Source: Tunturibacter gelidoferens
GTDB lineage: Bacteria; Acidobacteriota; Terriglobia; Terriglobales; Acidobacteriaceae
Assembly: GCF_040358255.1 (NCBI RefSeq)
Contig: NZ_CP132938.1
Span: forward strand, 1,922,001-1,986,000
Direction of reading: 5' to 3'
Length of the DNA stretch: 64,000 bases
This document shows positions 1-64,000 of this stretch, piece after piece; the stretch's first letter is position 1, and every line of letters begins with the position of its first letter. The translations under genes and the position numbers were made by a program. The notes below the pieces were generated by a model. That model had not been told where the DNA came from, did not search any database, and was given only the letters and a program-made list of their open reading frames with translations.

Positions 1-670
1 TGAACGGTAACGACGTGCCCACGGCCGAGGTCGCTAACGCTGTCGAGGAAGATTCGACACCAGAGGGCGCCGCGGGAGGCTTACGACTTGTAGTCTTAGT
101 CACCACAGGATGGCTGTATTCCATGGTGTCCAGGCCGGCAACCGAGCCTACCAGTGCGGCTGCCTCTCCCGTAATATAGGGATCTTTTGAATTGCCACGC
201 ACCGTCTTGCCATCGACTTCATAGTTGTTGAGCGACACATGGAACGCACTATTCACTGCGCCTACGGTGCCTCGTGCCCGGACAAAGAAGTTATCCGGAC
301 CCACCTTCACAACCGTCAGCTTATTCGACGTGAAGAAATTTATGACGGTCTTGGCTTCCTCTGCGGTCGGCGCATACTTTGAAGTGAACTCAGCCTTGCT
401 GAGCCAATGGCGATAGTTGGGAGACTCGGGATCATAAAGATCCTTCGCCAGCGCGTCTAAATCGGCCTTGTTGTGGGGATTGAGCCAGATGCTGACTTCA
501 ATCACCGTGGAAGGGTCGACGGCTCCCAGATTTTTGGCCGATGCCGTGAACTTGGGTGTGTTGTTCGTGATGGTGGATCCGCTAACTTCAGAAGAAGCTC
601 CGAAGAGCGGAACGGCGGCTAGGATCCCAACTCCGAGTAATGTGCCTAAAAATAGCTTTGCGTGAGCCAT
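1..670 (-). CDS. S53 (sedolisin/kumamolisin-type) serine protease, N-terminal part only
   Basis: The ATG lies at 668-670 on the minus strand and the frame stays open past the left edge of the window, so only the first 223 or so residues are present. Residues 1-25 form a Sec signal peptide (hydrophobic LFLGTLLGVGILAAV). What follows looks like a pro-kumamolisin activation domain: YRHWLSKAEF, then a segment ending in FFTSNKLTVVKVG, a GAVNSAFHVSLNNYEVDGK stretch and VAGLDTMEYSHP, in the order expected of S53 prodomains. In this family the prodomain keeps the secreted acid protease inactive until self-cleavage. The catalytic Ser-Glu-Asp domain would lie outside the window, so activity cannot be judged. 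The family assignment is firm; the substrate is unknown. Confidence 0.85.
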   Translation of the reverse strand, partial: MAHAKLFLGTLLGVGILAAVPLFGASSEVSGSTITNNTPKFTASAKNLGAVDPSTVIEVSIWLNPHNKADLDALAKDLYDPESPNYRHWLSKAEFTSKYAPTAEEAKTVINFFTSNKLTVVKVGPDNFFVRARGTVGAVNSAFHVSLNNYEVDGKTVRGNSKDPYITGEAAALVGSVAGLDTMEYSHPVVTKTTSRKPPAAPSGVESSSTALATSAVGTSLPF

Positions 671-1093
671 CGGTGTCACCTCTCAGGTCGTGCGAGTTAC
701 CTCAGGAGCGTAAAATAGTAACTAAGTAGTGTCTACAACTATTTCTGTATTTACTTGAACTATTTTTCGGTGTAGGAAATTTTCTCCTCGTATCGATCTC
801 AACCACCTCTGGGAGCCCGCATCCGAACCGCGATCTCTGGCCGCTCCACTCACGGTCGAGACCACGGAATTTTCGGGTGGCCTCCGAACGGAAATGTTCG
901 CGCTTCGGTCGCGGGTCACCGTCTCCTCCTCGTTTTTGTCTTCGCGCACTTCGCTCATGGCATCTTGTGGCCAAAGCTTCCGGTGTACTTTCTCGTGGGC
1001 GGCGAAGCCTGAAACCGGTTTCGCGGTAGACGAATCTCCCCCTTACTCCCGCCATCAGCGATACACTGAAAGCTGCATCTGTGGAGAAGAGTC
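671..1093. other. Divergent intergenic region, no gene seen
   Basis: This 423-bp gap separates the divergent S53 protease and signal peptidase genes and should carry both promoters. Its left end is AT-richer than the flanks. Short open frames exist on both strands, but they are Arg/Ser-rich and do not look like protein. The signal peptidase ribosome binding site (GGAGAAG) is at its right end. Confidence 0.5.
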
Positions 1094-1894
1094 TTGCCCG
1101 AAACCATCACAACCGAAGCCACCACCCCCGACGTCGCCCAGCAGGAGCAGGCCGAAACTCCTCTTGAGTCCCTCGCCTCCATCTGCACCGTCCTCGCCAT
1201 CGGTCTCTTCGTGATGACCTTCATCTTCCAGAACTTCGAGATCCCCTCCGCCTCCATGGTGCAGACCCTGCTCATCGGCGACCACGTCCTCGTCGACCGC
1301 ATCTCCCTCGCCCCGCCCGCCAAATGGGCCCCCTTCACCTTCTATCGCGACGTCCGCCGCGGCGACATCATCGTCTTCTTCAAGCCCGGCGAGCCTGATC
1401 TCTTCCTCGTCAAGCGCACCATCGGCATCCCCGGCGACCGCATCCATCTCCGTAACGGCGTCGTCTATCTCAACGGCGTCGCCCAAAACGAGCCCTACGC
1501 CGGAATGCCCGCCACCGACGACAACCCCCAGCACGCCTTCGATCCCTACCGCGACGACTTTCCCGCCGTCCCGCCCGACAACTACGGCAACGTCACCGCC
1601 AGCTGGGCCTATGAGCTTACCAACCACATTCAGGACGGCGACCTCATCGTCCCCCCCGGCAAGGTCTTCGCCATGGGCGACAACCGCACCGAAAGCCTCG
1701 ACGGCCGTTACTGGGGCTTCGTCCCGCGCGAAAACATCGTAGGCCGCCCCCTCTTCGTCTATTGGTCGTTCCAAACCCCCGCCGACCAGATCAACAAGCA
1801 GAGCATAGGCGAGCGCCTCGGCTTCATGGGCCACATCATCCTCCACATCTTCGACGAAACACGCTGGAAGCGCACGCTTCATCTCATCAAGTGA
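1094..1894 (+). CDS. lepB: Signal peptidase I
   Basis: Type I signal peptidase, which removes Sec signal peptides on the outer face of the inner membrane. The protein has 266 residues from a TTG start preceded by GGAGAAG. One membrane segment spans about residues 28-45 (SLASICTVLAIGLFVMTFI). The family boxes are present in order: IPSASM with the nucleophile Ser54, then FLVKRTIGIPGD with the general base Lys107, then MGDNRTESLDGRYWGFV. Between the last two is a long insertion relative to the minimal enzyme, as in many Gram-negative LepB proteins. The gene stands at the head of a short plus-strand run with a small membrane protein and an AsmA-like protein; no functional link is implied. The TTG start is chosen because of the ribosome binding site. 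Confidence 0.93.
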   Translation: MPETITTEATTPDVAQQEQAETPLESLASICTVLAIGLFVMTFIFQNFEIPSASMVQTLLIGDHVLVDRISLAPPAKWAPFTFYRDVRRGDIIVFFKPGEPDLFLVKRTIGIPGDRIHLRNGVVYLNGVAQNEPYAGMPATDDNPQHAFDPYRDDFPAVPPDNYGNVTASWAYELTNHIQDGDLIVPPGKVFAMGDNRTESLDGRYWGFVPRENIVGRPLFVYWSFQTPADQINKQSIGERLGFMGHIILHIFDETRWKRTLHLIK

Positions 1895-1931
1895 CGAGAC
1901 GGGTCAATTGCAGATAACTAGATCTGATTCC

Positions 1932-2159
1932 ATGGTAATAAGGATCGTTCTTTCAGGCGTTGTGGCAGGTGCGACTTTCGCTGGCACGTTCGTTATTTTC
2001 AATATTGCTTACCTTCGTTGGGCCGTCTGGCGCTATCCGCAGCATAATTCGATGGCCGGGATGACAGCCTTTCTTTATGGTTTGCCGGTAGCGGTTGCAT
2101 TTGCGGCATTGGGATTCGCGATTGCTTTCCGGAGAGCTTCTCGCAGCAAGGCAAACTGA
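1932..2159 (+). CDS. Small two-helix membrane protein, function unknown
   Basis: A 75-residue protein from the ATG; an in-frame TTG at 1908 would add eight polar residues. Two hydrophobic helices are visible, about residues 3-25 (IRIVLSGVVAGATFAGTFVIF) and 46-66 (TAFLYGLPVAVAFAALGFAIAF), joined by a WAVWRYPQHNS loop and followed by a basic tail (RRASRSKAN) that should stay in the cytoplasm. It sits 37 bp after lepB and 32 bp before the AsmA-like gene, on the same strand. I do not recognise the family. The regular alternation of hydrophobic helices and charged ends supports a real gene. Confidence 0.6.
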   Translation: MVIRIVLSGVVAGATFAGTFVIFNIAYLRWAVWRYPQHNSMAGMTAFLYGLPVAVAFAALGFAIAFRRASRSKAN

Positions 2160-2191
2160 AGATTGGCTCCAGGTAACTCAGACGACTACTC

Positions 2192-3901
2192 ATGCAGGAA
2201 ACCGGCCCCAACTACGTGCCCTCCCTCGACCATAGCGAAGCCGCGGAAGCTGACACCGCTCCGTCCCTCAGCACGCACGCGCTGCGCCGCCTCCTCTACC
2301 TAGCCTTCGTAATTCTTGCCGTGATGCTGCTCATCCTGCTCCCTCCCTACATCAGCGTTAACCGCTATCAGCGCCGCATCGCCACCAGCATCGGCGACAG
2401 CCTCGGCCGCCCCGTCCACCTCGACAAGGTCTCCCTCAACCTCCTTCCCCTTCCCGGCTTCACGCTCGAAAACTTCGTCGTCGACGAAGACCCAGCCTTC
2501 GGCTCCGAGCCCGTCATCCGTGCCAACTCCGTCCGCGCCACCCTTCGCCTTAGCTCCCTCTGGAGCCGCCGCGTCGAGTTCTCCACCATCAGCTTCACCG
2601 AACCCAGCGTCAACCTCGTCCACACCGCGGCAGGGAAGTGGAACCTCGAGAGCATCCTCCTCCACGCCGCCCACATTTCCGCCGCTCCCACCGCGCAGAG
2701 AAAGGCCGGTCCCGCCCCGCGCTTCCCCTACATCGAAGCCACTGGGGCGCGTCTCAACCTCAAACTCGACCGCGAAAAGTCTCCTATCTCCCTCACCGAA
2801 GCTGACTTCGCCCTCTGGCTCCCCGACCCGCAGCAATGGCATCTTCGCCTCTCCGCTCGTCCGGCCCGCACCGACACCGACGTATCCGACACCGGCACGC
2901 TCGAACTCGAAGGCACTCTCGGCCGAGCCGCTTCGCTCGATCAGGTCCCCATCAGCCTGCGCGGCGAGTGGCGCAACGCGCCGCTCGGCGGAGCCAGCCG
3001 CCTCCTCCTTGGCCGCGACGCCGGCATCCGCGGCGAAATGCTTCTTACCGCCAACGCCCAGGGCACCGTCAGCAACAGCAACGTACAAGCCCGCCTCCGC
3101 CTCACCGACACCCGCCGCGCAGACTTCGTGCCCGCTCAGCCCATGGACATCGATCTCCAATGCCTCGGCTCTGCCACCGCCGACTTCCACTCCTTCCAGG
3201 ATCTTCGCTGCAGCTGGCCGCCAGCCGGTTCCTCCGATGCGCCCATCGTCGCACTCACCGGTTCTGTCCCCGACCTCCGCAACCCGAAGTCCGCAGACCT
3301 GCAGATCGGAACCCCTGGCCTCCCCGCCGCAACGCTCCTCGAGTGGCTTCGGGTAGCCAGCGCCCGCGTCCCCGCCGACATCTCTGCCGCCGGCGCTCTC
3401 ACCGGCAATCTCTCCTATGCTCCCGCCTCCTCCGGCACGTTACCCTGGCACGGAGAGTTGCTTCTGAGCAACAGCAGCCTCATCAATCCCCACGCCGGCC
3501 CCACCTCTCTGGTCACGGGCGATGTTGCCTTTCGCTCCACCACGGCGCCTGCCCCAAAAACTCCACAAACCAAACATCACAAACCCACTCCTCCCACTGC
3601 CGATGGCTTTCAGCTGGAGCCTGTCTCTCTCGCTCTCGGCGGCAAAGATCCCGCGACGCTCGAAGGCCACCTCGACGCCGCAGGCTGCACCTTTCACCTC
3701 ACCGGCATGGCCTCCACAGCACGCATAATGGCCCTCGCAACCGCGCTCCCCCAGCTAGGCGACGGCCTCGCCGAAGTCCTGCCCACCAACCGGGCAGCCG
3801 GCCCCTACCGCATCGACCTCACCGCCTCCCGCCCTTGGGGCCAGCCCCAAACCTGGACCGACACCTCACCCCGCCCTCCAGTTCCCCGACCACATCGCTA
3901 G
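2192..3901 (+). CDS. AsmA-like envelope protein
   Basis: A 569-residue protein with a short cytoplasmic N-terminus, one membrane anchor at about residues 33-52 (RRLLYLAFVILAVMLLILL) and a long periplasmic region. Directly after the anchor is the AsmA-type start: YQRRIATSIGDSLGRPVHLDKVSLNLLPLPGF, followed by ENFVVDEDP and repeated beta-strand segments. AsmA-family proteins are linked to outer-membrane assembly and lipid transport between the membranes; the precise role here is unknown. The C-terminus ends in a Pro/Arg-rich tail (SPRPPVPRPHR). A neighbouring frame also stays open there, but it is low-complexity and gives no reason to assume a frameshift. A hairpin that may end the transcript lies 70 bp downstream. 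Confidence 0.75.
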   Translation: MQETGPNYVPSLDHSEAAEADTAPSLSTHALRRLLYLAFVILAVMLLILLPPYISVNRYQRRIATSIGDSLGRPVHLDKVSLNLLPLPGFTLENFVVDEDPAFGSEPVIRANSVRATLRLSSLWSRRVEFSTISFTEPSVNLVHTAAGKWNLESILLHAAHISAAPTAQRKAGPAPRFPYIEATGARLNLKLDREKSPISLTEADFALWLPDPQQWHLRLSARPARTDTDVSDTGTLELEGTLGRAASLDQVPISLRGEWRNAPLGGASRLLLGRDAGIRGEMLLTANAQGTVSNSNVQARLRLTDTRRADFVPAQPMDIDLQCLGSATADFHSFQDLRCSWPPAGSSDAPIVALTGSVPDLRNPKSADLQIGTPGLPAATLLEWLRVASARVPADISAAGALTGNLSYAPASSGTLPWHGELLLSNSSLINPHAGPTSLVTGDVAFRSTTAPAPKTPQTKHHKPTPPTADGFQLEPVSLALGGKDPATLEGHLDAAGCTFHLTGMASTARIMALATALPQLGDGLAEVLPTNRAAGPYRIDLTASRPWGQPQTWTDTSPRPPVPRPHR

Positions 3902-3970
3902 CTTTTCCCTTTGTACCGCACTTGCTCTTACGTCTCACCCTCCACAATAGATAACGTCATTCTGAGCGAA

Positions 3971-3994
3971 GTTGCTCACGCTTTTGTGAGCAAC
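3971..3994 (+). terminator. Hairpin downstream of the AsmA-like gene
   Basis: GTTGCTCAC and GTGAGCAAC form a perfect 9-bp stem around a 6-nt loop (GCTTTT), 70 bp after the AsmA-like stop codon. There is no downstream T run, so it is either a weak terminator or part of a dispersed intergenic repeat. It lies in the convergent gap with the M1-like gene. Confidence 0.45.
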
Positions 3995-4042
3995 GCAGTC
4001 GAAGAATCCCTGTATTCGCCTTTGCTTTTGCCGTTGCCTGTC

Positions 4043-4071
4043 CTTTTGTTGTCATCCCGTAGGGATCTGCT
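4043..4071 (-). repeat. REP-like intergenic repeat, copy 1
   Basis: On the minus strand this reads GCAGATCCCTACGGGATGAC followed by AACAAAAGG. The same sequence, with a one-base change in the centre, recurs at 10087-10123 and in a more diverged form at 10178-10213. The core TCCCTACGGGA is nearly palindromic. All copies are outside genes and lie just beyond a copy of the large bipartite element. Confidence 0.6.
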
Positions 4072-4102
4072 TTTGCCTTTGCTTTTTGTCGTCGCCTGCC
4101 CG

Positions 4103-4387
4103 CCGAAAAATCTGTCAAGCCTCCAAAACCCCTAACCCAAGCCCACACAACAAGATAGACTTGGCGTATCAGTTACCAGCCATCAGCTATACTGGAAGCA
4201 GCAAAGAAAAAACCCCGTCCAGCAGCCGGGGTTTTTGCATTTAATCCATAAACCCTTTGGTGAGACGTATTTAGCTGTAACCCTTTTCATATGAAGAATT
4301 TGCAAAAATCATAAAACGTCAATCTCATGAAAATAAATAACTTACGCGAAAATACCCCCAGGGGGTACCCTCCCGGGAAAGGAGAAC
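4103..4387 (-). repeat. Bipartite 3'-end element, copy A
   Basis: On the minus strand it begins right after the stop codon of the M1-like gene. The proximal block has GGGTACCCCC/TGGGGGTATT, a TTTTTGCAAATTCTTCAT segment, AAAAGGGTTA and AAAGGGTTTATGGATTAAA. A terminator hairpin lies in the middle (4206-4236). The distal block has AACTGATACGCCA and GGAGGCTTGACAGATTTTT. All these pieces recur in the same order at 9665-10030 and 38669-38940. No reading frame is conserved among the copies, so this is an RNA- or DNA-level element. Its function is unknown. Confidence 0.8.
4206..4236 (-). terminator. Rho-independent terminator inside element copy A
   Basis: AACCCCG and CGGGGTT form a 7-bp stem with a 9-nt loop, flanked by an A run on one side and a T run on the other, so it can work in both directions. 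On the minus strand it lies about 150 nt after the M1-like stop codon, between the two blocks of the element. Confidence 0.8.
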
Positions 4388-6334
4388 TCAGTGCGCCACA
4401 ATCTGCTTGGTGTGAATCGAAGCCGTTACCTCCGGCACGCTGCCGTCGTTGACGATCACCTCATCCGGCGTACCCTCGAACACGACCCGTACCGAAGCGC
4501 TCGACCGTCCCGCGATACGCAGCCTCTGTGTCGAAGTCAACGCCCCCGATCGCACCGTCACCGGCACCTCAGCCGCCGCATCCCCGTCGTTCGTCACGTC
4601 CACCGACACCAGGAACCCCTTGCCCTTGTCCCCAATCTTGGCCAGCGCACGAGGCGTCACGTTGGCGATGCTAAGGTCCGGCAGGCCGCGATCCCGATAC
4701 ACCCAATCATCAAAAAACCAGGCCAGATCCCGCTTGGCGCTTCGTTCCAAAACCCGCTGAAACTCCTTCGGGTCGCTGTCCATCTTGTCGGTCCGGTAGG
4801 TCTGCAGCGCCCGCTTCAACGCATCATCGCCCACCACCGACCGCAGCATCCAAAGCACCGCCGCAGCTTTCGTCCGGTAGTAGACCTCATCACTCGCAAG
4901 GATCAGGCTCTGCCCGGCATCGGAGGCGGAGGAGCCGGCCGACAAACTGGACGACGTTCCGGTAGACGAGCCGGAAGAAGGCCCCGGCTCCACAAGAGAC
5001 AGTGTGTTCGCCTCCTGCTGCAGTCGCTTCACCGCCGCCTCCCGCCCCTGACTCTGCTCGATCCACAACAGCGACATCCACTGCGCCACGCCTTCATCCA
5101 GCCAGACGTGCGACGAGCCGAACCATGCATGGCTCAACGAATGCACCAGCGAAGGAGCCAGCACCTCTGCTGCCGCGGCACGCATCGGCACCACCAGCAG
5201 AGCATCGTCCTCAAACGGCTGCCCGTCGTGATCGAGGATGTTGAGCACGTTCAGCGGACCGGCTCCCAGCCACTCGACCAGCAGCGGCTGCACCTTCGTC
5301 GAAGCCGCGCCATAGCTCGGCAGTGCATCGTAGTGGTCGGTCACCGCGGAGATCAGGCTGTTGTCGGTCACAGTACCCGCCCGATCGGTGATAAAGAGAC
5401 TCAAGGTACGAAATCCCAACGGCCGCGCGGAGAACTCAGCCGTCGCCACCCCCGGAGACTCAGCCACCGGCAGATTCTGGTTCTCACTCACCTTCACCAA
5501 CTGCTCCCGACGCCCACAGAAGAACGCAGCATCCGGCGCATCGCCGACATACTCCACCGTCAGTCGCATATGCACCGTCGCCTCAGCCTGCTGCAGCTTG
5601 TTCAGCCCGACACTCTGGAACAGCTTCGCTCCATCACCCAGAAACACCGGTGCCGCAGCCGTCGGATACCACAGAACACTGCCGAACCCGCGCAGCGCCG
5701 TCCGTTCCGCGGTGATCTGATCCCAGTCCGCATTCGCAGCCTGGTCGAGCGGCGCACCAATTCGCTCCAGCCGCTCTGCCGACTGCACCACCTCGCCCGA
5801 GTAGAAGCCCGTCAGCGCAAGACTCGCCCCCGACTCCAATGGCTGGGGCAAAGAGACCACCGCCTCGGTCGCCTTCCCCGTGTGATCGGCGTCAGTATCG
5901 ATCGCATGTTGCGTGAAAGTGAGAGGCACCACGCGCCCCTCAATCTGCGCTGCAAAACTCTCCCAGCTCAGTGCCGACGAGATCTGAAACACGAGCCTCG
6001 TCAGCGGAGCCTTCCCCGAGTTCTTCACGGAGAATCTCGAATGAACCCCCAGCAGCGACTGCGCCGGAGTCAGATGAACATCCAGATCGTACGAAGTGAA
6101 GGTGAGCGAGGTGCGCTCCGCATCGCTGACCTCGACCGCCGCCTGGCTTACCGGAGGCTTCTCCTTCTTCTCAACCTCTGGCGAATCCAGATTTCGATCG
6201 AACAGAACCTTACCCTGTGGTGGCGGAGGCGAATCGGCAGGAGGAGCCTCCTGCGCCCGCGCTAAACTAACTCCAAACACAGCCGCCAGAACCAGCCGGC
6301 GACCTACAACCGAAACAACATCAAAACTCTTCAA
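4388..6334 (-). CDS. M1-like metallopeptidase homologue, probably catalytically inactive
   Basis: A 648-residue secreted protein with a signal peptide (residues 1-27, ending SLARA). Residues about 75-180 resemble the N-terminal beta domain of M1 aminopeptidases. The zinc-site region is HSLSHAWFGSSHVWLDEG: His398, His402 and Glu414 keep the ligand pattern, but the general-base Glu of HExxH is Ser399, and the spacing to the third ligand is shorter than in classical M1 enzymes. No GAMEN exopeptidase motif is seen. A Ser/Gly-rich loop (about residues 453-475) and a C-terminal beta domain (about 570-640) follow. Known M1 enzymes need that Glu, so peptidase activity is doubtful; a binding or scaffold role is an inference. 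Its ATG overlaps the end of rlmB by 4 bp, which suggests coupled translation. Confidence 0.75.
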   Translation of the reverse strand: MKSFDVVSVVGRRLVLAAVFGVSLARAQEAPPADSPPPPQGKVLFDRNLDSPEVEKKEKPPVSQAAVEVSDAERTSLTFTSYDLDVHLTPAQSLLGVHSRFSVKNSGKAPLTRLVFQISSALSWESFAAQIEGRVVPLTFTQHAIDTDADHTGKATEAVVSLPQPLESGASLALTGFYSGEVVQSAERLERIGAPLDQAANADWDQITAERTALRGFGSVLWYPTAAAPVFLGDGAKLFQSVGLNKLQQAEATVHMRLTVEYVGDAPDAAFFCGRREQLVKVSENQNLPVAESPGVATAEFSARPLGFRTLSLFITDRAGTVTDNSLISAVTDHYDALPSYGAASTKVQPLLVEWLGAGPLNVLNILDHDGQPFEDDALLVVPMRAAAAEVLAPSLVHSLSHAWFGSSHVWLDEGVAQWMSLLWIEQSQGREAAVKRLQQEANTLSLVEPGPSSGSSTGTSSSLSAGSSASDAGQSLILASDEVYYRTKAAAVLWMLRSVVGDDALKRALQTYRTDKMDSDPKEFQRVLERSAKRDLAWFFDDWVYRDRGLPDLSIANVTPRALAKIGDKGKGFLVSVDVTNDGDAAAEVPVTVRSGALTSTQRLRIAGRSSASVRVVFEGTPDEVIVNDGSVPEVTASIHTKQIVAH

Positions 6335-7119
6335 GATCCCAATCCCTTACGTTCCTTCGAAGGCTTTCGAGCAGCTGGCGGAGCCGCAGTTTGACGGCGC
6401 TGACGCATCGCCTCAAACATCACAACCGCGCCCGCAACCGACACATTGAGCGACGACACTTGTCCCGCCATCGGAATCCTCAGCAGATGATCGCAGGTCT
6501 TCTTCACCAGGTCATGCAACCCAGCGCCTTCACGCCCCAGCACCAGAACGCAGTCGCCCTTGAAGTCATACTCTGTGTAATCCGGCGTTCCGCGCTCATC
6601 CAGCCCAAGAACCCAAACGTGCTTCTGCTTCATCTGCTCCAGCGCACGAACCAGGTTCGTAACACGAGCGATCCGCACATGCTCCGAAGCTCCCGCCGAG
6701 GTCTTCGCCACCGTCGCGGTCACCGGAGCAGAACGCCTCTCCGGCAGAATCACACCATCGACGCCCGCTCCATCCGCAGTCCGCAGCAGCGCTCCAAGGT
6801 TGTGCGGGTCCTCGACGCCATCCAGAGCGAGGAAGAACCTGTGTTTCCCCTCCTCCTTCGGAGCCAGCAGGTCCTCGATCCCCAGGAACTTACGCTCCCG
6901 AACCACCGCAAGCACACCCTGATGCGCATCCGTCCGCGCCAGCCTGGTCAGCTGGTCCCGAGACTCCAGCGACACCCGAACGCCAGCCGTCCGGCACAGC
7001 TCGATCAGCCTCTCCAGCCGCTCATCCCGCCGCTCTCGTGCCACACTGACATGGTCAAGCGCCCGCGCCCCCGACCGAATAGCCTCCTCGACAGGGTGCA
7101 GGCCATAAAGAACTTCCAT
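6331..7119 (-). CDS. rlmB: 23S rRNA 2'-O-ribose methyltransferase (SpoU/TrmH family)
   Basis: About 262 residues. The N-terminal substrate-binding domain begins MEVLYGLHPVEEAI and includes a DQLTRLARTDAHQGV stretch typical of RlmB. The C-terminal SPOUT domain carries the three family motifs: LDGVEDPHNLGALLRTADG (motif 1), VLVLGREGAGL (motif 2) and IPMAGQVSSLNVSVAGAVVMFE (motif 3), which form the knotted S-adenosylmethionine site. RlmB methylates a guanosine in the peptidyl-transferase region of 23S rRNA. The tail is basic (ARKPSKERKG). A GTG codon lies just before the ATG and could be the start instead. The downstream M1-like gene overlaps it by 4 bp. Confidence 0.9.
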   Translation of the reverse strand: MEVLYGLHPVEEAIRSGARALDHVSVARERRDERLERLIELCRTAGVRVSLESRDQLTRLARTDAHQGVLAVVRERKFLGIEDLLAPKEEGKHRFFLALDGVEDPHNLGALLRTADGAGVDGVILPERRSAPVTATVAKTSAGASEHVRIARVTNLVRALEQMKQKHVWVLGLDERGTPDYTEYDFKGDCVLVLGREGAGLHDLVKKTCDHLLRIPMAGQVSSLNVSVAGAVVMFEAMRQRRQTAAPPAARKPSKERKGLGS

Positions 7120-7234
7120 CACTCAAGTCTACCGCCCATGCCAGGAGAAAAGCAGCGAGGCCTTAGAATGTCTAGAGAGCAACGTTGGGCCTGCGAATAG
7201 ACTTCCAGGATCTCTGACAGGAAATTTCTCTTTT

Positions 7235-7927
7235 ATGGACCGTGCGGGAAAAACGCGAGTCTTGTTAGGCCGAAAGAACGTCTCTAGCAGTGTGCAAAGT
7301 GGTTCCATCTCGCTGACGTCGACGCTCGGGGCTCAAGTCTCAAGCGAAAACGCAGCGACCGCCCAAGGGTTAAAGAAGCAGAGTCCAGAGTTACTGGATT
7401 CACTCATTGAGCTTTATCAGCACCGTCTTCTCCGTTATCTTCTTTTCCTCACTGGGAAGCGTGAAGTTGCCGAGGATCTCTTTCAGGAGACGTGGATGCG
7501 GGTTCTGCTGCGAGGGGCACAGTACAACGGCAAAGCACGGTTCGACACATGGCTCTTTACCATTGCGAGAAATCTGGTGATTGACTTGTCGCGAAAGCGG
7601 GTGATGGCCAGCCTTGACGAGATGGGTGAGGGGAAAGAAGACGAACGGCCGTTTGAGGTCGCGATGTCAGGACCTTCACCGCTCGAGCAGTTTCAATCCC
7701 GCGAAAACTGCGCTGAAGTAGGGGAGGTTTTGCTGAAGCTAGAACCTAGCTACCGAGAGGTTCTTGTTCTTCGTTTTTATGAAGAACTTTCTTTGGAGGA
7801 GATCGCCACCGTAACTCGGGCACCTTTATCGACGGTGAAGTCCAGGCTTTATCGCGGACTGGCGGCTTTGAAGCCGGAGATGGAGCAGCTTCGATCCTCT
7901 CGTTCGTTTGCGGAGGTCGGGATATGA
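7235..7927 (+). CDS. ECF-family RNA polymerase sigma factor
   Basis: A 230-residue sigma-70-type factor with regions 2 and 4 only. Region 2 spans about residues 55-120 (LIELYQHRLLRYLLFL, EVAEDLFQETWMRV, FDTWLFTIARNLVIDLSRK). Region 4 spans about 160-215 (LEPSYREVLVLRFYEELS, LEEIATVTRAPLSTVKSRL, a helix-turn-helix for the -35 element). A 50-residue polar N-terminal extension precedes region 2. Its TGA overlaps the ATG of the next gene, a membrane protein, so the two are probably translated together. That neighbour may act as the anti-sigma partner by position, although no zinc-binding anti-sigma motif is seen. Confidence 0.92.
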   Translation: MDRAGKTRVLLGRKNVSSSVQSGSISLTSTLGAQVSSENAATAQGLKKQSPELLDSLIELYQHRLLRYLLFLTGKREVAEDLFQETWMRVLLRGAQYNGKARFDTWLFTIARNLVIDLSRKRVMASLDEMGEGKEDERPFEVAMSGPSPLEQFQSRENCAEVGEVLLKLEPSYREVLVLRFYEELSLEEIATVTRAPLSTVKSRLYRGLAALKPEMEQLRSSRSFAEVGI

Positions 7928-8307
7928 GCAACGCCCTCGAGACCTCTTTGCCGCAAGACGATTCTAGATTGAGTCACCGAGCAGAGTTGATAGATCTGCA
8001 GATGGGTGCTCGCGCCTCGGTGGTCAATCGGACTCATCGTGTGGTGCGGGAACGGGCGAAGACGCTCGCGGCGCGACGCAATCGCGTTCGAAGCATGTGG
8101 ATTCCACTGGCCGTTTGTTCGGCCCTTTTTGTAATCATCTGCACTGCGGTCTGGAGCGCGCTTGACGCCTACGATGTATCGTCGAATGGTTTTCCGGATG
8201 CGAGTAATCAGTTTTTAGTTTTATGTTTGTGGTTTTTTCCTGTGTCGATGGCTTTGCTCGCTTTGGTGTTGTTTCGCCGTGCCCGTAAGCGCGAGGTGGC
8301 TGGATGA
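7924..8307 (+). CDS. Membrane protein coupled to the ECF sigma gene (possible anti-sigma factor)
   Basis: A 127-residue protein: polar N-terminal half (residues 1-58, rich in Arg) and two membrane segments, about 60-80 (WIPLAVCSALFVIICTAVWSA) and 98-118 (FLVLCLWFFPVSMALLALVLF), with a basic C-terminus. The N-terminus faces the cytoplasm if both segments are helical hairpins. The start codon overlaps the sigma stop codon and the stop overlaps the next start, so it belongs to a tightly coupled operon. A cytoplasmic N-terminal domain plus a membrane anchor right after an ECF sigma is the usual place for an anti-sigma factor. There is no HxxxCxxC motif, so that role is inferred from position only. 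Confidence 0.65.
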   Translation: MSNALETSLPQDDSRLSHRAELIDLQMGARASVVNRTHRVVRERAKTLAARRNRVRSMWIPLAVCSALFVIICTAVWSALDAYDVSSNGFPDASNQFLVLCLWFFPVSMALLALVLFRRARKREVAG

Positions 8308-8852
8308 TGAGATTTTGGAATCAGGGATCAGATCGATCGCAAGTCACCCGGGCAGGGAGTGAGGATGAGTTGAGCATGATACCGACCTGGTCGGTGGTGC
8401 TGGCCATTCTGGTGTTTGGGGCCGTGCAGTATCTGTTCCATGGAGTGTTGCCGCATCACAAACATGAGTTGCTCCCGATGCGACTGCTGATGGGTTACTC
8501 GTGGGGTACTGCGTTTGCCAGCTACGTGTTGCTGGTGGGGTATGTGAGCCGCGATGTTCGGCGCCGCCGGATGCCGGCTGGATTGTGGATGCTGATCGTG
8601 GTGGTGCTTCCGGGTGGGATCGGGGCGGTGGTGTACTTCCTGCTGCGACAGCCGATGCTGATGCCTTGTCCGCATTGCAGTACGGAGATTATCTCGAGCA
8701 TACACTTCTGTCCGCAGTGCCAGTTCCAGCTGGCTCCTGTGTGTGGACGTTGCTTCCGCGGGGTGCAGATTACGGATGTGTACTGCACGCAGTGCGGGCA
8801 CGATCTGGCCGAGGACCATGCGCCTGCGCGGCTGCGCGTATATAGTGACTAG
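8304..8852 (+). CDS. Membrane protein with C-terminal double zinc ribbon
   Basis: A 182-residue protein. Three hydrophobic segments are visible at about residues 28-45, 62-80 and 93-114 (LWMLIVVVLPGGIGAVVYFLL). The C-terminal 60 residues hold four CxxC pairs: CPHC...CPQC and CGRC...CTQC, the layout of a double zinc ribbon. Such ribbons on membrane proteins usually mediate protein contacts, but the partner here is unknown. The ATGATGA junction with the previous gene gives a 4-bp overlap, and the LytTR regulator follows 8 bp later, so all four genes 7235-9664 form one operon. Confidence 0.7.
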   Translation: MMRFWNQGSDRSQVTRAGSEDELSMIPTWSVVLAILVFGAVQYLFHGVLPHHKHELLPMRLLMGYSWGTAFASYVLLVGYVSRDVRRRRMPAGLWMLIVVVLPGGIGAVVYFLLRQPMLMPCPHCSTEIISSIHFCPQCQFQLAPVCGRCFRGVQITDVYCTQCGHDLAEDHAPARLRVYSD

Positions 8853-8860
8853 TTGCGAGC

Positions 8861-9664
8861 ATGTCACTGACTGCACTCATCATCGATGACGAACCACTGG
8901 CGAGGCAGGAGCTGCAGTACTTGCTGGAGCGCGCGGGCGGGGTTGAGGTTCTGGCGCAGGGAACTAACGGGATCGAAGCTGTGGAACTGATTCGGATGCA
9001 TAAGCCGGATCTGGTGTTCCTCGATGTGCAGATGCCTGGCCTTGACGGTTTTGGCGTGCTGAAGAAGCTGCTGGACCGTAAGGTTCCGATGCCTCAGGTG
9101 GTGTTCGCGACTGCATTCAACCAGTATGCGGTGCGCGCGTTCGAGGTGAATGCTATCGATTATCTGCTGAAGCCCTTTGATCGAAAGCGGGTGATGCAGA
9201 CGATCGAGAAGGCCCAGGCTCGACGGGTTGCTCCGCCGGAGCCGGCGGGCTTGGCGCTAGAGACGGGGGCCAAGCTGGACGCGCTGCTGCGGCTGGTCGA
9301 GGAGCAGACGCAGGCACCGAAGGCCAACTCGGGCAAGGTAATTGTTCGGGCGCAGAGCCGTTTGCTGCTGGTGGATCAGCGCGAGATCTGTTTTGCCTCG
9401 ATCGAAGAGGGCACCATCAGTGTGGTGACGCGGGCGGTTGAGGGGCACTCAAACTGCAGGACGCTGGAGGAGCTGATGGACCAGCTCGATCCGGAGACGT
9501 TCTGGAGGGCGCACCGGTCGTATGTGGTGAATATTCAGCACATACGGGAGGTGGTACCGTGGTTCAAGTCCAGCTACCAGCTAAGGATGGACGATGCTCA
9601 GAAGACGGAGATTCCGGTCAGCAGAGCACAGACCAAGCGGCTTCGTGAGCTGTTCAATCTGTGA
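8861..9664 (+). CDS. LytTR-family response regulator
   Basis: A 267-residue two-domain regulator. The receiver domain (about residues 1-120) has the acidic pair DDE at 9-11, the phospho-acceptor Asp55 in FLDVQMPG and the conserved Lys in YLLKPF. After a linker of about 35 residues, a LytTR DNA-binding domain (about 160-265) ends in FWRAHRSYVVNIQHI and PVSRAQTKRLRELF, both hallmarks of the family. LytTR regulators usually pair with a membrane histidine kinase of the 5TM/LytS class; none is adjacent here, so the input may come from elsewhere or from the preceding membrane proteins. Its stop codon is followed directly by element copy B. Confidence 0.92.
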   Translation: MSLTALIIDDEPLARQELQYLLERAGGVEVLAQGTNGIEAVELIRMHKPDLVFLDVQMPGLDGFGVLKKLLDRKVPMPQVVFATAFNQYAVRAFEVNAIDYLLKPFDRKRVMQTIEKAQARRVAPPEPAGLALETGAKLDALLRLVEEQTQAPKANSGKVIVRAQSRLLLVDQREICFASIEEGTISVVTRAVEGHSNCRTLEELMDQLDPETFWRAHRSYVVNIQHIREVVPWFKSSYQLRMDDAQKTEIPVSRAQTKRLRELFNL

Positions 9665-10030
9665 GGTGGGTACCCCCTGGGGGGTATTTCGGTGCAAGTC
9701 ACCTATTTTCATATACATAACAATAGCGGGTTTCTGCAAAATTGTGTTTCTAAACGGGTTAAGGGCAAATTCGTCTTTATAAAGGACTTATGGGCGAAAC
9801 GTTTTCTTCCGGAAAGATTGCGGCCAAATAATTCCTTAGGAGCGCAAGGTACGAGAGCGTTTAGCAAAAAGTCCTTCGTTTCCTCTCTGAAATAAGAAAG
9901 CCTCGGCCTCGCCGGGGCTTGTTTGAGTCGCTAGATCCATTATATCGGTTAGACATAAACTAATACGCCATGTGGATCTCCTTGTGTGAGTATGACTTAG
10001 GGGATTACGGGGCTTGACAGGATTTTGATG
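9665..10030 (+). repeat. Bipartite 3'-end element, copy B
   Basis: Starts right after the LytTR stop codon. The proximal block has GGGTACCCCCTGGGGGGTAT, CTGCAAAATTGTG, ACGGGTTAAGGGCAAATTCG and AAAGGACTTATGGG; a terminator hairpin follows (9898-9924); the distal block has AACTAATACGCCA and GGGGCTTGACAGGATTTTG. Order, spacing and orientation to the upstream gene match copies A and C, except for roughly 90 extra bases before the hairpin. Two REP-like repeats lie just beyond it. Confidence 0.8.
9898..9924 (+). terminator. Rho-independent terminator inside element copy B
   Basis: AAGCCTCGG and CCGGGGCTT form a 9-bp stem with one G-T wobble and a CCTCG loop, followed by GTTT. It is about 235 nt after the LytTR stop codon. 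Confidence 0.75.
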
Positions 10031-10086
10031 GGTGAGGAGCAGGGTGTCTCGGCTGCTTTCGGCTTTTGATGTGTGGAAGAGGGTTA

Positions 10087-10213
10087 CTACAACCGCAGAT
10101 CCCTGCGGGATGACAACAAAAAGGGCTGGGCTGCTGCTGGTCCTTTTGATGCTTTTGTCTTTTGAGGGGAGGGTGAACTGCAACCGCAGACCCTTCGGGA
10201 TGACAACAAAAAG
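10087..10213 (+). repeat. Two REP-like repeats (copies 2 and 3)
   Basis: CAACCGCAGATCCCTGCGGG at about 10090 and CAACCGCAGACCCTTCGGGA at about 10181 are each followed by ATGACAACAAAAAG. They are direct repeats about 90 bp apart, each with a short imperfect palindrome in the core. They match the inverted copy at 4043-4071. Confidence 0.6.
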
Positions 10214-10273
10214 ACAGGCAACTGCAGCGGAAAGAAAAAGTCGACGGCAGACAAAAGGAGCGGCAACGGGTTG

Positions 10274-10302
10274 CGGGAGCCGGATTTGGGGAACGGCTCC
10301 CG
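10274..10302 (-). terminator. Inverted repeat after the BON-domain gene
   Basis: CGGGAGCCG and CGGCTCCCG form a perfect 9-bp stem around an 11-nt loop, 25 bp past the stop codon of the minus-strand BON gene. No clear T run follows on the minus strand, so it is a possible rather than certain terminator. Confidence 0.5.
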
Positions 10303-10326
10303 TGTCGGGAAGGGCGCGGCGTAGTT

Positions 10327-10995
10327 CTATTTCTCTTTTGGTTTGGAGGCGGAGCCCTGGACGATGAGGTCGTTGTCGACGCTGAAGGCGCCTGGGGCGG
10401 AGTTTGCCTGCATTCCTGCAATGGAGGAGTCCATCTGGTTGAGGACGACTCCGTATAGGGTGACGTTGCCGTTCTTCACGATGATGTGAATGGCGTGAAA
10501 GCCCATGGGCGGGGAGTTGGTGATGCCGCCAGCGGCCAGGGCGACGCCTGCTCCGGGCCCGATGGCGCGTCCAAGGTTGCCCTGATTTGCGTTGTACTTC
10601 CTGAGGGAGGGCTGGGTGTAGATGCGGTTGTAGACTTCGGCGCGGATGCGGTCGTCCATGGGCGAGTAGGGGAGGACCTCGATCTGGTTGTCGACCGCGT
10701 CTATGCCCTGGATGCCTTTGACGGCTCTTTCGGCATCACTTTTGAGTGTAGGACGGGAGGCGAAGCCTTTGAGGACGAGTGTTTTGCCGTGGATGCCGAA
10801 GGTCAGCCAGTCGAAGACTCCGAGATTGGTGAGGCCGGCTAGTTTTTTCTGCACCTGTTGAACGATGCGGACGGTGTCTTCCTGCGACCAGGTGGGGCCG
10901 GGCGTGGGCTCCTGAGCGATGACGGTTGGAGCAGAGAGGGTGAAGACGAGAGATGCAGCAAAGGCCGGAAACACGCGACGGGTTAGGCGGATCAT
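10327..10995 (-). CDS. Secreted protein with BON domains
   Basis: A 222-residue protein with a Sec signal peptide (residues 1-28, ending TVIAQ). Two BON-like segments follow, about residues 40-110 (VQQVQKKLAGLTNLGVFDWLTF, LVLKGFASRPTLKSDAERAVKGI, VDNQIEVLP) and 115-215 (IRAEVYNRIY, HIIVKNGNVTLYGVV, FSVDNDLIV), with a Gly/Ala-rich insert in the second. BON domains bind membranes or envelope components and occur in periplasmic proteins such as OsmY. The gene is followed by an inverted repeat, and 111 bp upstream is an outer-membrane barrel gene on the same strand, so both probably act in the envelope. The substrate is unknown. Confidence 0.85.
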   Translation of the reverse strand: MIRLTRRVFPAFAASLVFTLSAPTVIAQEPTPGPTWSQEDTVRIVQQVQKKLAGLTNLGVFDWLTFGIHGKTLVLKGFASRPTLKSDAERAVKGIQGIDAVDNQIEVLPYSPMDDRIRAEVYNRIYTQPSLRKYNANQGNLGRAIGPGAGVALAAGGITNSPPMGFHAIHIIVKNGNVTLYGVVLNQMDSSIAGMQANSAPGAFSVDNDLIVQGSASKPKEK

Positions 10996-11106
10996 CTGTT
11001 CTCTCCGGTTGCTATGAATTTAGACTTCCGGCAGAAAGATACGCTATGGCGAGAGTCGAGTCCAGAGGCCGGCGCCGATTTGAGCTTTGGATCGCCCGGA
11101 GAAAAG

Positions 11107-11721
11107 CTATTGGCTATGGCGATGGCGCGGGTTGAAGTCGAAGATGTAGACGGCGCCGAGCGTGATGGCCTTCGGGCGGATGCTGCCGGAGGGTACCGCG
11201 GGGGTGTCCCAGTGCTGGTACTGGAAGTCGACTTTGACGGCGAGGTGATGGGTGAGGTTGTAGTCGAGGCCGACGCCGGGGGAGAGGACGAGGGTATTGG
11301 AGTTGATGTAGCGGACGTTGCCAAAGATGTAGCCGCCCCTGAGGTAGTCGATTGCGCCGCGGCCGACGAGGAAGTTGGCGTAGGGGTGGAGACGGCCCAG
11401 GGGGTACTCGACCCTGGGGCCGACGAGGAAGTTTTTCTGACTGCTGATGGTGCCTTCGTCGATGGGATAAGAGCCGCGAATCTCAGCGGCGGGCCGGAAG
11501 AGACGGAAGGAGAGAAGCGTGAGGTCAGCGCCGGCGGTGATGTCGAGGTTTTTTCCACCCGCCAAGTTGGTGAAGGTGCCGGTGCCTCCGACGAAGGCTG
11601 AGAGCTGAAGCTGCTGGGTAGCTGTGGGGGAGCTCTGTGCGAATGCGTTATGTGCCAGGGAGAGTGTCAGGAAGAGGAGGGTCGACAAGACGACCCGAGT
11701 CAACGTCAATTTGAACTTCAT
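11107..11721 (-). CDS. Outer-membrane beta-barrel protein
   Basis: A 204-residue protein with a signal peptide (residues 1-29, ending NAFAQ) and then alternating polar/hydrophobic strands rich in aromatic residues, as in small OmpA-like barrels. Recognisable pieces are NFLVGPRVEYPLGRLHPYANFLVG, LVLSPGVGLDYNLTHH and VDFQYQHW. The same pieces occur in the 190-residue barrel at 20281-20853, so the two are paralogues. The last residues (FDFNPRHRHSQ) extend past the final aromatic strand end (YIFDF). The role is unknown; it may be a general envelope protein. Confidence 0.75.
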   Translation of the reverse strand: MKFKLTLTRVVLSTLLFLTLSLAHNAFAQSSPTATQQLQLSAFVGGTGTFTNLAGGKNLDITAGADLTLLSFRLFRPAAEIRGSYPIDEGTISSQKNFLVGPRVEYPLGRLHPYANFLVGRGAIDYLRGGYIFGNVRYINSNTLVLSPGVGLDYNLTHHLAVKVDFQYQHWDTPAVPSGSIRPKAITLGAVYIFDFNPRHRHSQ

Positions 11722-11910
11722 ACGATCCTCTGACTTCTTCCTCTAACTTCTTGCTTGCGGTAAAGCAGTGCCGAATGCCCGGGGGCTTTGTGAGTCAGGC
11801 GGGAGAAACATCCAAGGAACTCCCCCTGAACAGAGTTATCGGCCTTTTTGCCGCAATGCTTATTTTGTCGATGTGCCATACTTTGGCTGATGGGACTATG
11901 GACTGGGCGG

Positions 11911-12174
11911 ATGGTTCGATTGCTGGTGGCTCTGGCTGTTGCGGCGGGGGTGCTGTGGGTGGGGGATTGGGCGGTGTTGGGGATTCGCGTCTCGCATGGG
12001 ACGGCGTACCGGGTGGTGCAGGTAAAGCAGTTTCTGGCTACTCCGCTGAAGGGCAACAAGGTGGAGTATGACTATATGGGCGCGACTCCGGTGACGTGCA
12101 GCCGGTCGATCTTTCCGCAGCACGGAAACTCTGCGTGCTGGTGGCTGGAGCGGCACAGCTCGCAGTGGGAGTAA
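11911..12174 (+). CDS. Small membrane-anchored or secreted protein, function unknown
   Basis: An 87-residue protein from the ATG that begins MVRLLVALAVAAGVLWVGDW, a single hydrophobic N-terminal helix serving as anchor or signal. The rest is a compact domain with VQVKQFLATPLKGNKVEYDY and two cysteines (VTCSRSIFP, SACWWLERH) that could form a disulphide. Upstream in-frame codons would add a Cys-rich stretch that looks non-coding. It is followed by a convergent minus-strand gene. I do not recognise the family. Confidence 0.6.
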   Translation: MVRLLVALAVAAGVLWVGDWAVLGIRVSHGTAYRVVQVKQFLATPLKGNKVEYDYMGATPVTCSRSIFPQHGNSACWWLERHSSQWE

Positions 12175-12195
12175 TGGCGCTGCGGAGTCGGGTGG

Positions 12196-12687
12196 CTAGA
12201 CTTCGAAGAGTATCTGGATGATTTGTCGGGCCAGGTCTTCGGGCTGGTGGAAACGTTTTGGATTGTCGGCGAAGGAGTCCTGGATGTACAGGGTGTCGTC
12301 ATCCGTGACCTGAAAGGCGAAGTGGCGGGTCTTGCGATCGAGAGTGGGGTCTCCGGCGACGCCCAGGCCCTTCGCGTAGTCGAGGATGATGGTGGAGTCG
12401 TTGTGGGTGATGCGCGCGTCGAACCAAGGAAAGCGGCTGCGGGTGAGTTTAATCTCGGTGGCGCTGATGGTCTGGATGGTGGTGTCGGAGGCGGTAACGT
12501 CGCCTTGAAGGTGGCGCTTGATCTCGGTGATGTCCTGCTCGAGGCAGGCGGCGAGGCTGGTGAAGAAGGGCTTGCCCTGAGTGGTGATGATGCCGGCCTG
12601 GTGCTTGGAGCGGCCGTAAGCTTCGGCTGCGTCGTGAGACTTTTGCTTGATGTCCTGGGCGAGATTCTCGATCCACTCTTTAGCCAT
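12196..12687 (-). CDS. Cytoplasmic protein of unknown function
   Basis: A 163-residue protein from the ATG (MAKEWIENLAQDIKQK); the frame is open further upstream but that part is low-complexity and overlaps the divergent DUF962 promoter. The N-terminal third is helical and charged; the middle and C-terminal parts alternate strands (TTIQTISATEIKLTRSRFPW, ITHNDSTIILDYAKGL, RHFAFQVTDDDTLYIQDSF), followed by a closing helix (PEDLARQIIQILFEV). No signal peptide or membrane segment is seen. The domain organisation suggests a small soluble alpha/beta protein, but no family is recognised. Confidence 0.65.
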   Translation of the reverse strand: MAKEWIENLAQDIKQKSHDAAEAYGRSKHQAGIITTQGKPFFTSLAACLEQDITEIKRHLQGDVTASDTTIQTISATEIKLTRSRFPWFDARITHNDSTIILDYAKGLGVAGDPTLDRKTRHFAFQVTDDDTLYIQDSFADNPKRFHQPEDLARQIIQILFEV

Positions 12688-12841
12688 GCTGATGACTGCT
12701 CCTTCATCCGTTGCTTTTGCCTGAGAGGCTTGCGAAGTGGATGTTCTTAGGTTTGACGGCGATGAGGCGTGAAAAGCCGCTTGGCGGCGATGTGGATGAT
12801 TTTGATTGCGGGTGATGAGGAGCCGAGAGTATGGTGTCGCC

Positions 12842-13144
12842 ATGCTTGGCGGACGAAGTTGGGAGAGTTGGATCGCGGAGTATTCGGAGAGCCATCAGCA
12901 TCCGCTGAACCGGCTGACGCATACGTTTGGGATTCCGATTATTATGTTGTCGCTGCCGGTGCTGGTGGCGACGCTTGTGTGGCACCGATTGCTGTGGGTG
13001 GGGGTCGGACTGTTTTGCTTTGGGTGGCTGCTGCAGTTTGTGGGGCACGCGATTGAAGGGAAGCCGCCGGAGTTTTTGAAGGACTGGCGATTTCTGCTGG
13101 TGGGGTCGCGCTGGTGGGCAGCGAAGATGCGTGGGAAGGCCTAG
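12842..13144 (+). CDS. DUF962/Mpo1-like membrane protein
   Basis: About 100 residues from the ATG at 12842; an in-frame ATG at 12815 would add nine. The family signature is present: ESHQHPLNRLTHTFGIPI near the N-terminus and FVGHAIEGKPPEF in the second half, with two hydrophobic segments between them (about residues 33-75). In yeast, Mpo1 is a dioxygenase in fatty-acid alpha-oxidation that uses conserved histidines equivalent to those seen here. Whether the short bacterial form does the same is not known. It is divergent from the 163-residue protein gene. Confidence 0.75.
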   Translation: MLGGRSWESWIAEYSESHQHPLNRLTHTFGIPIIMLSLPVLVATLVWHRLLWVGVGLFCFGWLLQFVGHAIEGKPPEFLKDWRFLLVGSRWWAAKMRGKA

Positions 13145-13609
13145 GCACTTCGCGGAGCTTGTGGGGATGCTTCGAGAACCGAGGCAATGAAAAGAGGCTG
13201 ACGGCTGGGTCGCGGCCTGTCGTCTTTTTGGCGTGGATATATCCTCTCGGCCGACAAAAGGTAACTAGTTGTGTGCCAAATCATAGATAAGCTGAACACG
13301 GATTGGTTACCCATTCGGCTGTGAGCAATACGCGGGACACTTGCGCGTTGGCTCGGACTGTCTCTGCTGCATTAACTTTGCGTTGGTGCGCGATTCAATG
13401 CTTCAAAAAGAAAATGAGCGCTGGACAACGGAGAGATTCTCTCGGTCGCGAGTCCTCATGCAACTTACGGGTAATATTCGGTTACTGCAGGCTGGTCTCA
13501 TGATTACCAAAGGGCCATGTGTCCTGATTTGCGGTCTCGGGCGTTTTTCTCCCTATTTTGGAGCTACGTCACAACCTCCATCTCCGCCGTTGAGCTTCAG
13601 AGGTGAACC
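13145..13609. other. Intergenic region upstream of the giant NHL/Ig gene
   Basis: This 465-bp gap has no believable gene. An imperfect stem followed by CTTTTT at about 13199-13234 may terminate the DUF962 transcript. The right part should contain the promoter and leader of the giant protein gene; a ribosome binding site-like AGAGGTGAA precedes the ATG at 13610. I see no known riboswitch. Confidence 0.4.
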
Positions 13610-16600
13610 ATGCTCGCTCCTGTTCGATTTGATGCAAAGTTTTCCTGCCTGCGGTTATTTTTGAGTTTCTCAACAAGTCGGCGTCGGACTTCTCTACAGT
13701 CGTCGAGGCGATGGATGCGGACGCAGTTGGCAGGGATGTTTGTTCTTCTGGCGTTGGGTGGCATCGTGACATCCGCCTATGCCTCGCCCGTGACATTGCC
13801 CGGGGTGACGGCTATTGGAAGTACCTCCGCTGTTCAGACGGTTGCTGTTGTCGTGACAGCGGGTGGCCAGCTCGGCAAGGTCAGCGCGCTTACGGGCGGA
13901 GTCCCCAATCTTGATTTTGCTATTGCGGGAGCGGGCACCTGTTTGACGGGAAGCGCGCTCGTTGTGGGTCAGACGTGCAGCTTCCCGGTGACGTTCAGTC
14001 CAAAATACCCTGGCCAGCATATAGGTGCGGTGGCTCTGTTCGATGCGTCTGGACTGCCGCTGGGAAGTACGTGGCTAGTGGCGACGGGAAGTGGACCACT
14101 TGCATTATTTGTTCCCGGCATTATCAACACGGTGGCCGGAGATGAATCATGGATCTACCGTGGAGATGGCCAGCCTGCTACGTCTTCGCCGATCTTTCTT
14201 CCGTTCGGAGTGGCGGTCGATCCGGCTGGAAATATGTTCATCGCTGATTCGAGCAATAATCGCATTCGGCGAGTAGATGCTGGCTCGCAGCTGATGTCCA
14301 CGTACGCCGGAAACGGCAGCGCAGGCAATAGCGGCGATGGAGGGCCGGCTACACTGGCTTCGCTTAGCCTGCCGACCTCGGTTGCATTAGATGGTGCGGG
14401 CAATCTCTACTTTGCCGATAGCAATAATCATGCGATTCGTATGGTCACTGCGGCTACGGGAGTGATCACGACGGTGGCCGGGGTACTGGGGGTGCAGGGA
14501 TACTCAGGAGACGGCGCCCTCGCGATTCATGCTCATCTGGATACGCCAGATTCGGTGGCGATCGATCCGGTGAATGGCTATCTCTACATTGCGGATAGCG
14601 GAAACAATGTGATCCGACGCGTCAATCTTTCTACCGGGATCATCTCTGCGTTTGCGGGCAACCATACGCCGGCTTACGCAGGCGATGGGGGACAGGCAGT
14701 TAGTGCGAGTCTGAACGGACCGTGGAGTGCGACGGTTGGTCCTGACGGTCAAATTTACATCGCCGATCAGAACAACCACAGCATTCGCAAGGTCGCGCTC
14801 GACGGGACGATTACGACGATTGCAGGGAATGGAACCTCTGGGTTTTCTGGCGATGGAGGGGCGGCGAGCGCTGCTGTGATGGATAGTCCGGCGGCGACGG
14901 CGATCGATGCTGCAGGCAATATTTACATTGCGGACGCAGGCAACAACAGGGTTCGTAAGGTGAACGCTGTTACAGGTGAGATCGATACTGTCGTCGGTAG
15001 CAATCTGGAGTCTTTTAGTGGCGACGGTGGTCCTGCGAACGCGGCGGGCATGTATGGTCCCTATGGAATGGCGCTCGACGGATCGGGGAATCTTTATGTC
15101 AGCGACGTGTTCCACAATCGGATACGTCTGGTCAAGAGCATCAACGCAGTCTTGAATTTTCCGACAATCCGGGTACAGCGTGTCTCGAGCACACAGGATG
15201 AGGAGCTCGAGAATGATGGAAACGCTCCGCTCAACATCTCTGATCTGAATGCCGGGGTGAACACGCAGCTGGATCCTGTCGCCACAACCTGCTCGACCAG
15301 CGTGGCGATGACTTCGGCTTTGAACTGCATCATCGGCGCGCAGTTTGCACCGACGACAATCGGTAATACGGTGACGGGAGTAATCACTGTTACGTCTGAC
15401 TCGCCGAACAGTCCGCAGACGTTGACGCTGAGCGGCAAGGTGCTCACGCTCGACCCCTCGACGATTACTTTGAACACGATCGGCTCTCCGTCTGCTACTG
15501 GAGCGCTTGTTACGTTTACCGTTGCTGTGACGAGTACCGGAGTGACGCCGACGGGCATCGTTACTTTTCTGGATGGAAGCACGACCATCGGGACCGCCAC
15601 GCTGAACAGTGCGGGGGTAGCACTGTTTCCGACGCAGTCTCTCGCGAGCGGGACACACATCATTACCGCTAGCTATGCGGGCGATTCCAATACCGCGCCA
15701 GGTACTTCTTTGTCTGTGACTCAGATTGTGAAGGATGGAACATCCGTCTCGCTGACGTCGAGCCTGAATCCTTCGTCTCCTCAAGTCAGTGTGACTTTTG
15801 CTGCGCTTGTCGTGGGAACCTCGGGAATTCCAACTGGGAGTGTGACTTTTTTCGACGGGGGAGTTCGCCTGGGGACAGTCAATCTGAATGCTGCAGGTGC
15901 GGCTAGCTTTAGTACGTCGACGCTCAGCGTTGGAACCCATCACATAACAGCGAGCTACAGTGGGGATGCAAATTCAATTGCAAGTACGTCGCCCACGCTC
16001 AATCAGGTTGTGGTCGCTTCTTCGACTGCGACCACACTGATTACCAGCAACCCGGATGTCTCGTTTGGGACTGCTGTTACATTTACGGCGAGCGTGACAG
16101 GGAGCGGTTCTGTAACACCAACGGGAACGATTTCGGTTCAGGATGGCACAACGGTTCTGGGTACGCTGACTTTGGACATTCACGGCGCGGCTGCTCTTAC
16201 TCTTTCTACCCTGTCCGTTGGATCGCACTCGATTCGTGCTGTGTATGGAGGCGATGCCAACAATGGCGCGAGCTCTTCTGCGGCGGTACAAGAGACCATC
16301 GAACAGATTGCCACTACGACGGCAGTTACCTCAAACGCCAGTACGGCTCCAGCCGGATCGAATATTCAACTGACTGCGACGATCACACCGGCGTCGTCGA
16401 TACCCTCAAGCCCGATCACAGGAACCGTGACGTTTATGGATGGGGGGACGACACTTGGTGCGGCGACGGTCACTGGTGGTTCTGTGACGATTACCTTGAA
16501 CTCGCTGGCTGTTGGACAACACTCGATTCTTGCGATCTACAGCGGGTCGTCAATCTATGCTGGAAGTATCTCCTCTACGATCGTGCAAAAGGTGCAGCAG

Positions 16601-19600
16601 GCGGTCACGTCGGGCACGCTGATTGCGTCTGCCAACCCTTCTATCGCGGGCAAGAGTGACGCACTCACGGTTTCGATCACGAGCAATGGAGGCGTTCCTA
16701 CGGGTGTCGTGACGTTTATGGATGGCACGACGGTGCTTGGCACGGCGGCTCTGAATGCGCAGGGTGTCGCGAGCTTTACGGTGCCTTCCTTTTCCACTGG
16801 GGCTCACGCGATCACTGCCGTCTACGGAGGGGATAACAACAATCTTGGAACGACGCCTGCTCTGACTTTGATTGTTCAACAGGCGACCACCGGAGTCGTG
16901 CTTTCGACTTCAGGAAGTCCGTCAACTGCGGGGTTGCCGATCACGTTGAGTGCGACGGTTACCGGGAATGGGTCCGCTCCGACGGGCTCGGTGACCTTTT
17001 ACGATGGCACGGCCGCAGTTGGTACGAGCCCGATCAACGCCGCCGGTCTGGGTACGATCTCTTTGTCTTCGCTTACCGTAGGATCTCATTCGTTGACCGC
17101 CAACTACTCTGGAGATGCGTATAACGGAACCAGCGTGTCGCCGGCGATTACGCAGGTTGTCGTGAAAGCCTCGACCACCACTGCACTGACTGCAAGCGCT
17201 TCGACGACACCGGTGGGCGCTCCGGTGACGTTCACCGCGACTGTGACTGGTAGTTCGGGAGCGTTGGGTGGAACCGTGCAGTTTATGGACGGTTCGACTG
17301 TGATCGGCAGTCCTTCACTGACGGCGAACGGAACGGCGGTGCTGAGCACCTCGACGCTGATTGTCGGACAGCACATTATCACTGCTGTTTATCTTGGTGA
17401 TACGAACGATGCGAGCAGTACGTCGGCGGGCCTGACCCACATCGTTTCGCCGGTCACAGGTGTTGCCCTTGCATCGAGTCAGAATCCAGTAAGTGCCGGC
17501 GCCAATGTGACCTTTACGGCAGCCGTTGGGAGCTCGGAACCAGCGCCGACCGGAGTAGTTACCTTCCATGATGGATCTGCTACTTTAGCCGCGGTCACGC
17601 TGAATGCTGCGGGCGTTGCGGTATTCAATACGACAAGTCTGGCTCTTGGCACGCACCTGATCACCGCGTCTTACGGTGGAGATACGAACAATAATGCAGC
17701 GCTCTCGTCGACGCTGAGTCAGTTGGTGCAGCGCGCTACAACTCAGACTTCGATGGCGGTCAGCGCGGTCACCTCGACGGTGAACTCTACGGAGACCTTG
17801 ACCGTCACGGTTACAGGATCGGGCGGTATACCAGGTGGGCTAGTGACGTTCCTCGACGGCACAACCGTTATCGGGACTGCGAATCTTAGCGCGAACGGAT
17901 CTGCGAGCCTCTCCGTCTCGAATCTTTCTCTAGGACAACACACTCTGTCAGCCAGCTACAGCGGAGACACGAATGATGCCGCCTCGTCCTCGACACCTCA
18001 AACCATCATGGTGAACAAAGGTGCACCGAGTCTTACCCTGGTCTCAAGCAGCAACCCCTCAGTAGCCGGGCTTCCGGTTGTCTTTACTGCCAACCTGAGC
18101 GGGACTACCGTTGCTCCGACCGGCAGCGTTACGTTTACTGATGGCACGACAGTGCTTGGGTCTTCGCCAATTGCAGCGAATGGCAGCGCGAACTTCTCGA
18201 CTTCCGGTCTCTCGGTGGGACAACATACGATCGTAGCGACATACATTGGCGATGCCAATAACAGTGCGGCTGCCTCTCCCGGAGTTCTCGAGACAATTCA
18301 ACAGTCGACGAGCGCGGTCACGCTCAACAGCAATAAAAATCCTGCGCTTCTTGGGGACGCGGTTACATTTGCGATGACGGTGAGCGGTACTGGAGCTCAA
18401 CCAACCGGCACAGTGATCCTCCGGGACGGAGCTAACAGAATCGGTACGACTGGGATCGACGCGAACGGTCTGGCTACCCTCACCGTCTCCAACTTATCGA
18501 TTGGCGCGCATACGCTGATTGCGACGTATAACGGCGATGGGAGTCATCCTGGCAGCGCGTCGGGACCTCTGCTCCAGACGATTCTGCAACCTACGGCCAG
18601 TTCTCTTGTTTCGAGCAGCAATCCATCTTTGTCGGGTACTTCAGTGACGTTCACGACCGTGGTGGCGGGCGGTGGTGGCTCTCCTGTTACTGGCACTGTC
18701 GTGTTCCGTGATGGGACGGCTGTTCTCGGGACCAGCATTGTGGCGGCGTCGGGGACGTCGACATTTACAACGAATGCCCTGAGTCCCGGACAACACTCGA
18801 TTGTTGCGACGTACAGCGGCGACAGCGTGAGTCAGACGAGCAGCAGTCCGGTGCTGGTCCAGACTGTGCAGAACAGTAACACGACGACGGTGCTTACTAC
18901 CTCGGGCACTCCATCGGTTGCGGGCGCTCCCCTCATTCTTACCGCGCAGGTGACTGGAAAGGGTGCGGCGCCCACAGGTGCAGTTAGCTTCGAAGACGGG
19001 ACCACGGTTGTCGGAACCGCTTCCGTTGGGGTCAATGGCATTGCAACTCTTACGACATCCTCTCTTGCCGCTGGTCAGCATATATTGCTCGCAATCTATC
19101 AGGGCGACAGCGATACTTTGACCAGCACCTCTAATCCCGTGTTACAGAACATCGAACAGCGCACCGTGGTCACGCTCACTGCGGTTAGCAGCCTGGGTAC
19201 GATCAGCGGGACAAGCTCAGGCCCTTCTCTGATTGGCAACCCGATTACGTTTACCGTTTCGGTGACCGGCAGCAGCACGAACCCACCCACCGGGTTGGTT
19301 ACGTTGTCGGATGGGTCCGCTATTTTAGGGACGTCGAGTGTTAGCAGTTTGGGGATCGCAACATTTACTATTTCGACGCTTGCACTCGGGCCGCACACGC
19401 TGGCTGCAAGTTACGCCGGAGACGCGCAAAACTTTCCGGGGACCTCTCCGGCGCTGACTGAAGTGGTGCAGCTGCATACTTCAAAGGCAACTCTGACGAT
19501 CTCTTCGAGCCCGGTCGTTGAGAATAAGCCCTTTACTCTGGTGGCGACATTACAAGGCGATGCCGCGGTTCCGCCATCGGGTACGGTGGTGTTCAGTTCG

Positions 19601-20284
19601 GGGGGCACAACGCTTGGCAGTGCGACCCTGAATGCTTCCGGCATAGCTACACTGACTACCAGTCTGGGGTTGGGGACCTACACTCCGATCGCTACCTATC
19701 AAGGTGACTCGCAGTATTTGGGTTCCGTGTCGAGTGCTGTGTCTTTGACGGTGATTCAGGCGACCAACTTCACGATTGCTTTGAATCCTCCGACGATGCA
19801 GTTGAAGACCACGCAACACAACACGATTCAGTTGACGCTGACTTCGATCCAGAACTTCACCGATGTCTTGTCGCTGGGATGTGTGGGCCTGCCGCGAGCA
19901 GCTACCTGCACGTTTACTTCGGATCAAGTGTCGCTTGATGCGAACGGCCACCAGACGATTAGCCTGACGATTGATACCGGTTCTCCGCTGACTGCGGGGA
20001 GTGTTGCAAAAGCGGACGGGCCCTCGGCCGGCGGAATTGCGCTCTGTTTTCTGCCAGGCGGGCTTATCCTCGGGCTGTCGCTTGTACGGTCACGACGTGC
20101 GAACAAGATGCTGAGTGGACTTCTGCTCGCATTGCTCTTTACTGGAGCGATGGCGATCTCCGGCTGCGGCGGACTCGATGTGCATGGCACTCCTGCCGGG
20201 ACCTACATCTTCAATGTAACTGCCATCGGCGCTAAGACGACGGCGACACAGTCTGCTCCGATGACTTTGACGGTGACCCAGTGA
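13610..20284 (+). CDS. Giant secreted NHL-propeller / Ig-like repeat protein
   Basis: 2224 residues. A Sec signal lies at about residues 36-58 (MRTQLAGMFVLLALGGIVTSAYA); a start at the internal ATG 13715 would place it at the N-terminus. After an N-terminal beta domain (about 60-165), six NHL repeats (about 172-511) end in motifs such as IADSSNNRIRRV and IADQNNHSIRKV, a complete six-blade propeller. A choice-of-anchor-like domain (about 512-612) and 15 Ig-like repeats of about 95 residues (613-2050) follow, each with a PTGxVTFxDG core and a closing HxITAxYxGD. The C-terminal region has two hydrophobic segments (about 2145-2185) around a basic SRRANK and then SGCGG. This suggests an extended surface or adhesion protein held in an envelope membrane; the ligand is unknown. 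The next gene, a barrel, overlaps its stop codon. Confidence 0.88.
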   Translation: MLAPVRFDAKFSCLRLFLSFSTSRRRTSLQSSRRWMRTQLAGMFVLLALGGIVTSAYASPVTLPGVTAIGSTSAVQTVAVVVTAGGQLGKVSALTGGVPNLDFAIAGAGTCLTGSALVVGQTCSFPVTFSPKYPGQHIGAVALFDASGLPLGSTWLVATGSGPLALFVPGIINTVAGDESWIYRGDGQPATSSPIFLPFGVAVDPAGNMFIADSSNNRIRRVDAGSQLMSTYAGNGSAGNSGDGGPATLASLSLPTSVALDGAGNLYFADSNNHAIRMVTAATGVITTVAGVLGVQGYSGDGALAIHAHLDTPDSVAIDPVNGYLYIADSGNNVIRRVNLSTGIISAFAGNHTPAYAGDGGQAVSASLNGPWSATVGPDGQIYIADQNNHSIRKVALDGTITTIAGNGTSGFSGDGGAASAAVMDSPAATAIDAAGNIYIADAGNNRVRKVNAVTGEIDTVVGSNLESFSGDGGPANAAGMYGPYGMALDGSGNLYVSDVFHNRIRLVKSINAVLNFPTIRVQRVSSTQDEELENDGNAPLNISDLNAGVNTQLDPVATTCSTSVAMTSALNCIIGAQFAPTTIGNTVTGVITVTSDSPNSPQTLTLSGKVLTLDPSTITLNTIGSPSATGALVTFTVAVTSTGVTPTGIVTFLDGSTTIGTATLNSAGVALFPTQSLASGTHIITASYAGDSNTAPGTSLSVTQIVKDGTSVSLTSSLNPSSPQVSVTFAALVVGTSGIPTGSVTFFDGGVRLGTVNLNAAGAASFSTSTLSVGTHHITASYSGDANSIASTSPTLNQVVVASSTATTLITSNPDVSFGTAVTFTASVTGSGSVTPTGTISVQDGTTVLGTLTLDIHGAAALTLSTLSVGSHSIRAVYGGDANNGASSSAAVQETIEQIATTTAVTSNASTAPAGSNIQLTATITPASSIPSSPITGTVTFMDGGTTLGAATVTGGSVTITLNSLAVGQHSILAIYSGSSIYAGSISSTIVQKVQQAVTSGTLIASANPSIAGKSDALTVSITSNGGVPTGVVTFMDGTTVLGTAALNAQGVASFTVPSFSTGAHAITAVYGGDNNNLGTTPALTLIVQQATTGVVLSTSGSPSTAGLPITLSATVTGNGSAPTGSVTFYDGTAAVGTSPINAAGLGTISLSSLTVGSHSLTANYSGDAYNGTSVSPAITQVVVKASTTTALTASASTTPVGAPVTFTATVTGSSGALGGTVQFMDGSTVIGSPSLTANGTAVLSTSTLIVGQHIITAVYLGDTNDASSTSAGLTHIVSPVTGVALASSQNPVSAGANVTFTAAVGSSEPAPTGVVTFHDGSATLAAVTLNAAGVAVFNTTSLALGTHLITASYGGDTNNNAALSSTLSQLVQRATTQTSMAVSAVTSTVNSTETLTVTVTGSGGIPGGLVTFLDGTTVIGTANLSANGSASLSVSNLSLGQHTLSASYSGDTNDAASSSTPQTIMVNKGAPSLTLVSSSNPSVAGLPVVFTANLSGTTVAPTGSVTFTDGTTVLGSSPIAANGSANFSTSGLSVGQHTIVATYIGDANNSAAASPGVLETIQQSTSAVTLNSNKNPALLGDAVTFAMTVSGTGAQPTGTVILRDGANRIGTTGIDANGLATLTVSNLSIGAHTLIATYNGDGSHPGSASGPLLQTILQPTASSLVSSSNPSLSGTSVTFTTVVAGGGGSPVTGTVVFRDGTAVLGTSIVAASGTSTFTTNALSPGQHSIVATYSGDSVSQTSSSPVLVQTVQNSNTTTVLTTSGTPSVAGAPLILTAQVTGKGAAPTGAVSFEDGTTVVGTASVGVNGIATLTTSSLAAGQHILLAIYQGDSDTLTSTSNPVLQNIEQRTVVTLTAVSSLGTISGTSSGPSLIGNPITFTVSVTGSSTNPPTGLVTLSDGSAILGTSSVSSLGIATFTISTLALGPHTLAASYAGDAQNFPGTSPALTEVVQLHTSKATLTISSSPVVENKPFTLVATLQGDAAVPPSGTVVFSSGGTTLGSATLNASGIATLTTSLGLGTYTPIATYQGDSQYLGSVSSAVSLTVIQATNFTIALNPPTMQLKTTQHNTIQLTLTSIQNFTDVLSLGCVGLPRAATCTFTSDQVSLDANGHQTISLTIDTGSPLTAGSVAKADGPSAGGIALCFLPGGLILGLSLVRSRRANKMLSGLLLALLFTGAMAISGCGGLDVHGTPAGTYIFNVTAIGAKTTATQSAPMTLTVTQ
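15448..19760 (+). repeat. 15 tandem Ig-like repeat units within the giant gene
   Basis: Fifteen units averaging about 287 bp encode the Ig-like domains. They are clearly related as protein (PTGxVxFxDGxxxxG...xGxHxIxAxYxGD) but diverged as DNA, so they look like an old expansion. Units 4 and 14 are a few residues longer than the rest. Confidence 0.85.
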
Positions 20285-20853
20285 TCGATTGGCCTGGCGG
20301 CTCACAGTGTTTTTCGAGAGTGTTGCGGGAGCTTGTCGTTCTACTTTTGCTCGCCGCTGCAACGTCGGTACTTTATGCCCAGGCGTTGCCGACCGCTACG
20401 GGACCGGGGCCGCGGTGGATGGTTGGCGGGACCTACTCTTTCTTTGCGGCAGACTATGGCAAACGTGACCTCGGCGGCGGGTCTGGCTTCGTCGATTACG
20501 CTCGTTCGGAGAGGATCAGCTACGAGGCCGAAGTTCGTTTTCTTACCATCAACGAAGAGGTGGGTACGCATCAGTCGACTTTTCTTGTCGGAGGGAAATT
20601 TCCATACCGCAGACGATGGATGACCGCATACGGTAAGGTTCTTCTCGGCGATGGGCGCTTTCATTTTCCTTACGATTACGCGGACGGCAGTTACTTTGTG
20701 CTTGCTCCTGGTGGTGGGGTTGATCTGGCGCTTGGAAGGAGTCGGTACAGTGTACGGCTGGTGGATTTTGAGTATCAGTGGTGGCTTAATTTTCCGTTTG
20801 GTACGCTGCGGCCGTATGGAGCCAGCACGGGGATCGCCGTCCATTTCCATTAG
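20281..20853 (+). CDS. Outer-membrane beta-barrel partner of the giant protein
   Basis: A 190-residue protein from a GTG that overlaps the TGA of the giant gene by 4 bp, so the two are translationally coupled. A signal peptide covers about residues 1-34 (VVLLLLAAATSVLYAQ). The rest is a small beta-barrel with aromatic-rich strands: STFLVGGKFPYRRRWMTAYGKVL, YFVLAPGGGVDLALGRSRY, LVDFEYQWW, ending in AVHFH with the aromatic C-terminal pattern of outer-membrane proteins. It is a paralogue of the barrel at 11107-11721. The coupling suggests that the barrel anchors or helps to expose the giant repeat protein; this is inferred from gene order. Confidence 0.75.
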   Translation: MIDWPGGSQCFSRVLRELVVLLLLAAATSVLYAQALPTATGPGPRWMVGGTYSFFAADYGKRDLGGGSGFVDYARSERISYEAEVRFLTINEEVGTHQSTFLVGGKFPYRRRWMTAYGKVLLGDGRFHFPYDYADGSYFVLAPGGGVDLALGRSRYSVRLVDFEYQWWLNFPFGTLRPYGASTGIAVHFH

Positions 20854-20967
20854 ACAGAAGTGAAGAAGGTCGCTCGAAGTGGCCAGATGAATAAGACCTT
20901 CTTCCCAGTACATTCAGCCTTTCCCGATAGTGGCATCGAGGCGTCTCTCTTCGGTTTCGACGAAGTG

Positions 20968-21507
20968 TTATTTCGCCGGTTGCTTTTCCAGGATGTAGGG
21001 AATGGCGAAGCGGCCAATCTGAAGAATTGAGTTGTTGGAGGGGGGCCAGATGCGAAAAGATTCGACGCGCGAGCCCGTCGCTAGACGATGAGCCGTGACG
21101 GCGCCATGTTCCTCTCCAGTTGCTGCATCATAGAACCTAACGACGAGGGCATCTTCACTACGTTGCCATCCGATTACGTAGTTCCCGGCAGCAAGTGAGA
21201 TTTCTCCGAAGGTAATAGGTGATTGGACTAAAAGGAAATGAGAATATTTTCCGTCGGCTGAGTAACCGGCAGTGATGAGAACAACACCTGCGATGATTTT
21301 GCCATTTGAGTTAACGATGCCGGATGCGGTGCGCATCTCTGTTTCGATTCGCTCTTTTTCCACTGGAGCGCGTGCGGGCAAGACAGCCTGCAACTCTGAT
21401 GGAGTCGCTGTTCGCCAGGAAGACTTGGGTTGAGCGACGACTAAAGATGATGGAAAGAGAATAAGAAACAGAGCGAAGAGAGACGACTTCATCAAGTGGG
21501 ATGTCAT
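20968..21507 (-). CDS. Secreted protein closing the cytochrome/CRTAC1 run
   Basis: A 179-residue protein with a Sec signal (residues 1-25, SLFALFLILFPSSLVVAQ). The mature part is mostly beta: TATPSELQAVLPA, GVVLITAGYSADGKYSHFLLV, ISLAAGNYVIGWQRSEDALVVRFYD, then a helical/strand end. The order TAT-E-LQ-LPA ... AGYS-KY-FL ... L-AGxYxxG is also found in the 197-residue protein at 35480-36073, at the other end of the same gene run, so the two look like members of one family. The start overlaps the response-regulator stop codon by 4 bp. Function unknown; a secreted binding module fits the fold. Confidence 0.7.
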   Translation of the reverse strand: MTSHLMKSSLFALFLILFPSSLVVAQPKSSWRTATPSELQAVLPARAPVEKERIETEMRTASGIVNSNGKIIAGVVLITAGYSADGKYSHFLLVQSPITFGEISLAAGNYVIGWQRSEDALVVRFYDAATGEEHGAVTAHRLATGSRVESFRIWPPSNNSILQIGRFAIPYILEKQPAK

Positions 21508-22130
21508 TTGAGATGTACGATACCTCGTTGGAGAGCGACGGTTGCGGCGTGAGTGCGATCGCTGACGCCAAGTTTGCCGAGCAGACTATTGATGTGGGAC
21601 TTGACGGTAGCTTCGCTGATCTTTAGATCGGAGGCGATCTCCTTGTTTGCGCGGCCTGCCACGATGCGCTCCAGAACTCTGAGTTCGCGGTTGGTAAGGG
21701 CTTGAGTGCTCATTCTTTCGGCGAGCTTTTCTGCGATGGCGGGAGAGATGAGGGTTCTTCCGCTGTGAACTGCTTGAATGGTTGAGAGGAGTTCGTCGAC
21801 GGTCATTCCTTTGAGCAGATATGCTTTTGCGCCGGCCTGGAGGGAGCGGAAGATGTCTTCGTCTCCGTCGAAGGTGGTGAGCACAATGAATCTTGCGGCG
21901 GGATTGTCGGCGCGAATCTGCAGAATGGCATCGACTCCGCCGAGGTTTGGAAGCTGCAGATCCATCAGGGTGATGTCGGGTTGTAGAGTGCGGTAGAGTT
22001 CGATCGCCTGAATGCCGTCACTGGCTTGGCCTACCACTTCTATGTCGGGGATGATGTTGAGTAGCGCAACGAGTCCCTGACGAACGACGTGATGATCATC
22101 CACTACCAGGATACGAATACGTTCAGGCAT
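21504..22130 (-). CDS. NarL/LuxR-type response regulator
   Basis: A 208-residue regulator. The receiver domain has DDH at 11-13, the phospho-acceptor Asp57 in LMDLQLPN and the conserved Lys in YLLKG. The C-terminal LuxR-type helix-turn-helix (about residues 145-205) reads LTNRELRVLERIVAGRANKE and SEATVKSHINSLLGKL. It overlaps the end of the histidine kinase gene by 8 bp, so the two form one two-component system. The likely targets are the cytochrome/CRTAC1 genes upstream in the same run, or genes elsewhere; no binding site could be identified by eye. Confidence 0.92.
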   Translation of the reverse strand: MPERIRILVVDDHHVVRQGLVALLNIIPDIEVVGQASDGIQAIELYRTLQPDITLMDLQLPNLGGVDAILQIRADNPAARFIVLTTFDGDEDIFRSLQAGAKAYLLKGMTVDELLSTIQAVHSGRTLISPAIAEKLAERMSTQALTNRELRVLERIVAGRANKEIASDLKISEATVKSHINSLLGKLGVSDRTHAATVALQRGIVHLK

Positions 22131-25116
22131 TGATTGCTGCCTCTTTTCCTTCTGTGATGGGCGCTTCGAGCATGACTATGGTGCCGTTTGCCGGAGAGCT
22201 TTCAATCGTTAGTTGAGCATGAATCTGAGCCGCGCGTTCGTGCATGCCCTGGATGCCAAAGTGGCCGTTTGATGAAGGAGCTCTTTCCGATGTATCGAAT
22301 CCGCTGCCATTGTCGGAGATGCTTAATACTAATCGAGAGGAATCGTAGCGAAGATCGGCGGAGACCTGAGTTGCATTTGCGTGGCGGGCTGCGTTTGCCA
22401 AAGACTCCTGAGCGATGCGGAAGATCTCGTCTTCAAAGGGCTGGGGGAGAGGGCGGTAAGTGCCGGTTATGTTGAGGTGGGCGTTGAGTTTTTTTTGATT
22501 CCACTGTTCAGCCAGGTGGGCGAGACGGGTGGGCAAGCTGTTTGGCGCGGTAATAGCACGAAGATTCCAGATGCTTCGGCGAGCTTCGGCAAGGCCCTCT
22601 CGGACGTAGGCCCGAGTCTGGTCGATCTGTCTGCTCGCTGCGTCAGTTTGAGTGTGGGCGAGAAACTGGGAGATGAGCTCGAGCTGCACGGAGACGCCGA
22701 CGAAGCTTTGAGCTAGGGTGTCGTGAATTTCTCGTGCGACGCGAGTTCGCTCTGCGAGAACTGCCTGGAACCGTGATTGAAGAACGCGGACGCGGAGGCG
22801 GTAGAGGAGGAGCGCAGCGGCGGCGGCGAGACTAAGGATCAGCAGGAGAAACCAGAGTCTGCGATAGAAAGGAGGCTGCACAAAGAAGGCAATCTGCGCT
22901 CCGGTTTCATTCCATATGCCGTCGTTGTTGGCGGCTTGTACGCGAAAGCGATAGTGGCGCGGAGGGAGATTGGTATAGTAGGCGATGCGGCGGGAACCGG
23001 CTTCGGTCCATCGCTTATCGAAGCCATCGAGAATGTAACGATAGCGGACCTTTGCGGGAGCTAGGTAACTGAGAGCGGCGTATTCAAACGCGAAGCTGGT
23101 ACGGCCAGGAGTGATGTTTTGTTCGGTGCCTGTCAGGGGAATGTCCATACCATCTGCAGTGAAGCGTTCGATGACGATCGGGGGAGGGATGAGATTTTCT
23201 ACGAGGTGACTGGGATCGGTGACGGCGACCCCTTTGCGGGTGGCGAACCAGAGGAGCCCTTCCTTGGTCCTCCATGCAGCGGGATGACCCACGCCGATGG
23301 CTTCCTCGGTTGGCATGCCATCGGCGCGGCCATAAGAGACCGGATGAGGATCGCAGGTTGAAGACGAACCGCATTTGATGAGCGCTGAAACTGAGACGCG
23401 GGTGATGCCTCGACTGGAGCTTAACCAGAGGTTGCCGCGGTCGTCTTCGAGGATGGAGTCGATGGTTTGGGGCAGGTCGTCTCGCCGCAGTGGTGTAAAG
23501 CCGGCGGTGGTCATGACGCTGAGGCCAGCCCCTTTCGTTCCGATCCATAGTGTGCCGTGCGGATCTTCGGCGAGAGAGGTGATCGTGTCGCCAGAGAGTC
23601 CATCCTTTTTTGTGAAGGTTGTGATGTTGTCGCCCCGAAGGCGCGAGAGTCCATTGAGGGTGCCGATCCAAAGATCATGATCGGGGGCGTGAGATCTGAG
23701 AAGAGCGCCTACAAGATCGCTTCCGAGACCGTTCGATTGCGTTAGAGTGATGAACTGGTTGTTTTGCCAGTGAGCAAGGCCCCGACGCGTGCCGATCCAG
23801 AGTGAGCCGTCATCGTCCCTCATAAGAGACCGAATGAGATCGTCAGGTAGCCCGTCAGCAGAGGTGTAGGTCCGGATTTTCTTGCCCTTGACATAGTTCA
23901 GACCATCGGGCGTTCCGACCCACATGCTCCCGCCTTCTCCCGGAGCCAAAGCCAGGATGGTTTCGCTGACAAGGCCGGTTCGGGTGTAAAGATGTTGAAT
24001 GTTACCGGCTTGCCAGCGGTCGAGGCCGTCGCTGTTGGAGCCGAGCCATATTGCACCGTCGGTTGCCTGAGTGATGGCTGTGATCGGGTGATCGGAGAGG
24101 CCGGGAATGGTGCGGAAATTTTGGCGCCTCAGGATTTGGAGGCCGCTGGTTTCTGTTCCCACCCAGAGATTACTCTCTTCATCCTGCATGAGAGAGAGGA
24201 TACTGTTGGAGCCGAGGGCCGGTAAGACCTGTGGATGGCTGTCGACTTTGTCAAGCATGAAGAGCCCTTTGCTGGTTCCTATCCATAGTTGCCCTTGCGA
24301 GTCGGAGAGCAACGATTGTATGCGTGAAGCTGGAAGGTCGTGGCTTATCGACAGGGTTCGGCTTTGGTCACTTCGAAGGACTGCGATGCTGGTCCCGGTG
24401 CGCAACCAGAGGCTGTGGTCGGGGAAGAATCCGATGCCTTCAATATCCTTCGCCGTAGAGGTTGAGCCTAGCGGTTGTGGGAGAACTCGGCCATGGGAAT
24501 ATTGAAAGATTCCAGAGTTCGATGCGATCCAGACACTGCCGTCCTGAGCGGTGACTATTGCAGATGGATCGACGGAAGAGGGAAGGGGGATGATGTAGAA
24601 ACGCCTCCCGTCAAAGCTGCTGATGCCATCGGTCGTCAGGATCAGGATTAAGCCGTCGTCTGCCGCGGCTAGGTTGGTGATGCGACCGGTTGGTAATCCA
24701 TTCGCGATGGTGTAGCGGTGAAACTTTCCTGACGAGTATTGGAGGAGGCCGTTGGAGGTTGCAATCCAGAGTGGGCCGGTGTGACTTTGCGCAAAGCAGC
24801 AGATGTCATCGCTGGTAATTGCGGGAGTGGTTTCGTGGTTGAAGATTTTGAAGTCGATGCCGTTGAAGCGAGCCAGGCCGCCTTCGGTCGCAATCCAAAT
24901 GAAGCCGTCTGTGGATTGAAAGACCTGATGAACGCTGTTTTGAGGGAGGCCGTTCTCCGTCGACCACGATTGATGGCCGAAGTTGTTAGGGACTTGGGAG
25001 CTGGCGGTGAGAGAGAGAGCTGCGATTGCGCATGACATCCAGAAGAGGGAAGAGCGAAGGACGAGATGGAGGCGCGAAAGCAAGTTCATGCGGAGGTTCG
25101 ATGCGTTCGAAAGCAT
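22123..25116 (-). CDS. Histidine kinase with periplasmic regulator-propeller sensor
   Basis: About 997 residues from the ATG at 25116; another ATG at 25089 and an upstream GTG at 25197 are also possible. After a signal or anchor helix (about residues 20-40) come some 14 two-component-regulator-propeller repeats of the IWIATxxGLxxF type, a Y_Y_Y domain (RYRYILDGFDKRWTEAG, PRHYRFRVQAANNDG), one membrane helix (RLWFLLLILSLAAAAALLLY), a HisKA_3 dimerisation domain with phospho-acceptor His798 in REIHDTLAQ, and an ATPase domain (ESLANAARHANA, SDNGSGFD, GIQGMHERA). This HTCS-like plan, widespread in Bacteroidetes for glycan sensing, puts the ligand site in the periplasm. Ligand unknown; its neighbours point to a redox or propeller-protein substrate rather than a polysaccharide. 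Confidence 0.9.
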   Translation of the reverse strand: MLSNASNLRMNLLSRLHLVLRSSLFWMSCAIAALSLTASSQVPNNFGHQSWSTENGLPQNSVHQVFQSTDGFIWIATEGGLARFNGIDFKIFNHETTPAITSDDICCFAQSHTGPLWIATSNGLLQYSSGKFHRYTIANGLPTGRITNLAAADDGLILILTTDGISSFDGRRFYIIPLPSSVDPSAIVTAQDGSVWIASNSGIFQYSHGRVLPQPLGSTSTAKDIEGIGFFPDHSLWLRTGTSIAVLRSDQSRTLSISHDLPASRIQSLLSDSQGQLWIGTSKGLFMLDKVDSHPQVLPALGSNSILSLMQDEESNLWVGTETSGLQILRRQNFRTIPGLSDHPITAITQATDGAIWLGSNSDGLDRWQAGNIQHLYTRTGLVSETILALAPGEGGSMWVGTPDGLNYVKGKKIRTYTSADGLPDDLIRSLMRDDDGSLWIGTRRGLAHWQNNQFITLTQSNGLGSDLVGALLRSHAPDHDLWIGTLNGLSRLRGDNITTFTKKDGLSGDTITSLAEDPHGTLWIGTKGAGLSVMTTAGFTPLRRDDLPQTIDSILEDDRGNLWLSSSRGITRVSVSALIKCGSSSTCDPHPVSYGRADGMPTEEAIGVGHPAAWRTKEGLLWFATRKGVAVTDPSHLVENLIPPPIVIERFTADGMDIPLTGTEQNITPGRTSFAFEYAALSYLAPAKVRYRYILDGFDKRWTEAGSRRIAYYTNLPPRHYRFRVQAANNDGIWNETGAQIAFFVQPPFYRRLWFLLLILSLAAAAALLLYRLRVRVLQSRFQAVLAERTRVAREIHDTLAQSFVGVSVQLELISQFLAHTQTDAASRQIDQTRAYVREGLAEARRSIWNLRAITAPNSLPTRLAHLAEQWNQKKLNAHLNITGTYRPLPQPFEDEIFRIAQESLANAARHANATQVSADLRYDSSRLVLSISDNGSGFDTSERAPSSNGHFGIQGMHERAAQIHAQLTIESSPANGTIVMLEAPITEGKEAAINA

Positions 25117-25166
25117 GATGGCCGGAGTCGCTTCACTTCGGATGATACGTCTTCCTGATCCGGAGC

Positions 25167-25493
25167 TTATGGTTCTTTGGGCTTTTTGTCGCGACACGAG
25201 TGCAGGTAGGCAACAAGATCGTTCACCTCGGTCGCCTTTAGAATGTCGGCGAAGGATGGCATCTCACGTCCACCTTTGAGAATCTGCGTTCGGATCTGGG
25301 CTTTGTTAAGTGTGTGTCCTACTCCGGAAAGATCAGGCCCCTTGATTCCGCCTACCTTGCGTATTGTGTGGCAGTGTTGGCAGCCATTATCCACGAAGAT
25401 TGCTGCTCCGCGCTGCTTCGCGGACTCGGCGGATGCTGGCAGATAGTACGAAGCTGCGAGAGCCAGGATAAACGCTGACCGCAGCAAAGTCAT
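25167..25493 (-). CDS. Mono-heme c-type cytochrome
   Basis: A 108-residue exported protein with a signal peptide (residues 1-22, ending ASA). One heme site, CQHCH, lies near residue 38, and a candidate axial Met is in MPSFAD about 45 residues later. The class I cytochrome c pattern is complete (AAIFVDNGCQHCH, GPDLSGVG, MPSF, DLVAYLHS). It should be a small soluble periplasmic electron carrier. Its start overlaps the end of the five-heme cytochrome gene by 4 bp, so it is probably the direct electron partner of that protein. Confidence 0.9.
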   Translation of the reverse strand: MTLLRSAFILALAASYYLPASAESAKQRGAAIFVDNGCQHCHTIRKVGGIKGPDLSGVGHTLNKAQIRTQILKGGREMPSFADILKATEVNDLVAYLHSCRDKKPKEP

Positions 25494-27709
25494 TGAGCAG
25501 GTGTTCCGTTGTGTGCGGGCCCGGGGGCGAGGTCGGTGTGGGTGTGCCAGGGGACGGTCTCCGATGCGACTTCGTTGTGTTTACGCAGGAACTCGAGCGC
25601 GTAGGTGCTAGCGGTGGGATCATCCTTCTGATCGGCGAACATTGCGGCTTCGTGTGAAGCTTTTTCTTTCATCCCGAGACGGCGATAGACGATGGAGAGA
25701 ATGTAGTGGGCGGCGAGATCATCGGGGTCGATGGATTGGAGAGTCTCGTATTCAGCGCGGGCCTCATCATATTTTCGCTGTTGATAGAGAGAGAAGCCGA
25801 GCTCTCTGTGTGCGTCGCGGGAGTTTGGAAATTTTGTGATGACCTCGCGAAGATCAGCGATGGCTTCGTCGACCTGGCCCTGGTTCCGTTCGACGAGGGC
25901 GAGGTAGTACAGTGCGCGCGAGTTGTGAGGGCTGAGTGCAAGTGCTTTGTCGAGGCTGGCGCGGGAGGCCTCGTAGCGTTCCCACTGAAAGTTGGCGATT
26001 GCGATGTTGGTGAAGGCGTCGGCGTAGTCGGTGCGGAGCGTGGCGACCTGCTCGAACGCGCGGACGCTCTCCGCGTACTGTTGAGCGTCCAGCATGGCGA
26101 TGCCGTAGTTGTTCCATCGCATCCAGACTTTATTGTCCTGTGGGTCCACCGCGGGCGGGTTATCGCCTAGAGTGAAGATGCGCGTGCGCTCGGACATGGC
26201 AACGACGGGCATCTCGTAATGTTTGCCCATGCCGAAGTCCATGAAGTGCTGATCGAATCGGCGATAGTTGACCCATGCGGTGACGGTGAGGGGGCCGGTT
26301 GCGTCGGCGGGTACTTTGAATTGGTAGCGGACGAGCTGGGATCGGCCTGAAGCGATGGTGTTGTTGTAAGCCACAACGCGATTATCCCAGACCTGGTGGA
26401 GATCGTTGATGGTTCCTTTGGTGTTTACGAGGCGATTGGTGAAGCTGTGTGCGCGGGGGTCGAGGTCGCCATTGGGCTGGATCGCGCCGGAGTGCATCAG
26501 GGTGTGGCCGGAGGCGTCTTTGGCCTCGAATTCGACCCAGCTCTCGTACATGTCGCGCTGCTCGGGTACGTGGCTGTGTGCGATGCCTTTGTTCTGAATG
26601 ATGATGGTGGCGGTAAGGAGGTCTCCGGGGGAGACGGTGAAGCTGTCGTTGCCGAGAGGAGCGATGATCCTGCCTCCGTTTTTCTCGAGGCCGAAGATGT
26701 CGACGTTGAAGACGCCTGCTTTGAGGAAGGCTACGGTCTTCTCCATCTGGGTATCGTAGTTGTAGAACTTTGACAGAACGGTGTTAGCGCCTAACCATCG
26801 GTGAGAGGCCAGCTTGCCATTCTTGGCGCCCGAGTCGGAGCTGGTGAGATCTTCGCGGGTCATGTGGCAGGTCTGACAGGTGGAGACCTGATCTTTGACA
26901 TAGAAGGGAAGAGGCGACTGTTTGGCGAAGGAGGAGAGCTGCCACTCGTCGGAGAGGAAGATAGCGCGCTGCCATTTGTAGTCGTTCAGTTGTTTTGGAA
27001 GAGCGGCCTTGTGACACGCCGCGCAAAAGTTGCTGGTGCGATAGAAGTCCTTCATGACGGCTTTTGAGTGGCGGTCGAGATTTGCGAGAATCTCTTTGTC
27101 GGAGACCTCGCCGTAGATGGGTTGATTGTTCTCGTCGACCAGAACGGCGGGCTGTGCCAGAACGTAGCTGCCTGTGCCGCGAGCGTCGACTTTTTGGATG
27201 GAGTGGCAGACGGAGCAGGTGATTCCGTCTTCGTCGAACTTGCGATTTACTGGTGAGCCTTTGGTTAGCGCGCCCGAGACGAGGGCGATTGGGTTGTGGC
27301 AGCCTTCGCAGTGGCGGGTGTATTCAATGCCCTTTTCCGCGGTGAGCAGGTTTGTGTTTCTGATGTACCAGGGGGCGCGAAAGGAGTTGGCGTGAGCGGA
27401 CTGACGCCATTCGGCGTGCGCCTCCTGATGGCAGTGACTGCAGTATTTGGCTGTGGGGAAGGCTTTGGGGTTGATGAACTGGCCGGTGTCGGTGGTTGCA
27501 TTCGACGGGAGGAAGGGCTGATCGGCGCCGAATCTGAAGTTGTAATGTTGTTTGACTGATTCGGTGTAAACCTCACGTTGCGTGGGGGTAGTGACGGCAT
27601 CAGATGCGTGAGCGCCATCACTTTTCAAGGCCAGGAAAAAGGAGGCGATTGTGCCGCACAGCACGGTACAGAAGAAGATGCGACCGACCCGGCTGTAAGG
27701 CATTTTCAT
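25490..27709 (-). CDS. Five-heme cytochrome c with C-terminal TPR repeats
   Basis: About 739 residues from ATG 27709; other in-frame ATGs at 27703 and 27751 are possible. A signal or anchor segment covers about residues 8-35. Five CxxCH sites are seen: CSHCH, CEGCH, CSVCH, CAACH and CQTCH, all within about residues 85-290, in a cytochrome c554-like arrangement. A beta-rich middle region (about 320-500) and at least three TPR units (about 520-690, for example AFTNIAIANFQWERYEASRASLDKAL in part) follow. The heme part suggests periplasmic multi-electron transfer; the TPR part suggests docking to a partner. The coupled cytochrome c and the adjoining CRTAC1 proteins are the obvious candidates. Substrate unknown. 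Confidence 0.85.
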   Translation of the reverse strand: MKMPYSRVGRIFFCTVLCGTIASFFLALKSDGAHASDAVTTPTQREVYTESVKQHYNFRFGADQPFLPSNATTDTGQFINPKAFPTAKYCSHCHQEAHAEWRQSAHANSFRAPWYIRNTNLLTAEKGIEYTRHCEGCHNPIALVSGALTKGSPVNRKFDEDGITCSVCHSIQKVDARGTGSYVLAQPAVLVDENNQPIYGEVSDKEILANLDRHSKAVMKDFYRTSNFCAACHKAALPKQLNDYKWQRAIFLSDEWQLSSFAKQSPLPFYVKDQVSTCQTCHMTREDLTSSDSGAKNGKLASHRWLGANTVLSKFYNYDTQMEKTVAFLKAGVFNVDIFGLEKNGGRIIAPLGNDSFTVSPGDLLTATIIIQNKGIAHSHVPEQRDMYESWVEFEAKDASGHTLMHSGAIQPNGDLDPRAHSFTNRLVNTKGTINDLHQVWDNRVVAYNNTIASGRSQLVRYQFKVPADATGPLTVTAWVNYRRFDQHFMDFGMGKHYEMPVVAMSERTRIFTLGDNPPAVDPQDNKVWMRWNNYGIAMLDAQQYAESVRAFEQVATLRTDYADAFTNIAIANFQWERYEASRASLDKALALSPHNSRALYYLALVERNQGQVDEAIADLREVITKFPNSRDAHRELGFSLYQQRKYDEARAEYETLQSIDPDDLAAHYILSIVYRRLGMKEKASHEAAMFADQKDDPTASTYALEFLRKHNEVASETVPWHTHTDLAPGPAHNGTPAQ

Positions 27710-27811
27710 AGCAATCGTAAATTCTATTGAAGCGATAAGACTGTTAGCCATCGTCCTACGGGTCGGTAGAGATCTCAATCGAAAGGTTGAGTGGCGGGGA
27801 GATGGAAGCCG

Positions 27812-29698
27812 TTAGAATCTACTTCCTTTACCTTCTGTCAGGGTGACGATCTGGTCAACCTTGGTGACTGAGAACTTTTCTTTGGTTCCACTTGGCCAGT
27901 GAACTTCAACGGAGTCGATGGTTGCGATGTCGCCGAGGCCGAAGTGGACACGGGGGTCGTGGGTGGAGGCGAAGCTCCCTCCGGAGGTTACGTCTCCGCG
28001 TTGTTTCTGGCTTCCCGCGGTGAGATAGACCGTGGAGCCGATGGCGTCTCGAGGGCTCTTTGGACCGCCTATCAGTTTCAGTTCGATCCAATGATGATTG
28101 TCTCGCGAGACATTGCGGAGCAGTGCGGGGTGACTGTCCAAGGCGTTGATGACAACATCTAGTTTGCCGTCGTTGAAGAGGTCTCCGACGGCCATGCCAC
28201 GGCCGACGTACAGACTTGTGAGTGCTGTGCCTTCGACGGCGGGTTCGAGGTCGAATTTTTTGCCGTCGATGTTACGGAAGAGGAGCGGGCGTTGCGCCCA
28301 GCTGGTTCCCCAGGTTGTGTGGTCGACCTGCGGGTAGACGTGGCCGTTCGCGATGATGAGATCCTTCCATCCATCATTGTCGAAGTCAAAGAACGCTGTG
28401 CCCCATCCCAGGAATGGAATTGTAGGTTCGGCAACTCCCATCTGGTAGCTGATGTCGGTGAAGTTGGCGTCGCCATCGTTGCGGTAGAGCGGGTTGTAGT
28501 CATCCGAAAATGTTGTGTTGTAGATATCGAGCAGGCCGTTGTTTCGATAGTCTCCAATTGCGATACCCATCGAGGCTGTTTCGCGGCCATTCTCGTTGAG
28601 CGCGTATCCGGAGGCGTAGCTTGCGTCTTCGAAGGTGCCGTCGCCTTTGTTGATGTAAAGATAATTTGGAGTCGAATCGTTTGCGACAAGAAGGTCCGGC
28701 TTGCCGTCGTTGTTGATATCGACGAAGACGGAGGAGAAACCGTAGTAGCCGTTCTTGTCGGAGACTCCGGCCTTTTCGCTCACGTCCGTGAAGGTGCCGT
28801 CGCCGTTGTTATGGAAGAGATGGTCTGGTTCTCCCTTGAGGCCTCGCGGGCCGCACATGACTTTTTCACCTCGAAACTGGCAGAAGCTATAGGAGACCTC
28901 TTTACCGCCAGATCCGGGCTGATTCGCGAGGTCGTAGTGAACGTAGCCAGGAACGAAGAGATCCAGCCGGCCGTCGCCATCGTAGTCGCCCCAGGTGGCG
29001 CCAGTGGACCAGTTGCCAAGAGTGACTCCCGCTTTCTCGGCGACGTCAGTGAAGGTTCCGTCGTGATTGTTGTGATAGAGGCGGTTCTTGCCGAAGTTGG
29101 TGACGTTGATGTCGGGCCAGCCGTCGTTGTCGTAGTCGGCTATGGCGACGCCGATTCCCCAGCGGTCATTGGTGACGTGTGCCTTCGCGGCGACGTCGGT
29201 GAAAGTTCCGTCGTGGTTGTTGTGGAAGAGCGCGGCGTGGGGCGGTATCGCTTTGCCGCTCATGGCGTCGTAGGTTGAACCGTTGACGAGATAGATGTCG
29301 AGCCAGCCGTCGTTGTCATAGTCGATAAGTCCGACGCCAGATCCGTTGGTTTCGATGATGAATTTTTTTTCGGGAGTTCCCATGGTGTGGGTCCATGAGG
29401 TTAGTCCGGCTTTTCCGGCGATGTCCTGAAAGATGATCGGACCGCTCTTTACAAACCCCCCGGCCGTGATGGGTCTCTTCTCTTCGTCGAGGACTGCGGG
29501 GTGGGCTCCACCGGTGTTGGCTCCCCCCATTGCTGACGCCTGGCCGCCCTCTTGAGGCTTATCAGATTGTGTGTCGGTCGAGTGGGAGTTTGGAGTCGTA
29601 GATTGCGCGAACGATGCCGCAGCATTGCAGATGAGCGTTGAGGAGAGAGCAGCGGCGGCAAACAGGGAACCGAAACGAGTTCGATGAGGAAGGGTCAC
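27812..29698 (-). CDS. CRTAC1-type propeller protein C (FG-GAP, ASPIC/UnbV)
   Basis: 628 residues from a GTG at 29698, chosen because AAGGA lies 7 nt upstream and a Sec signal peptide follows at once (RTRFGSLFAAAALSSTLI...). FG-GAP/VCBS-like repeats span about residues 90-500, each with a calcium-type loop such as DYDNDGWLDIYLVNG or DYDGDGRLDLFVPG, giving a beta-propeller. The C-terminal ASPIC/UnbV domain (about 515-620) has RDAIGSTVYL, RVHFGLGDI and VEVHWPSGTKE. Members are extracytoplasmic; no enzymatic role is established. It is the third propeller gene in a row and lies 102 bp upstream of the five-heme cytochrome. Confidence 0.88.
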   Translation of the reverse strand: MTLPHRTRFGSLFAAAALSSTLICNAAASFAQSTTPNSHSTDTQSDKPQEGGQASAMGGANTGGAHPAVLDEEKRPITAGGFVKSGPIIFQDIAGKAGLTSWTHTMGTPEKKFIIETNGSGVGLIDYDNDGWLDIYLVNGSTYDAMSGKAIPPHAALFHNNHDGTFTDVAAKAHVTNDRWGIGVAIADYDNDGWPDINVTNFGKNRLYHNNHDGTFTDVAEKAGVTLGNWSTGATWGDYDGDGRLDLFVPGYVHYDLANQPGSGGKEVSYSFCQFRGEKVMCGPRGLKGEPDHLFHNNGDGTFTDVSEKAGVSDKNGYYGFSSVFVDINNDGKPDLLVANDSTPNYLYINKGDGTFEDASYASGYALNENGRETASMGIAIGDYRNNGLLDIYNTTFSDDYNPLYRNDGDANFTDISYQMGVAEPTIPFLGWGTAFFDFDNDGWKDLIIANGHVYPQVDHTTWGTSWAQRPLLFRNIDGKKFDLEPAVEGTALTSLYVGRGMAVGDLFNDGKLDVVINALDSHPALLRNVSRDNHHWIELKLIGGPKSPRDAIGSTVYLTAGSQKQRGDVTSGGSFASTHDPRVHFGLGDIATIDSVEVHWPSGTKEKFSVTKVDQIVTLTEGKGSRF

Positions 29699-29839
29699 TG
29701 GTGTGTCCTTGTAGTTCGAATTACGAGTTCGCAGGAGGGAGGTGCAGGTATTCATCGATTTGCCGGAAGGTTGCAGCCTCATGTTTACCATACGATCCCG
29801 TAGACGTGATTGAGAGTGTTGTTCGCACTGACGCTATTG

Positions 29840-31579
29840 TTAATTTGCTGATGACGAGGATCGGCCCTTTCCTTCGGTGAGGTCGAGGATGCGATCGACT
29901 GAAGTGGGAGGGTCGAAGAGTTCCATCTGACCGTTGGGCCAGCGAATTTGAATGCTCGTGAGGTGCGTTTCCTGGCCGAGACCGAAGTGGAGGCGGAGAT
30001 CGCTTGAGGAGTTATAGCTGGAACCGTCGCGAACCTCGTCGACCCAGATGCGTTTTGCAGATTTCATGGTGACGCGAGCGCCAATGGCATCGCGGTTGGA
30101 GGATGTCCCGATGAGATGAAGGCCGAGCCAGTGATTCTGATTTTTCGCGAGGTTGACCAGAAGCATTGGTCGATCGCTGAGGTTGTTGATCACAGCTTCG
30201 AGACGCCCGTCGTTGAAGAGATCCGCGATTGCAAGTCCGCGGCTGGAGCGTGGATCGACGAGTCCGGGGCCGGAGGTCTTGCTGACGTCGCGGAACTTTC
30301 CGTTGCCTAGATTGTTATAGAGGAAGCGGGGTTCGCGGTAGGAGGAGCCCAGTTTGGCGGAGTCCACCTCAGGATAGACATGGCCGTTCGCAATAAGAAG
30401 GTCTGGCCACCCGTCGTTGTCGACGTCGGCGAACATAGCTCCCCAGCCTAGAGCCTCGGTGTTGATGCCGAGTCCAGCGGCGAAGGTCATGTCGGTATAA
30501 GTGCCGTCGCCATTGTTGCGATAGAGGGTGGAGGTGTCGTCGGAGAAGTTGGTTTTGAAGAGGTCGAGTCTGCCGTCGCCGTCGTAGTCGGCTGCCGTGG
30601 ATCCCATGCCGGCCTGTTCGCGACCGTCTTCGTTGAAGGCTACACCGGCGTCGGCGGCAGTGTCCTTGAAGGTTCCGTCGTGGTTGTTTCGATAGAGGAT
30701 GGCAGGAGTGGAGTCGCAGGCGACGTAGAGGTCGGGCCAGCCGTCGTCGTCGTAGTCGAGCGTGGTGATGGAGAAGCAGTAGTGGCCTTGTGTTCGCTCG
30801 AATCCACTGGGCTTGCTTACGTCTGCAAACTTTCCGCCGCCGAGGTTGTGGTAGAGGATGTTCGGTGCGCTCTCGAGACCGCGCGGGCCGCACATGACGG
30901 GCACTCCCTTCCAGATGCATCCTGAGGTTTGGCCGGGTGTTGGGGTGCGAGCGAGGTCGAAGTGCACGTAGTTGGCGACGGCCAGGTCCAGCTTGCCGTC
31001 GCGATCGTAGTCGATGAAGGCACAGCCGGTGCCCCACTCCTTGCCTGTACCGGCGACGCCTGCCTGCTCCGCTACCTCCTTGAATGTTCCATTGCCCTGG
31101 TTGTGGAAGAGGCGGTTTTTGCCGTAGCCGGTGACGTAGATGTCGTCGAATCCATCGTTGTCGTAGTCTCCAACGCATGCTCCCTGCCCCCATCCAGTGG
31201 AGACGAGGCCTGCCTTTACGGTGACGTCGGTGAAGGTTCCGTCGTGATTGTTGTGGAAGAGGTGGTTGGTGGGTTTTGCTTGTCCGGCTGCGGTGGTTGT
31301 GCCAGGTAAGTTGGTGCCGTTGACAAGGAAGATGTCCGGCCATCCGTCACGGTCGTAGTCGAGGATGGCAACTCCTGAGCCTGTGGCTTCGATGATGTAG
31401 CGTTTAGATTCGACGCTCCCGTTCACGTCGCGAACGGTGATACCGGCCTTGAGTGCGACATCTACAAACCAGGCTGGCGGCGGATGATCGGGTGTTGGAA
31501 GGTAGGGCTGCTGCTCTCCGAAGGCCGTCGTCACCAGGAGCAGGACGACGGCGGTTCGAAGAAGGAATCGAATCTTCAT
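29840..31579 (-). CDS. CRTAC1-type propeller protein B (FG-GAP, ASPIC/UnbV)
   Basis: 579 residues from the ATG at 31579, which overlaps the stop codon of propeller gene A by 4 bp. A Sec signal peptide is clear (MKIRFLLRTAVVLLLVTTAFG). Seven or so FG-GAP-type blades (about residues 40-440) carry loops such as DYDRDGWPDIFLVNG and DYDDDGWPDLYVACD. The ASPIC/UnbV domain (about 470-560) has RDAIGARVTMKS, RLHFGLGQE and IQIRWPNGQME. It has the same plan as its two neighbours but a different signal type and sequence, so the three are old paralogues rather than recent copies. Confidence 0.88.
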   Translation of the reverse strand: MKIRFLLRTAVVLLLVTTAFGEQQPYLPTPDHPPPAWFVDVALKAGITVRDVNGSVESKRYIIEATGSGVAILDYDRDGWPDIFLVNGTNLPGTTTAAGQAKPTNHLFHNNHDGTFTDVTVKAGLVSTGWGQGACVGDYDNDGFDDIYVTGYGKNRLFHNQGNGTFKEVAEQAGVAGTGKEWGTGCAFIDYDRDGKLDLAVANYVHFDLARTPTPGQTSGCIWKGVPVMCGPRGLESAPNILYHNLGGGKFADVSKPSGFERTQGHYCFSITTLDYDDDGWPDLYVACDSTPAILYRNNHDGTFKDTAADAGVAFNEDGREQAGMGSTAADYDGDGRLDLFKTNFSDDTSTLYRNNGDGTYTDMTFAAGLGINTEALGWGAMFADVDNDGWPDLLIANGHVYPEVDSAKLGSSYREPRFLYNNLGNGKFRDVSKTSGPGLVDPRSSRGLAIADLFNDGRLEAVINNLSDRPMLLVNLAKNQNHWLGLHLIGTSSNRDAIGARVTMKSAKRIWVDEVRDGSSYNSSSDLRLHFGLGQETHLTSIQIRWPNGQMELFDPPTSVDRILDLTEGKGRSSSSAN

Positions 31580-33465
31580 GGCTTTGGGGTCGTAGCTGGA
31601 TTGATCAATGCTTTGGACTGCGGTGAGGTGCCCATGGCAATCGTCTTCAGAATCTTTCCACCTTCCTGAATGACGTAAAGATGGTTTGCTGCGAGGTCGA
31701 TAAGTTTGTCTGTCGTGCCGGATGGCCACTTGATTTCGACTGAATCTGCTTTGACAGAGTGGTCGAGGCCGAAGTGGATGCGTAGATCGTTCTGCGAGTA
31801 GTAGCTGCCGCCGCTTCGAACTTCGTCGATCTGAATAAAGGGTTTGGCGTTTTCTGGTGTTGGAGTTGTGACGCTGATCTTCGCGCCGATGCCAGAGCGA
31901 TTCGACTTGGTGCCGACGGTGCGGATCTTGATCCAGTTGCGGCCCGTCGTCGATTCGCAGCGGAGCAGCTGGGGGAGGCTGTTGATGCAGTTGACGACGA
32001 CGTCCACTACGCCGTCGTTGTCGTAGTCGCCGAACGCGCAACCTCTGCCGGGGGCGGGTGTTGTGATGCCGGGTCCTCCTTGCGCGGTCACCTCTTCGAA
32101 CTGTCCGTTGCGCAGATTGCGGTAGAGGTACTTGTGTTCGGCGTAAGGCGCGTCGATGGCGGTTCCGTCGACCTCAGGATAGACGTGTCCGTTACAGATG
32201 AAGATGTCAGGCCAGCCGTCGTTGTCCATGTCGAAGAAGCCGACGCCCCAACCGAGGTAGCGGGTGTTGACGCCTAGTCCAGACATGTAGGTATGGTCGT
32301 CGAAGTTCCCGTCGCCGAGATTGACGTACAGCGAATCGGTGTCGCCGGCGAAGTTTGTTTTGACAATGTCGAAGCGGCCGTCGCGATTGAAATCGCCAAT
32401 AGATACGCCCATACCGGCCTGCGGCTTGCCGTCAGGAGAGTATGCGATGCCTGCCTCGATGGCTACATCTTTGAAGGTGCCGTCTTTTTGGTTTTGGTAG
32501 AAGGTGGCGGCGGTGGAGTCGTTGGCGACGTAGATGTCGGGCCAGCCGTCGCCGTCGATGTCGGAGACAGCTACGGAGAGTCCGTAGGTGCCGATGGTGT
32601 CCCACATGCCGGCTTTTTGTGAGACGTCGGTGAAGGTGCCGTCGCCGTTGTTGCGATAGAGAATGTTCTTGCCGCCCTGGAGACCGGGTGGGCCACAGGC
32701 TACTTGAATTCCCTTGTAGGCGCAGCCGGCGGCTTCGGGGAGGGGTGCTGTCTTGATGTCGAAGTCGATGTAGTTCGCGACAAAGAGGTCGAGATGGCCG
32801 TCGCGATCGTAATCGATAAAGGCACAGCCGGAGTTCCAGCGCGTCTTAGATTGGAGGAGGCCAGCCTTCTCTGTAACGTCGGTGAAGGTGCCGTTGCCAT
32901 TGTTGCGATAGAGAACATTCTGCCCGTAGTAGCTGACGAAGAGGTCGTTCCATCCGTCGTTGTTGTAGTCACCGACACAACAGCCCTGTCCCCATCCGGC
33001 GCGACCGACCCCGGCTTTGAGGGTGACGTCAGTGAAGGTGCCGTCACGATTGTTCTTGAAGAGACGGGAGATGGGTTCCTGACCTTTGGGGAAGCCTTCC
33101 AGTCGAGTGCCGTTGACAAGGAAGATATCGATCCAGTCATCGTGATCGTAGTCGTAGAAGGCTACGCCGCAGCCGGTGGTTTCAAGCAGATATCGATTTT
33201 TGTGTTCGCCGCCGTATATCGTTTTTGCGTTGAGTCCGGACTGACGTGCGACGTCGATGAAGCTGATGCCGAGAGGAGTGCCTGCGACGGGGGAGGGGAG
33301 TCCTTTAGGGGCGGCACGGGGTACGGCGTCGTAAGTGGGGCGCGATCCCATCTGTTGGGAGGGCTGAGAGGTCTGAGGCGCGGCCAGAGCCAGAACGTCG
33401 TCAAGCGAAAGAACCAGAGCAGTGGTGGAAAGCGATGTAAGAAAGTTACGGCGAGACCAATTCAA
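31576..33465 (-). CDS. CRTAC1-type propeller protein A, Tat-exported
   Basis: 629 residues from a TTG at 33465; AGGAG stands 7 nt before it, and the protein then begins with a twin-arginine signal (NWSRRNFLTSLSTTALVLSL). The twin Arg suggests folding, perhaps with a metal, before export. FG-GAP blades span about residues 65-480 (DYDHDDWIDIFLVNG, DYDRDGHLDLFVANY, DMDNDGWPDIFICNG), and the ASPIC/UnbV domain about 505-600 (SGIGAKISV, RIHFGLDHS, VEIKWPSGTTD). It is very similar to the protein at 54256-56151, including the Tat signal and the ACGPPGLxGGxNILY stretch. The TPR gene precedes it in both places. Function unknown. Confidence 0.9.
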   Translation of the reverse strand: MNWSRRNFLTSLSTTALVLSLDDVLALAAPQTSQPSQQMGSRPTYDAVPRAAPKGLPSPVAGTPLGISFIDVARQSGLNAKTIYGGEHKNRYLLETTGCGVAFYDYDHDDWIDIFLVNGTRLEGFPKGQEPISRLFKNNRDGTFTDVTLKAGVGRAGWGQGCCVGDYNNDGWNDLFVSYYGQNVLYRNNGNGTFTDVTEKAGLLQSKTRWNSGCAFIDYDRDGHLDLFVANYIDFDIKTAPLPEAAGCAYKGIQVACGPPGLQGGKNILYRNNGDGTFTDVSQKAGMWDTIGTYGLSVAVSDIDGDGWPDIYVANDSTAATFYQNQKDGTFKDVAIEAGIAYSPDGKPQAGMGVSIGDFNRDGRFDIVKTNFAGDTDSLYVNLGDGNFDDHTYMSGLGVNTRYLGWGVGFFDMDNDGWPDIFICNGHVYPEVDGTAIDAPYAEHKYLYRNLRNGQFEEVTAQGGPGITTPAPGRGCAFGDYDNDGVVDVVVNCINSLPQLLRCESTTGRNWIKIRTVGTKSNRSGIGAKISVTTPTPENAKPFIQIDEVRSGGSYYSQNDLRIHFGLDHSVKADSVEIKWPSGTTDKLIDLAANHLYVIQEGGKILKTIAMGTSPQSKALINPATTPKP

Positions 33466-33633
33466 ATGGACGCTCCTAAGGCAATGGCCAGGCACTGGCG
33501 TTCGACGCTCTCTTCGCCGTGGTAATTGTAATCACAAAATTGGAACGGGTTGAAAGAGTCTTGAAATCGGTACACGGTGCAGCGAAGCCTAGCCTCCAGA
33601 GAAAAAGGCTCAGTTGCATCTGTGGTACCGGCT

Positions 33634-35463
33634 CTATGGATGAGCGGAAGGAACCTCACCAGCGGAGGAAGTATTCGCGAGAAGCTTCTTGGCTTTCTGC
33701 CGCTCAAGCGCAGCATCGGCGCTTCGTCCCTGTCTGTCGAGAGCGTCGGCCAACGCGGAGTGTGCCTCGCTGTAGTTTGGGTCTGCTTCGACTGCGGTTT
33801 GCAATTGAAATATCGCATCCGCGGTCTTGCCTTGCTTGAGGAGTGCCTTGCCGCTGTCGAGGGCAAAGTTGGCACGTTGTCGACTGACAGCGATACGGCT
33901 GAGGGATGCGGCTTTTTTGCGTTCGGCTGCTGCGCCTTCAGAGTCTCCCTGCTGGCTGAGGATGGCGGCGAGGCTGATGTGTGGACTGGGCTGGTTGGGT
34001 AGAAGATCGATGGCGCGTCGCAAGGCTGATGCGGCCTTTTCGGGATCGTTATTGTTTTTGTAGACATTGCCAAGGAGCGCCCATGCCTCACCGTTGTTGG
34101 GGCGTAGCGCGGTGGCCTTCTCGAGTTCGGCCTGAGATTCTGCGAAACGTCCGAGCTGCATGTAGAGTACGCCGAGCGTGTAGGGCGGATCAGGCAACGT
34201 GGGATCGAGTTGCTCCGCGCGAAGGAACTCCGCGACCGCTGCGGTTGGATCGTCTTTCAACTTCAGGGCCAGTCCAAGATCGTAGTGGAGATGTGAGTTG
34301 TCAGGTTCGATCAGGAGACCTGCACGAAACTGCTCGATGGCGTGGTTGAGATCGCTCTGTTGAAGATACGCAACGCCGAGGTCTTGGCGCAGGGTCGGAT
34401 TTTTCTCATCCAGTGCAAGGGCTCGCAGGTAGAAGATGATGGCTCCCTTTGCGTCGCCTGTCTGTACGAGAGCGAGTCCGAGGTTCGTGAGTACGGCAGA
34501 GTCCTGGGGTCGTGCGGCGGCGACCTGTTGAAAGAGAGGTATAGCTTCACGAGGATTGTCATTCGCTTGCAGGGTGAGGGCGAGTTCGTATTTGATATCC
34601 GTCGACGCAGGATCAACGGCCATCGCATGTCGCAGTACCGTGATGGCCGCGTCTTCCTGATCGCTTGCAAGTAAGGCACGACCAAGTTGCAGTGCATACT
34701 CGACATTTTCTTTGGACAGGTTATTCGCTTTGGTAAGCTCGCTGACCGCGTTTGCGAGGTCCCCTTGATTTAGAAAGACGGAGCCAAGGTGATAGTGCGC
34801 GGCTGCGAGTGATGGCTCTAGTGAGATAGCACGTTGAAACTGGACCGTGGCGTCACTATAGGTCTGTTGTTGTGCGAGGATCGTGCCTAGACTATCGTGC
34901 AGAGCCGCGTTGTCAGGCGAATTGTAGAGAGCCGACTCCAGCTGCTTTTGCGCGGTGGCTGGCTCTCCCGTTGCCGCGAGGGCGGCGGCGTAGGCGATGG
35001 AGGCTTGGGGCGTGAGCGCCTGTGACGCATCGCTCTTTGCTCCGTCGAGGAGTTGAAACATCTGCATTGATTTCTGATATTCGCGAAGCTGAGAGTAGGT
35101 GATCGCCAAGTTGAGTGAGGCATCAGAGTTCTGCGGATCGAGTTTGTGGGCCAGTTCGAGTTGGTCCACCGCGTATGCGAGATTTCCCTCAGCAAGTAGT
35201 ACAGTTCCGAAGGCACTGTGGCCGGCGGCAACCTCGGGTGCAAGTTTTACGACTTTCGCAAATTGGATGTGTGCTGAAAGTAGGTCGTTCTGACGATATG
35301 CTGCGGAGCCGGCACGAAACGCTTCTTCGGCTTCCTTTACTCTGTCGGGTGGGGCGGTCTGTGAAGAAGCTGCCGGCGTGGTGGCGGTTTGTGCCCGCGC
35401 TAGCGGAATGATCGTTGCGAGGACGCTGCACAGCAGAAGCGAAGGTGTCTGGAGGAGTTGCAT
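33634..35463 (-). CDS. Secreted TPR-repeat protein (paralogue of 52334-54112)
   Basis: 609 residues from the ATG at 35463. A Sec signal (MQLLQTPSLLLCSVLATIIPLARAQ) is followed by a Ser/Thr/Pro-rich linker and about 14 TPR units (residues 45-590), for example AGHSAFGTVLLAEGNLAYAV and AHYHLGSVFLNQGDLANAV. TPR superhelices bind peptides or protein partners; being exported, this one would act in the periplasm or at the surface. It lies upstream of propeller gene A with a 168-bp gap. The protein at 52334-54112 has the same layout and similar repeats (LHYDLGLALKLKDD versus LHYNLGLAFKLQDD), also next to a Tat-exported propeller gene. This shared pairing suggests that the two proteins work together. 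Confidence 0.88.
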   Translation of the reverse strand: MQLLQTPSLLLCSVLATIIPLARAQTATTPAASSQTAPPDRVKEAEEAFRAGSAAYRQNDLLSAHIQFAKVVKLAPEVAAGHSAFGTVLLAEGNLAYAVDQLELAHKLDPQNSDASLNLAITYSQLREYQKSMQMFQLLDGAKSDASQALTPQASIAYAAALAATGEPATAQKQLESALYNSPDNAALHDSLGTILAQQQTYSDATVQFQRAISLEPSLAAAHYHLGSVFLNQGDLANAVSELTKANNLSKENVEYALQLGRALLASDQEDAAITVLRHAMAVDPASTDIKYELALTLQANDNPREAIPLFQQVAAARPQDSAVLTNLGLALVQTGDAKGAIIFYLRALALDEKNPTLRQDLGVAYLQQSDLNHAIEQFRAGLLIEPDNSHLHYDLGLALKLKDDPTAAVAEFLRAEQLDPTLPDPPYTLGVLYMQLGRFAESQAELEKATALRPNNGEAWALLGNVYKNNNDPEKAASALRRAIDLLPNQPSPHISLAAILSQQGDSEGAAAERKKAASLSRIAVSRQRANFALDSGKALLKQGKTADAIFQLQTAVEADPNYSEAHSALADALDRQGRSADAALERQKAKKLLANTSSAGEVPSAHP

Positions 35464-35479
35464 CTCAGCCCGATTGTAA

Positions 35480-36073
35480 TCATGGATGGAGGGGAGTGGG
35501 GTTGCTGGTCTGAGCTGGGGCCTGCGCAAAGACGGCATAGTCGCGGCCGATGTAGAGTCGGTATCCGGTGCTGTCGGGCCCTGGCAAGATTTGCAGAGGA
35601 GTTGGACGGCGGAGGGTGGCGTCTTTGGCGGAGGGGACGGAGAAGAGATCGTGGCCTCCGATGTCCATGACGACGAAGGTACTGCCAGCCACGAAGCCGC
35701 AGCCATATGCTCCTGGCTGGAGCTGATGACCTTGGATGTCGATGGATGCCTCAGTGATTAGATAGGCCTGATATTTCTCCTGGACCGAACTTGAGTAGCC
35801 TGCCGTATCCACCAAGGCGACTAGGAGAAGCGCGTCCTTCGTGAATTGCACTCCCCCAGAGTTTCTGGCTTGAATGGGCGCGCTCTGACCTCGAAAAAAG
35901 ACCGTGGCAGGCAGGAACTGCGCTGCTTCTGTGGCGGTCAGAACTCTCGTTCCGATCACAGGGGTCGAATCGTTCTGATATGGGCCAAGGGCTGGAGGCG
36001 CTGCGTGTAAAGAAGGAGCTGCGATGCTAAACAGCAGGATGGAGCGCAACGATTTACGGAGCATGAGCGGCAT
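35480..36073 (-). CDS. Secreted protein heading the CRTAC1/cytochrome run
   Basis: 197 residues from ATG 36073 (an ATG at 36064 is equally possible), with a Sec signal (LRSILLFSIAAPSLHAA). The mature part contains TRVLTATEAAQFLPATVFF, LLLVALVDTAGYSSSVQEKY, IDIQGHQLQPGAYGCGFVAGSTFVVMD and a strand-rich end. The order of motifs matches the 179-residue protein at 20968-21507. It ends 16 bp before the TPR start codon, so it is probably the first gene of the run, transcribed from the 78-bp gap shared with the divergent glycosidase gene. Function unknown. Confidence 0.65.
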   Translation of the reverse strand: MPLMLRKSLRSILLFSIAAPSLHAAPPALGPYQNDSTPVIGTRVLTATEAAQFLPATVFFRGQSAPIQARNSGGVQFTKDALLLVALVDTAGYSSSVQEKYQAYLITEASIDIQGHQLQPGAYGCGFVAGSTFVVMDIGGHDLFSVPSAKDATLRRPTPLQILPGPDSTGYRLYIGRDYAVFAQAPAQTSNPTPLHP

Positions 36074-36151
36074 CTTATCAGTCGCGTCGGACTTCGTCGT
36101 GAGAGAGCGTGCCAGCATGTAGACTGGTGATCTTTTGGAGAGGGAGACACC

Positions 36152-38668
36152 ATGCGGGCTGCTTTTTCTTTGGTCGCAATGCTTGGCGGGATCGCGGCCG
36201 CCCAGACTGGGGCTTTGCGGCCGGTCGATGCTTTTCCGGTGAACGAAGACGGGCTAGCGATTCAACGTCATGTTGAAGCAGGAAAGCCATTTACTGTGGC
36301 GGGATCGCGCGGCGTCATGCCTGGACAGCAGGAGGGGACGTTTGAGGCTTGGATACTGCCAGTGAAGTTGCTGAGCCACTTCGCGATTCGAGCTGATGTG
36401 GAGGGCTATTCGGTACCGATCGACCTGAATGCAGACGCTGCTGAGATCGGGGTGTTCCCCGATCACACGGTGATTACGTATTCGCATATAGCCTTCACGG
36501 TAAAGCAGATTATGTTTGCGCAGGACGATGCAGAGGATGGTACAGGTGCGGTTGTGATGTTTCAGATCGATTCGACGCGGCCGATGGATCTGACCTTCAG
36601 CTTTACGCCGGAGATGCGGCCTATGTGGCCACAGCGTAGCCAGGGGGTTCCATCTGCGGAGTGGGTGAGACGACAGGATGGCGGGTTTTATGTGCTTCAT
36701 ACGGACTTTCCTGACCTGGCGGGGGCTGTGGCGATGCCGAACACGCAGCCGGGGATTCTCGCTCCGTATCAGGAGAAGCCCAAGTTCTATCCGCTGGAGC
36801 TGAAGCTTCATTACGACCCCAAGCGAGATACGAATCACTACTTTCCGCTATTGATGGCGATGGGAAATACCGTCGAGACGGCTACCAACGGCATGCTGCA
36901 AGGGAAGCTGGAGCGATTGAATGCGGAGTTGCCGCAGATCTATGCGAAGCACGCGGAGCGATACCGGCAGATGGGAGACAGGCTGACGGCGATTCGCACT
37001 CCGGATGCCGGGTTGAACGATGACTTCGGTTGGGCTGAGATGTCGATTGAGCAGTTGAGGGCGAAGGCGCAGCCTGGCGGCGAGATCGGGTTGGTCGCGG
37101 GATATTACTCGTCCGGAGACTCGGCGAGGCCCGGCTTTGGCTGGTACTTTGGGCGTGACAGCTTGTATACGCTTTATGCGGTGAATGGCTTTGGCGACTT
37201 TGGGTTGAGTCGCGATGAGCTTGAGTTCCTGATGAAGCGGCAGCGTGATGATGGGAAGATCATGCACGAGTATCCGCAGACCGCGGCTTACTTTGACTGG
37301 AAGGATTTCTCTTACGCTTATGCTGCGGCTGATTCGACGCCGCTGTTTCTGACGGCGATGCTGGACTATGTGCAGAGCAGCGGAGATGTCAGTTTTCTCC
37401 GTGAACATCGGGAGGTTGTTGAAAAAGCGTGGCGTTTTGAGACGACGCATGACTCCGATGGTGATGGCATCTATGACAACTCGCAGGGTACCGGGTGGGT
37501 GGAGAGCTGGCCGGGTGGGATGCCGCATCAGGAGGTTTACCTCGCGCTGCTGGATCAGCAGGCTTCGGTTGCGATGTCGAAGCTGGCTCGTTTGCTGGGG
37601 GATCAGGCGACGGCTGACTCCGCCGCAGCGCGGGGTGTTGAGTTGGCGAAGAAGATTGAGGCGGAGTATTACGATTCGGCGCGGCAGGCTTATGCCTTCA
37701 GCCGGAACGCTGATGGGACTCTTGATCGTACAGCTACGGTTTATCCGGCGATTGCGTGGTGGAATGGTGGTGAAGGGCTGGCTCATCCAGGGGCGAGCTT
37801 TCGACGGTGGGCTTCGCATGATTTTTCTACCGACTGGGGTCTGAGGGATGTGGCGGAGAGCGATCCTTTCTACGATCCGATCAGCTATCACCAGGGATCG
37901 GTCTGGCCTTTGTTTACCGGGTGGGCGTCGGTGGCGGAGTATCGTGCGGGACATCCGCTGGCCGGGTATGCGCACCTGATGCAGAATGCCGATCTGACTA
38001 CGGCGCAGGACCTAGGCGCGGTGACGGAGTTGCTGTCGGGTGCGTTCTTTCAACCTTTCGGGAGGAGTACGAGTCATCAACTCTGGTCTTCGGCGATGGT
38101 GATTACTCCGGCGTTGCGTGGTTTGTTTGGTATTGAGGTGGATGGGCTCTCGAGTTCGCTTCATCTTGATCCGCATCTGCCTGCGGATTGGGATCATGCT
38201 GCGGTGGATCGGCTTCATGTTGGTGGATCTGTTTGCTCGCTGGAGTACCAGCGTGAGGCGCGCGGCCTGGTGGTGAAGGTGAGTACGCTCTCTGGTCCTG
38301 CGGTTCGGCTGGCCAGCGCGGTGAAGGGTTCGCGGGTTTCGGCTGATGGTTCGTCTGTGGTCTTTGCGTTGCCGGCGATTGAGGTTGCCGTGCCGCATGG
38401 GTTGCCACTGCCGGGAGCGCGGACGTCGCAGATGAAGGTGCTGAGTGAGGTCTCCGAGGCGCACTCGTTGAAGCTGGAGCTGGAGGCTGATGCGGGGACG
38501 GTTGTCGAGCTGACGGTGCGGCGTAATGAGGCCAAGCTGGGGCTCCATGTTGAGGGTGGGACGATCGTGGATGCTGCCGCAGGTAGGGGTGCCGGGTTGG
38601 AGAAGCTGATTGTGAAGTTTCCCCAGGGTACTGGCTACCAGCAGAGTGCTGTGACCTTGAGCTGGTGA
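36152..38668 (+). CDS. Secreted (alpha/alpha)6-barrel glycosidase, debranching-enzyme-like
   Basis: 838 residues with a short Sec signal (residues 1-17). An N-terminal beta domain (about 20-270) is followed by an (alpha/alpha)6 toroid (about 285-690) with motifs typical of glycogen-debranching/GH63-like enzymes: GWYFGRDSLYTLYAVNGFGD near residue 329, GWVESWPGGMPHQEVYL near 448 and YHQGSVWPLFTGW near 583. A C-terminal beta domain closes the protein. It probably cleaves alpha-glucosidic bonds outside the cytoplasm, which fits the two secreted GH13 enzymes 3 kb away. The exact GH family and linkage cannot be told from motifs alone. It is divergent from the CRTAC1 run and followed directly by element copy C. 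Confidence 0.78.
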   Translation: MRAAFSLVAMLGGIAAAQTGALRPVDAFPVNEDGLAIQRHVEAGKPFTVAGSRGVMPGQQEGTFEAWILPVKLLSHFAIRADVEGYSVPIDLNADAAEIGVFPDHTVITYSHIAFTVKQIMFAQDDAEDGTGAVVMFQIDSTRPMDLTFSFTPEMRPMWPQRSQGVPSAEWVRRQDGGFYVLHTDFPDLAGAVAMPNTQPGILAPYQEKPKFYPLELKLHYDPKRDTNHYFPLLMAMGNTVETATNGMLQGKLERLNAELPQIYAKHAERYRQMGDRLTAIRTPDAGLNDDFGWAEMSIEQLRAKAQPGGEIGLVAGYYSSGDSARPGFGWYFGRDSLYTLYAVNGFGDFGLSRDELEFLMKRQRDDGKIMHEYPQTAAYFDWKDFSYAYAAADSTPLFLTAMLDYVQSSGDVSFLREHREVVEKAWRFETTHDSDGDGIYDNSQGTGWVESWPGGMPHQEVYLALLDQQASVAMSKLARLLGDQATADSAAARGVELAKKIEAEYYDSARQAYAFSRNADGTLDRTATVYPAIAWWNGGEGLAHPGASFRRWASHDFSTDWGLRDVAESDPFYDPISYHQGSVWPLFTGWASVAEYRAGHPLAGYAHLMQNADLTTAQDLGAVTELLSGAFFQPFGRSTSHQLWSSAMVITPALRGLFGIEVDGLSSSLHLDPHLPADWDHAAVDRLHVGGSVCSLEYQREARGLVVKVSTLSGPAVRLASAVKGSRVSADGSSVVFALPAIEVAVPHGLPLPGARTSQMKVLSEVSEAHSLKLELEADAGTVVELTVRRNEAKLGLHVEGGTIVDAAAGRGAGLEKLIVKFPQGTGYQQSAVTLSW

Positions 38669-38940
38669 GGGGTACCCCTGGGGGGTATCTCCGTGGAAGT
38701 CATTTATTCTGAGTCGGATATGAAATTTTGGATTTGCAAAATCGTCATACCAAAAGGGTTATCGGTAAATTCTTCTTTCTAAAGGGTTTTATGGGTTAAA
38801 ACGAAAGAACCCGCTGTGGGAGCGGGATCTTTCGCTGTATCTATCTAAGTAGAGCTTTTGGGGTGGAACTAATGCGCCACGCGTAAGTACTTGCGTTGGA
38901 TGTAGTTGAGTGCTTCAGGGGCTTGACAAGTTTTTAGCCC
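38669..38940 (+). repeat. Bipartite 3'-end element, copy C
   Basis: Begins immediately after the glycosidase stop codon. Proximal block: GGGTACCCCTGGGGGGTAT, GGATTTGCAAAATCGTCATA, AAAGGGTTATCGGTAAATTC and AAAGGGTTTTATGGGTTAAA. A hairpin lies at 38802-38834. Distal block: GAACTAATGCGCCACG and GGGGCTTGACAAGTTTTT. Same order and orientation as copies A and B. A convergent gene (GNAT) follows, as convergent genes do at the other two copies. Confidence 0.8.
38802..38834 (+). terminator. Terminator-like hairpin inside element copy C
   Basis: GAAAGAACCCGCT and AGCGGGATCTTTC form a 13-bp stem with one mismatch around a 5-nt loop. No long T run follows, so it is a strong hairpin with uncertain terminator strength. 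Confidence 0.65.
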
Positions 38941-39006
38941 GTCCCCACGGCGATTCTTTCAGTGCTGCCAGGGTTCTCGATGGGTCGCGCCGGTGCTGGG
39001 TGGAAG

Positions 39007-39879
39007 TTAGAACAGGATGGACGGCAACCACGCGCCGGCAGGATCGTTATACAGCCCAGTGCTCATTAGCGTCATGGGCTGAACAACGCGGAGACCATTC
39101 TGCAGGCACCACCGCAGCAACGCGCTGTTGCGGGAGGGGACGAGGATCCCGGGACCGGCAAAGGAATCTGCCGAAGAGATTAACGCCTGCATATCCAGAT
39201 TCGTCTCAGCAGTGGAGTGGCCAAAGTGGGCGAGATGGGTTGTGTATCCAGTAACGCTTCCTTCTCGTTCGACCACAAGGGCTGTGCCATCGGAGATCGC
39301 CTGTTCCAACTCGAGGGCACGGTTGAAGCCATGAACCCGGTGAGAGAGAGAGTCGCAGGCAGCCTGATCTGCCGGTGTTGCAGAACGCACATGGCATCGC
39401 GGGATGTTGCGTTCGCGAGTCCGCCCCTGCAGACAGCAGAGGGGCTCACGGACGTCGAAGCCGAGAGAGATGTACAGGGAGAGGGAGCGGTTGTGAAAGG
39501 CTGCTTGAACCAACCGGACTCCGGCGGCGCCTCGATCGCGGGCGCGATCCATCACGGCCTGCATCAGCAGACGGCCAACCCCCATATTCTGTACCGCTGG
39601 GTCGATCGTGATGGGTCCAACACCGCGGATGATGGAGCGCTCGTCCAGGATGTTGCTGCCGACGATCCGGCCGTCAATCTCTGCTACGACGCAGTAATGG
39701 TCAGGGTCTGAAAATACCGAGGAGATGAGACCCGTCGCTACCTCAGGTTGGGGGATGTCGGGTGGAAAGCCGTGAGCGGTGTTGATCGCGGCGAAGGCGT
39801 CGTAACAGATCTGCCCACAGGTTGCGACATCCTCTGCTGTAGCAGGCCTGACAGCGACAGACGTACCGTTCGATGGCAT
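39007..39879 (-). CDS. Two-domain GNAT N-acetyltransferase
   Basis: 290 residues from the ATG at 39879 (MPSNGTSVAVRPATAED), chosen because GGGAGG lies 11 nt upstream; a longer frame upstream is open but its sequence looks non-coding. The N-terminal GNAT domain (about 8-160) has the acetyl-CoA loop NMGVGRLLMQAV preceded by GVGPITIDPAVQ. The C-terminal half repeats a weaker GNAT-like fold (VRSATPADQAACDSL, VLVPSRNSALLRWCLQNGLRVV). Such tandem enzymes usually have one active half. The substrate is unknown. Its upstream region has a diverged copy at 41104-41271. Confidence 0.82.
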   Translation of the reverse strand: MPSNGTSVAVRPATAEDVATCGQICYDAFAAINTAHGFPPDIPQPEVATGLISSVFSDPDHYCVVAEIDGRIVGSNILDERSIIRGVGPITIDPAVQNMGVGRLLMQAVMDRARDRGAAGVRLVQAAFHNRSLSLYISLGFDVREPLCCLQGRTRERNIPRCHVRSATPADQAACDSLSHRVHGFNRALELEQAISDGTALVVEREGSVTGYTTHLAHFGHSTAETNLDMQALISSADSFAGPGILVPSRNSALLRWCLQNGLRVVQPMTLMSTGLYNDPAGAWLPSILF

Positions 39880-39904
39880 TGTGAAACGCACCTCCCAGTT
39901 TGGT

Positions 39905-40057
39905 GCGAGAAGTCTACCAGTGCGGCATTCCGCGTAGGCGCTAGCAGGAGTAAGGTCGTTGTTACACGCCGGATTGGGCGACCTGAACGCGCAGCTGTGA
40001 ACCGTCGGCTGAGGGCATGGGGCTGTACTCGCCACATAAAAACCGACGTTGCCGAAA
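39905..40057. repeat. Diverged duplicate segment, copy 1 (upstream of the GNAT gene)
   Basis: Shares GCGAGAAGTCTACCAG at its left end, GAACGC/CAG/TGTGAACC in the middle and ACCGA/GTTGCCGAAA at its right end with 41104-41271. The two copies are alignable throughout but only partly identical. No gene is conserved in them. Confidence 0.6.
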
Positions 40058-40217
40058 ACCCGACTTTGCGGGCACTAAGGATTACCTCCGGTTTGCCTTT
40101 CACTTGTACCTAGTCAGGCTCGTTTGGCTTTACGTGCTTTTGAAAATCCCAAAGTAGGTTGCTAGTCTGTTAGCCAATTCATCCACCAATAGAAACAGGT
40201 TGAGGAGGATCTCTAAC

Positions 40218-41024
40218 GTGTCACAGAAAGTGGATCTCTATGACAGTGCGTATGGAAATTATGTGTCGGATACGTACCGACAGGTGCGCATCGAGACCTA
40301 CGGCGAGGATTTTGGACAAACGAGCTGGGTTACAACGGAAGAATCCAACGAAATCCCCCAACTGCTGGACCTGAGACCCGATTCGTTTGCGCTGGAAGTG
40401 GGGTGCGGTTCGGGTGGCTATGCCTTGCACCTTGCGGAGAAGATGGGCTGCCGCCTCGTCGGGTTAGATATTAATGCACTGGGAGTTCGCAATGCAAACC
40501 AACTTGCGCTGGCAAGAGGCCTTGGTTCAGTGGTCCGTTTTGAGCAGTGTGACGCTTCGAAAAATCTGCCTTTTGACGACGGTAGCTTTGACGCTGTGTT
40601 CTCGAATGACGTTTTGTGCCATCTTCCAAGACGTCCTGAGGTGCTGGGTGAGATGTTTCGCATACTGAAGCCCGGCGGACGGATGCTGTTCAGTGACGCT
40701 CTGGTAGTTGGCGGATTGCTTTCCAACGAAGAGATCGCCACGCGCAGCTCGATTGGCTTTTATGTGTACAGTCCGCCCGGAGAGAATGAACGACTCATCG
40801 AGCGAGCAGGGTTTCGCCGGCTCCGCGTAACCGACACAACCGAGGGTGCGTCCCGGGTGGCGAAACAGTGGCATGATGCACGGGAGAAAAGGAAAGAGGA
40901 ACTGGTCGCAGCGGAAGGCAATATCAACTTCGAGGGGCTGCAGCGGTTCCTGTCCTGCGTACATACCTTAACGGGCGAAAAGCGCCTACTGAGGTATCTG
41001 TACTTTGCGAATAAAGACTCGTGA
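40218..41024 (+). CDS. SAM-dependent class I methyltransferase
   Basis: 268 residues from a GTG at 40218, chosen over an upstream TTG because GAGGAGG stands 9 nt before it. Motif I is LEVGCGSGGYALHLA, followed by LVGLDIN (motif II region), DASKNLPFDDGSFDAVFSND (motif IV region) and MFRILKPGGRMLFSD (post-motif), a typical UbiE/SmtA-like methyltransferase core at about residues 55-180. The C-terminal part is helical and contains ASRVAKQWHDAREKRKEEL. The substrate may be a small molecule. No operon partner is evident. The short amylase-like remnant follows right after its stop codon. Confidence 0.85.
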   Translation: MSQKVDLYDSAYGNYVSDTYRQVRIETYGEDFGQTSWVTTEESNEIPQLLDLRPDSFALEVGCGSGGYALHLAEKMGCRLVGLDINALGVRNANQLALARGLGSVVRFEQCDASKNLPFDDGSFDAVFSNDVLCHLPRRPEVLGEMFRILKPGGRMLFSDALVVGGLLSNEEIATRSSIGFYVYSPPGENERLIERAGFRRLRVTDTTEGASRVAKQWHDAREKRKEELVAAEGNINFEGLQRFLSCVHTLTGEKRLLRYLYFANKDS

Positions 41025-41028
41025 GATA

Positions 41029-41105
41029 TTCGGCCAGTGTTTACTGGACCTCTGCGATCCAGGTTGCGTAGGGGGCCAGGGTGATTGATTTGGTGAGGGG
41101 GGCGC
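41029..41105 (-). pseudogene. Remnant of the 3' end of a GH13 gene
   Basis: This 77-bp piece is about 90% identical to 41744-41820, the last codons of the intact GH13 gene plus a little downstream sequence. On the minus strand it encodes APLTKSITLAPYATWIAEVQ-stop. It stops abruptly where the duplicate segment at 41104 begins. Confidence 0.85.
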
Positions 41106-41271
41106 GAGAAGTCTACCAGCGCGGCATCCAGCGTACACGCAAGCAGAGCAAGTTCAGCTGTTGCTAAATCGTCGATTTACACGCGAGGCGGCCGATCCTG
41201 AACGCACAGATGTGAACCTTCGCTGAGGGCATCGGTCTGTTCTCGCTAAATGAGAACCGAAGTTGCCGAAA
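41104..41271. repeat. Diverged duplicate segment, copy 2
   Basis: Second copy of the segment at 39905-40057, joined directly to the GH13 remnant. It lies upstream of the small membrane protein gene at 41307 and may supply its promoter. Confidence 0.6.
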
Positions 41272-41306
41272 GCATTGGTCCGGAGACGCTTCGATAATAT
41301 CGAGGT

Positions 41307-41708
41307 ATGGACGAATTCTTTCTTGCGTTGCTTTCTGCCGCTGCCGAACTGCTGTACGAGGTGTTCTTTCAGGTTGTCACGGAAGCGTTAGTTGCTTTCA
41401 TCGTACGATCAATTCGAAATGTGCTTAAGGAATCAACCGCCATCAATCCGATCCTAGCTGCCATAGGCTACTTGTTGCTGGGCATCGCCTTCGGGATTGC
41501 GAGCCTTTTGCTCTTTCCACACCCAATATTTCACCCATCAAAGTTTCGCGGAATCAGCCTGTTAGTCAGTCCCGTCGTTACAGGTTTGGTGATGTCGCAG
41601 GTGGGTATCGTGCTTCGTCGAAAGGGCAAGCAAACGGTTCGGATTGAGAGTTTCGGATATGGATTTGCGTTCGCCTTTGGCGTGGCCATCGTTCGCCTCC
41701 TCGTTTGA
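41307..41708 (+). CDS. Three-helix membrane protein, function unknown
   Basis: 133 residues from ATG 41307, with a GAGG-like site just upstream. The N-terminal stretch (residues 1-40) is an amphipathic hydrophobic helix without Arg/Lys, followed by RSIRNVLKES. Three membrane segments are at about 49-68 (ILAAIGYLLLGIAFGIASLLL), 80-98 (GISLLVSPVVTGLVMSQVGIV) and 113-131 (GYGFAFAFGVAIVRLLV). It has a basic loop RRKGKQTVR. It lies between the GH13 remnant/duplicate and the intact GH13 gene, convergent with it. No family recognised. Confidence 0.7.
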   Translation: MDEFFLALLSAAAELLYEVFFQVVTEALVAFIVRSIRNVLKESTAINPILAAIGYLLLGIAFGIASLLLFPHPIFHPSKFRGISLLVSPVVTGLVMSQVGIVLRRKGKQTVRIESFGYGFAFAFGVAIVRLLV

Positions 41709-41755
41709 GGGTAAGGTAGGCCGATTTGTAAAGCCGATTGCATTTCGGCCAGTGT

Positions 41756-43555
41756 TTACTGGACTTCGGCGATCCAGGTTGCGTAGGGGGCGAGAGTGAT
41801 TGGCTTGGTGAGGGGGGCGCTGTTGATTGCGGGGTCGTTGGTTTCGAGTGTTGCGGTTGCGCCTTTGGTTAGTCCGAGGGCGGCGTAGTCGTACTTCAGG
41901 GTTTGGGGTTTTTCGGAGAAGTTTAGCGCTACGAGGACCGATGGCTTGCCGGGTGGGCCTTGGCGAAGGTATGAGACGACGTCTTCGTTGGGGTTGAGCA
42001 TCTGCATGCTGCCTTCGTAGAGGGCAGCGTTGGTGCGGCGGAGTTCGATGAGGCGTTTGTACCAGCTGAGCATGGACTCGTGATCGGGAGACTCGATGGC
42101 GACGTTGACGGTTTTGTAGTCGGGAGCGACGGGAAGCCAGGTGGTGGCGGCGGTGCTGAAGCCTGCGTTCTGTGTGTCGTTCCACTGCATGGGGGTTCGT
42201 TCGCCGTCGCGGCCTTTCTGTTTTGGCCAGCCGGTGATGCCTTCGGGGTCTCTAACGTCTTCGATGCGAGTGGGAGTTGTGGTGACCATGCCGATCTCGT
42301 CGCCGTAGTACATCTGCGGCGTGGCGCGAGAGGTGAGGAGGAGGGCAGCCATCATGCGGGCGATGCGTGCCTTCATGGCGGGGTCGGTGACGCCTGGACT
42401 GTAGCGGTCCCAGATGCGGTCCTGGTCATGATTGCCGAAGAAGAAGTAGGGCTGGCCGTGGGCTGGATTGTTCTCGACCTCTTTGAGGAGTTCGCGGAAC
42501 TTTGGTGCGGAGAGCTCGTTGACGTCGGCTACCTGAAAGTCCATGGGGAGCTGGACCTCATCGTTGTTGGCGCCGTACATCTTGGAGAGCTCGAGGATGT
42601 TGGGTTCGTCGGCTTCGCTGATGAGCACGGGATTGCCGGGGTACTCGTCGACGACTTTGCGCATCTCGCGGAGCATGTCGTGAACTTCGGGGAGATTGTC
42701 GGTGTACTTGTGGACGATGTTGGGATCGCCGAAGGCGTTGGTGCCGGGCAGGATGGGGTCGTCGTGGAGATCGGGATCTTCGAAGAGGCGTGAGACGGCG
42801 TCGATGCGGAAGCCGTTGACGCCCTTATTCATCCAGAAGCGGAGGACGTCCATCATGGCCTTGACGACTTCGGGGTTGCGCCAGTTGAGGTCGGGCTGCT
42901 GGACGTAGAAGTGATGGTAGTAGAACTGCTTCGTGGTGGCGTCGTACTCCCATGCGGAGTGGCCGAACCAGCTTTGCCAGTTGTTCGGCGGGATGGGTTT
43001 GCCGTCGGCGGTGAAGCCCTTGGGGTCGCGCCAGATGTACCAGTCGCGTTTGGGATTGTCGCGGGAGGAGCGCGACTCCTTGAACCATGCGCTCTGGTCG
43101 GAGGTGTGGTTGGGGACGTAGTCCATGATGACGCGGATGTTGCGGCGCTTGGCTTCGGCGGTCATGTGCTCGAAGTCGGCCATGGTGCCGTATTGGGGGT
43201 CGATGGCGACGTAGTCGGCGATGTCGTAGCCGAAGTCGATCTGGGGCGAGGGGTACATGGGGCTGATCCAGATGGCGTCGACGCCGAGTTGCTTGATGTA
43301 GTCGAGACGCGAGGTGATGCCTTTGATGTCGCCGATGCCGTCGCCGTCGGTGTCCTGAAAGCTGCGGGGGTAGATCTCGTAGATGACGCCGTGCTTCCAC
43401 CATGGGTCGGCTGCCGTGTTTTTTTGATCTGCTGCGGGGGGGGCGTGTTGAGCGGTGCTCTGCGCATGTGCGCTCGGTATGAGAGCACCGAGCGCAAGGG
43501 CTGCATAGAGGAGATAGTTCGTGATGCTTGAGGTGCGAAACCGCGGTTCGTTCAC
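41756..43555 (-). CDS. Secreted GH13 alpha-glucosidase/amylase 2
   Basis: 599 residues from a GTG at 43555, preceded by AAGGGG and followed by a signal peptide (NYLLYAALALGALIPSAHAQ). The GH13 barrel shows YEIYPRSFQDTDGDGIGD, DYVPNHTSD, the nucleophile Asp in GFRIDAV (about residue 251), the acid/base Glu in LISEADEP (about 311) and the transition-state Asp in GNHDQDR (about 374). The MPMYPSPQ-type loop and QPDLNWRNPEV agree with oligo-1,6-glucosidase/alpha-glucosidase subfamilies. It probably releases glucose from maltooligosaccharides in the periplasm. It follows its paralogue with only 26 bp between them, so they form an operon. A remnant of its 3' end sits 700 bp downstream. Confidence 0.9.
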   Translation of the reverse strand: MNEPRFRTSSITNYLLYAALALGALIPSAHAQSTAQHAPPAADQKNTAADPWWKHGVIYEIYPRSFQDTDGDGIGDIKGITSRLDYIKQLGVDAIWISPMYPSPQIDFGYDIADYVAIDPQYGTMADFEHMTAEAKRRNIRVIMDYVPNHTSDQSAWFKESRSSRDNPKRDWYIWRDPKGFTADGKPIPPNNWQSWFGHSAWEYDATTKQFYYHHFYVQQPDLNWRNPEVVKAMMDVLRFWMNKGVNGFRIDAVSRLFEDPDLHDDPILPGTNAFGDPNIVHKYTDNLPEVHDMLREMRKVVDEYPGNPVLISEADEPNILELSKMYGANNDEVQLPMDFQVADVNELSAPKFRELLKEVENNPAHGQPYFFFGNHDQDRIWDRYSPGVTDPAMKARIARMMAALLLTSRATPQMYYGDEIGMVTTTPTRIEDVRDPEGITGWPKQKGRDGERTPMQWNDTQNAGFSTAATTWLPVAPDYKTVNVAIESPDHESMLSWYKRLIELRRTNAALYEGSMQMLNPNEDVVSYLRQGPPGKPSVLVALNFSEKPQTLKYDYAALGLTKGATATLETNDPAINSAPLTKPITLAPYATWIAEVQ

Positions 43556-43581
43556 TAGCGACCCCTTTTGCCGTGCTGGTG

Positions 43582-45432
43582 TTATTTGTTGGAGCCGATC
43601 TGTCCAATCCATGAGGCATACGGCGGCAGTGTGATGTTTTGCAGGCTGGTGGTTTGTTTGAGACCGGGTGCATTGGTGAGGAGCGTGTTTACGGTATTGC
43701 CGGAGACCTTCGCTTTGCTGGGATCAAGTGAGATTGTCTGGGGTTGATCGGTGAAGTTGAGCGCCACGACGATTGCAGGATTGCCAGCGACACCTTCGCG
43801 AACGTAGGAGAGGACGGATGGGTTCGACTCATCGAGCATCACCTGTTTTCCATCGCGGAGTGTGGGGTTGTCCCTGCGCATCGCAATTAACTGCTTGTGC
43901 CAGTTGAGGAGCGAGTCGGGTTCGAGCTCTTCCGCCTTCACGTTGATGGTTGAGTAGTTGGATGGGACGGGAAGCCATGTTGTGGAGGAGCTGCTGAATC
44001 CGGCGTTTTTTGAGTCGTCCCATTGCATGGGTGTGCGCTCTCCGTCGCGGCCCTTCTCTTTCGGCCAGCCGGTGACCCCGATGGGATCCTTTACGTCTTC
44101 TTTGCGCGTGGGCGTGGAGGTGACCATGCCTAGCTCTTCGCCGTAGTACATGAGGGCGGTGGCGCGTGAGGTGAGGAGCACGGCGGCGAGGAGCCTTGCG
44201 ATGGCCTGATTGTGATCGCCGTTGCTGTAGCGATCCCAACTGCGGACGTTGTCGTGATTGTCGAAGACGAAGAGCGGTTGAGAGCCATTGAGCTGGGTCT
44301 CGGCTTCGTTGATGAGTTTGCGAAAACGTGTGGCGTCGAGCTTGTCGTGGTCACCGTGGAAGCCGAGGAGCATATCCATGGGGAGTTGCAGCTCATCGTG
44401 CCGGGCGCCGCCGTACCACTCATTGAGCGCGGCGGTGTCGGGGAGATAGGTCTCGCCGATGAGGACGCGGTTGCCGGGGTATTTTTCTACCATGGCGCGC
44501 ATGCGACGGATGACTCCGTGGACCTCGGAGAGGTTGCTGGTGTAGATGTCTTTGAGGTTGGGATCACCCTGGGCATTTATGCCGCCGGCTTCGGGCTCGT
44601 TGCGGAGTTGGGGGTCTTCGAAGAGGGTGGGGATGGCGTCGAGGCGGAAGCCTGCCACGCCGCGGTCGAGCCAGAAGCGCATGGCGTCGAAGCAGGCTTT
44701 TTCGACGGCGGGGTTGCGCCAGTTGAGGTCGGGCTGCTGCTTGTAGAACTTGTGATAGTAGAACTGGTGAACTGCCGGGACCCACTCCCAAGCGGAGCCA
44801 CCGAAGCCGGAGATCCAGTTATTGGGCGGTACGCGGCCTTCGTGTTCGAAGCGCTTTTGATAGGCGGTGACGTTGGGGCCGTTGGCGGGGACGCCGTCGT
44901 TCCAGACGTACCAGTCATGCTTGGGGTTGGTGCGGGAGCTGGCGGAGTCGATGAACCACTGGTGTTTGTCTGAGGTGTGGTTGAGGACCATGTCCAGAAC
45001 GACGCGAATGTTGCGCTGTTTGCCCTCGGCGATGAGGCGGTCCATATCGGCCAGGGTGCCGTACTGCGGGTCTACGGCCTGGTAGTCGGAGATGTCGTAG
45101 CCGAAGTCGACCTGGGGCGAGGGGTACATAGGCGCGATCCAGATGGCGTCGATGCCGAGGCTTTTGAGGTAGTCGAGCCGCTGGGTGATTCCGTTGAGAT
45201 CGCCGATGCCATCGCCGTTGGAGTCCTGAAAGCTGCGGGGATAGATCTCGTAGAGGACGGCATGCTTCCACCAGGGGCCGTCGTTGTGCGCGGCAGCGGT
45301 TGCGGTCGATGGCTGCGGTGTCTGACCTAGTGCGATGCTTCCGGAGGTCCAGAGCGCGCTGGTGGCAAGGATTGCGAGGAGAGGCAGCCAGCTTGAAGAT
45401 GATGCGTTGCGATGGCGTAACTTGGTGGTCAA
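43582..45432 (-). CDS. Secreted GH13 alpha-glucosidase/amylase 1
   Basis: 616 residues from a TTG at 45432, chosen because GGAGG lies 5 nt upstream; the open frame upstream of it lacks a ribosome site. A signal peptide (SSWLPLLAILATSALWTSGSIALGQ) is followed by a GH13 barrel with YEIYPRSFQDSNGDGIGD, DMVLNHTSD, catalytic Asp in GFRLDAI (about residue 264), Glu in LIGETYLP (about 324) and Asp in FDNHDNVRS (about 392). It is a paralogue of the next gene (about 599 residues), with different substrate-loop sequences. The gene order regulator-GH13-GH13 and the divergent TonB receptor suggest a maltooligosaccharide uptake/degradation unit. Confidence 0.9.
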   Translation of the reverse strand: MTTKLRHRNASSSSWLPLLAILATSALWTSGSIALGQTPQPSTATAAAHNDGPWWKHAVLYEIYPRSFQDSNGDGIGDLNGITQRLDYLKSLGIDAIWIAPMYPSPQVDFGYDISDYQAVDPQYGTLADMDRLIAEGKQRNIRVVLDMVLNHTSDKHQWFIDSASSRTNPKHDWYVWNDGVPANGPNVTAYQKRFEHEGRVPPNNWISGFGGSAWEWVPAVHQFYYHKFYKQQPDLNWRNPAVEKACFDAMRFWLDRGVAGFRLDAIPTLFEDPQLRNEPEAGGINAQGDPNLKDIYTSNLSEVHGVIRRMRAMVEKYPGNRVLIGETYLPDTAALNEWYGGARHDELQLPMDMLLGFHGDHDKLDATRFRKLINEAETQLNGSQPLFVFDNHDNVRSWDRYSNGDHNQAIARLLAAVLLTSRATALMYYGEELGMVTSTPTRKEDVKDPIGVTGWPKEKGRDGERTPMQWDDSKNAGFSSSSTTWLPVPSNYSTINVKAEELEPDSLLNWHKQLIAMRRDNPTLRDGKQVMLDESNPSVLSYVREGVAGNPAIVVALNFTDQPQTISLDPSKAKVSGNTVNTLLTNAPGLKQTTSLQNITLPPYASWIGQIGSNK

Positions 45433-45572
45433 AACAGCCTCCGGGGAGTTCGCAACACTATAGCATTTGGGATGCGGGTCGCGACCGATCGACATGGCAT
45501 TTTGGGTGTGGGCTGTGGAGCGGAAAATTTCGCGGCATGGGTTGAGCGCACCGGGTTTAATTGGCGGCAGAT

Positions 45573-46787
45573 CTATGAAAGTTTGTGGTTGGGTGAGGGA
45601 TGGGTTCCGCAAGAGCTGCGAAGAACGGTTTTCGTCTGCAAAAGGATGTCGCGTGTGGGGAGATCGGGTTTCTCCAGCCGCTGGAGCATTGTTGCAATGG
45701 CCATGGCGCCGATGTCGGCACAGTTCTGATGCTGTGTGGTGAGTGGCACGGGCAGGAGGCTCGCGTATTTTACGTCGTCGATTCCGACGATGCGGATCTC
45801 GTCCGGGACGCGTATTCCACGAGCGGCGAGGCCCTGCATGATGCGGGCCGCGGTGATGTCGTTGGCGCAGACGATTGCGTCGGGGTGGCAGTCTTTGAGC
45901 AGAGTCTGGAGGAATTGAGGATCTTCCGGATCGCCGAGGCGTACGAGGTCCTGTTGCGGGTGGATTCCGCGAGAGAGGAGAGCCTCTCGATAGCCGGCGA
46001 TTCTTCCGTGAACGGTGGAGGCAGAGAGGCGCCTGGCGACAAAGACGATGCGTCTTGCTCCATGAAGGAGCAGATGCTGCGTGATGAGGAAGCCGGCACT
46101 GCGATTGTCGATGCCGACGAGGTCATATTTTGAACGCAAGGGATAGGGCGCGAAGCACCGGTCGAGCAACACGACGGGAATGCCTGCGCGATCGAACGCA
46201 GAGGCGATGCGTCGGTTGACGATGTCTTTTTCCGGAGTGAATTCGAGCGGCGCGAAGAAGACTCCGGAGACTTTTTGCGCGATGTACTTGTGGCAGAGCT
46301 GCTCGGCCTCTTTCTGCTGCTGGGCTAACTCGCCCATGGAGTGTCCCCACAGGAGAGAGTGGGGTTTGGAGAGAGGCGACCGCATCATGCCGTTGCAGAT
46401 TGGCTCGAAGATCTCGGTTCTCCCGAGATCGGGAATCAGTAGACCGAATACATGATCGGTCGAGGCGATGGGAGCGAGCACGTGGGTGCCTGAACCTGGT
46501 CGTCGCGATACGAGGCCCTGCAACTGGAGTTCATGGACGGCTTTGGCCACCGTGATACGTGAGGTGTTGTAGCGCTTTCCGAGTTCTGCTTCGCTTGGGA
46601 GGCGATCACCGCGACGAAGCGTCCCCGCTTTGATTGCGGAATGCAGATCTTCAAGGACCTGCCGGTACTTTGGCATGACGGGAGGAGCAGGAGACTGTTT
46701 CCTGCTAGCGGAGCTTACTTGTGAATCGGCGACTGTCGGTGGTCTGGTCTCGATTCGGCGGCCCTGATCGTTCTTCATGTAATCCAT
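45573..46787 (-). CDS. GntR-type repressor with LacI-like sugar-binding domain
   Basis: 404 residues from ATG 46787 (ATG 46778 also possible). The N-terminus has a GntR winged helix at about residues 41-93 (YRQVLEDLHSAIKAGTLRRG, LPSEAELGKRYNTSRITVAKAV). The rest (about 110-400) is a periplasmic-binding-protein/LacI-type effector domain with VFGLLIPDLGRTEIFEPI, GIPVVLLDRCF, DAIVCANDITAARIMQGLAARG and VGIDDVKYASLLPVPLTT. In characterised proteins of this hybrid type a sugar releases the repressor. Lying between the GH13 operon and the divergent TonB receptor, it most likely controls one or both; the effector should be an alpha-glucan breakdown product. This is inferred from context. Confidence 0.85.
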   Translation of the reverse strand: MDYMKNDQGRRIETRPPTVADSQVSSASRKQSPAPPVMPKYRQVLEDLHSAIKAGTLRRGDRLPSEAELGKRYNTSRITVAKAVHELQLQGLVSRRPGSGTHVLAPIASTDHVFGLLIPDLGRTEIFEPICNGMMRSPLSKPHSLLWGHSMGELAQQQKEAEQLCHKYIAQKVSGVFFAPLEFTPEKDIVNRRIASAFDRAGIPVVLLDRCFAPYPLRSKYDLVGIDNRSAGFLITQHLLLHGARRIVFVARRLSASTVHGRIAGYREALLSRGIHPQQDLVRLGDPEDPQFLQTLLKDCHPDAIVCANDITAARIMQGLAARGIRVPDEIRIVGIDDVKYASLLPVPLTTQHQNCADIGAMAIATMLQRLEKPDLPTRDILLQTKTVLRSSCGTHPSPNHKLS

Positions 46788-47298
46788 TCCGAGAGGGTTC
46801 GGTTTGAGGATCTGTCGATAATGTATAGACAAATCTTTCATCAGACGAATGCGAGCTTGATTTGGTGATCGGGAGGTGGTCAACCTTTCGGTTGATATTT
46901 AGCTGCACCCCGAGGCCCATTTGATTTTCGTCGATGCGGGATAAGTTGTTATTTATCTGCGATTTGACGGTCGATTACTCAGGGCTAGGTGGGATAAATC
47001 CCGTTAATAGGTCTGACCACTTTACCCATTTTTGCCCCGTCCGTTCCTTGAGGGTTGCTTTGTCAACAACTTGCAAATATTTACCGATCAAACTCGTTGA
47101 CATCTTCTAGAGCTGTCGGGTATTTTTCGTTGCGATTCAAAGGGCCAACTGTTTCGGATTGTACGCAGGCGATGTTTACCTGGTGTCCGTTAAAGATTTA
47201 TGCCGCTAGCGACTTTGAAGTGATGTTCGGCAGCAGTTAAAGGATGATTGATGATTGCCAACAGTAAGCAAACGTGAAGCACTTTTTGGAGGTTTGAG
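46788..47298. other. Divergent regulatory region between regulator and TonB receptor
   Basis: This 511-bp gap is AT-richer than its surroundings. It contains the palindromes GGGATAAATCCC (46991-47002) and GGTCTGACC (47010-47018), which could be operators. Nothing here is conserved enough to call a site. A short open frame at 47055-47240 does not look like protein. Confidence 0.35.
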
Positions 47299-50200
47299 AT
47301 GAGATTTGTGACGCGCGTAACAGTCGGGTTGCTCTTTGCCGTGTGTGCTCTGGCGTCTTCGCCGATTGCATATGGCCAAGCGGTTTATGGTTCGATCTTT
47401 GGATCGACCCTCGACACCACGGGTGCGGCCGTTCCAGGCGCGACGATAACCGTGATCGACGATGCGAAAGGAACGTCGGTCAACGTGCAGTCGAACGCGA
47501 GCGGCGAATTTACTGTTGAACATCTCATCCCAGACCTTTACGACGTGAAGGTGAGCGCGCCGGGTTTCAAGGGGTTTGAGCAGAAGGGCATTCGGGTCAC
47601 TGCAGACACCTCTATCAAGGTTGAGGCGGCTCTGACGGTCGGAGGATCCGATCAAACCATTGAAGTGGACGCAGACGCGATTCCCCAGTTAAAGACGGAC
47701 CGCGCGGACGTATCCACGACATTCGGGGCGAAGGAGATCACAGACCTTCCTATTCCGGACAGGAACTTTACGAATTTGCAACTGCTGTTGCCAGGGGCAC
47801 AACTGCTTGGGTGGAGCCATGCGGCGAGTGAAAATCCGCAGGGTTCGAAGCAGATCGAAGTGGACGGCCAGGCGTTTGCCGGAGTCGCTTTCCAGCTGGA
47901 TGGAACCGACAACCAGGATCCGATCCTTGGAATTATTGTGGTCAATCCAAATTCCGACTCGCTGTCCGAGACGAAGATTACGACACAGAACTTCGACGCT
48001 GAGTTTGGCAAGGCAGTGTCTTCGGTAGTGACGGCGCAGACGAAGTCGGGGTCTAACAGCTGGCATGGATCGGCATTCGACTACCGCGAGAGTAACGCGA
48101 ACCTTGCCCGCGAGCCGTTCTCACAAGGTCCATCCCAGCTTTCGGCGACGAACCCGTTCCCGCAGGGATTGAAGAATCAGTTTGGCGGATCGATTGGTGG
48201 AAAGATCATCAAGGATAAGTTGTTCTTCTTTGGAGACTACCAAGGAGTTAGGCAGAAGGTTGGTATAGCGAACGTGCAGACTGTTCCGACGGCGCACCTC
48301 GTCTCGACCTGCATTGGCGCGGCCACAACCGTAACTGGACAGCCCGGATGCGATTTCAGTGAATATACTCCGGCAGTCGGACAGCTCTACCACCAGGTAA
48401 ACGGCCAGTCCGTTGCGTTCGCGAACAACGTTATCCCGGCATCGGACCTGTCGGTGCCGGCAGTGAACTTCTTCAAGCTTCTAGCGCCTTACGCTCCGAA
48501 TACGGCCGGCTCTCCGGTAGGTGGAATCACTGGTATCAAGAACAACTATGCGGGTAGCGGGACCGGCGGCTTCAACAGCGATCAGTGGGATGTTCGAGGT
48601 GATTGGACGGCCAACGATCGGATACATGTCTTCGGACGCTTCAGCCGCTTCACGGATACACTTACCGGTAAGACGATCTTTGGCGCTGCTGGAGGATCGG
48701 GGTTTGGCCTGGGTGGTTATGGTGGCACCTCGCAGGGAGCAAACGACAGCGCAGCGGCGGGCGTAGATATTGCCGTCAATTCGAAGTTGGTTACCGACGT
48801 TCGCCTTGGCTACTTCCGGTACAACATTGGGACATCGAAGTATGACGCGGGTACAAATCTGGCTACGAACATTGGAGCGCCGGGTTTGAATCTGGGAGAT
48901 CCCATCACGAGTGGTTCACCGTCGTTTCAGCTAACGGAAGTCGGCAGCTTTGGACCACCGAACAACAGCCAAACTCAGGGACCGCAATACGGTGCCGGGT
49001 TGAACGTGGACCGTTGCAACTGCCCGCTGATCGAGCGCGAGGACCAGTTCCAGCTTGCGAACAACTGGACCAAGACGATAGGCAACCACAGCGTGAAGTT
49101 CGGCATGGACCTGCGTTATGCACGCAACCTGAGAGTGCCAAGCGACAACGACCGCACGGGTCTTCTTTTCTTCGGTACTGGTCCATCGTCGAACGGGGGT
49201 AACGGATCGACCGGACTGGGGTTTGCATCGTTCGCACTCGGCAGCCCAACTGAGTTTGAGCGATATGTGAGTACAACGACAAATGCCAAGGAGTTTCAGA
49301 AGCGGGACTTCTTCTACGCCCAGGATACGTGGCGAGTTACTTCGAAGCTCACGGTCAACCTGGGCTTACGCTATGAGCTGTACTTCCCAGAGAGTGTGAA
49401 CGCCAAGGGAAATGGAGCGCTTCTGAACCCCACCACCGGTTACCTCCAGGTGGCAGGTTATGGCAACATTGGCAGCAACATGAACTACAACCGCCCGGGT
49501 AACGCCTATAACCCACGCATCGGCGTTGCGTATCAGGCGACTCCTTTGACTGTAATCCGGGCAGGATACGGACGCAGCTTCGACATCGGTGTATTCGGTT
49601 CGATCTTCGGTCACGCGGCAACGCAGAACCTTCCAGTGCTGCAGAACCAGGCCATCACGGCCAGCGGTACGGCTTCTACGTTCGACCTAGCAGTGGGACC
49701 ACCTTTGGCGACGCCGGTCGCAGTACCAGCGAGCGGTCTGCTGCCGAACCCGGGTTATCAGGTGACTTCGCGCGCGCGGCCAACGACCCTTCGCCTGCCA
49801 ACTCTCGATGCCTGGAATTTGAGTGTGCAACAGTCGTTCTCACCCACATTGTCGATGACGGTCGCCTATGTCGGCAATAAAGGAACTCATACCTTCGGCG
49901 ACATTTCGGGTAATACGACCAACCCGAACGAGGCCGCAATCGCTTTACCCTCAAATCAGAGCTTCAACGGTGAGGCACTGCACTGGGATCCGACGCTGCC
50001 CAATCTTCCGGGTGGTGTGAGTCAGTATGTCAATGGTGTTGGCCCGGGTGGCGCTGTCAACAACCAGAACCTGCTGCGGCGGTACTACGGCGGTAAGCTG
50101 GCGGCCTGCGCCGATCCGAACTATTCGCAACCGACTGGGCAAGGCCTCGCTCCGGGCGCTTGCGGATGGAGTAACGATGTAACGGATTTCTCGGACAATC

Positions 50201-50943
50201 TCGATACGCACTACAACGCGCTGCAGGTAACGGTGGCAAAGACTTATGCCCACGGTATTTCGCTCAATGCAAACTATGCCTGGCAGCAGGCACTTAGCGA
50301 CTCGGTAAACTACTCGTCCTGGGACAAGCATATCGTTGCGGGCCGCGACGGCGCGCTGCGTCAGCAGCAGATTATCGTCTACGGACTGTTCGAGTTACCG
50401 TTTGGCAGGAACAAGCTGTTGCTCTCGAACGCGAACCGAGTGGTCAATCAGATCGTGAGCGGGATCCAGATCAGTCCGGTGATCAACTACTCCAGCGGCT
50501 TGCCGTTTACCTTGACCTATTCGACCTGCAGCCAGCAGGTTCCGTCAGATGCGCCCTGTCGAGTGAACGGCGATACTCGCCGTTTCCACTCCCAAGAGAC
50601 AGGAATCCCGGGTAACAACCTGTTGTTTTACCAGACTTATAATATCGATAGTGGCAACGGGCCTTTCTCGCGACCGGGTCTCGACCAGATCGGCAATGTG
50701 GGACGGAACACGGTCTTCGGGCCGCATTTCTTCAACGCTGATCTGTCGATTCAGAAGAACTTCCTTATTCGTGAGAAGCTAACCTTCCAGCTGCGAGCGG
50801 ATGGCTTCAACGCCTTCAACCATATCAACTGGGGCACACCTGGCGGCAATGTGGACCAGGGAGGCTCGATTACGAACGGACCCTTCCCGAACAACTCGGC
50901 CAATCCGAGGCAGTTGCAGTTCTCTGGGCGTTTCCAGTTCTAG
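47299..50943 (+). CDS. TonB-dependent receptor with N-terminal carboxypeptidase-regulatory domain
   Basis: 1214 residues. A signal peptide (residues 1-26, ending AYGQ) is followed by a carboxypeptidase-regulatory-like domain (about 28-110: GSIFGSTLDTTGAAVPGATI, GEFTVEHLIPDLYDVKVSAPGF), a plug domain (about 125-250: LPIPDRNFTNLQLLLPGA, QLDGTDNQDP, NFDAEFGKAVSSVV) and a large barrel up to the terminal FSGRFQF, the aromatic C-terminus of barrel proteins. Acidobacteria carry many of these Oar-like receptors; most are thought to import glycans or iron complexes through TonB/ExbBD. The neighbouring regulator and GH13 genes suggest an alpha-glucan ligand; the downstream TPR/CRTAC1 genes leave that open. 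A terminator follows at 50961. Confidence 0.92.
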   Translation: MRFVTRVTVGLLFAVCALASSPIAYGQAVYGSIFGSTLDTTGAAVPGATITVIDDAKGTSVNVQSNASGEFTVEHLIPDLYDVKVSAPGFKGFEQKGIRVTADTSIKVEAALTVGGSDQTIEVDADAIPQLKTDRADVSTTFGAKEITDLPIPDRNFTNLQLLLPGAQLLGWSHAASENPQGSKQIEVDGQAFAGVAFQLDGTDNQDPILGIIVVNPNSDSLSETKITTQNFDAEFGKAVSSVVTAQTKSGSNSWHGSAFDYRESNANLAREPFSQGPSQLSATNPFPQGLKNQFGGSIGGKIIKDKLFFFGDYQGVRQKVGIANVQTVPTAHLVSTCIGAATTVTGQPGCDFSEYTPAVGQLYHQVNGQSVAFANNVIPASDLSVPAVNFFKLLAPYAPNTAGSPVGGITGIKNNYAGSGTGGFNSDQWDVRGDWTANDRIHVFGRFSRFTDTLTGKTIFGAAGGSGFGLGGYGGTSQGANDSAAAGVDIAVNSKLVTDVRLGYFRYNIGTSKYDAGTNLATNIGAPGLNLGDPITSGSPSFQLTEVGSFGPPNNSQTQGPQYGAGLNVDRCNCPLIEREDQFQLANNWTKTIGNHSVKFGMDLRYARNLRVPSDNDRTGLLFFGTGPSSNGGNGSTGLGFASFALGSPTEFERYVSTTTNAKEFQKRDFFYAQDTWRVTSKLTVNLGLRYELYFPESVNAKGNGALLNPTTGYLQVAGYGNIGSNMNYNRPGNAYNPRIGVAYQATPLTVIRAGYGRSFDIGVFGSIFGHAATQNLPVLQNQAITASGTASTFDLAVGPPLATPVAVPASGLLPNPGYQVTSRARPTTLRLPTLDAWNLSVQQSFSPTLSMTVAYVGNKGTHTFGDISGNTTNPNEAAIALPSNQSFNGEALHWDPTLPNLPGGVSQYVNGVGPGGAVNNQNLLRRYYGGKLAACADPNYSQPTGQGLAPGACGWSNDVTDFSDNLDTHYNALQVTVAKTYAHGISLNANYAWQQALSDSVNYSSWDKHIVAGRDGALRQQQIIVYGLFELPFGRNKLLLSNANRVVNQIVSGIQISPVINYSSGLPFTLTYSTCSQQVPSDAPCRVNGDTRRFHSQETGIPGNNLLFYQTYNIDSGNGPFSRPGLDQIGNVGRNTVFGPHFFNADLSIQKNFLIREKLTFQLRADGFNAFNHINWGTPGGNVDQGGSITNGPFPNNSANPRQLQFSGRFQF

Positions 50944-50960
50944 ACCTAGCAGGGATTTAA

Positions 50961-50992
50961 AAAAGGGGGAGCTACGGCTCTCCCTTTTGTTT
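50961..50992 (+). terminator. Rho-independent terminator after the TonB receptor
   Basis: AAAAGGGGGAGC and GCTCTCCCTTTT form a 12-bp stem with one mismatch around TACG, followed by GTTT, 17 bp after the stop codon. Confidence 0.85.
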
Positions 50993-51017
50993 CGGTTACA
51001 CTCGGTCCAGATCTTCT

Positions 51018-52115
51018 ATGCGTCACGTGCTTAAAGTAGTGCTATCGGGCTGCCTGTCTTTCTTTGCGGCACAATCCCTGCCATTTGGACTTGCACAGAG
51101 TCCGACACAAACTTTACCTGCAGCACCGGATCCTCTGGTGTCCTCACCGGGCGCTGCCGCTGTTGAGGCTACACCAAGTCTGACGCAGCTGCGCGCGATG
51201 ATCGATCGTGGGCTGGCAGTAGATGCTCTGAAGCAACTGGATGTGCTGGCTGCGCAACAGCCGGTGCCGACGGGCGTCAATCGGTTGCGCGGTCTTGCTC
51301 TGTACTCGACCAATGACTTTACGGATGCGGACGTTGCGTTCGCGAGTGCCTTGAAGCAGGATCCTCATGATGAAGAGTCGGCGCAGTTGCGAGGGCTGAC
51401 GTTGTTTCGGATGGGGAGACCAGCGGCTGCGATCCCCTTTCTTGAATCTGCTTCTAACTGGACGTCGCAGACCAGAGTGGACCCCAACTATGTGCTCGCT
51501 CTTTGTTACATCGATACCAACCAGTACGACAATGCACGCCGGGCGTTTGCGACGCAGTATGGTTTCGCAGCTGATTCGGCTCCGGCCTATCTTCTGACTG
51601 CGCGAATGCTGCTGCGTCGGGACTATCTGATCGTGGCGCAGCAGTTCGCTACAAAGGCGCTGGAACTGGAGCCGCAGTTACCGCTTGCGCATTCCCTGCT
51701 TGGCGAAGTTGCGCTGGCTGGGGAGCACCTGGATACGGCGATTGCGGAGTTTGAGAAGGAACGGCTTCGTAATCCGCTCGATGGGAGCATCTATGACAGG
51801 CTGGGTGACGCTTATAGCCGAGCCGGGGACTATACGAAGGCGCAGCAATCGCTCCAGCGTGCGTTGCTGCTCGAACCGACCACGACGGGACCGTATATTT
51901 TGCTGGGGAAGGTTTTGCTGAAGCGGCAAGATCCGGCAAGCGCGGTGATGTACCTGGAACGGGCCGAAAAGATGGACTCTAGTAACTACATCACACACAG
52001 TCTGCTGGGACAGGCGTACCGGTCGCTAGGAAGGGCAGAGGACGCGAGTCGAGAGACCGAGGTCTCGCACAAGATACAGGCTGCGAACGAACCTAAGCTC
52101 GAGACACTTCATTGA
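51018..52115 (+). CDS. Secreted TPR protein, shorter form
   Basis: 365 residues. A Sec signal (residues 1-27, ending GLAQ) and a Pro/Ser-rich spacer (28-55) are followed by about eight TPR units up to residue 350, for example ARMLLRRDYLIVAQQFATKAL and LAHSLLGEVALAGEHLDTAI. It is not closely similar to the two longer TPR proteins. It begins 75 bp after the receptor stop codon and just beyond the receptor terminator. Its role is probably a periplasmic scaffold, given the exported TPR fold. Confidence 0.82.
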   Translation: MRHVLKVVLSGCLSFFAAQSLPFGLAQSPTQTLPAAPDPLVSSPGAAAVEATPSLTQLRAMIDRGLAVDALKQLDVLAAQQPVPTGVNRLRGLALYSTNDFTDADVAFASALKQDPHDEESAQLRGLTLFRMGRPAAAIPFLESASNWTSQTRVDPNYVLALCYIDTNQYDNARRAFATQYGFAADSAPAYLLTARMLLRRDYLIVAQQFATKALELEPQLPLAHSLLGEVALAGEHLDTAIAEFEKERLRNPLDGSIYDRLGDAYSRAGDYTKAQQSLQRALLLEPTTTGPYILLGKVLLKRQDPASAVMYLERAEKMDSSNYITHSLLGQAYRSLGRAEDASRETEVSHKIQAANEPKLETLH

Positions 52116-52333
52116 AGTTGGAGCATTCTTGTCAGGAACAATGCCGAGGCGGGTTTCGACGCGGACGGGTCTTCGTCTCTCGCACTGCATGGTGGGTAGG
52201 AGGCGAGTCTGGTCCGTCTTTGATTATCAATACGGAGCCGCTCGGCGTTCGAAGATCATCCGATCAGGTAGTTCGGCATTGGCGAAGGACAGGGGAGTCT
52301 TCGAACAGATAAGATCGGGGTCGCTACAATCCC

Positions 52334-54112
52334 ATGGATAAGCTTCCACAAGACGGGCTCTTTGTCGCGAAGGCGATGTTAATTGGCTGGATGGCTCTCT
52401 CGAAGGTTGCGTTCTCGCAGGAACCTTCGGCGGCGTTGAAGAAGGCAGATGCAGCGTATCGGGCAGGGCAGGCTGCCTTGGCTCAAAAGGATTTGAGTGC
52501 AGCACAGGCCGACTTCGAGCAGGTGGTCCAGTTGGCTCCGCAGGCTGAGCAGGGGCACAGCGCGCTCGGAGCAGTTTTAGTAAGTCGCGGACAGGTGAAG
52601 GAAGGTATTCACGAACTTGAAAGAGCGCTTGCGATAAAAAGCAGTGACAGCACCGCGCAGATGAATCTCGCGATGGCGTATGAGCAGATCGGTTCGCCAG
52701 AGAAGGCGATCCCGTTATTTTCCAGATGGGAGGTGGAGGCGCGCCTCGAGAAGCGCCCGCTGCCGTCGTATGTACTCGCCGGATATGCACGTTCTCTTGC
52801 AGCGAATCATCAGATCGGTCTTGCTGTCACAAAGATGAAAGCTGCGCTTACGACAGATTCACAGAACGCGGGGCTGCACGACGAGCTTGGTTCGCTGCAT
52901 GCGCAGCAGAAGGATTGGGCGCATGCACGAGGGGAGTTTGCGAAGGCCATTCAACTGAATCCGAATTTAGCGGTTGCGCATCTGCATCTTGGCCTGGTGA
53001 TGCAGGCCCAGGGTGACAAGGACGGGATGTCCGAGTTGATGCAGGCAGCGCAACTGGCTCCGCAGGATGCGATGATTGCTCTTGAGTTTGGCAAAGCGCT
53101 TGTGGCAGAGTGGAAGGACGAACAGGCGATTCCGGTCTTCCAACAGGCGCTGGAGTTGGAGCCAAACTCTATCGCAGCTTCGTATCAACTTGCTCTCGCT
53201 CTACAGCGATCGAACAGGGCACCAGAAGCGATTGTGCTGCTGAGAAAAGTAGTTGCCGCCGAGCCGAACAATGCCGAAGCCATGACTAATCTCGGGATGG
53301 CGCTTTGCCAGGCGCAAGAGGCTAAAGATGCTTTGCCGGTACTGGAGCGCTCCGTTGCGCTTGCCCCGGAGAGTGTGACGGCGCATCAGAACCTTGCGGC
53401 GGCCTACGTTCAATTGAGCCAGTTTGGCGATGCGGTGGTGGAACTGCGTCGGGCGCTCAAACTGGAGCCTGACGCGCCTCAACTGCACTACAACCTGGGT
53501 CTTGCGTTCAAGCTGCAGGATGATGCGGTGGGCGCTATCCCGGAGTTAGAGACTGCGCAGAGGCTTGATCCGTCGGCGCCTGAGGCTCCTTATCTTCTGG
53601 GCGTGCTCTACATGCAAACCGGACGGTATGAGGATGCGGCGCGTGAGATGAATGTCTCGCTGAAACTTCGTCCTGAGAATGGAGACGGATGGGCGACGCT
53701 GGGTAGTGTCTACGACAAGTTGAACAAATTGCCCGAAGCTACGTCGGCTCTGCGGGAGGCTATCCGGCAACTTCCGGGTCAGCCTGATCCGCACCTGACG
53801 CTCGCGGCTGTGCTCGTCAAGCAAAATCAGCCGGGAGAGGCCTCAGCGGAACGCAGGAAAGCAGCTGAGCTTATGCGGAGCAACATGAACCGTCAGCGCG
53901 CGGAGGTTGCTACGAATGCGGGGAACTCTGCGCTGAGAAACAACGACGTGGCGAGCTCTATTACACAGTTTCAAGATGCATTGAGCTACGACGCGAATTA
54001 CGCGGAGGCACATCTTGGTCTTGCGGCGGCACTGGACAGGCAGGGTAAGACCGCAGAGGCGGCGGCGGAGCGTCAGAAGGCTGAGGCAGTGAAGACATTG
54101 GGAAATCCCTAA
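52334..54112 (+). CDS. Secreted TPR protein, paralogue of 33634-35463
   Basis: 592 residues with a signal-like N-terminus (AKAMLIGWMALSKVAFSQ) and about 14 TPR units (AHLHLGLVMQAQGDKDG, ASYQLALALQRSNRAPEAI, WATLGSVYDKLNKLPEA). The repeat order and many residues match the protein at 33634-35463, including the ending in which SAERRKAAELMRSN and LGLAAALDRQGKTAEAAAE correspond to AAERKKAASL and HSALADALDRQGRSADAALE. The next gene is a Tat-exported propeller protein that is likewise a paralogue of the propeller next to the other TPR protein, so the pair was duplicated as a unit. The 218 bp upstream hold no gene. Confidence 0.88.
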   Translation: MDKLPQDGLFVAKAMLIGWMALSKVAFSQEPSAALKKADAAYRAGQAALAQKDLSAAQADFEQVVQLAPQAEQGHSALGAVLVSRGQVKEGIHELERALAIKSSDSTAQMNLAMAYEQIGSPEKAIPLFSRWEVEARLEKRPLPSYVLAGYARSLAANHQIGLAVTKMKAALTTDSQNAGLHDELGSLHAQQKDWAHARGEFAKAIQLNPNLAVAHLHLGLVMQAQGDKDGMSELMQAAQLAPQDAMIALEFGKALVAEWKDEQAIPVFQQALELEPNSIAASYQLALALQRSNRAPEAIVLLRKVVAAEPNNAEAMTNLGMALCQAQEAKDALPVLERSVALAPESVTAHQNLAAAYVQLSQFGDAVVELRRALKLEPDAPQLHYNLGLAFKLQDDAVGAIPELETAQRLDPSAPEAPYLLGVLYMQTGRYEDAAREMNVSLKLRPENGDGWATLGSVYDKLNKLPEATSALREAIRQLPGQPDPHLTLAAVLVKQNQPGEASAERRKAAELMRSNMNRQRAEVATNAGNSALRNNDVASSITQFQDALSYDANYAEAHLGLAAALDRQGKTAEAAAERQKAEAVKTLGNP

Positions 54113-54255
54113 TCGCAAGCCAGGAAATCGGCACAGAGCAGATATCAATAGCGACGAACAGCTTGTGTACAGTGGATTGAAGCGTTCGCTATAATTCAGC
54201 GCACAGAGGAAGGGATGACTCACTGAGTCTCACCTTTCATGGGATCCGGGCAACC

Positions 54256-56151
54256 TTGAGAACAAAATTCACTGACTTGAATCGCCGTAAATTTATTCGA
54301 TCTCTCAGTCGCACTGCTCTCGTGCTGCCGTTCGCAGATATTCTGGCACTGGCTTCGCCGTTGCAGCAGCAGGCTGCGCCCCCGCCCAAAGGCATTGGCC
54401 CGCAGGAACGCAGCTATGATGCGAAGGCCGCACCGCCTCCGCCTGGAGAGAAGTCTCCGATAGAGGATATGCCGCTGGGCGTGAGTTTTCTCGACGTTGC
54501 GAAGGAAGCCGGTCTTACAAGCAAAACTATCTATGGAGGGGAAGCAAAGAATAAGTATCTGCTGGAGACAACCGGTTGTGGATTGGCCTTTTATGACTAC
54601 GACAATGACGGCTGGCTTGACCTGTTCCTCGTTAATGGGTGGCGACTGGAGGGTTTTCCGGCGGGGCAGGAGCCGCGATGCCATCTCTTCAAGAACAATC
54701 GAGATGGAACCTTCACTGACGTGACGGCTGGCTCCGGCCTGGAGCACAAGACAGGCTGGGGGCAAGCCTGCTGCGTGGGGGACTACAACAACGACGGCAA
54801 CGATGATTTGTTTGTAACTTACTACGGTCAGAATGCGCTGTACCGCAATAACGGTAATGGAAAGTTTACGGACGTGACACAGCAGGTGGGCCTTATACAG
54901 CCTGGACCAAAGGTGCGTTGGAATACGGGGTGCACGTTTGTCGATTATGACCGCGATGGGCACCTAGATCTATTCGTCGCCAATTACGTCGATTTCGATC
55001 TGAAGACAGCGCCTCTGCCGGAAGACGGGCCGTGTACCTATAAGGGGATACTGGTAGCGTGCGGTCCGCCAGGACTGGCTGGCGGCAGGAATATTCTGTA
55101 TCACAATAACGGCGACGGGACTTTCAGTGACGTGAGCGAGAAGTCTGGAATGTGGACCGCCGTTGGGACGTATGGGCTTAGTGTTGCCGCGTCGGATCTG
55201 GATAATGATGGTTGGCCTGACATCTATGTTGCAAATGATTCGGCGCCAGCCACGCTCTATTTAAATCAGAGGGACGGAACGTTTCGAGACATCGCGATCG
55301 AGGCGGGAGCGGCGCTTTCGGCCGAGGCTAAACCACAGGCGGGGATGGGCGTTTCGATCGGGGACTATAACCACAGCGGCAGCTTCGACATTGTGAAGAC
55401 TAATTTTTCTGGCGATACTGATTCGCTTTACACCAACATGGGGGATGCGACGTTTGAAGACCATACTTATCCCAGCGGATTGGGCGAGAATACGCGGCTG
55501 CTTGGATGGGGCGTCGGCTTCTTTGATATGGATAACGATGGGTGGCTCGATATCCTGATGTCGAATGGCCATGTTTATCCGGAGGTGGACAAGTCAAAGG
55601 CCGATCTAAAGTACGCAGAACATAAATATCTATACCGCAATCTGCGTAATGGCCGATTCCAGGATGTTACGAATAAAGGTGGCCCTGGGATACTTGAGGA
55701 TGTACCCGCTCGTGGATGTGCGTTTGGCGATTACGATAACGATGGTGATTTGGATATCGTTGTGAACTGTATTAACGCGGGGCCACAGCTTCTGCGCTGC
55801 GATTCGACACTAAATCGTAACTGGATCAAGATCAAATTAGTGGGAGTGAAGTCGAACCGTTCGGGAATTGGGAGCAGGGTGATTGTTACTGCCACAACGA
55901 CACCTGATGCGACCAAGCCGTCGAGACAGCTTGATGAACTACGGAGCGGGGGGAGCTATTTTTCGCAAAACGATATGCGGATGCACTTCGGTCTGGATCA
56001 AGCCAAGAAGGTAGAGCTGGTGGAGATACGGTGGCTTAGCGGGCAAATAGATCAACTCAAGAATCTTGAGGTGAACCAGCTGTATGTTGTGCAGGAAGGT
56101 GGAAAGATCCTGAAGGCGGGCCCGCTGAAGGTGGCGACACGTAAGGGCTAG
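54256..56151 (+). CDS. CRTAC1-type propeller protein, Tat-exported (locus 2)
   Basis: 631 residues from a TTG start. The N-terminus carries a twin-arginine signal (NRRKFIRSLSRTALVLPF). FG-GAP blades follow (about residues 75-480: DYDNDGWLDLFLVNG, DYDRDGHLDLFVANY, DLDNDGWPDIYVAND), then ASPIC/UnbV (about 500-600: SGIGSRVIVTA, RMHFGLDQA, VEIRWLSGQID). It aligns over its whole length with propeller A at 31576-33465, with the same ACGPPGLxGGxNILYxNNGDG and LGWGVGFFDMDNDGW segments. The Tat signal in both copies, but not in the two other propellers, suggests that cofactor insertion or folding in the cytoplasm is important for this subtype. Function unknown. Confidence 0.9.
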   Translation: MRTKFTDLNRRKFIRSLSRTALVLPFADILALASPLQQQAAPPPKGIGPQERSYDAKAAPPPPGEKSPIEDMPLGVSFLDVAKEAGLTSKTIYGGEAKNKYLLETTGCGLAFYDYDNDGWLDLFLVNGWRLEGFPAGQEPRCHLFKNNRDGTFTDVTAGSGLEHKTGWGQACCVGDYNNDGNDDLFVTYYGQNALYRNNGNGKFTDVTQQVGLIQPGPKVRWNTGCTFVDYDRDGHLDLFVANYVDFDLKTAPLPEDGPCTYKGILVACGPPGLAGGRNILYHNNGDGTFSDVSEKSGMWTAVGTYGLSVAASDLDNDGWPDIYVANDSAPATLYLNQRDGTFRDIAIEAGAALSAEAKPQAGMGVSIGDYNHSGSFDIVKTNFSGDTDSLYTNMGDATFEDHTYPSGLGENTRLLGWGVGFFDMDNDGWLDILMSNGHVYPEVDKSKADLKYAEHKYLYRNLRNGRFQDVTNKGGPGILEDVPARGCAFGDYDNDGDLDIVVNCINAGPQLLRCDSTLNRNWIKIKLVGVKSNRSGIGSRVIVTATTTPDATKPSRQLDELRSGGSYFSQNDMRMHFGLDQAKKVELVEIRWLSGQIDQLKNLEVNQLYVVQEGGKILKAGPLKVATRKG

Positions 56152-56221
56152 GGTTTGCGCTTTGCTTTTTACTTTGCTTTTTATTTGACATGGCAGCGGG
56201 GAAAGTTGACACTCAAGCTCC

Positions 56222-56803
56222 ATGCGACTAGCCCTTCTCACTCTTTTGACGTTTGCCTTGCTGCCGCTGCCCACCCATGCGCAGGTCCCCGTTTTTAAGA
56301 CAACGCCCGAGGACAGCAGTATCAAGTTTTACGTGAAGGCCTCGGTCGCTCTCGTGGGGGATTTCGACAAGTGGAAGGCGTCTCTGACCTTTTCGTCTCG
56401 AGATGTGACTACCGCCGTTCTGGATATCCAAATTCAAGCGGCTACGGTAAATACTGGAAGCGGGATGAAGGATAAGAAGCTGAAGAGTGCGGATTTTTTC
56501 GATGTTGAGCAGGCACCCTACATTACATTTCGTTCGACGAAGATTGTGCAGACTGGCCCTGAATCGTTCGACGTGCTGGGAGACTTCTCCATACGAGGTG
56601 TCTCGAAATCAGAGACGCTAAAGCTGACGGTTTCAGGCAAGGGGACGGGACGGGGCGTCATCAAAGGGATGATGGCATTTGATCGCAAAGAGTATGGGAT
56701 GACGAGTGGGATTCCCTTTGTGAAGATCGCAGACCGGGTTGAAGTGGATGTTGATCTGAAGGTAGAACAGGTCAGCGGACCACGGTTGGTCTATAAAGAA
56801 TAG
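56222..56803 (+). CDS. YceI-family periplasmic lipid-binding protein
   Basis: 193 residues with a Sec signal (residues 1-20, ending THA). The mature part is a YceI/lipocalin-like barrel: SSIKFYVKASVALVGDFDKW, VLDIQIQAATVNTGSGMKDK, LKSADFFDVEQAPYITFRST, DVLGDFSIRGVSKSETLKLTV, FDRKEYGMTSG. The KSADFFDVExxPxxxFxS and FxRxxYGM patterns are diagnostic. Family members bind isoprenoid or amphiphilic lipids in the periplasm. It follows the propeller gene by 70 bp on the same strand and may or may not be co-transcribed. The middle residues are HKWKA-like rather than the classic HxxxxG, a minor variation. Confidence 0.88.
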   Translation: MRLALLTLLTFALLPLPTHAQVPVFKTTPEDSSIKFYVKASVALVGDFDKWKASLTFSSRDVTTAVLDIQIQAATVNTGSGMKDKKLKSADFFDVEQAPYITFRSTKIVQTGPESFDVLGDFSIRGVSKSETLKLTVSGKGTGRGVIKGMMAFDRKEYGMTSGIPFVKIADRVEVDVDLKVEQVSGPRLVYKE

Positions 56804-56989
56804 CCGCTTGCATCGAGCCCTGCTCTGCTTACGGAGAGCCTGCTAGTCCAATGTGATTTTCTGTACTTGACCCTTAGCAGGGTGGCTATGCGGAACCTTG
56901 GCGAGGTGGAACTGTTCGCGGACGACGAATCGTGAATGAATGGATGTGGCCGAGTTGGGCGGCCATAGATAGTCGTGACGGAGATTGCG

Positions 56990-57760
56990 ATGTTCAACAT
57001 TCGTTCGATGTTTTCAGCGGCGCTGCTGGTGGAAGCGGTTTTGCTGGTTGCTTTGCCGGGGCACGGATTGCAACAGGGGCAGGGGAAAGACAGTATGGCT
57101 GGGATGGACATGAGCGGCGGCAAGATGGGCGACATGGCTGACATGAAGAGCATGGGGCCCAGCATGGCCGCCATGGCTGGCCACATGAGCATCACGCCGG
57201 TGTGGCCAAAGCAGCCTGGCGACGAGGTGAAGGCGCGGGAAGTGGTGGCCGAAGCGAAGGCGACGATGGAGCGGTACAAGGACTACCGGAAGGCTCTGGC
57301 GGATGGATACGTCATTGCTAATCCTAAGCTTGAGCAGCCGCAGTATCACTTTAACAATGAGGCCAACGCCCGGGCGTCCGATCTACACTTCGATCCGAGC
57401 AAGCCGACTTCGTTGCTTTACCGGCACACTGAGTACAAGCAGTACAGGCTGGAGGGGGTGATGTATACGGCGCGGCCGAACGCAACGGAGGAGGAGCTGA
57501 ATGAGCGGATTCCGCTCAGTGTGGCGCGGTGGCATGAGCACACCAACTTCTGCGAGGCTCCAGCAGACCGTGTGAAAGACTATCAAGCTGCTCATCCAAA
57601 GTTCGGCATGTTTGGATCGATCCACACTAAAGATGCCTGCGAGGCTGAGGGCGGAATCTTCCATCCTTATATGTTCACCTGGATGATTCACGTCTTTCCG
57701 TATGAGGACGACTTCAAAGATGTCTTCTCGATGAATGACGATGTGGCTCATGTGCATTGA
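56990..57760 (+). CDS. Secreted Met/His-rich protein, possibly metal-binding
   Basis: 256 residues from ATG 56990, preceded by ACGGAG; an in-frame GTG at 56975 would add five. A signal peptide (about residues 1-27) is followed by a Met-rich stretch (MAGMDMSGGKMGDMADMKSM and MAAMAGHM) that resembles copper- or silver-binding segments. The C-terminal domain (about 70-256) has YHFNNEANA, LLYRHTEYKQYRLEGVMY, VARWHEHTNFCEA, FGMFGSIHTKDACEAEGGIFHPYMFTWMIHVFPYED with many His, Met and two Cys. Metal binding in the periplasm is a reasonable inference. The same-strand neighbour is YceI. The family is one I know only as uncharacterised. Confidence 0.75.
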   Translation: MFNIRSMFSAALLVEAVLLVALPGHGLQQGQGKDSMAGMDMSGGKMGDMADMKSMGPSMAAMAGHMSITPVWPKQPGDEVKAREVVAEAKATMERYKDYRKALADGYVIANPKLEQPQYHFNNEANARASDLHFDPSKPTSLLYRHTEYKQYRLEGVMYTARPNATEEELNERIPLSVARWHEHTNFCEAPADRVKDYQAAHPKFGMFGSIHTKDACEAEGGIFHPYMFTWMIHVFPYEDDFKDVFSMNDDVAHVH

Positions 57761-57817
57761 TCGAGTCTGGAACCAATAATGAGACCAATGATGATTGTTC
57801 TTCAGGCGGTGTGAGTG

Positions 57818-57994
57818 CTATTCGTTGGCGATCATCTCGCGAACGTCTGCCAGGTGCTGCTTGAGCTGGGAGATCTTGTGGGGCCAGGAGCCTTCGGGGT
57901 CGGGATAGGGCTCCCCAGCGGCGTATCTGCGTTCGGCCTCGGCGAGGCCCTGGGTGATGTGGGCCAGGCGGTCCTGTAGGGTGGGGCCATTCAT
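57818..57994 (-). CDS. Small helical protein of unknown function
   Basis: 58 residues, shorter than most gene callers keep. It reads MNGPTLQDRLAHITQGLAEA, then ERRYAAGEPYPDPEGSWPHK and ends ISQLKQHLADVREMIANE. It has two amphipathic helices around a Pro/Gly turn and a normal mix of charged residues, with clear third-position GC bias. No signal peptide or membrane segment. It sits between the convergent Met-rich gene and the next minus-strand gene 43 bp upstream, so it may be co-transcribed with that one. Confidence 0.6.
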   Translation of the reverse strand: MNGPTLQDRLAHITQGLAEAERRYAAGEPYPDPEGSWPHKISQLKQHLADVREMIANE

Positions 57995-58036
57995 GATGAG
58001 AAGCCTATCACTTTGACTGACTGAATATGGGAGGGT

Positions 58037-58579
58037 CTATCTGGAGAGGACCAGGGATTTGAGGTGGCTTCCGTCGTAGTAGAACTGGTTTGCGGGGCCC
58101 ACTAGTTTTTCGTAGACGAACGATTCCCGCGAGATGGTCACTTTTTTGGAGCCGTATAGGTCCTGGTAGCCACCGGGGCGGAGTTTCCAGACGACCATTG
58201 GGGCTGGGATCTGGGTGGGAGGGACGACGGCTATGGTGATGGGGTTGTCCTTCTTGAGGTAGACGAGAGTGAGCTTTTCGAGCTGGTTGTTCTGCTCGCT
58301 TCCCTGCGTGGGGTCACGCTGGATGAGTGCCACGAGGTAGGAGGTCTTGCCTTTGGGGTAGAAGTTTCCGGAGGTTACTCCAGGGCATTCGCCGGGATGA
58401 TTGCCCTTCCATCTTTGAGGGTCGGTGCCTGCGAGGTCCTGCGGCTGCAGGATGGTCCAGTTGTCCTGCTCGACCGCGGAACGGATGGATGCGGGGAGGT
58501 TGTTCAGGCAGTCCTCTGCATGAACGTGCGCTGCGAAGGAGATATTGATTGCGAGGAGGATGCCTTTCCATTGGCTCAT
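58037..58579 (-). CDS. Small secreted protein, function unknown
   Basis: 180 residues from ATG 58579 (ATG 58600 is also possible). A Sec signal (MSQWKGILLAINISFAAHVHA) is followed by EDCLNNLPASIRSAVEQDNW and a compact beta-rich domain (TSYLVALIQRDPTQ, LTLVYLKKDNPITIAVV, MVVWKLRPGGYQDLYG, SFVYEKLVGPANQFYYDG). Two cysteines (CLNNL and ECPGV) could form a disulphide. The ending, YYDGSHLKSLVLSR, is positively charged. I do not recognise the family. Confidence 0.7.
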   Translation of the reverse strand: MSQWKGILLAINISFAAHVHAEDCLNNLPASIRSAVEQDNWTILQPQDLAGTDPQRWKGNHPGECPGVTSGNFYPKGKTSYLVALIQRDPTQGSEQNNQLEKLTLVYLKKDNPITIAVVPPTQIPAPMVVWKLRPGGYQDLYGSKKVTISRESFVYEKLVGPANQFYYDGSHLKSLVLSR

Positions 58580-58735
58580 GGTATTAGCTTCGTATGCCAT
58601 GAGGGGTTTAGCGATACGACCTTTAGGGGAGTGAGACGATTGCGCGCGCTTCGAACGAATGCCCACATCTCCGGATTGAGAAGTGGGCACGCGGGTAGAT
58701 GGGATGCTTTGGAAGTATCCGTTCGAACAGTTGGC

Positions 58736-58996
58736 TTATAAGTTTCGAGCTCTGTTGCCCGTGACGAGGCGAAGGAGCAAGGTGAGAAGGACTGCGCCGA
58801 CGATGGCGACGATGACAGTGTAGATAAGGCCGCCGGATCCTGAATAGCCGAGCTTCTGCATGATGAAGCCGCCTACGATGGCTCCGATGATGCCGATGAC
58901 GATGTCGCCAATTGCGCCATAGCCGCTGCCCTTCATGAGCTTTCCGGTGAGGAAACCAGCGATGAGGCCAACAATGATCCACCAGATGATAAACAT
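58736..58996 (-). CDS. GlsB/YeaQ/YmgE-type stress membrane protein
   Basis: 86 residues with AGGAGA 8 nt before the ATG. Three hydrophobic segments and the family pattern are clear: IIWWIIVGLIAGFLTGKLMKG, GDIVIGIIGAIVGGFIM and IYTVIVAIVGAVLLTLLLRLV, rich in Gly. Proteins of this family are small inner-membrane proteins induced by stress in various bacteria; their biochemical role is unclear. The tail is short and basic (TGNRARN). Confidence 0.9.
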   Translation of the reverse strand: MFIIWWIIVGLIAGFLTGKLMKGSGYGAIGDIVIGIIGAIVGGFIMQKLGYSGSGGLIYTVIVAIVGAVLLTLLLRLVTGNRARNL

Positions 58997-59160
58997 TTCG
59001 TACTCTCCTGAGAGTTGAGATAGGGGCCCGCGCAGCTGTTTTGGAGTGGCGTTCGGATCGATACCTGCAGCTCACATCCGGGGGTGCAATCTATCAGAGG
59101 GCATTTGCGTCCTCGCGAGTTGTTTGTATTCAGTATTTTGTGTCTAGATTCGGTTAAATT

Positions 59161-59274
59161 TCAGGGAAGGTTGTCAGTATAGGGGGCCAGGGAAACCGCT
59201 CGCCAGACGTAGCGCATGAGGGCGCTCTGGTCGAGGCGCTCGAAAAGTTACGATACGTCGTGGTAGACCTCCAT
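59161..59274 (-). pseudogene. Possible decayed coding remnant
   Basis: In the 318-bp gap between the GlsB-like gene and the next minus-strand gene, one minus-strand frame reads MEVYHDVS-stop-LFERLDQSALMRYVWRAVSLAP and so on to a TGA. Apart from the single in-frame TAA it looks protein-like. The parent gene is not recognised. It may be chance. Confidence 0.25.
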
Positions 59275-59314
59275 AGATGCAGATCAGGATGGGCCGTTGA
59301 GATCTGGGTATTTT

Positions 59315-59656
59315 TTAAGGGGCTGGAGAGATTTCGGCGCGGACGATCTTGCAGTCTACTTTTTTGTTGTCTGGGGTTTTGATATTGGCTTTGTTTTTGT
59401 CGATCTCGTAGTGGATGGGCCCGCCTACGACGAAGTCGGTGGCATTCATGGAATGGCTGGGGTCGGTGCGGCAGGTGTAGGTCTTTCCCTGGGCGTCGAA
59501 GGAGAGGTCATAGCCTTGATGCTTATGCTCCTTGTCCTTGGTGCCGTAGGGTTGGGAGTCTTTGAGGGTGGAGTCTCCCTTGATTTTGTCAGCGAAGGAT
59601 GGGAGTGTTGTGAGGGCGGCGATCGCGAGGATCGCAGTTGAAGCTGCTTTTCGCAT
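59315..59656 (-). CDS. Small secreted protein, function unknown
   Basis: 113 residues with a Sec signal (residues 1-22, ending PSFA). The mature protein is polar and Lys/Asp-rich (DKIKGDSTLKDSQPYGTKDK, EHKHQGYDLSF) with one Cys pair (TYTCRTD and VDCKIV). Several short beta strands are likely. It starts 136 bp from the divergent MgtC-like gene. No family recognised. Confidence 0.7.
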   Translation of the reverse strand: MRKAASTAILAIAALTTLPSFADKIKGDSTLKDSQPYGTKDKEHKHQGYDLSFDAQGKTYTCRTDPSHSMNATDFVVGGPIHYEIDKNKANIKTPDNKKVDCKIVRAEISPAP

Positions 59657-59792
59657 GGTTCACCTCACGGCAATTGTAACCGTGGGGAAGCGCGCAGGCG
59701 GTTGGTATTTTGCGAGATCGGCCACCAATCACTGTACGCGCTTCCGCCGGGTGAATGTGCGACGCTATACGGGAGAGGCCAATAGGTAATCT

Positions 59793-60527
59793 ATGATGAA
59801 TCCCTGGCTCCATTGGTGGACGGATTCGACGTCAATCCTGGAACAGCCGACGTTTCCACGTCTAATGGTGGCGTTAATTCTGGGCGCCTGCATTGGAGCG
59901 GAACGACAGTGGCGTCAGCGTGCGGCTGGTTTGCGGACCAATACGCTGGTCTGCTTTGGATCCGCGGCTTTCGTCGATCTGGGGTTGACGATCGCTCCGG
60001 GAACGACACAGGTGATCGCATATGTAGTTTCCGGCGTGGGCTTTTTGGGTGCGGGGGCGATCATGAAAGACGGCGGAAATGTGCGTGGATTGAATACTGC
60101 CGCCACGCTATGGTGTTCGGCCGCCGTAGGTGCATGTGCGGGTGCGGGTGAATTGCTCGATGCGGTGTTTGTGGCGGCTCTGCTAATAGCAATTAATTCG
60201 GTGTTGCGTCCGCTCTCCCGCTATATCGATCAACGGTCTTTGTCGGTGTTGGAGACTCACACGTTTTATCGATTGAGGCTCTTCTGCGAGACGGAGCATC
60301 AGGGGGAGGCTCTGTATCAATTGACCCGCGAGATCGCTGCGCGCTCGCTGGTACTGCGAAAGACACTCTCGGAGAAGGTTGAAGATACGGAAAACTCAGT
60401 GATCCAGGTCATTCTCGAATCGCAGACGCATGACGCCACTCTTCTGGACGAAATTGTTGAAGAGCTGCGGACATTTCCTTGGACCCAATCGGTGGAATGG
60501 ACCGAGACTGGTAGCGAGGCAGAGTAG
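59793..60527 (+). CDS. MgtC/SapB-family membrane protein
   Basis: 244 residues. The MgtC membrane domain covers about residues 20-140: PRLMVALILGACIGAERQWR, AAGLRTNTLVCFGSAAFVDL, GVGFLGAGAIMKDGGNVRGL, NTAATLWCSAAVGACAGAGE and a last helix VFVAALLIAINSVLRPL. The conserved ERQ/RTN and GAG motifs are all present. The C-terminal part (about 150-244) is a soluble ACT-like domain. Family members take part in survival at low Mg2+ or act on ATP synthase in pathogens; in soil bacteria their role is unknown. Confidence 0.88.
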   Translation: MMNPWLHWWTDSTSILEQPTFPRLMVALILGACIGAERQWRQRAAGLRTNTLVCFGSAAFVDLGLTIAPGTTQVIAYVVSGVGFLGAGAIMKDGGNVRGLNTAATLWCSAAVGACAGAGELLDAVFVAALLIAINSVLRPLSRYIDQRSLSVLETHTFYRLRLFCETEHQGEALYQLTREIAARSLVLRKTLSEKVEDTENSVIQVILESQTHDATLLDEIVEELRTFPWTQSVEWTETGSEAE

Positions 60528-60557
60528 ATCCGAGTTTGCGCGGGAATGCCCCAGCAA

Positions 60558-60600
60558 TTGACACGCACCTTGTCATCTGGTCTACTTTGCGATGTAAAGT
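60558..60600 (+). promoter_or_regulatory. Promoter with overlapping operator for the 60610-61603 operon
   Basis: TTGACA at 60558-60563 and TCTACT at 60581-60586, 17 bp apart, look like -35 and -10 boxes. The palindrome ACTTTGC-GAT-GTAAAGT (60584-60600) covers the -10 box and ends 9 bp before the start codon, so a bound repressor would block initiation. The same palindrome occurs twice in front of creD. Confidence 0.7.
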
Positions 60601-60609
60601 GAAATCCCT

Positions 60610-61224
60610 ATGAGTGATCTCCATAAGGCGCTTGGTGACATCAGCAACATACGCAGGCAGATGGCCCAAAGTACGCAGTTTCGGGGTTATGGGCCTGCAA
60701 CGCTCGCAGCTACGGGAGTAATCGCACTTCTGGCGGCGTCAATGCAATCGGTGTTGCTGCCGGACCCGGCCAACCACGTCTCGGCATACGCGGGTATCTG
60801 GATCTCCACTGCTGTGCTATCAGCTGCATTGACCGGAGTGCAGATGTATGCCCGAACCCGCCGCATGCATTCTGGTCTGTCCGATGAGATGATCTGTATG
60901 GCGGTCGAACAGTTCCTCCCTGCAGTTGGCGCGGGAGTACTGGTCACCATTGCTCTCGTACGCTTTGTCCCTGCAGTCGTCTGGATGCTTCCCGGACTCT
61001 GGCAGGTGATCTTCAGCCTGGGCATCTTTTCGTCCTGTCGTTTTCTACCGCGCCCAATGATCGCCGCAGGGGCCTGGTACCTGCTCACGGGGCTGGTCTG
61101 CATTTCTTTCGGAGATAGCCGCGCACTTGCTCCGTGGACCATGGGTCTTGCCTATGGAGCGGGGCAGTGGCTGGTGGCCGGCATTCTGTTCGTTGCCACA
61201 CCGGAGGGTGCGGATGAAAACTAA
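60610..61224 (+). CDS. Six-helix membrane protein paired with winged-helix regulator
   Basis: 204 residues. The N-terminus (MSDLHKALGDISNIRRQMAQ) is soluble and charged; six hydrophobic segments follow at about residues 30-48, 60-80, 100-120, 124-144, 148-166 and 175-195. Loops are short. No transporter signature is recognised. The winged-helix gene begins 11 bp before this gene's stop, and both follow an operator-promoter, so the two form an operon. The membrane protein may sense something in the envelope and pass it to the regulator; that is inference. Confidence 0.72.
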   Translation: MSDLHKALGDISNIRRQMAQSTQFRGYGPATLAATGVIALLAASMQSVLLPDPANHVSAYAGIWISTAVLSAALTGVQMYARTRRMHSGLSDEMICMAVEQFLPAVGAGVLVTIALVRFVPAVVWMLPGLWQVIFSLGIFSSCRFLPRPMIAAGAWYLLTGLVCISFGDSRALAPWTMGLAYGAGQWLVAGILFVATPEGADEN

Positions 61225-61603
61225 AGCTTCATCGAGCGAAGGGCGCTTCGCCTATGAAGGCCTTGATCGAGTGATTCATGAGCGAGCCCGTCTCAGCGTT
61301 CTGACGTCTCTGATTACAAATCCCAAGGGCCTGATCTTCAATGATTTGAAGCAGCTTTGCTCGCTGACCGACGGCAATCTGAGTCGGCATCTGCGAGTTC
61401 TGGAGACAGAAGGGATGGTTGAGATTGTGAAAGGCCATGACCACAACCGTCCACAAACCATCTGCCGCATCACGCCTGAAGGCCGACAGCGTTATCTTGA
61501 ATACCTTTCGACGCTCGAACGTGTAGTGAAGGACGCGGCGAAGGGAAGCAAACAAGAGGCTTCCCCCAACCAGTTGCGCGGTCTGACTCCTTCCAAGGCC
61601 TAA
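61214..61603 (+). CDS. Winged-helix (ArsR/MarR-like) transcriptional regulator
   Basis: 129 residues from ATG 61214, with GGAGGG 5 nt upstream. The winged helix lies at about residues 17-95: DRVIHERARLSVLTSLITNP, FNDLKQLCSLTDGNLSRHLR, VLETEGMVEIVKGHDHNRPQ, CRITPEGRQRYLEYL. The pattern fits the small HTH family (PF13601-like) found in many soil bacteria. The 11-bp overlap with the membrane protein gene implies coupled translation. Its probable binding site is the palindrome ACTTTGC-N3-GCAAAGT, over its own operon's promoter and doubled before creD. The tail (KQEASPNQLRGLTPSKA) is polar. Confidence 0.88.
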   Translation: MKTKASSSEGRFAYEGLDRVIHERARLSVLTSLITNPKGLIFNDLKQLCSLTDGNLSRHLRVLETEGMVEIVKGHDHNRPQTICRITPEGRQRYLEYLSTLERVVKDAAKGSKQEASPNQLRGLTPSKA

Positions 61604-61621
61604 ACCTTTTTTTCGGAGGTT

Positions 61622-61674
61622 ACTTTACGATGCAAAGTATCCTAGCTACAACCATTCACTTTGCATTGCAAAGT
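61622..61674 (+). promoter_or_regulatory. Two operators upstream of creD
   Basis: ACTTTAC-GAT-GCAAAGT (61622-61638) and ACTTTGC-ATT-GCAAAGT (61658-61674) are 36 bp apart, start to start. The second has perfect 7-bp arms. Both match the operator at 60584-60600. The first lies directly upstream of a TATCCT, a possible -10 box, so the regulator probably represses creD as well as its own operon. Confidence 0.75.
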
Positions 61675-61729
61675 TGATTCACGAACATATTGACGCATTG
61701 AAGACACACGGATTTCCAAAGGAGATGAG

Positions 61730-63085
61730 ATGAACCTCAAGTTGGCGTTGAAGCTGCTGGTCATTGGTGTGGTGACGGGTGCGATCTTGATTGCCTTGGC
61801 GATGGTGAATGGTACGATCACCGATCGACAGAAATACCGGGATGATGCGGTGAAGAGTATCGAGGCGAGCTATGCAGGGCCGCAGACGGTGATCGGGCCT
61901 GTACTGGTTAGGCCGTATACACAGACGACCGTGACGATGGAGGATGGTGAGAAGGGAGTCAAGAAGAGAGTGGAGCATGTCACTACGCTGACGGCAACGT
62001 CGTTTCCCCATGTGCTGGACGTACGCGGAAGGTTGACGCCGACGGAGCGACGGCATGGGCTGTATATGGTCACGGTATATGAGTTTGCAGGGCATCTGAA
62101 GGGGACGGTGGAGATCGCACAGCCGCAGACGACGGGAACCGTAGAGTGGGGTGAGCCATACCTCGCGATGTCCGTTGAGGACGTGCGCGGGATTGTGGGT
62201 ACGCCGACGGTAGTGGTCAATGGGACGCCACAGACGATGCTCCAAGGAGCTGAGTCAACAATGGGTTGGCAGCGGAATCTACGGGTGCCTCTGCGCGGCA
62301 TGAAGGAGCTGAATGGGCATTTGGAGTTTGCGATCGACATAGATCTGGCAGGGACGGAACAGCTGAGCGTGGCACCGGTTGGCGATTCGAATCATGTGGA
62401 ACTGAGTTCGACGTGGCGTTCTCCATTATTTGCCGGGCGCTTTCTGCCGCGGACACGAGAGGTGGGCGAAAACGGGTTTTCGGCGGCGTGGGATGTTTCT
62501 TCGTTGGCGACAGGAACGCAGGTTCAGATGGAGTCGAACCCGGTGAAGCCGATCGATCTGATGAATGTGAGTCTGTTGACGCCGATTGATCCGTACAAAT
62601 TAAGCGATCGGGCGACGAAGTATGGAATTTTATTTGTGGTGCTAACGTTCGGCGGGTTTTTCCTGTTCGAGATGATGAAAGAGCTGCCGATTCACCCGGT
62701 GCAGTATCTGCTGGTTGGGTTTGGGCTAGCGATCTTCTTTTTGCTGCTGGTCAGCTTCTCGGAACATATGGCGTTTGCGTTGTCCTACCTGATTGCCAGC
62801 GCGGCTTGTATCGGGTTGCTGACGTTCTATCTGTCGTATGTCCTGCGAAGCGTGACGCGTGGGGTCGGCTTTGGAGCGATACTGACGGCCCTTTATGCGG
62901 CAGTCTACGGACTGCTCATCAGCGAGGACAACGCGCTCATCCTGGGATCTCTGATGTTGTTCGCAGTGCTGGCCGTTGTGATGGTGGTGACGCGGAAGGT
63001 GGATTGGTACAAAGGTGGATCGGATTTGATGAAGGCCGCCGTGGCACCACCACCACCGCGTCCGACGCAAGGGTTGGGACTGTAG
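61730..63085 (+). CDS. creD: Inner-membrane protein CreD
   Basis: 451 residues with an N-terminal membrane helix (LALKLLVIGVVTGAILIALAM), a large periplasmic domain (about 30-300) and five or six closely spaced helices at the C-terminus (about 310-430: YGILFVVLTFGGFFLFEMMK, PVQYLLVGFGLAIFFLLLVS, LIASAACIGLLTFYLSYVL, ALYAAVYGLLISEDNALILG). Motifs RxKYRDDAVKSIEASYAGPQ, VIGPVLVRPY and LSDRATKYGILFV are characteristic. In enterobacteria creD belongs to the CreBC regulon and affects envelope integrity and beta-lactam or colicin tolerance. Here no creBC genes are adjacent; control by the neighbouring winged-helix regulator is indicated by the operators. Confidence 0.92.
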   Translation: MNLKLALKLLVIGVVTGAILIALAMVNGTITDRQKYRDDAVKSIEASYAGPQTVIGPVLVRPYTQTTVTMEDGEKGVKKRVEHVTTLTATSFPHVLDVRGRLTPTERRHGLYMVTVYEFAGHLKGTVEIAQPQTTGTVEWGEPYLAMSVEDVRGIVGTPTVVVNGTPQTMLQGAESTMGWQRNLRVPLRGMKELNGHLEFAIDIDLAGTEQLSVAPVGDSNHVELSSTWRSPLFAGRFLPRTREVGENGFSAAWDVSSLATGTQVQMESNPVKPIDLMNVSLLTPIDPYKLSDRATKYGILFVVLTFGGFFLFEMMKELPIHPVQYLLVGFGLAIFFLLLVSFSEHMAFALSYLIASAACIGLLTFYLSYVLRSVTRGVGFGAILTALYAAVYGLLISEDNALILGSLMLFAVLAVVMVVTRKVDWYKGGSDLMKAAVAPPPPRPTQGLGL

Positions 63086-63142
63086 AGTCAAAAACGAATG
63101 GGCCTTAGCGGCAGGGGGAGTAATTCAGCTTGAGACCACGAT

Positions 63143-63437
63143 ATGAGCAGTCCAACGAGATACAGACAGACTTTGGAAAGGAATTTTAGTCCCTGGCGTG
63201 TAACCATCTCCGAGCGATTCGATTCTGGCTGGTCCTTTTTATGGCAGGTCTGTTTCTCAGCGGAGTCACGGCCTTTCCGTTACAAACCGAACTCCGTTGG
63301 CTATTGTCTATTCTCGAGACCCCGCCCGTACGACGAATCGCTGAAACTACTCATCTGCTCCCTTGGATCGCTCGCGTGCACCACGCTCTCTCCGAAACAA
63401 TACGCAGTATCCATTCCTTGCATATGGGACGGACTGG
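63143..63437 (+). pseudogene. Broken membrane-protein gene
   Basis: The plus strand has AIRFWLVLFMAGLFLSGVTA and then FPLQTELRWLLSILETPPVR, on to HLLPWIARVHHALSET in one frame; a one-base shift near 63400 then gives NTQYPFLAYGTDW in another. Together they look like one protein with a single-base deletion. The coding pattern ends at about 63437, where sequence antisense to the next gene begins. A shift near the 5' end also joins an ATG-initiated frame (63143) to it. I recall similar membrane proteins in related bacteria continuing well past this point; that is from memory and unchecked. Confidence 0.55.
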
Positions 63438-63709
63438 TCACGTTCGTTGGCAGGGGCTTTCTCTCGTCGGTGGACTAGCGCACTGGTGTCTTCGAGCATT
63501 TCTTCAAGCCTAGTCAGCGTCCAGGCTTCCTCGCTGGTGATCTGGTTGCTAACCGTCATCCGCAAGGCGGATACGAGTCGATCAAGGTATGTGAGGACAG
63601 GGTTATCCAGATGATCGAAGTCACCAAATTGCTCTGTCTGACGAAGGCCGGCTTTAGAACCCGTGAACTCTGACCACTTGGCGATGAGATTCGCTCGCGC
63701 TTCGGCCAT
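63347..63709 (-). pseudogene. Truncated hypothetical protein gene
   Basis: From the ATG at 63709 the minus strand encodes 120 residues. Residues 1-90 look like a good helical protein (NLIAKWSEFTGSKAGLRQTE, LDNPVLTYLDRLVSALRM, SEEAWTLTRLEEMLEDTSAL). The final 30 are antisense to the broken gene above and are not protein-like. The coding pattern also runs upstream of the ATG (ENFLHLFEHLIVILEAAQ) to an in-frame TGA at about 63763. So both ends appear damaged. No family recognised. Confidence 0.45.
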
Positions 63710-63918
63710 TTGAGCTGCTTCGAGAATGACAATCAGGTGTTCGAATAGGTGTAGGAAGTTTTCTCACTCGGCAACCTGGATCGTTTTTGACTTTCGATTC
63801 TCTCCAATCCGATCGTAAGATTTTCCTGAGACTGGACGAGCCGCCCACGAAAGGCGATTTTCTCTCTGATATGTTGTTAGGCAGCAGCTTTTTCCTCTTA
63901 TAGGGAGATTGCACGCCC

Positions 63919-64000
63919 GTGATAGCACGTGATCTTATCGATCGGCCGGCGGAGCACAGAACTCTGAGCGCAGCGTCCCGGACCGAGCTGGAGTGGCTGG
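63919..64000 (+). CDS. Start of a gene running off the right edge
   Basis: A GTG at 63919, 11 nt after GGGAG, opens a frame of 27 residues to the window end (IARDLIDRPAEHRTLSAASR then TELEWL). The residues look protein-like, but too little is present to name the product. Confidence 0.4.
   Translation, partial: MIARDLIDRPAEHRTLSAASRTELEWL

Follow-up and report, generated by a model that had tools for sequence, protein, structure and literature searches.

Pentaheme cytochromes of the PHC family are known from cable bacteria (sPHC and lPHC) and from Geobacter (ExtKL, Gsu2801). Their small members are described as structurally homologous to the Thermochromatium tepidum cytochrome c552, and the family is ranked with potentially catalytic cytochromes carrying pentacoordinate hemes (PMC11976967). 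The cytochrome analysed here, CYT5, resembles the PHC family in its five c-type heme motifs, its export and the kinship of its fold to structure 5ze8. It differs from it by C-terminal TPR repeats and by a neighbouring CRTAC1 gene. Where CYT5 has TPR repeats, cable-bacteria PHC members have truncated hemoglobin domains (PMC11976967). Furthermore, extKL has an outer-membrane porin gene beside it, whereas CYT5 has none.

The propellers encoded next to CYT5 share FG-GAP repeats and a UnbV_ASPIC domain with human CRTAC1 (9etn). In contrast to the human protein, they are bacterial and exported, they belong to a putative cytochrome operon and they occur as three or four paralogues in one locus. No function assigned to a bacterial CRTAC1 was found in the literature searched. 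In non-anammox bacteria, a CRTAC1 gene has hydrazine-synthase (HZS)-like genes on its flanks, and c554 domains occur in some of the homologues (PMC12758564). As in our locus, the CRTAC1 gene lies between or beside genes for exported multiheme proteins. However, a Pfam scan recognised no HZS-like subunit in our run and no propeller domain in its cytochromes. This is the nearest case in the literature searched, in which no description of a CRTAC1-pentaheme cytochrome pair was found. An ASPIC/UnbV gene figures among the paralogues listed for Solibacter (PMC3174227), and the main text of the Granulicella WH15 omics study uses none of the terms ASPIC, CRTAC1, cytochrome, tetratricopeptide and FG-GAP (PMC7074687).

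A last point of comparison is provided by the Sus-like loci and hybrid sensors of Bacteroidota, which also combine a Reg_prop and Y_Y_Y sensor with a barrel and hydrolases nearby. Unlike in these systems, the kinase and the regulator of our run are separate proteins, of the HisKA_3 and NarL types. Pfam detected neither SusD nor a barrel family among the ten proteins of the run, which thus contains no SusC/SusD pair. What appears new here is a TPR-bearing PHC-like cytochrome partnered with CRTAC1; the PHC and CRTAC1 families themselves were already known.

Layout of the run and conservation of its modules

The run lies in a genome of 5.58 Mb, whose closest named records are those of Edaphobacter lichenicola, and was analysed within a window of 64,000 nucleotides (the whole stretch of DNA considered). 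It is made of ten minus-strand open reading frames (ORFs), which extend from 36118 to 20968, or from 36073 if the first of them starts at its internal ATG, and are transcribed in the order SEC1, TPR, ASPIC1, ASPIC2, ASPIC3, CYT5, CYT1, HK, RR, SEC2. The run and its divergent neighbour comprise the following features:

36152..38668, plus strand: MGH1-like glycoside hydrolase, divergent, a possible partner outside the core (Pfam, synteny)
36074..36151, no strand: interval between the divergent starts of run and hydrolase, possibly a shared promoter region (conserved blocks)
35480..36073, minus strand: SEC1, small exported protein whose family has no Pfam or NCBIfam entry; the ORF can start at 36118 (ORF, Pfam and NCBIfam scans)
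33634..35463, minus strand: TPR, heme-less exported TPR protein; the start is the internal ATG before the leader (Pfam TPR)
31576..33495, minus strand: ASPIC1, CRTAC1-type FG-GAP/UnbV_ASPIC propeller with twin-arginine leader (ORF, Pfam)
29840..31579, minus strand: ASPIC2, CRTAC1-type propeller with Sec-type leader; the start overlaps ASPIC1 by 4 bp (Pfam)
27812..29791, minus strand: ASPIC3, CRTAC1-type propeller, the conserved partner directly upstream of CYT5 (Pfam, structure match, loci, tree)
25490..27709, minus strand: CYT5, PHC-like pentaheme cytochrome with C-terminal TPR repeats; the ORF can start at 27778 (Pfam, model, alignment)
25167..25493, minus strand: CYT1, mono-heme c-type cytochrome (Pfam)
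22123..25197, minus strand: HK, Reg_prop/Y_Y_Y sensor histidine kinase (Pfam)
21504..22130, minus strand: RR, NarL-type response regulator (Pfam, NCBIfam)
20968..21507, minus strand: SEC2, small exported protein, third gene of the HK-RR-SEC2 triplet (homology to SEC1, model)

The sequence-only reading of this DNA had placed ten genes on one strand with several 4-bp overlaps. We indeed found three of these, between ASPIC2 and ASPIC1 (31576-31579), CYT1 and CYT5 (25490-25493) and SEC2 and RR (21504-21507). RR and HK overlap by 8 bp and, with the preferred starts, the remaining intergenic gaps do not exceed 138 bp. Such overlaps and short gaps would be compatible with a single transcript. The GTG start of the HK ORF at 25197 creates an overlap of 31 bp with CYT1, and the true start is probably located downstream of this position. 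The domains proposed for the ten genes also agreed with Pfam. Matches to UnbV_ASPIC and FG-GAP were above cut-off in ASPIC1, ASPIC2 and ASPIC3, as well as in a fourth propeller of the window (54256-56151). CYT5 matched Cytochrome_C554 and TPR, and its sequence contains the expected five CXXCH motifs, while CYT1 matched Cytochrome_CBB3/Cytochrom_C. HK comprises Reg_prop (five stretches), Y_Y_Y, HisKA_3 and HATPase_c, and RR comprises Response_reg and GerE. Export leaders were judged by eye; on this basis a twin-arginine motif (SRRNFL) is present in ASPIC1 only among the three propellers, in line with the earlier proposal of one Tat-exported propeller.

In the three E. lichenicola records (L074-L076), all ten genes were found in the same order, together with the upstream divergent hydrolase and the next gene downstream. 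Another locus of the same genus, L264, has kept nine of the ten genes; CYT5 is absent and CYT1 (68% identity) directly follows ASPIC3. In the congeners L265 and L266, HK-RR-SEC2 comes directly after ASPIC3, and the cytochromes are absent from this place. Beyond the genus the modules recombine: ASPIC3-CYT5-CYT1 forms one of them and HK-RR-SEC2, often divergent, another, ASPIC1-ASPIC2 is convergent to the core in several loci, and the position of SEC1 varies. L037, a locus from another genus, brings together within 13 kb ASPIC3-CYT5-CYT1, HK-RR-SEC2, SEC1, an ASPIC2-like gene and a TPR gene. In view of this recombination, we rejected the idea that the ten genes act as one functional unit beyond the genus; it is also contradicted by L264, L265 and L266, in which one or both cytochromes are missing. 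Conservation of the gene order across Acidobacteriota had been proposed as a check. The core of propeller and five-heme cytochrome does occur widely, whereas the full ten-gene order was seen within the genus only. What can be retained of the proposed single redox module is therefore this core, often completed by the mono-heme cytochrome, and not the ten-gene unit. The conservation of the core far beyond the source genome indicates that the association of propeller and cytochrome is not accidental.

Predicted structure of CYT5 and its pairing with CRTAC1 propellers

Five heme motifs were present in all of 81 CYT5 homologues, the first one in the form CX4CH in 11 of them. Four further histidines (129, 237, 326 and 401 in P0005 numbering) were invariant in 81/81 sequences, and His444 (same numbering) was found in 71/81. 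Since there are four invariant histidines outside the motifs for five hemes, one heme may lack a conserved distal ligand; a pentacoordinate heme in CYT5 may be considered as a lead, short of an assignment. The AlphaFold2 model, built with 78 sequences (mean pLDDT 85.7, pTM 0.86), contains a heme part, a strand-rich part (residues 299-482) and the TPR helices. An immunoglobulin-like domain is a further trait of PHC cytochromes, for which the strand-rich part, placed between the hemes and the TPR helices, may be a candidate. The best Foldseek match of this model was 5ze8, the pentaheme cytochrome c552 of T. tepidum (E 3e-9), with TM scores of 0.62 and 0.37 normalised to target and query length, respectively, an rmsd of 6.7 and 15% identity. 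The same entry was the sole match when PDB sequences were searched with a CYT5 profile (E 2.5e-5). The VIA matches listed were mainly TPR chains, corresponding to the TPR part, and 5ze8 was not among them. A match to the NCBIfam family ExtKL was weak and below cut-off (E 2e-4). As judged from sequence and predicted fold, CYT5 is a PHC-like pentaheme cytochrome extended by a TPR domain.

The neighbourhood of CYT5 was analysed in three sets of loci. Sets A (40 family loci) and C (40 phylum loci) were taken from longer match lists according to score, contig position and family spread, before their neighbours were viewed; set B contained named loci, the best 80 of 332 relatives. With the eight loci common to A and B counted once, 152 distinct CYT5 loci were available. 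An ASPIC gene was called adjacent when located on the same strand at no more than 600 bp from CYT5, on ORFs called by a greedy script with which small genes can be missed. An adjacent ASPIC gene was found in 25/40 (A), 35/80 (B) and 27/40 (C) loci, that is in 86 of the 152 distinct loci, 48 times upstream and 38 times downstream, the order being inverted between groups. Among the other loci, 20 had an ASPIC gene within 6 kb, 37 had none and 9 were cut by a contig end; 17 of the 37 loci devoid of ASPIC belong to a subgroup with divergent nuo (complex I) genes. The 27 adjacent loci of set C span 18 family codes. A same-strand CYT1 was adjacent to CYT5 in 8/40 (A), 53/80 (B) and 2/40 (C) loci.

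The source genome contains two paralogues of the CYT5 of the run (66% and 53% identity). All three copies have an ASPIC gene directly upstream on the same strand, out of a genome total of nine ASPIC matches, although the one beside copy 2 is interrupted by stops. Random placement of three genes never gave three such neighbours (0/1,000,000). At the level of the phylum, CYT5 was detected at E 1e-20 in 91/297 genomes. In 40 genomes searched for both, all ten with CYT5 have ASPIC and none of the 23 without ASPIC has CYT5 (Fisher 2.3e-5, kinship ignored).

We then placed linked and unlinked CRTAC1 proteins in a tree of 71 sequences: a random 40 of 60 linked ones, 28 of 35 unlinked ones and the three of the window, ASPIC1 and ASPIC2 being labelled unlinked as they are in the run and not adjacent to CYT5. 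In this quick tree, with 21 open forks, the linked label required six changes, at least four of them forced by well-supported branches, compared to an average of 23 in shuffles. These changes suggest that the partners of CYT5 come from several CRTAC1 lineages, repeated loss of the linkage being an alternative that could account for the same pattern.

The converse pairing fails, as a cytochrome of this kind is missing from the vicinity of most CRTAC1 genes. The search for ASPIC gave 196 matches in 17 genomes, of which at least 14 are located within 5 kb of CYT5; the source genome accounts for 6 of these 14. None of 40 ASPIC loci hand-picked from among the matches listed had CYT5 beside ASPIC (0/40); the at least eight matches of other genomes lying within 5 kb of CYT5 among the matches listed were all outside this sample. 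Among the hand-picked loci, L246 contains a seven-heme gene, and several encode heme-less proteins whose match to the CYT5 profile is restricted to its TPR part. In addition, three out of three proteins of 1,159-1,210 residues that were examined combine TPR and FG-GAP repeats, with no UnbV_ASPIC match at 1e-6. These heme-less neighbours and fusions suggest that CRTAC1-like and TPR proteins generally work together, and we infer that CYT5 is a heme-carrying version of the TPR partner of CRTAC1. A seven-heme protein with weak TPR matches is encoded beside ASPIC in L102, and has relatives in L034, L058, L062 and L268.

ASPIC3 matched human CRTAC1 (9etn) with an E-value of 1.7e-13. In CYT5-linked CRTAC1 proteins, the positions with at least 90% conservation are mostly acidic (Asp) or Asn residues of the repeats, which are common to the unlinked ones. 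FG-GAP loops of this type bind calcium. The frequency of H484 is 0.93 in linked and 0.66 in unlinked propellers. No cysteine reaches 90% conservation in the linked proteins. The idea that the propellers contain a redox or metal site was rejected, the widely conserved residues showing nothing that resembles a redox centre; scaffolding or ligand binding appears likelier than catalysis as the role suggested by these residues. Twin-arginine export was likewise discarded as a mark of linked propellers, a simple pattern being found in 9/90 linked versus 4/42 unlinked proteins. By eye, a cysteine pair is visible in the three propellers of the window.

The HK-RR-SEC2 triplet and the surroundings of the run

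SEC1 and SEC2 are homologous (24% identity, E 6e-6), and neither matched a Pfam or NCBIfam family at E 0.01. With a joint profile, the SEC family was detected in 28/297 phylum genomes, 22 of which also contain CYT5 (Fisher 5e-8, kinship ignored). The SEC2 model (pLDDT 89.7) is all-beta with one short helix. With Foldseek it had no match at an E-value of 0.001 or lower, and its best VIA Z was 4.3; this absence of structural match is no proof of a new fold. Of the 26 distinct CYT5 loci that bear SEC2, 25 also have RR and HK no more than three genes away from it. Twenty SEC loci distant from CYT5 were also fetched and yielded nine HK-RR-SEC2 triplets. Five of these have ASPIC beside them (L264, with CYT1 in between, L265, L266, L281 and L282). 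The other four do not (L267, L269, L271 and L274), ASPIC being several genes away in L269, and the triplets of L267, L271 and L274 have neither ASPIC3 nor the cytochromes. A strict tie of the triplet to ASPIC3 is contradicted by these four loci. HK-RR-SEC2 is a separate module, which occurs with ASPIC3 without the cytochromes, or without either. HK and RR fit the Reg_prop two-component architecture, with Reg_prop and Y_Y_Y sensor, histidine kinase and partner regulator, and this sensor suggests by analogy that HK may detect a ligand. In known Reg_prop/Y_Y_Y sensors the ligand is often a sugar.

The starts of the run and of the divergent MGH1-like hydrolase are separated by 33 or 78 bp, depending on the start retained for SEC1, and the interval 36074..36151 shows conserved blocks in five Edaphobacter sequences, including the window. 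In L074-L076 and L264, the hydrolase is likewise a neighbour of the run. It is single-copy where present (18/41 family genomes), and was matched in 9/120 family and named CYT5 loci, where L041 and L126 stand for a single record. Further along the window we found two alpha-amylases, a GntR/LacI-type regulator, two TPR genes, the fourth CRTAC1 and, about 11 kb from the run, an OMP_b-brl_4/TonB-like outer-membrane barrel (47299-50943). Barrel matches occurred in 23/57 named non-nuo CYT5 loci, compared to 0.22 per locus expected from the source-genome count (P 0.001), and in 1-3/40 loci of the phylum set. L037 carries a GMC oxidoreductase and a gluconate-dehydrogenase subunit 3, and L096 a 3-keto-disaccharide hydrolase; among 180 loci, these GMC and 3-keto hydrolase matches number three and one, respectively. 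In a scan of 102 of the 231 non-core proteins from 40 chosen loci, OMP_b-brl_4 was found 6 times, LacI-type/periplasmic-binding proteins 5, TPR 5 and GH43 3 times (raw counts, to be read without a random-region baseline). The hydrolase, the amylases, the barrels and the distribution of SEC hint at a link of these surroundings with glucan use. A link with nitrogen assimilation was abandoned: the HemD-GAF-ANTAR protein of L086 adjoins an MGH1/GH63-like hydrolase and no nitrate enzyme. Further matches to this protein occur in L077 and L080.

Possible functions of the locus

The reading that we prefer, and to which we give an even chance, is that of an exported electron-transfer module docked on CRTAC1 and placed under the control of a ligand-sensing kinase. 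It is built on gene content, the conserved pairing, the heme motifs, the PHC-like fold and the CRTAC1-TPR fusions. ASPIC3-CYT5-CYT1 would form the electron-transfer module, in which the TPR domain of CYT5 would dock onto ASPIC3, acting as scaffold or ligand-binding partner, and CYT1 would carry electrons between CYT5 and the respiratory chain. The separately mobile HK-RR-SEC2 would detect a periplasmic ligand, possibly derived from a glycan, and control the genes of the propellers, as well as those of the cytochromes in loci that have them. SEC1-TPR-ASPIC1-ASPIC2 would represent a broadly similar CRTAC1-TPR module devoid of hemes. The loss of CYT5 in L264, where CYT1, the propellers and the kinase are nevertheless kept, counts against this reading, as do the 37 CYT5 loci devoid of ASPIC, the interrupted ASPIC gene beside copy 2 and the many CRTAC1 genes without such a cytochrome in their vicinity. 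A broader version, possible but rather improbable in our estimation, is that CRTAC1 and TPR-bearing multiheme cytochromes represent an unrecognised class of exported redox complexes in Acidobacteriota. CRTAC1 would hold the substrate or a surface anchor, TPR would connect, and the heme modules (the pentaheme PHC, a seven-heme c3/c7-like protein, possibly HZS-like proteins elsewhere) would be swappable on a general redox platform.

The same locus could instead be devoted to glucan use, with CRTAC1-TPR proteins and barrels capturing oligosaccharides, the Reg_prop kinase sensing them and the cytochromes only carrying electrons from sugar oxidation. The divergent hydrolase with its conserved short intergenic region, the amylases, regulator, barrel, TPR genes and fourth CRTAC1 of the window, the barrels of the named loci and the sugar-related enzymes of L037 and L096 all point in this direction. 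However, the neighbouring hydrolases vary between loci, the GMC and 3-keto hydrolase matches are rare, barrels are scarce in the phylum set and the neighbour counts have no random-region baseline; we consider this explanation unlikely. It appears similarly doubtful that CYT5 is a terminal reductase (of e.g. nitrite, hydroxylamine, peroxide or an oxyanion) acting at one open heme, with CRTAC1 as structural partner. The five motifs accompanied by four invariant histidines would fit such an enzyme, as would the grouping of cable-bacteria PHC members with cytochromes of potential catalytic activity that carry pentacoordinate hemes (PMC11976967), but His444 may serve as ligand in most members and no substrate-specific genes were found near CYT5. 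Finally, the run could be a local pile-up of genes for exported proteins under one regulator, cytochrome and CRTAC1 being neighbours through co-regulation or shared descent and not through a joint function. The recombination of modules beyond the genus, the clean loss of CYT5 in L264 and the many CRTAC1 genes without such a cytochrome are as expected from a pile-up. This explanation is nonetheless very improbable, since the pairing is far above chance, exists in either gene order and extends over 18 family codes and several lineages of CRTAC1.

CRTAC1 proteins range from bacteria to humans, and the pairing observed in many Acidobacteriota families leads to two testable predictions, a redox phenotype and the formation of a complex between cytochrome and propeller. 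These soil bacteria are generally considered aerobic. If the docked electron-transfer module is real, PHC-type cytochromes, known from electroactive anaerobes, would extend to soil bacteria. This abundant phylum has many exported gene sets without an assigned role, and one of them would then gain a function.

Surroundings of the run and further propeller genes

Two further features of the window lie outside the ten-gene run:

47299-56151, plus strand: genes for an outer-membrane barrel, two TPR proteins and a fourth CRTAC1 protein
13610-20284: a protein of 2,224 residues that combines NHL repeats with numerous Ig-like domains of the Big_3_5 family (15 stretches)

The fourth CRTAC1 protein is 69% identical to ASPIC1, a propeller of the run, and the stretch that encodes it forms a CRTAC1-TPR-barrel set without heme, adjoining alpha-amylase genes. 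The small gene that follows the NHL/Big_3_5 gene is retained next to the run in L074-L076, the E. lichenicola records that keep all ten genes. Elsewhere in this genome, an ASPIC (CRTAC1-type propeller) gene lies beside a second copy of CYT5, the pentaheme cytochrome with C-terminal TPR:

G000:C2:3196868-3198479 (locus L034): ASPIC gene with stops within it

Its counterpart in an E. lichenicola record is in two pieces (L102:7838-9364). FG-GAP-like matches were also contained in a 7,796-codon open frame near G000:C2 662352-663152.

Variation and neighbours of the pentaheme cytochrome

Of 81 CYT5 sequences, 11 have CX4CH rather than CXXCH as their first heme motif, all of them distant CYT5 proteins (L194, L196, L209, L217-L223 and L071). 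A CYT5 subgroup without an adjoining ASPIC gene is divergent from a complex I (nuo) operon (L118, L124, L127, L136, L142 and others). NuoB matches were detected in 5 of 40 family loci picked from a longer hit list, and in 23 of the best 80 of 332 relatives.

Genes for CYT5 of the type of the 53%-identical paralogue are followed by a second small exported protein family, encoded 3' of CYT5 or of its ASPIC gene (L035, L053-L056, L059-L062 and L064-L067). Its members have four Cys and the motifs CPWLN.ATA, IGNEA, VRDR and EQVAG; searching with a profile built from 15 members gave matches in 16 of the 40 picked loci.

Candidate electron carriers and sources

Three further features adjoin or lie near CYT5 or ASPIC genes at other loci:

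L102:4038-5708: c3/c7-like protein that has seven hemes and matches TPR weakly, adjoining ASPIC
L055:7972-8457: cupredoxin/COX2-like gene, a short distance 3' of CYT5
L037:3522-6805: genes for a GMC oxidoreductase, for subunit 3 of gluconate 2-dehydrogenase and for one TIM-barrel protein, 5' of ASPIC3-CYT5

The seven-heme protein, which has relatives in L034, L058, L062 and L268, may serve CRTAC1 as a second heme partner. A cupredoxin/COX2-like gene likewise lies just 3' of CYT5 in L057, and L067 holds a match; the product may be an alternative electron carrier. The GMC oxidoreductase set provides a lead towards a periplasmic sugar oxidase as the source of electrons.
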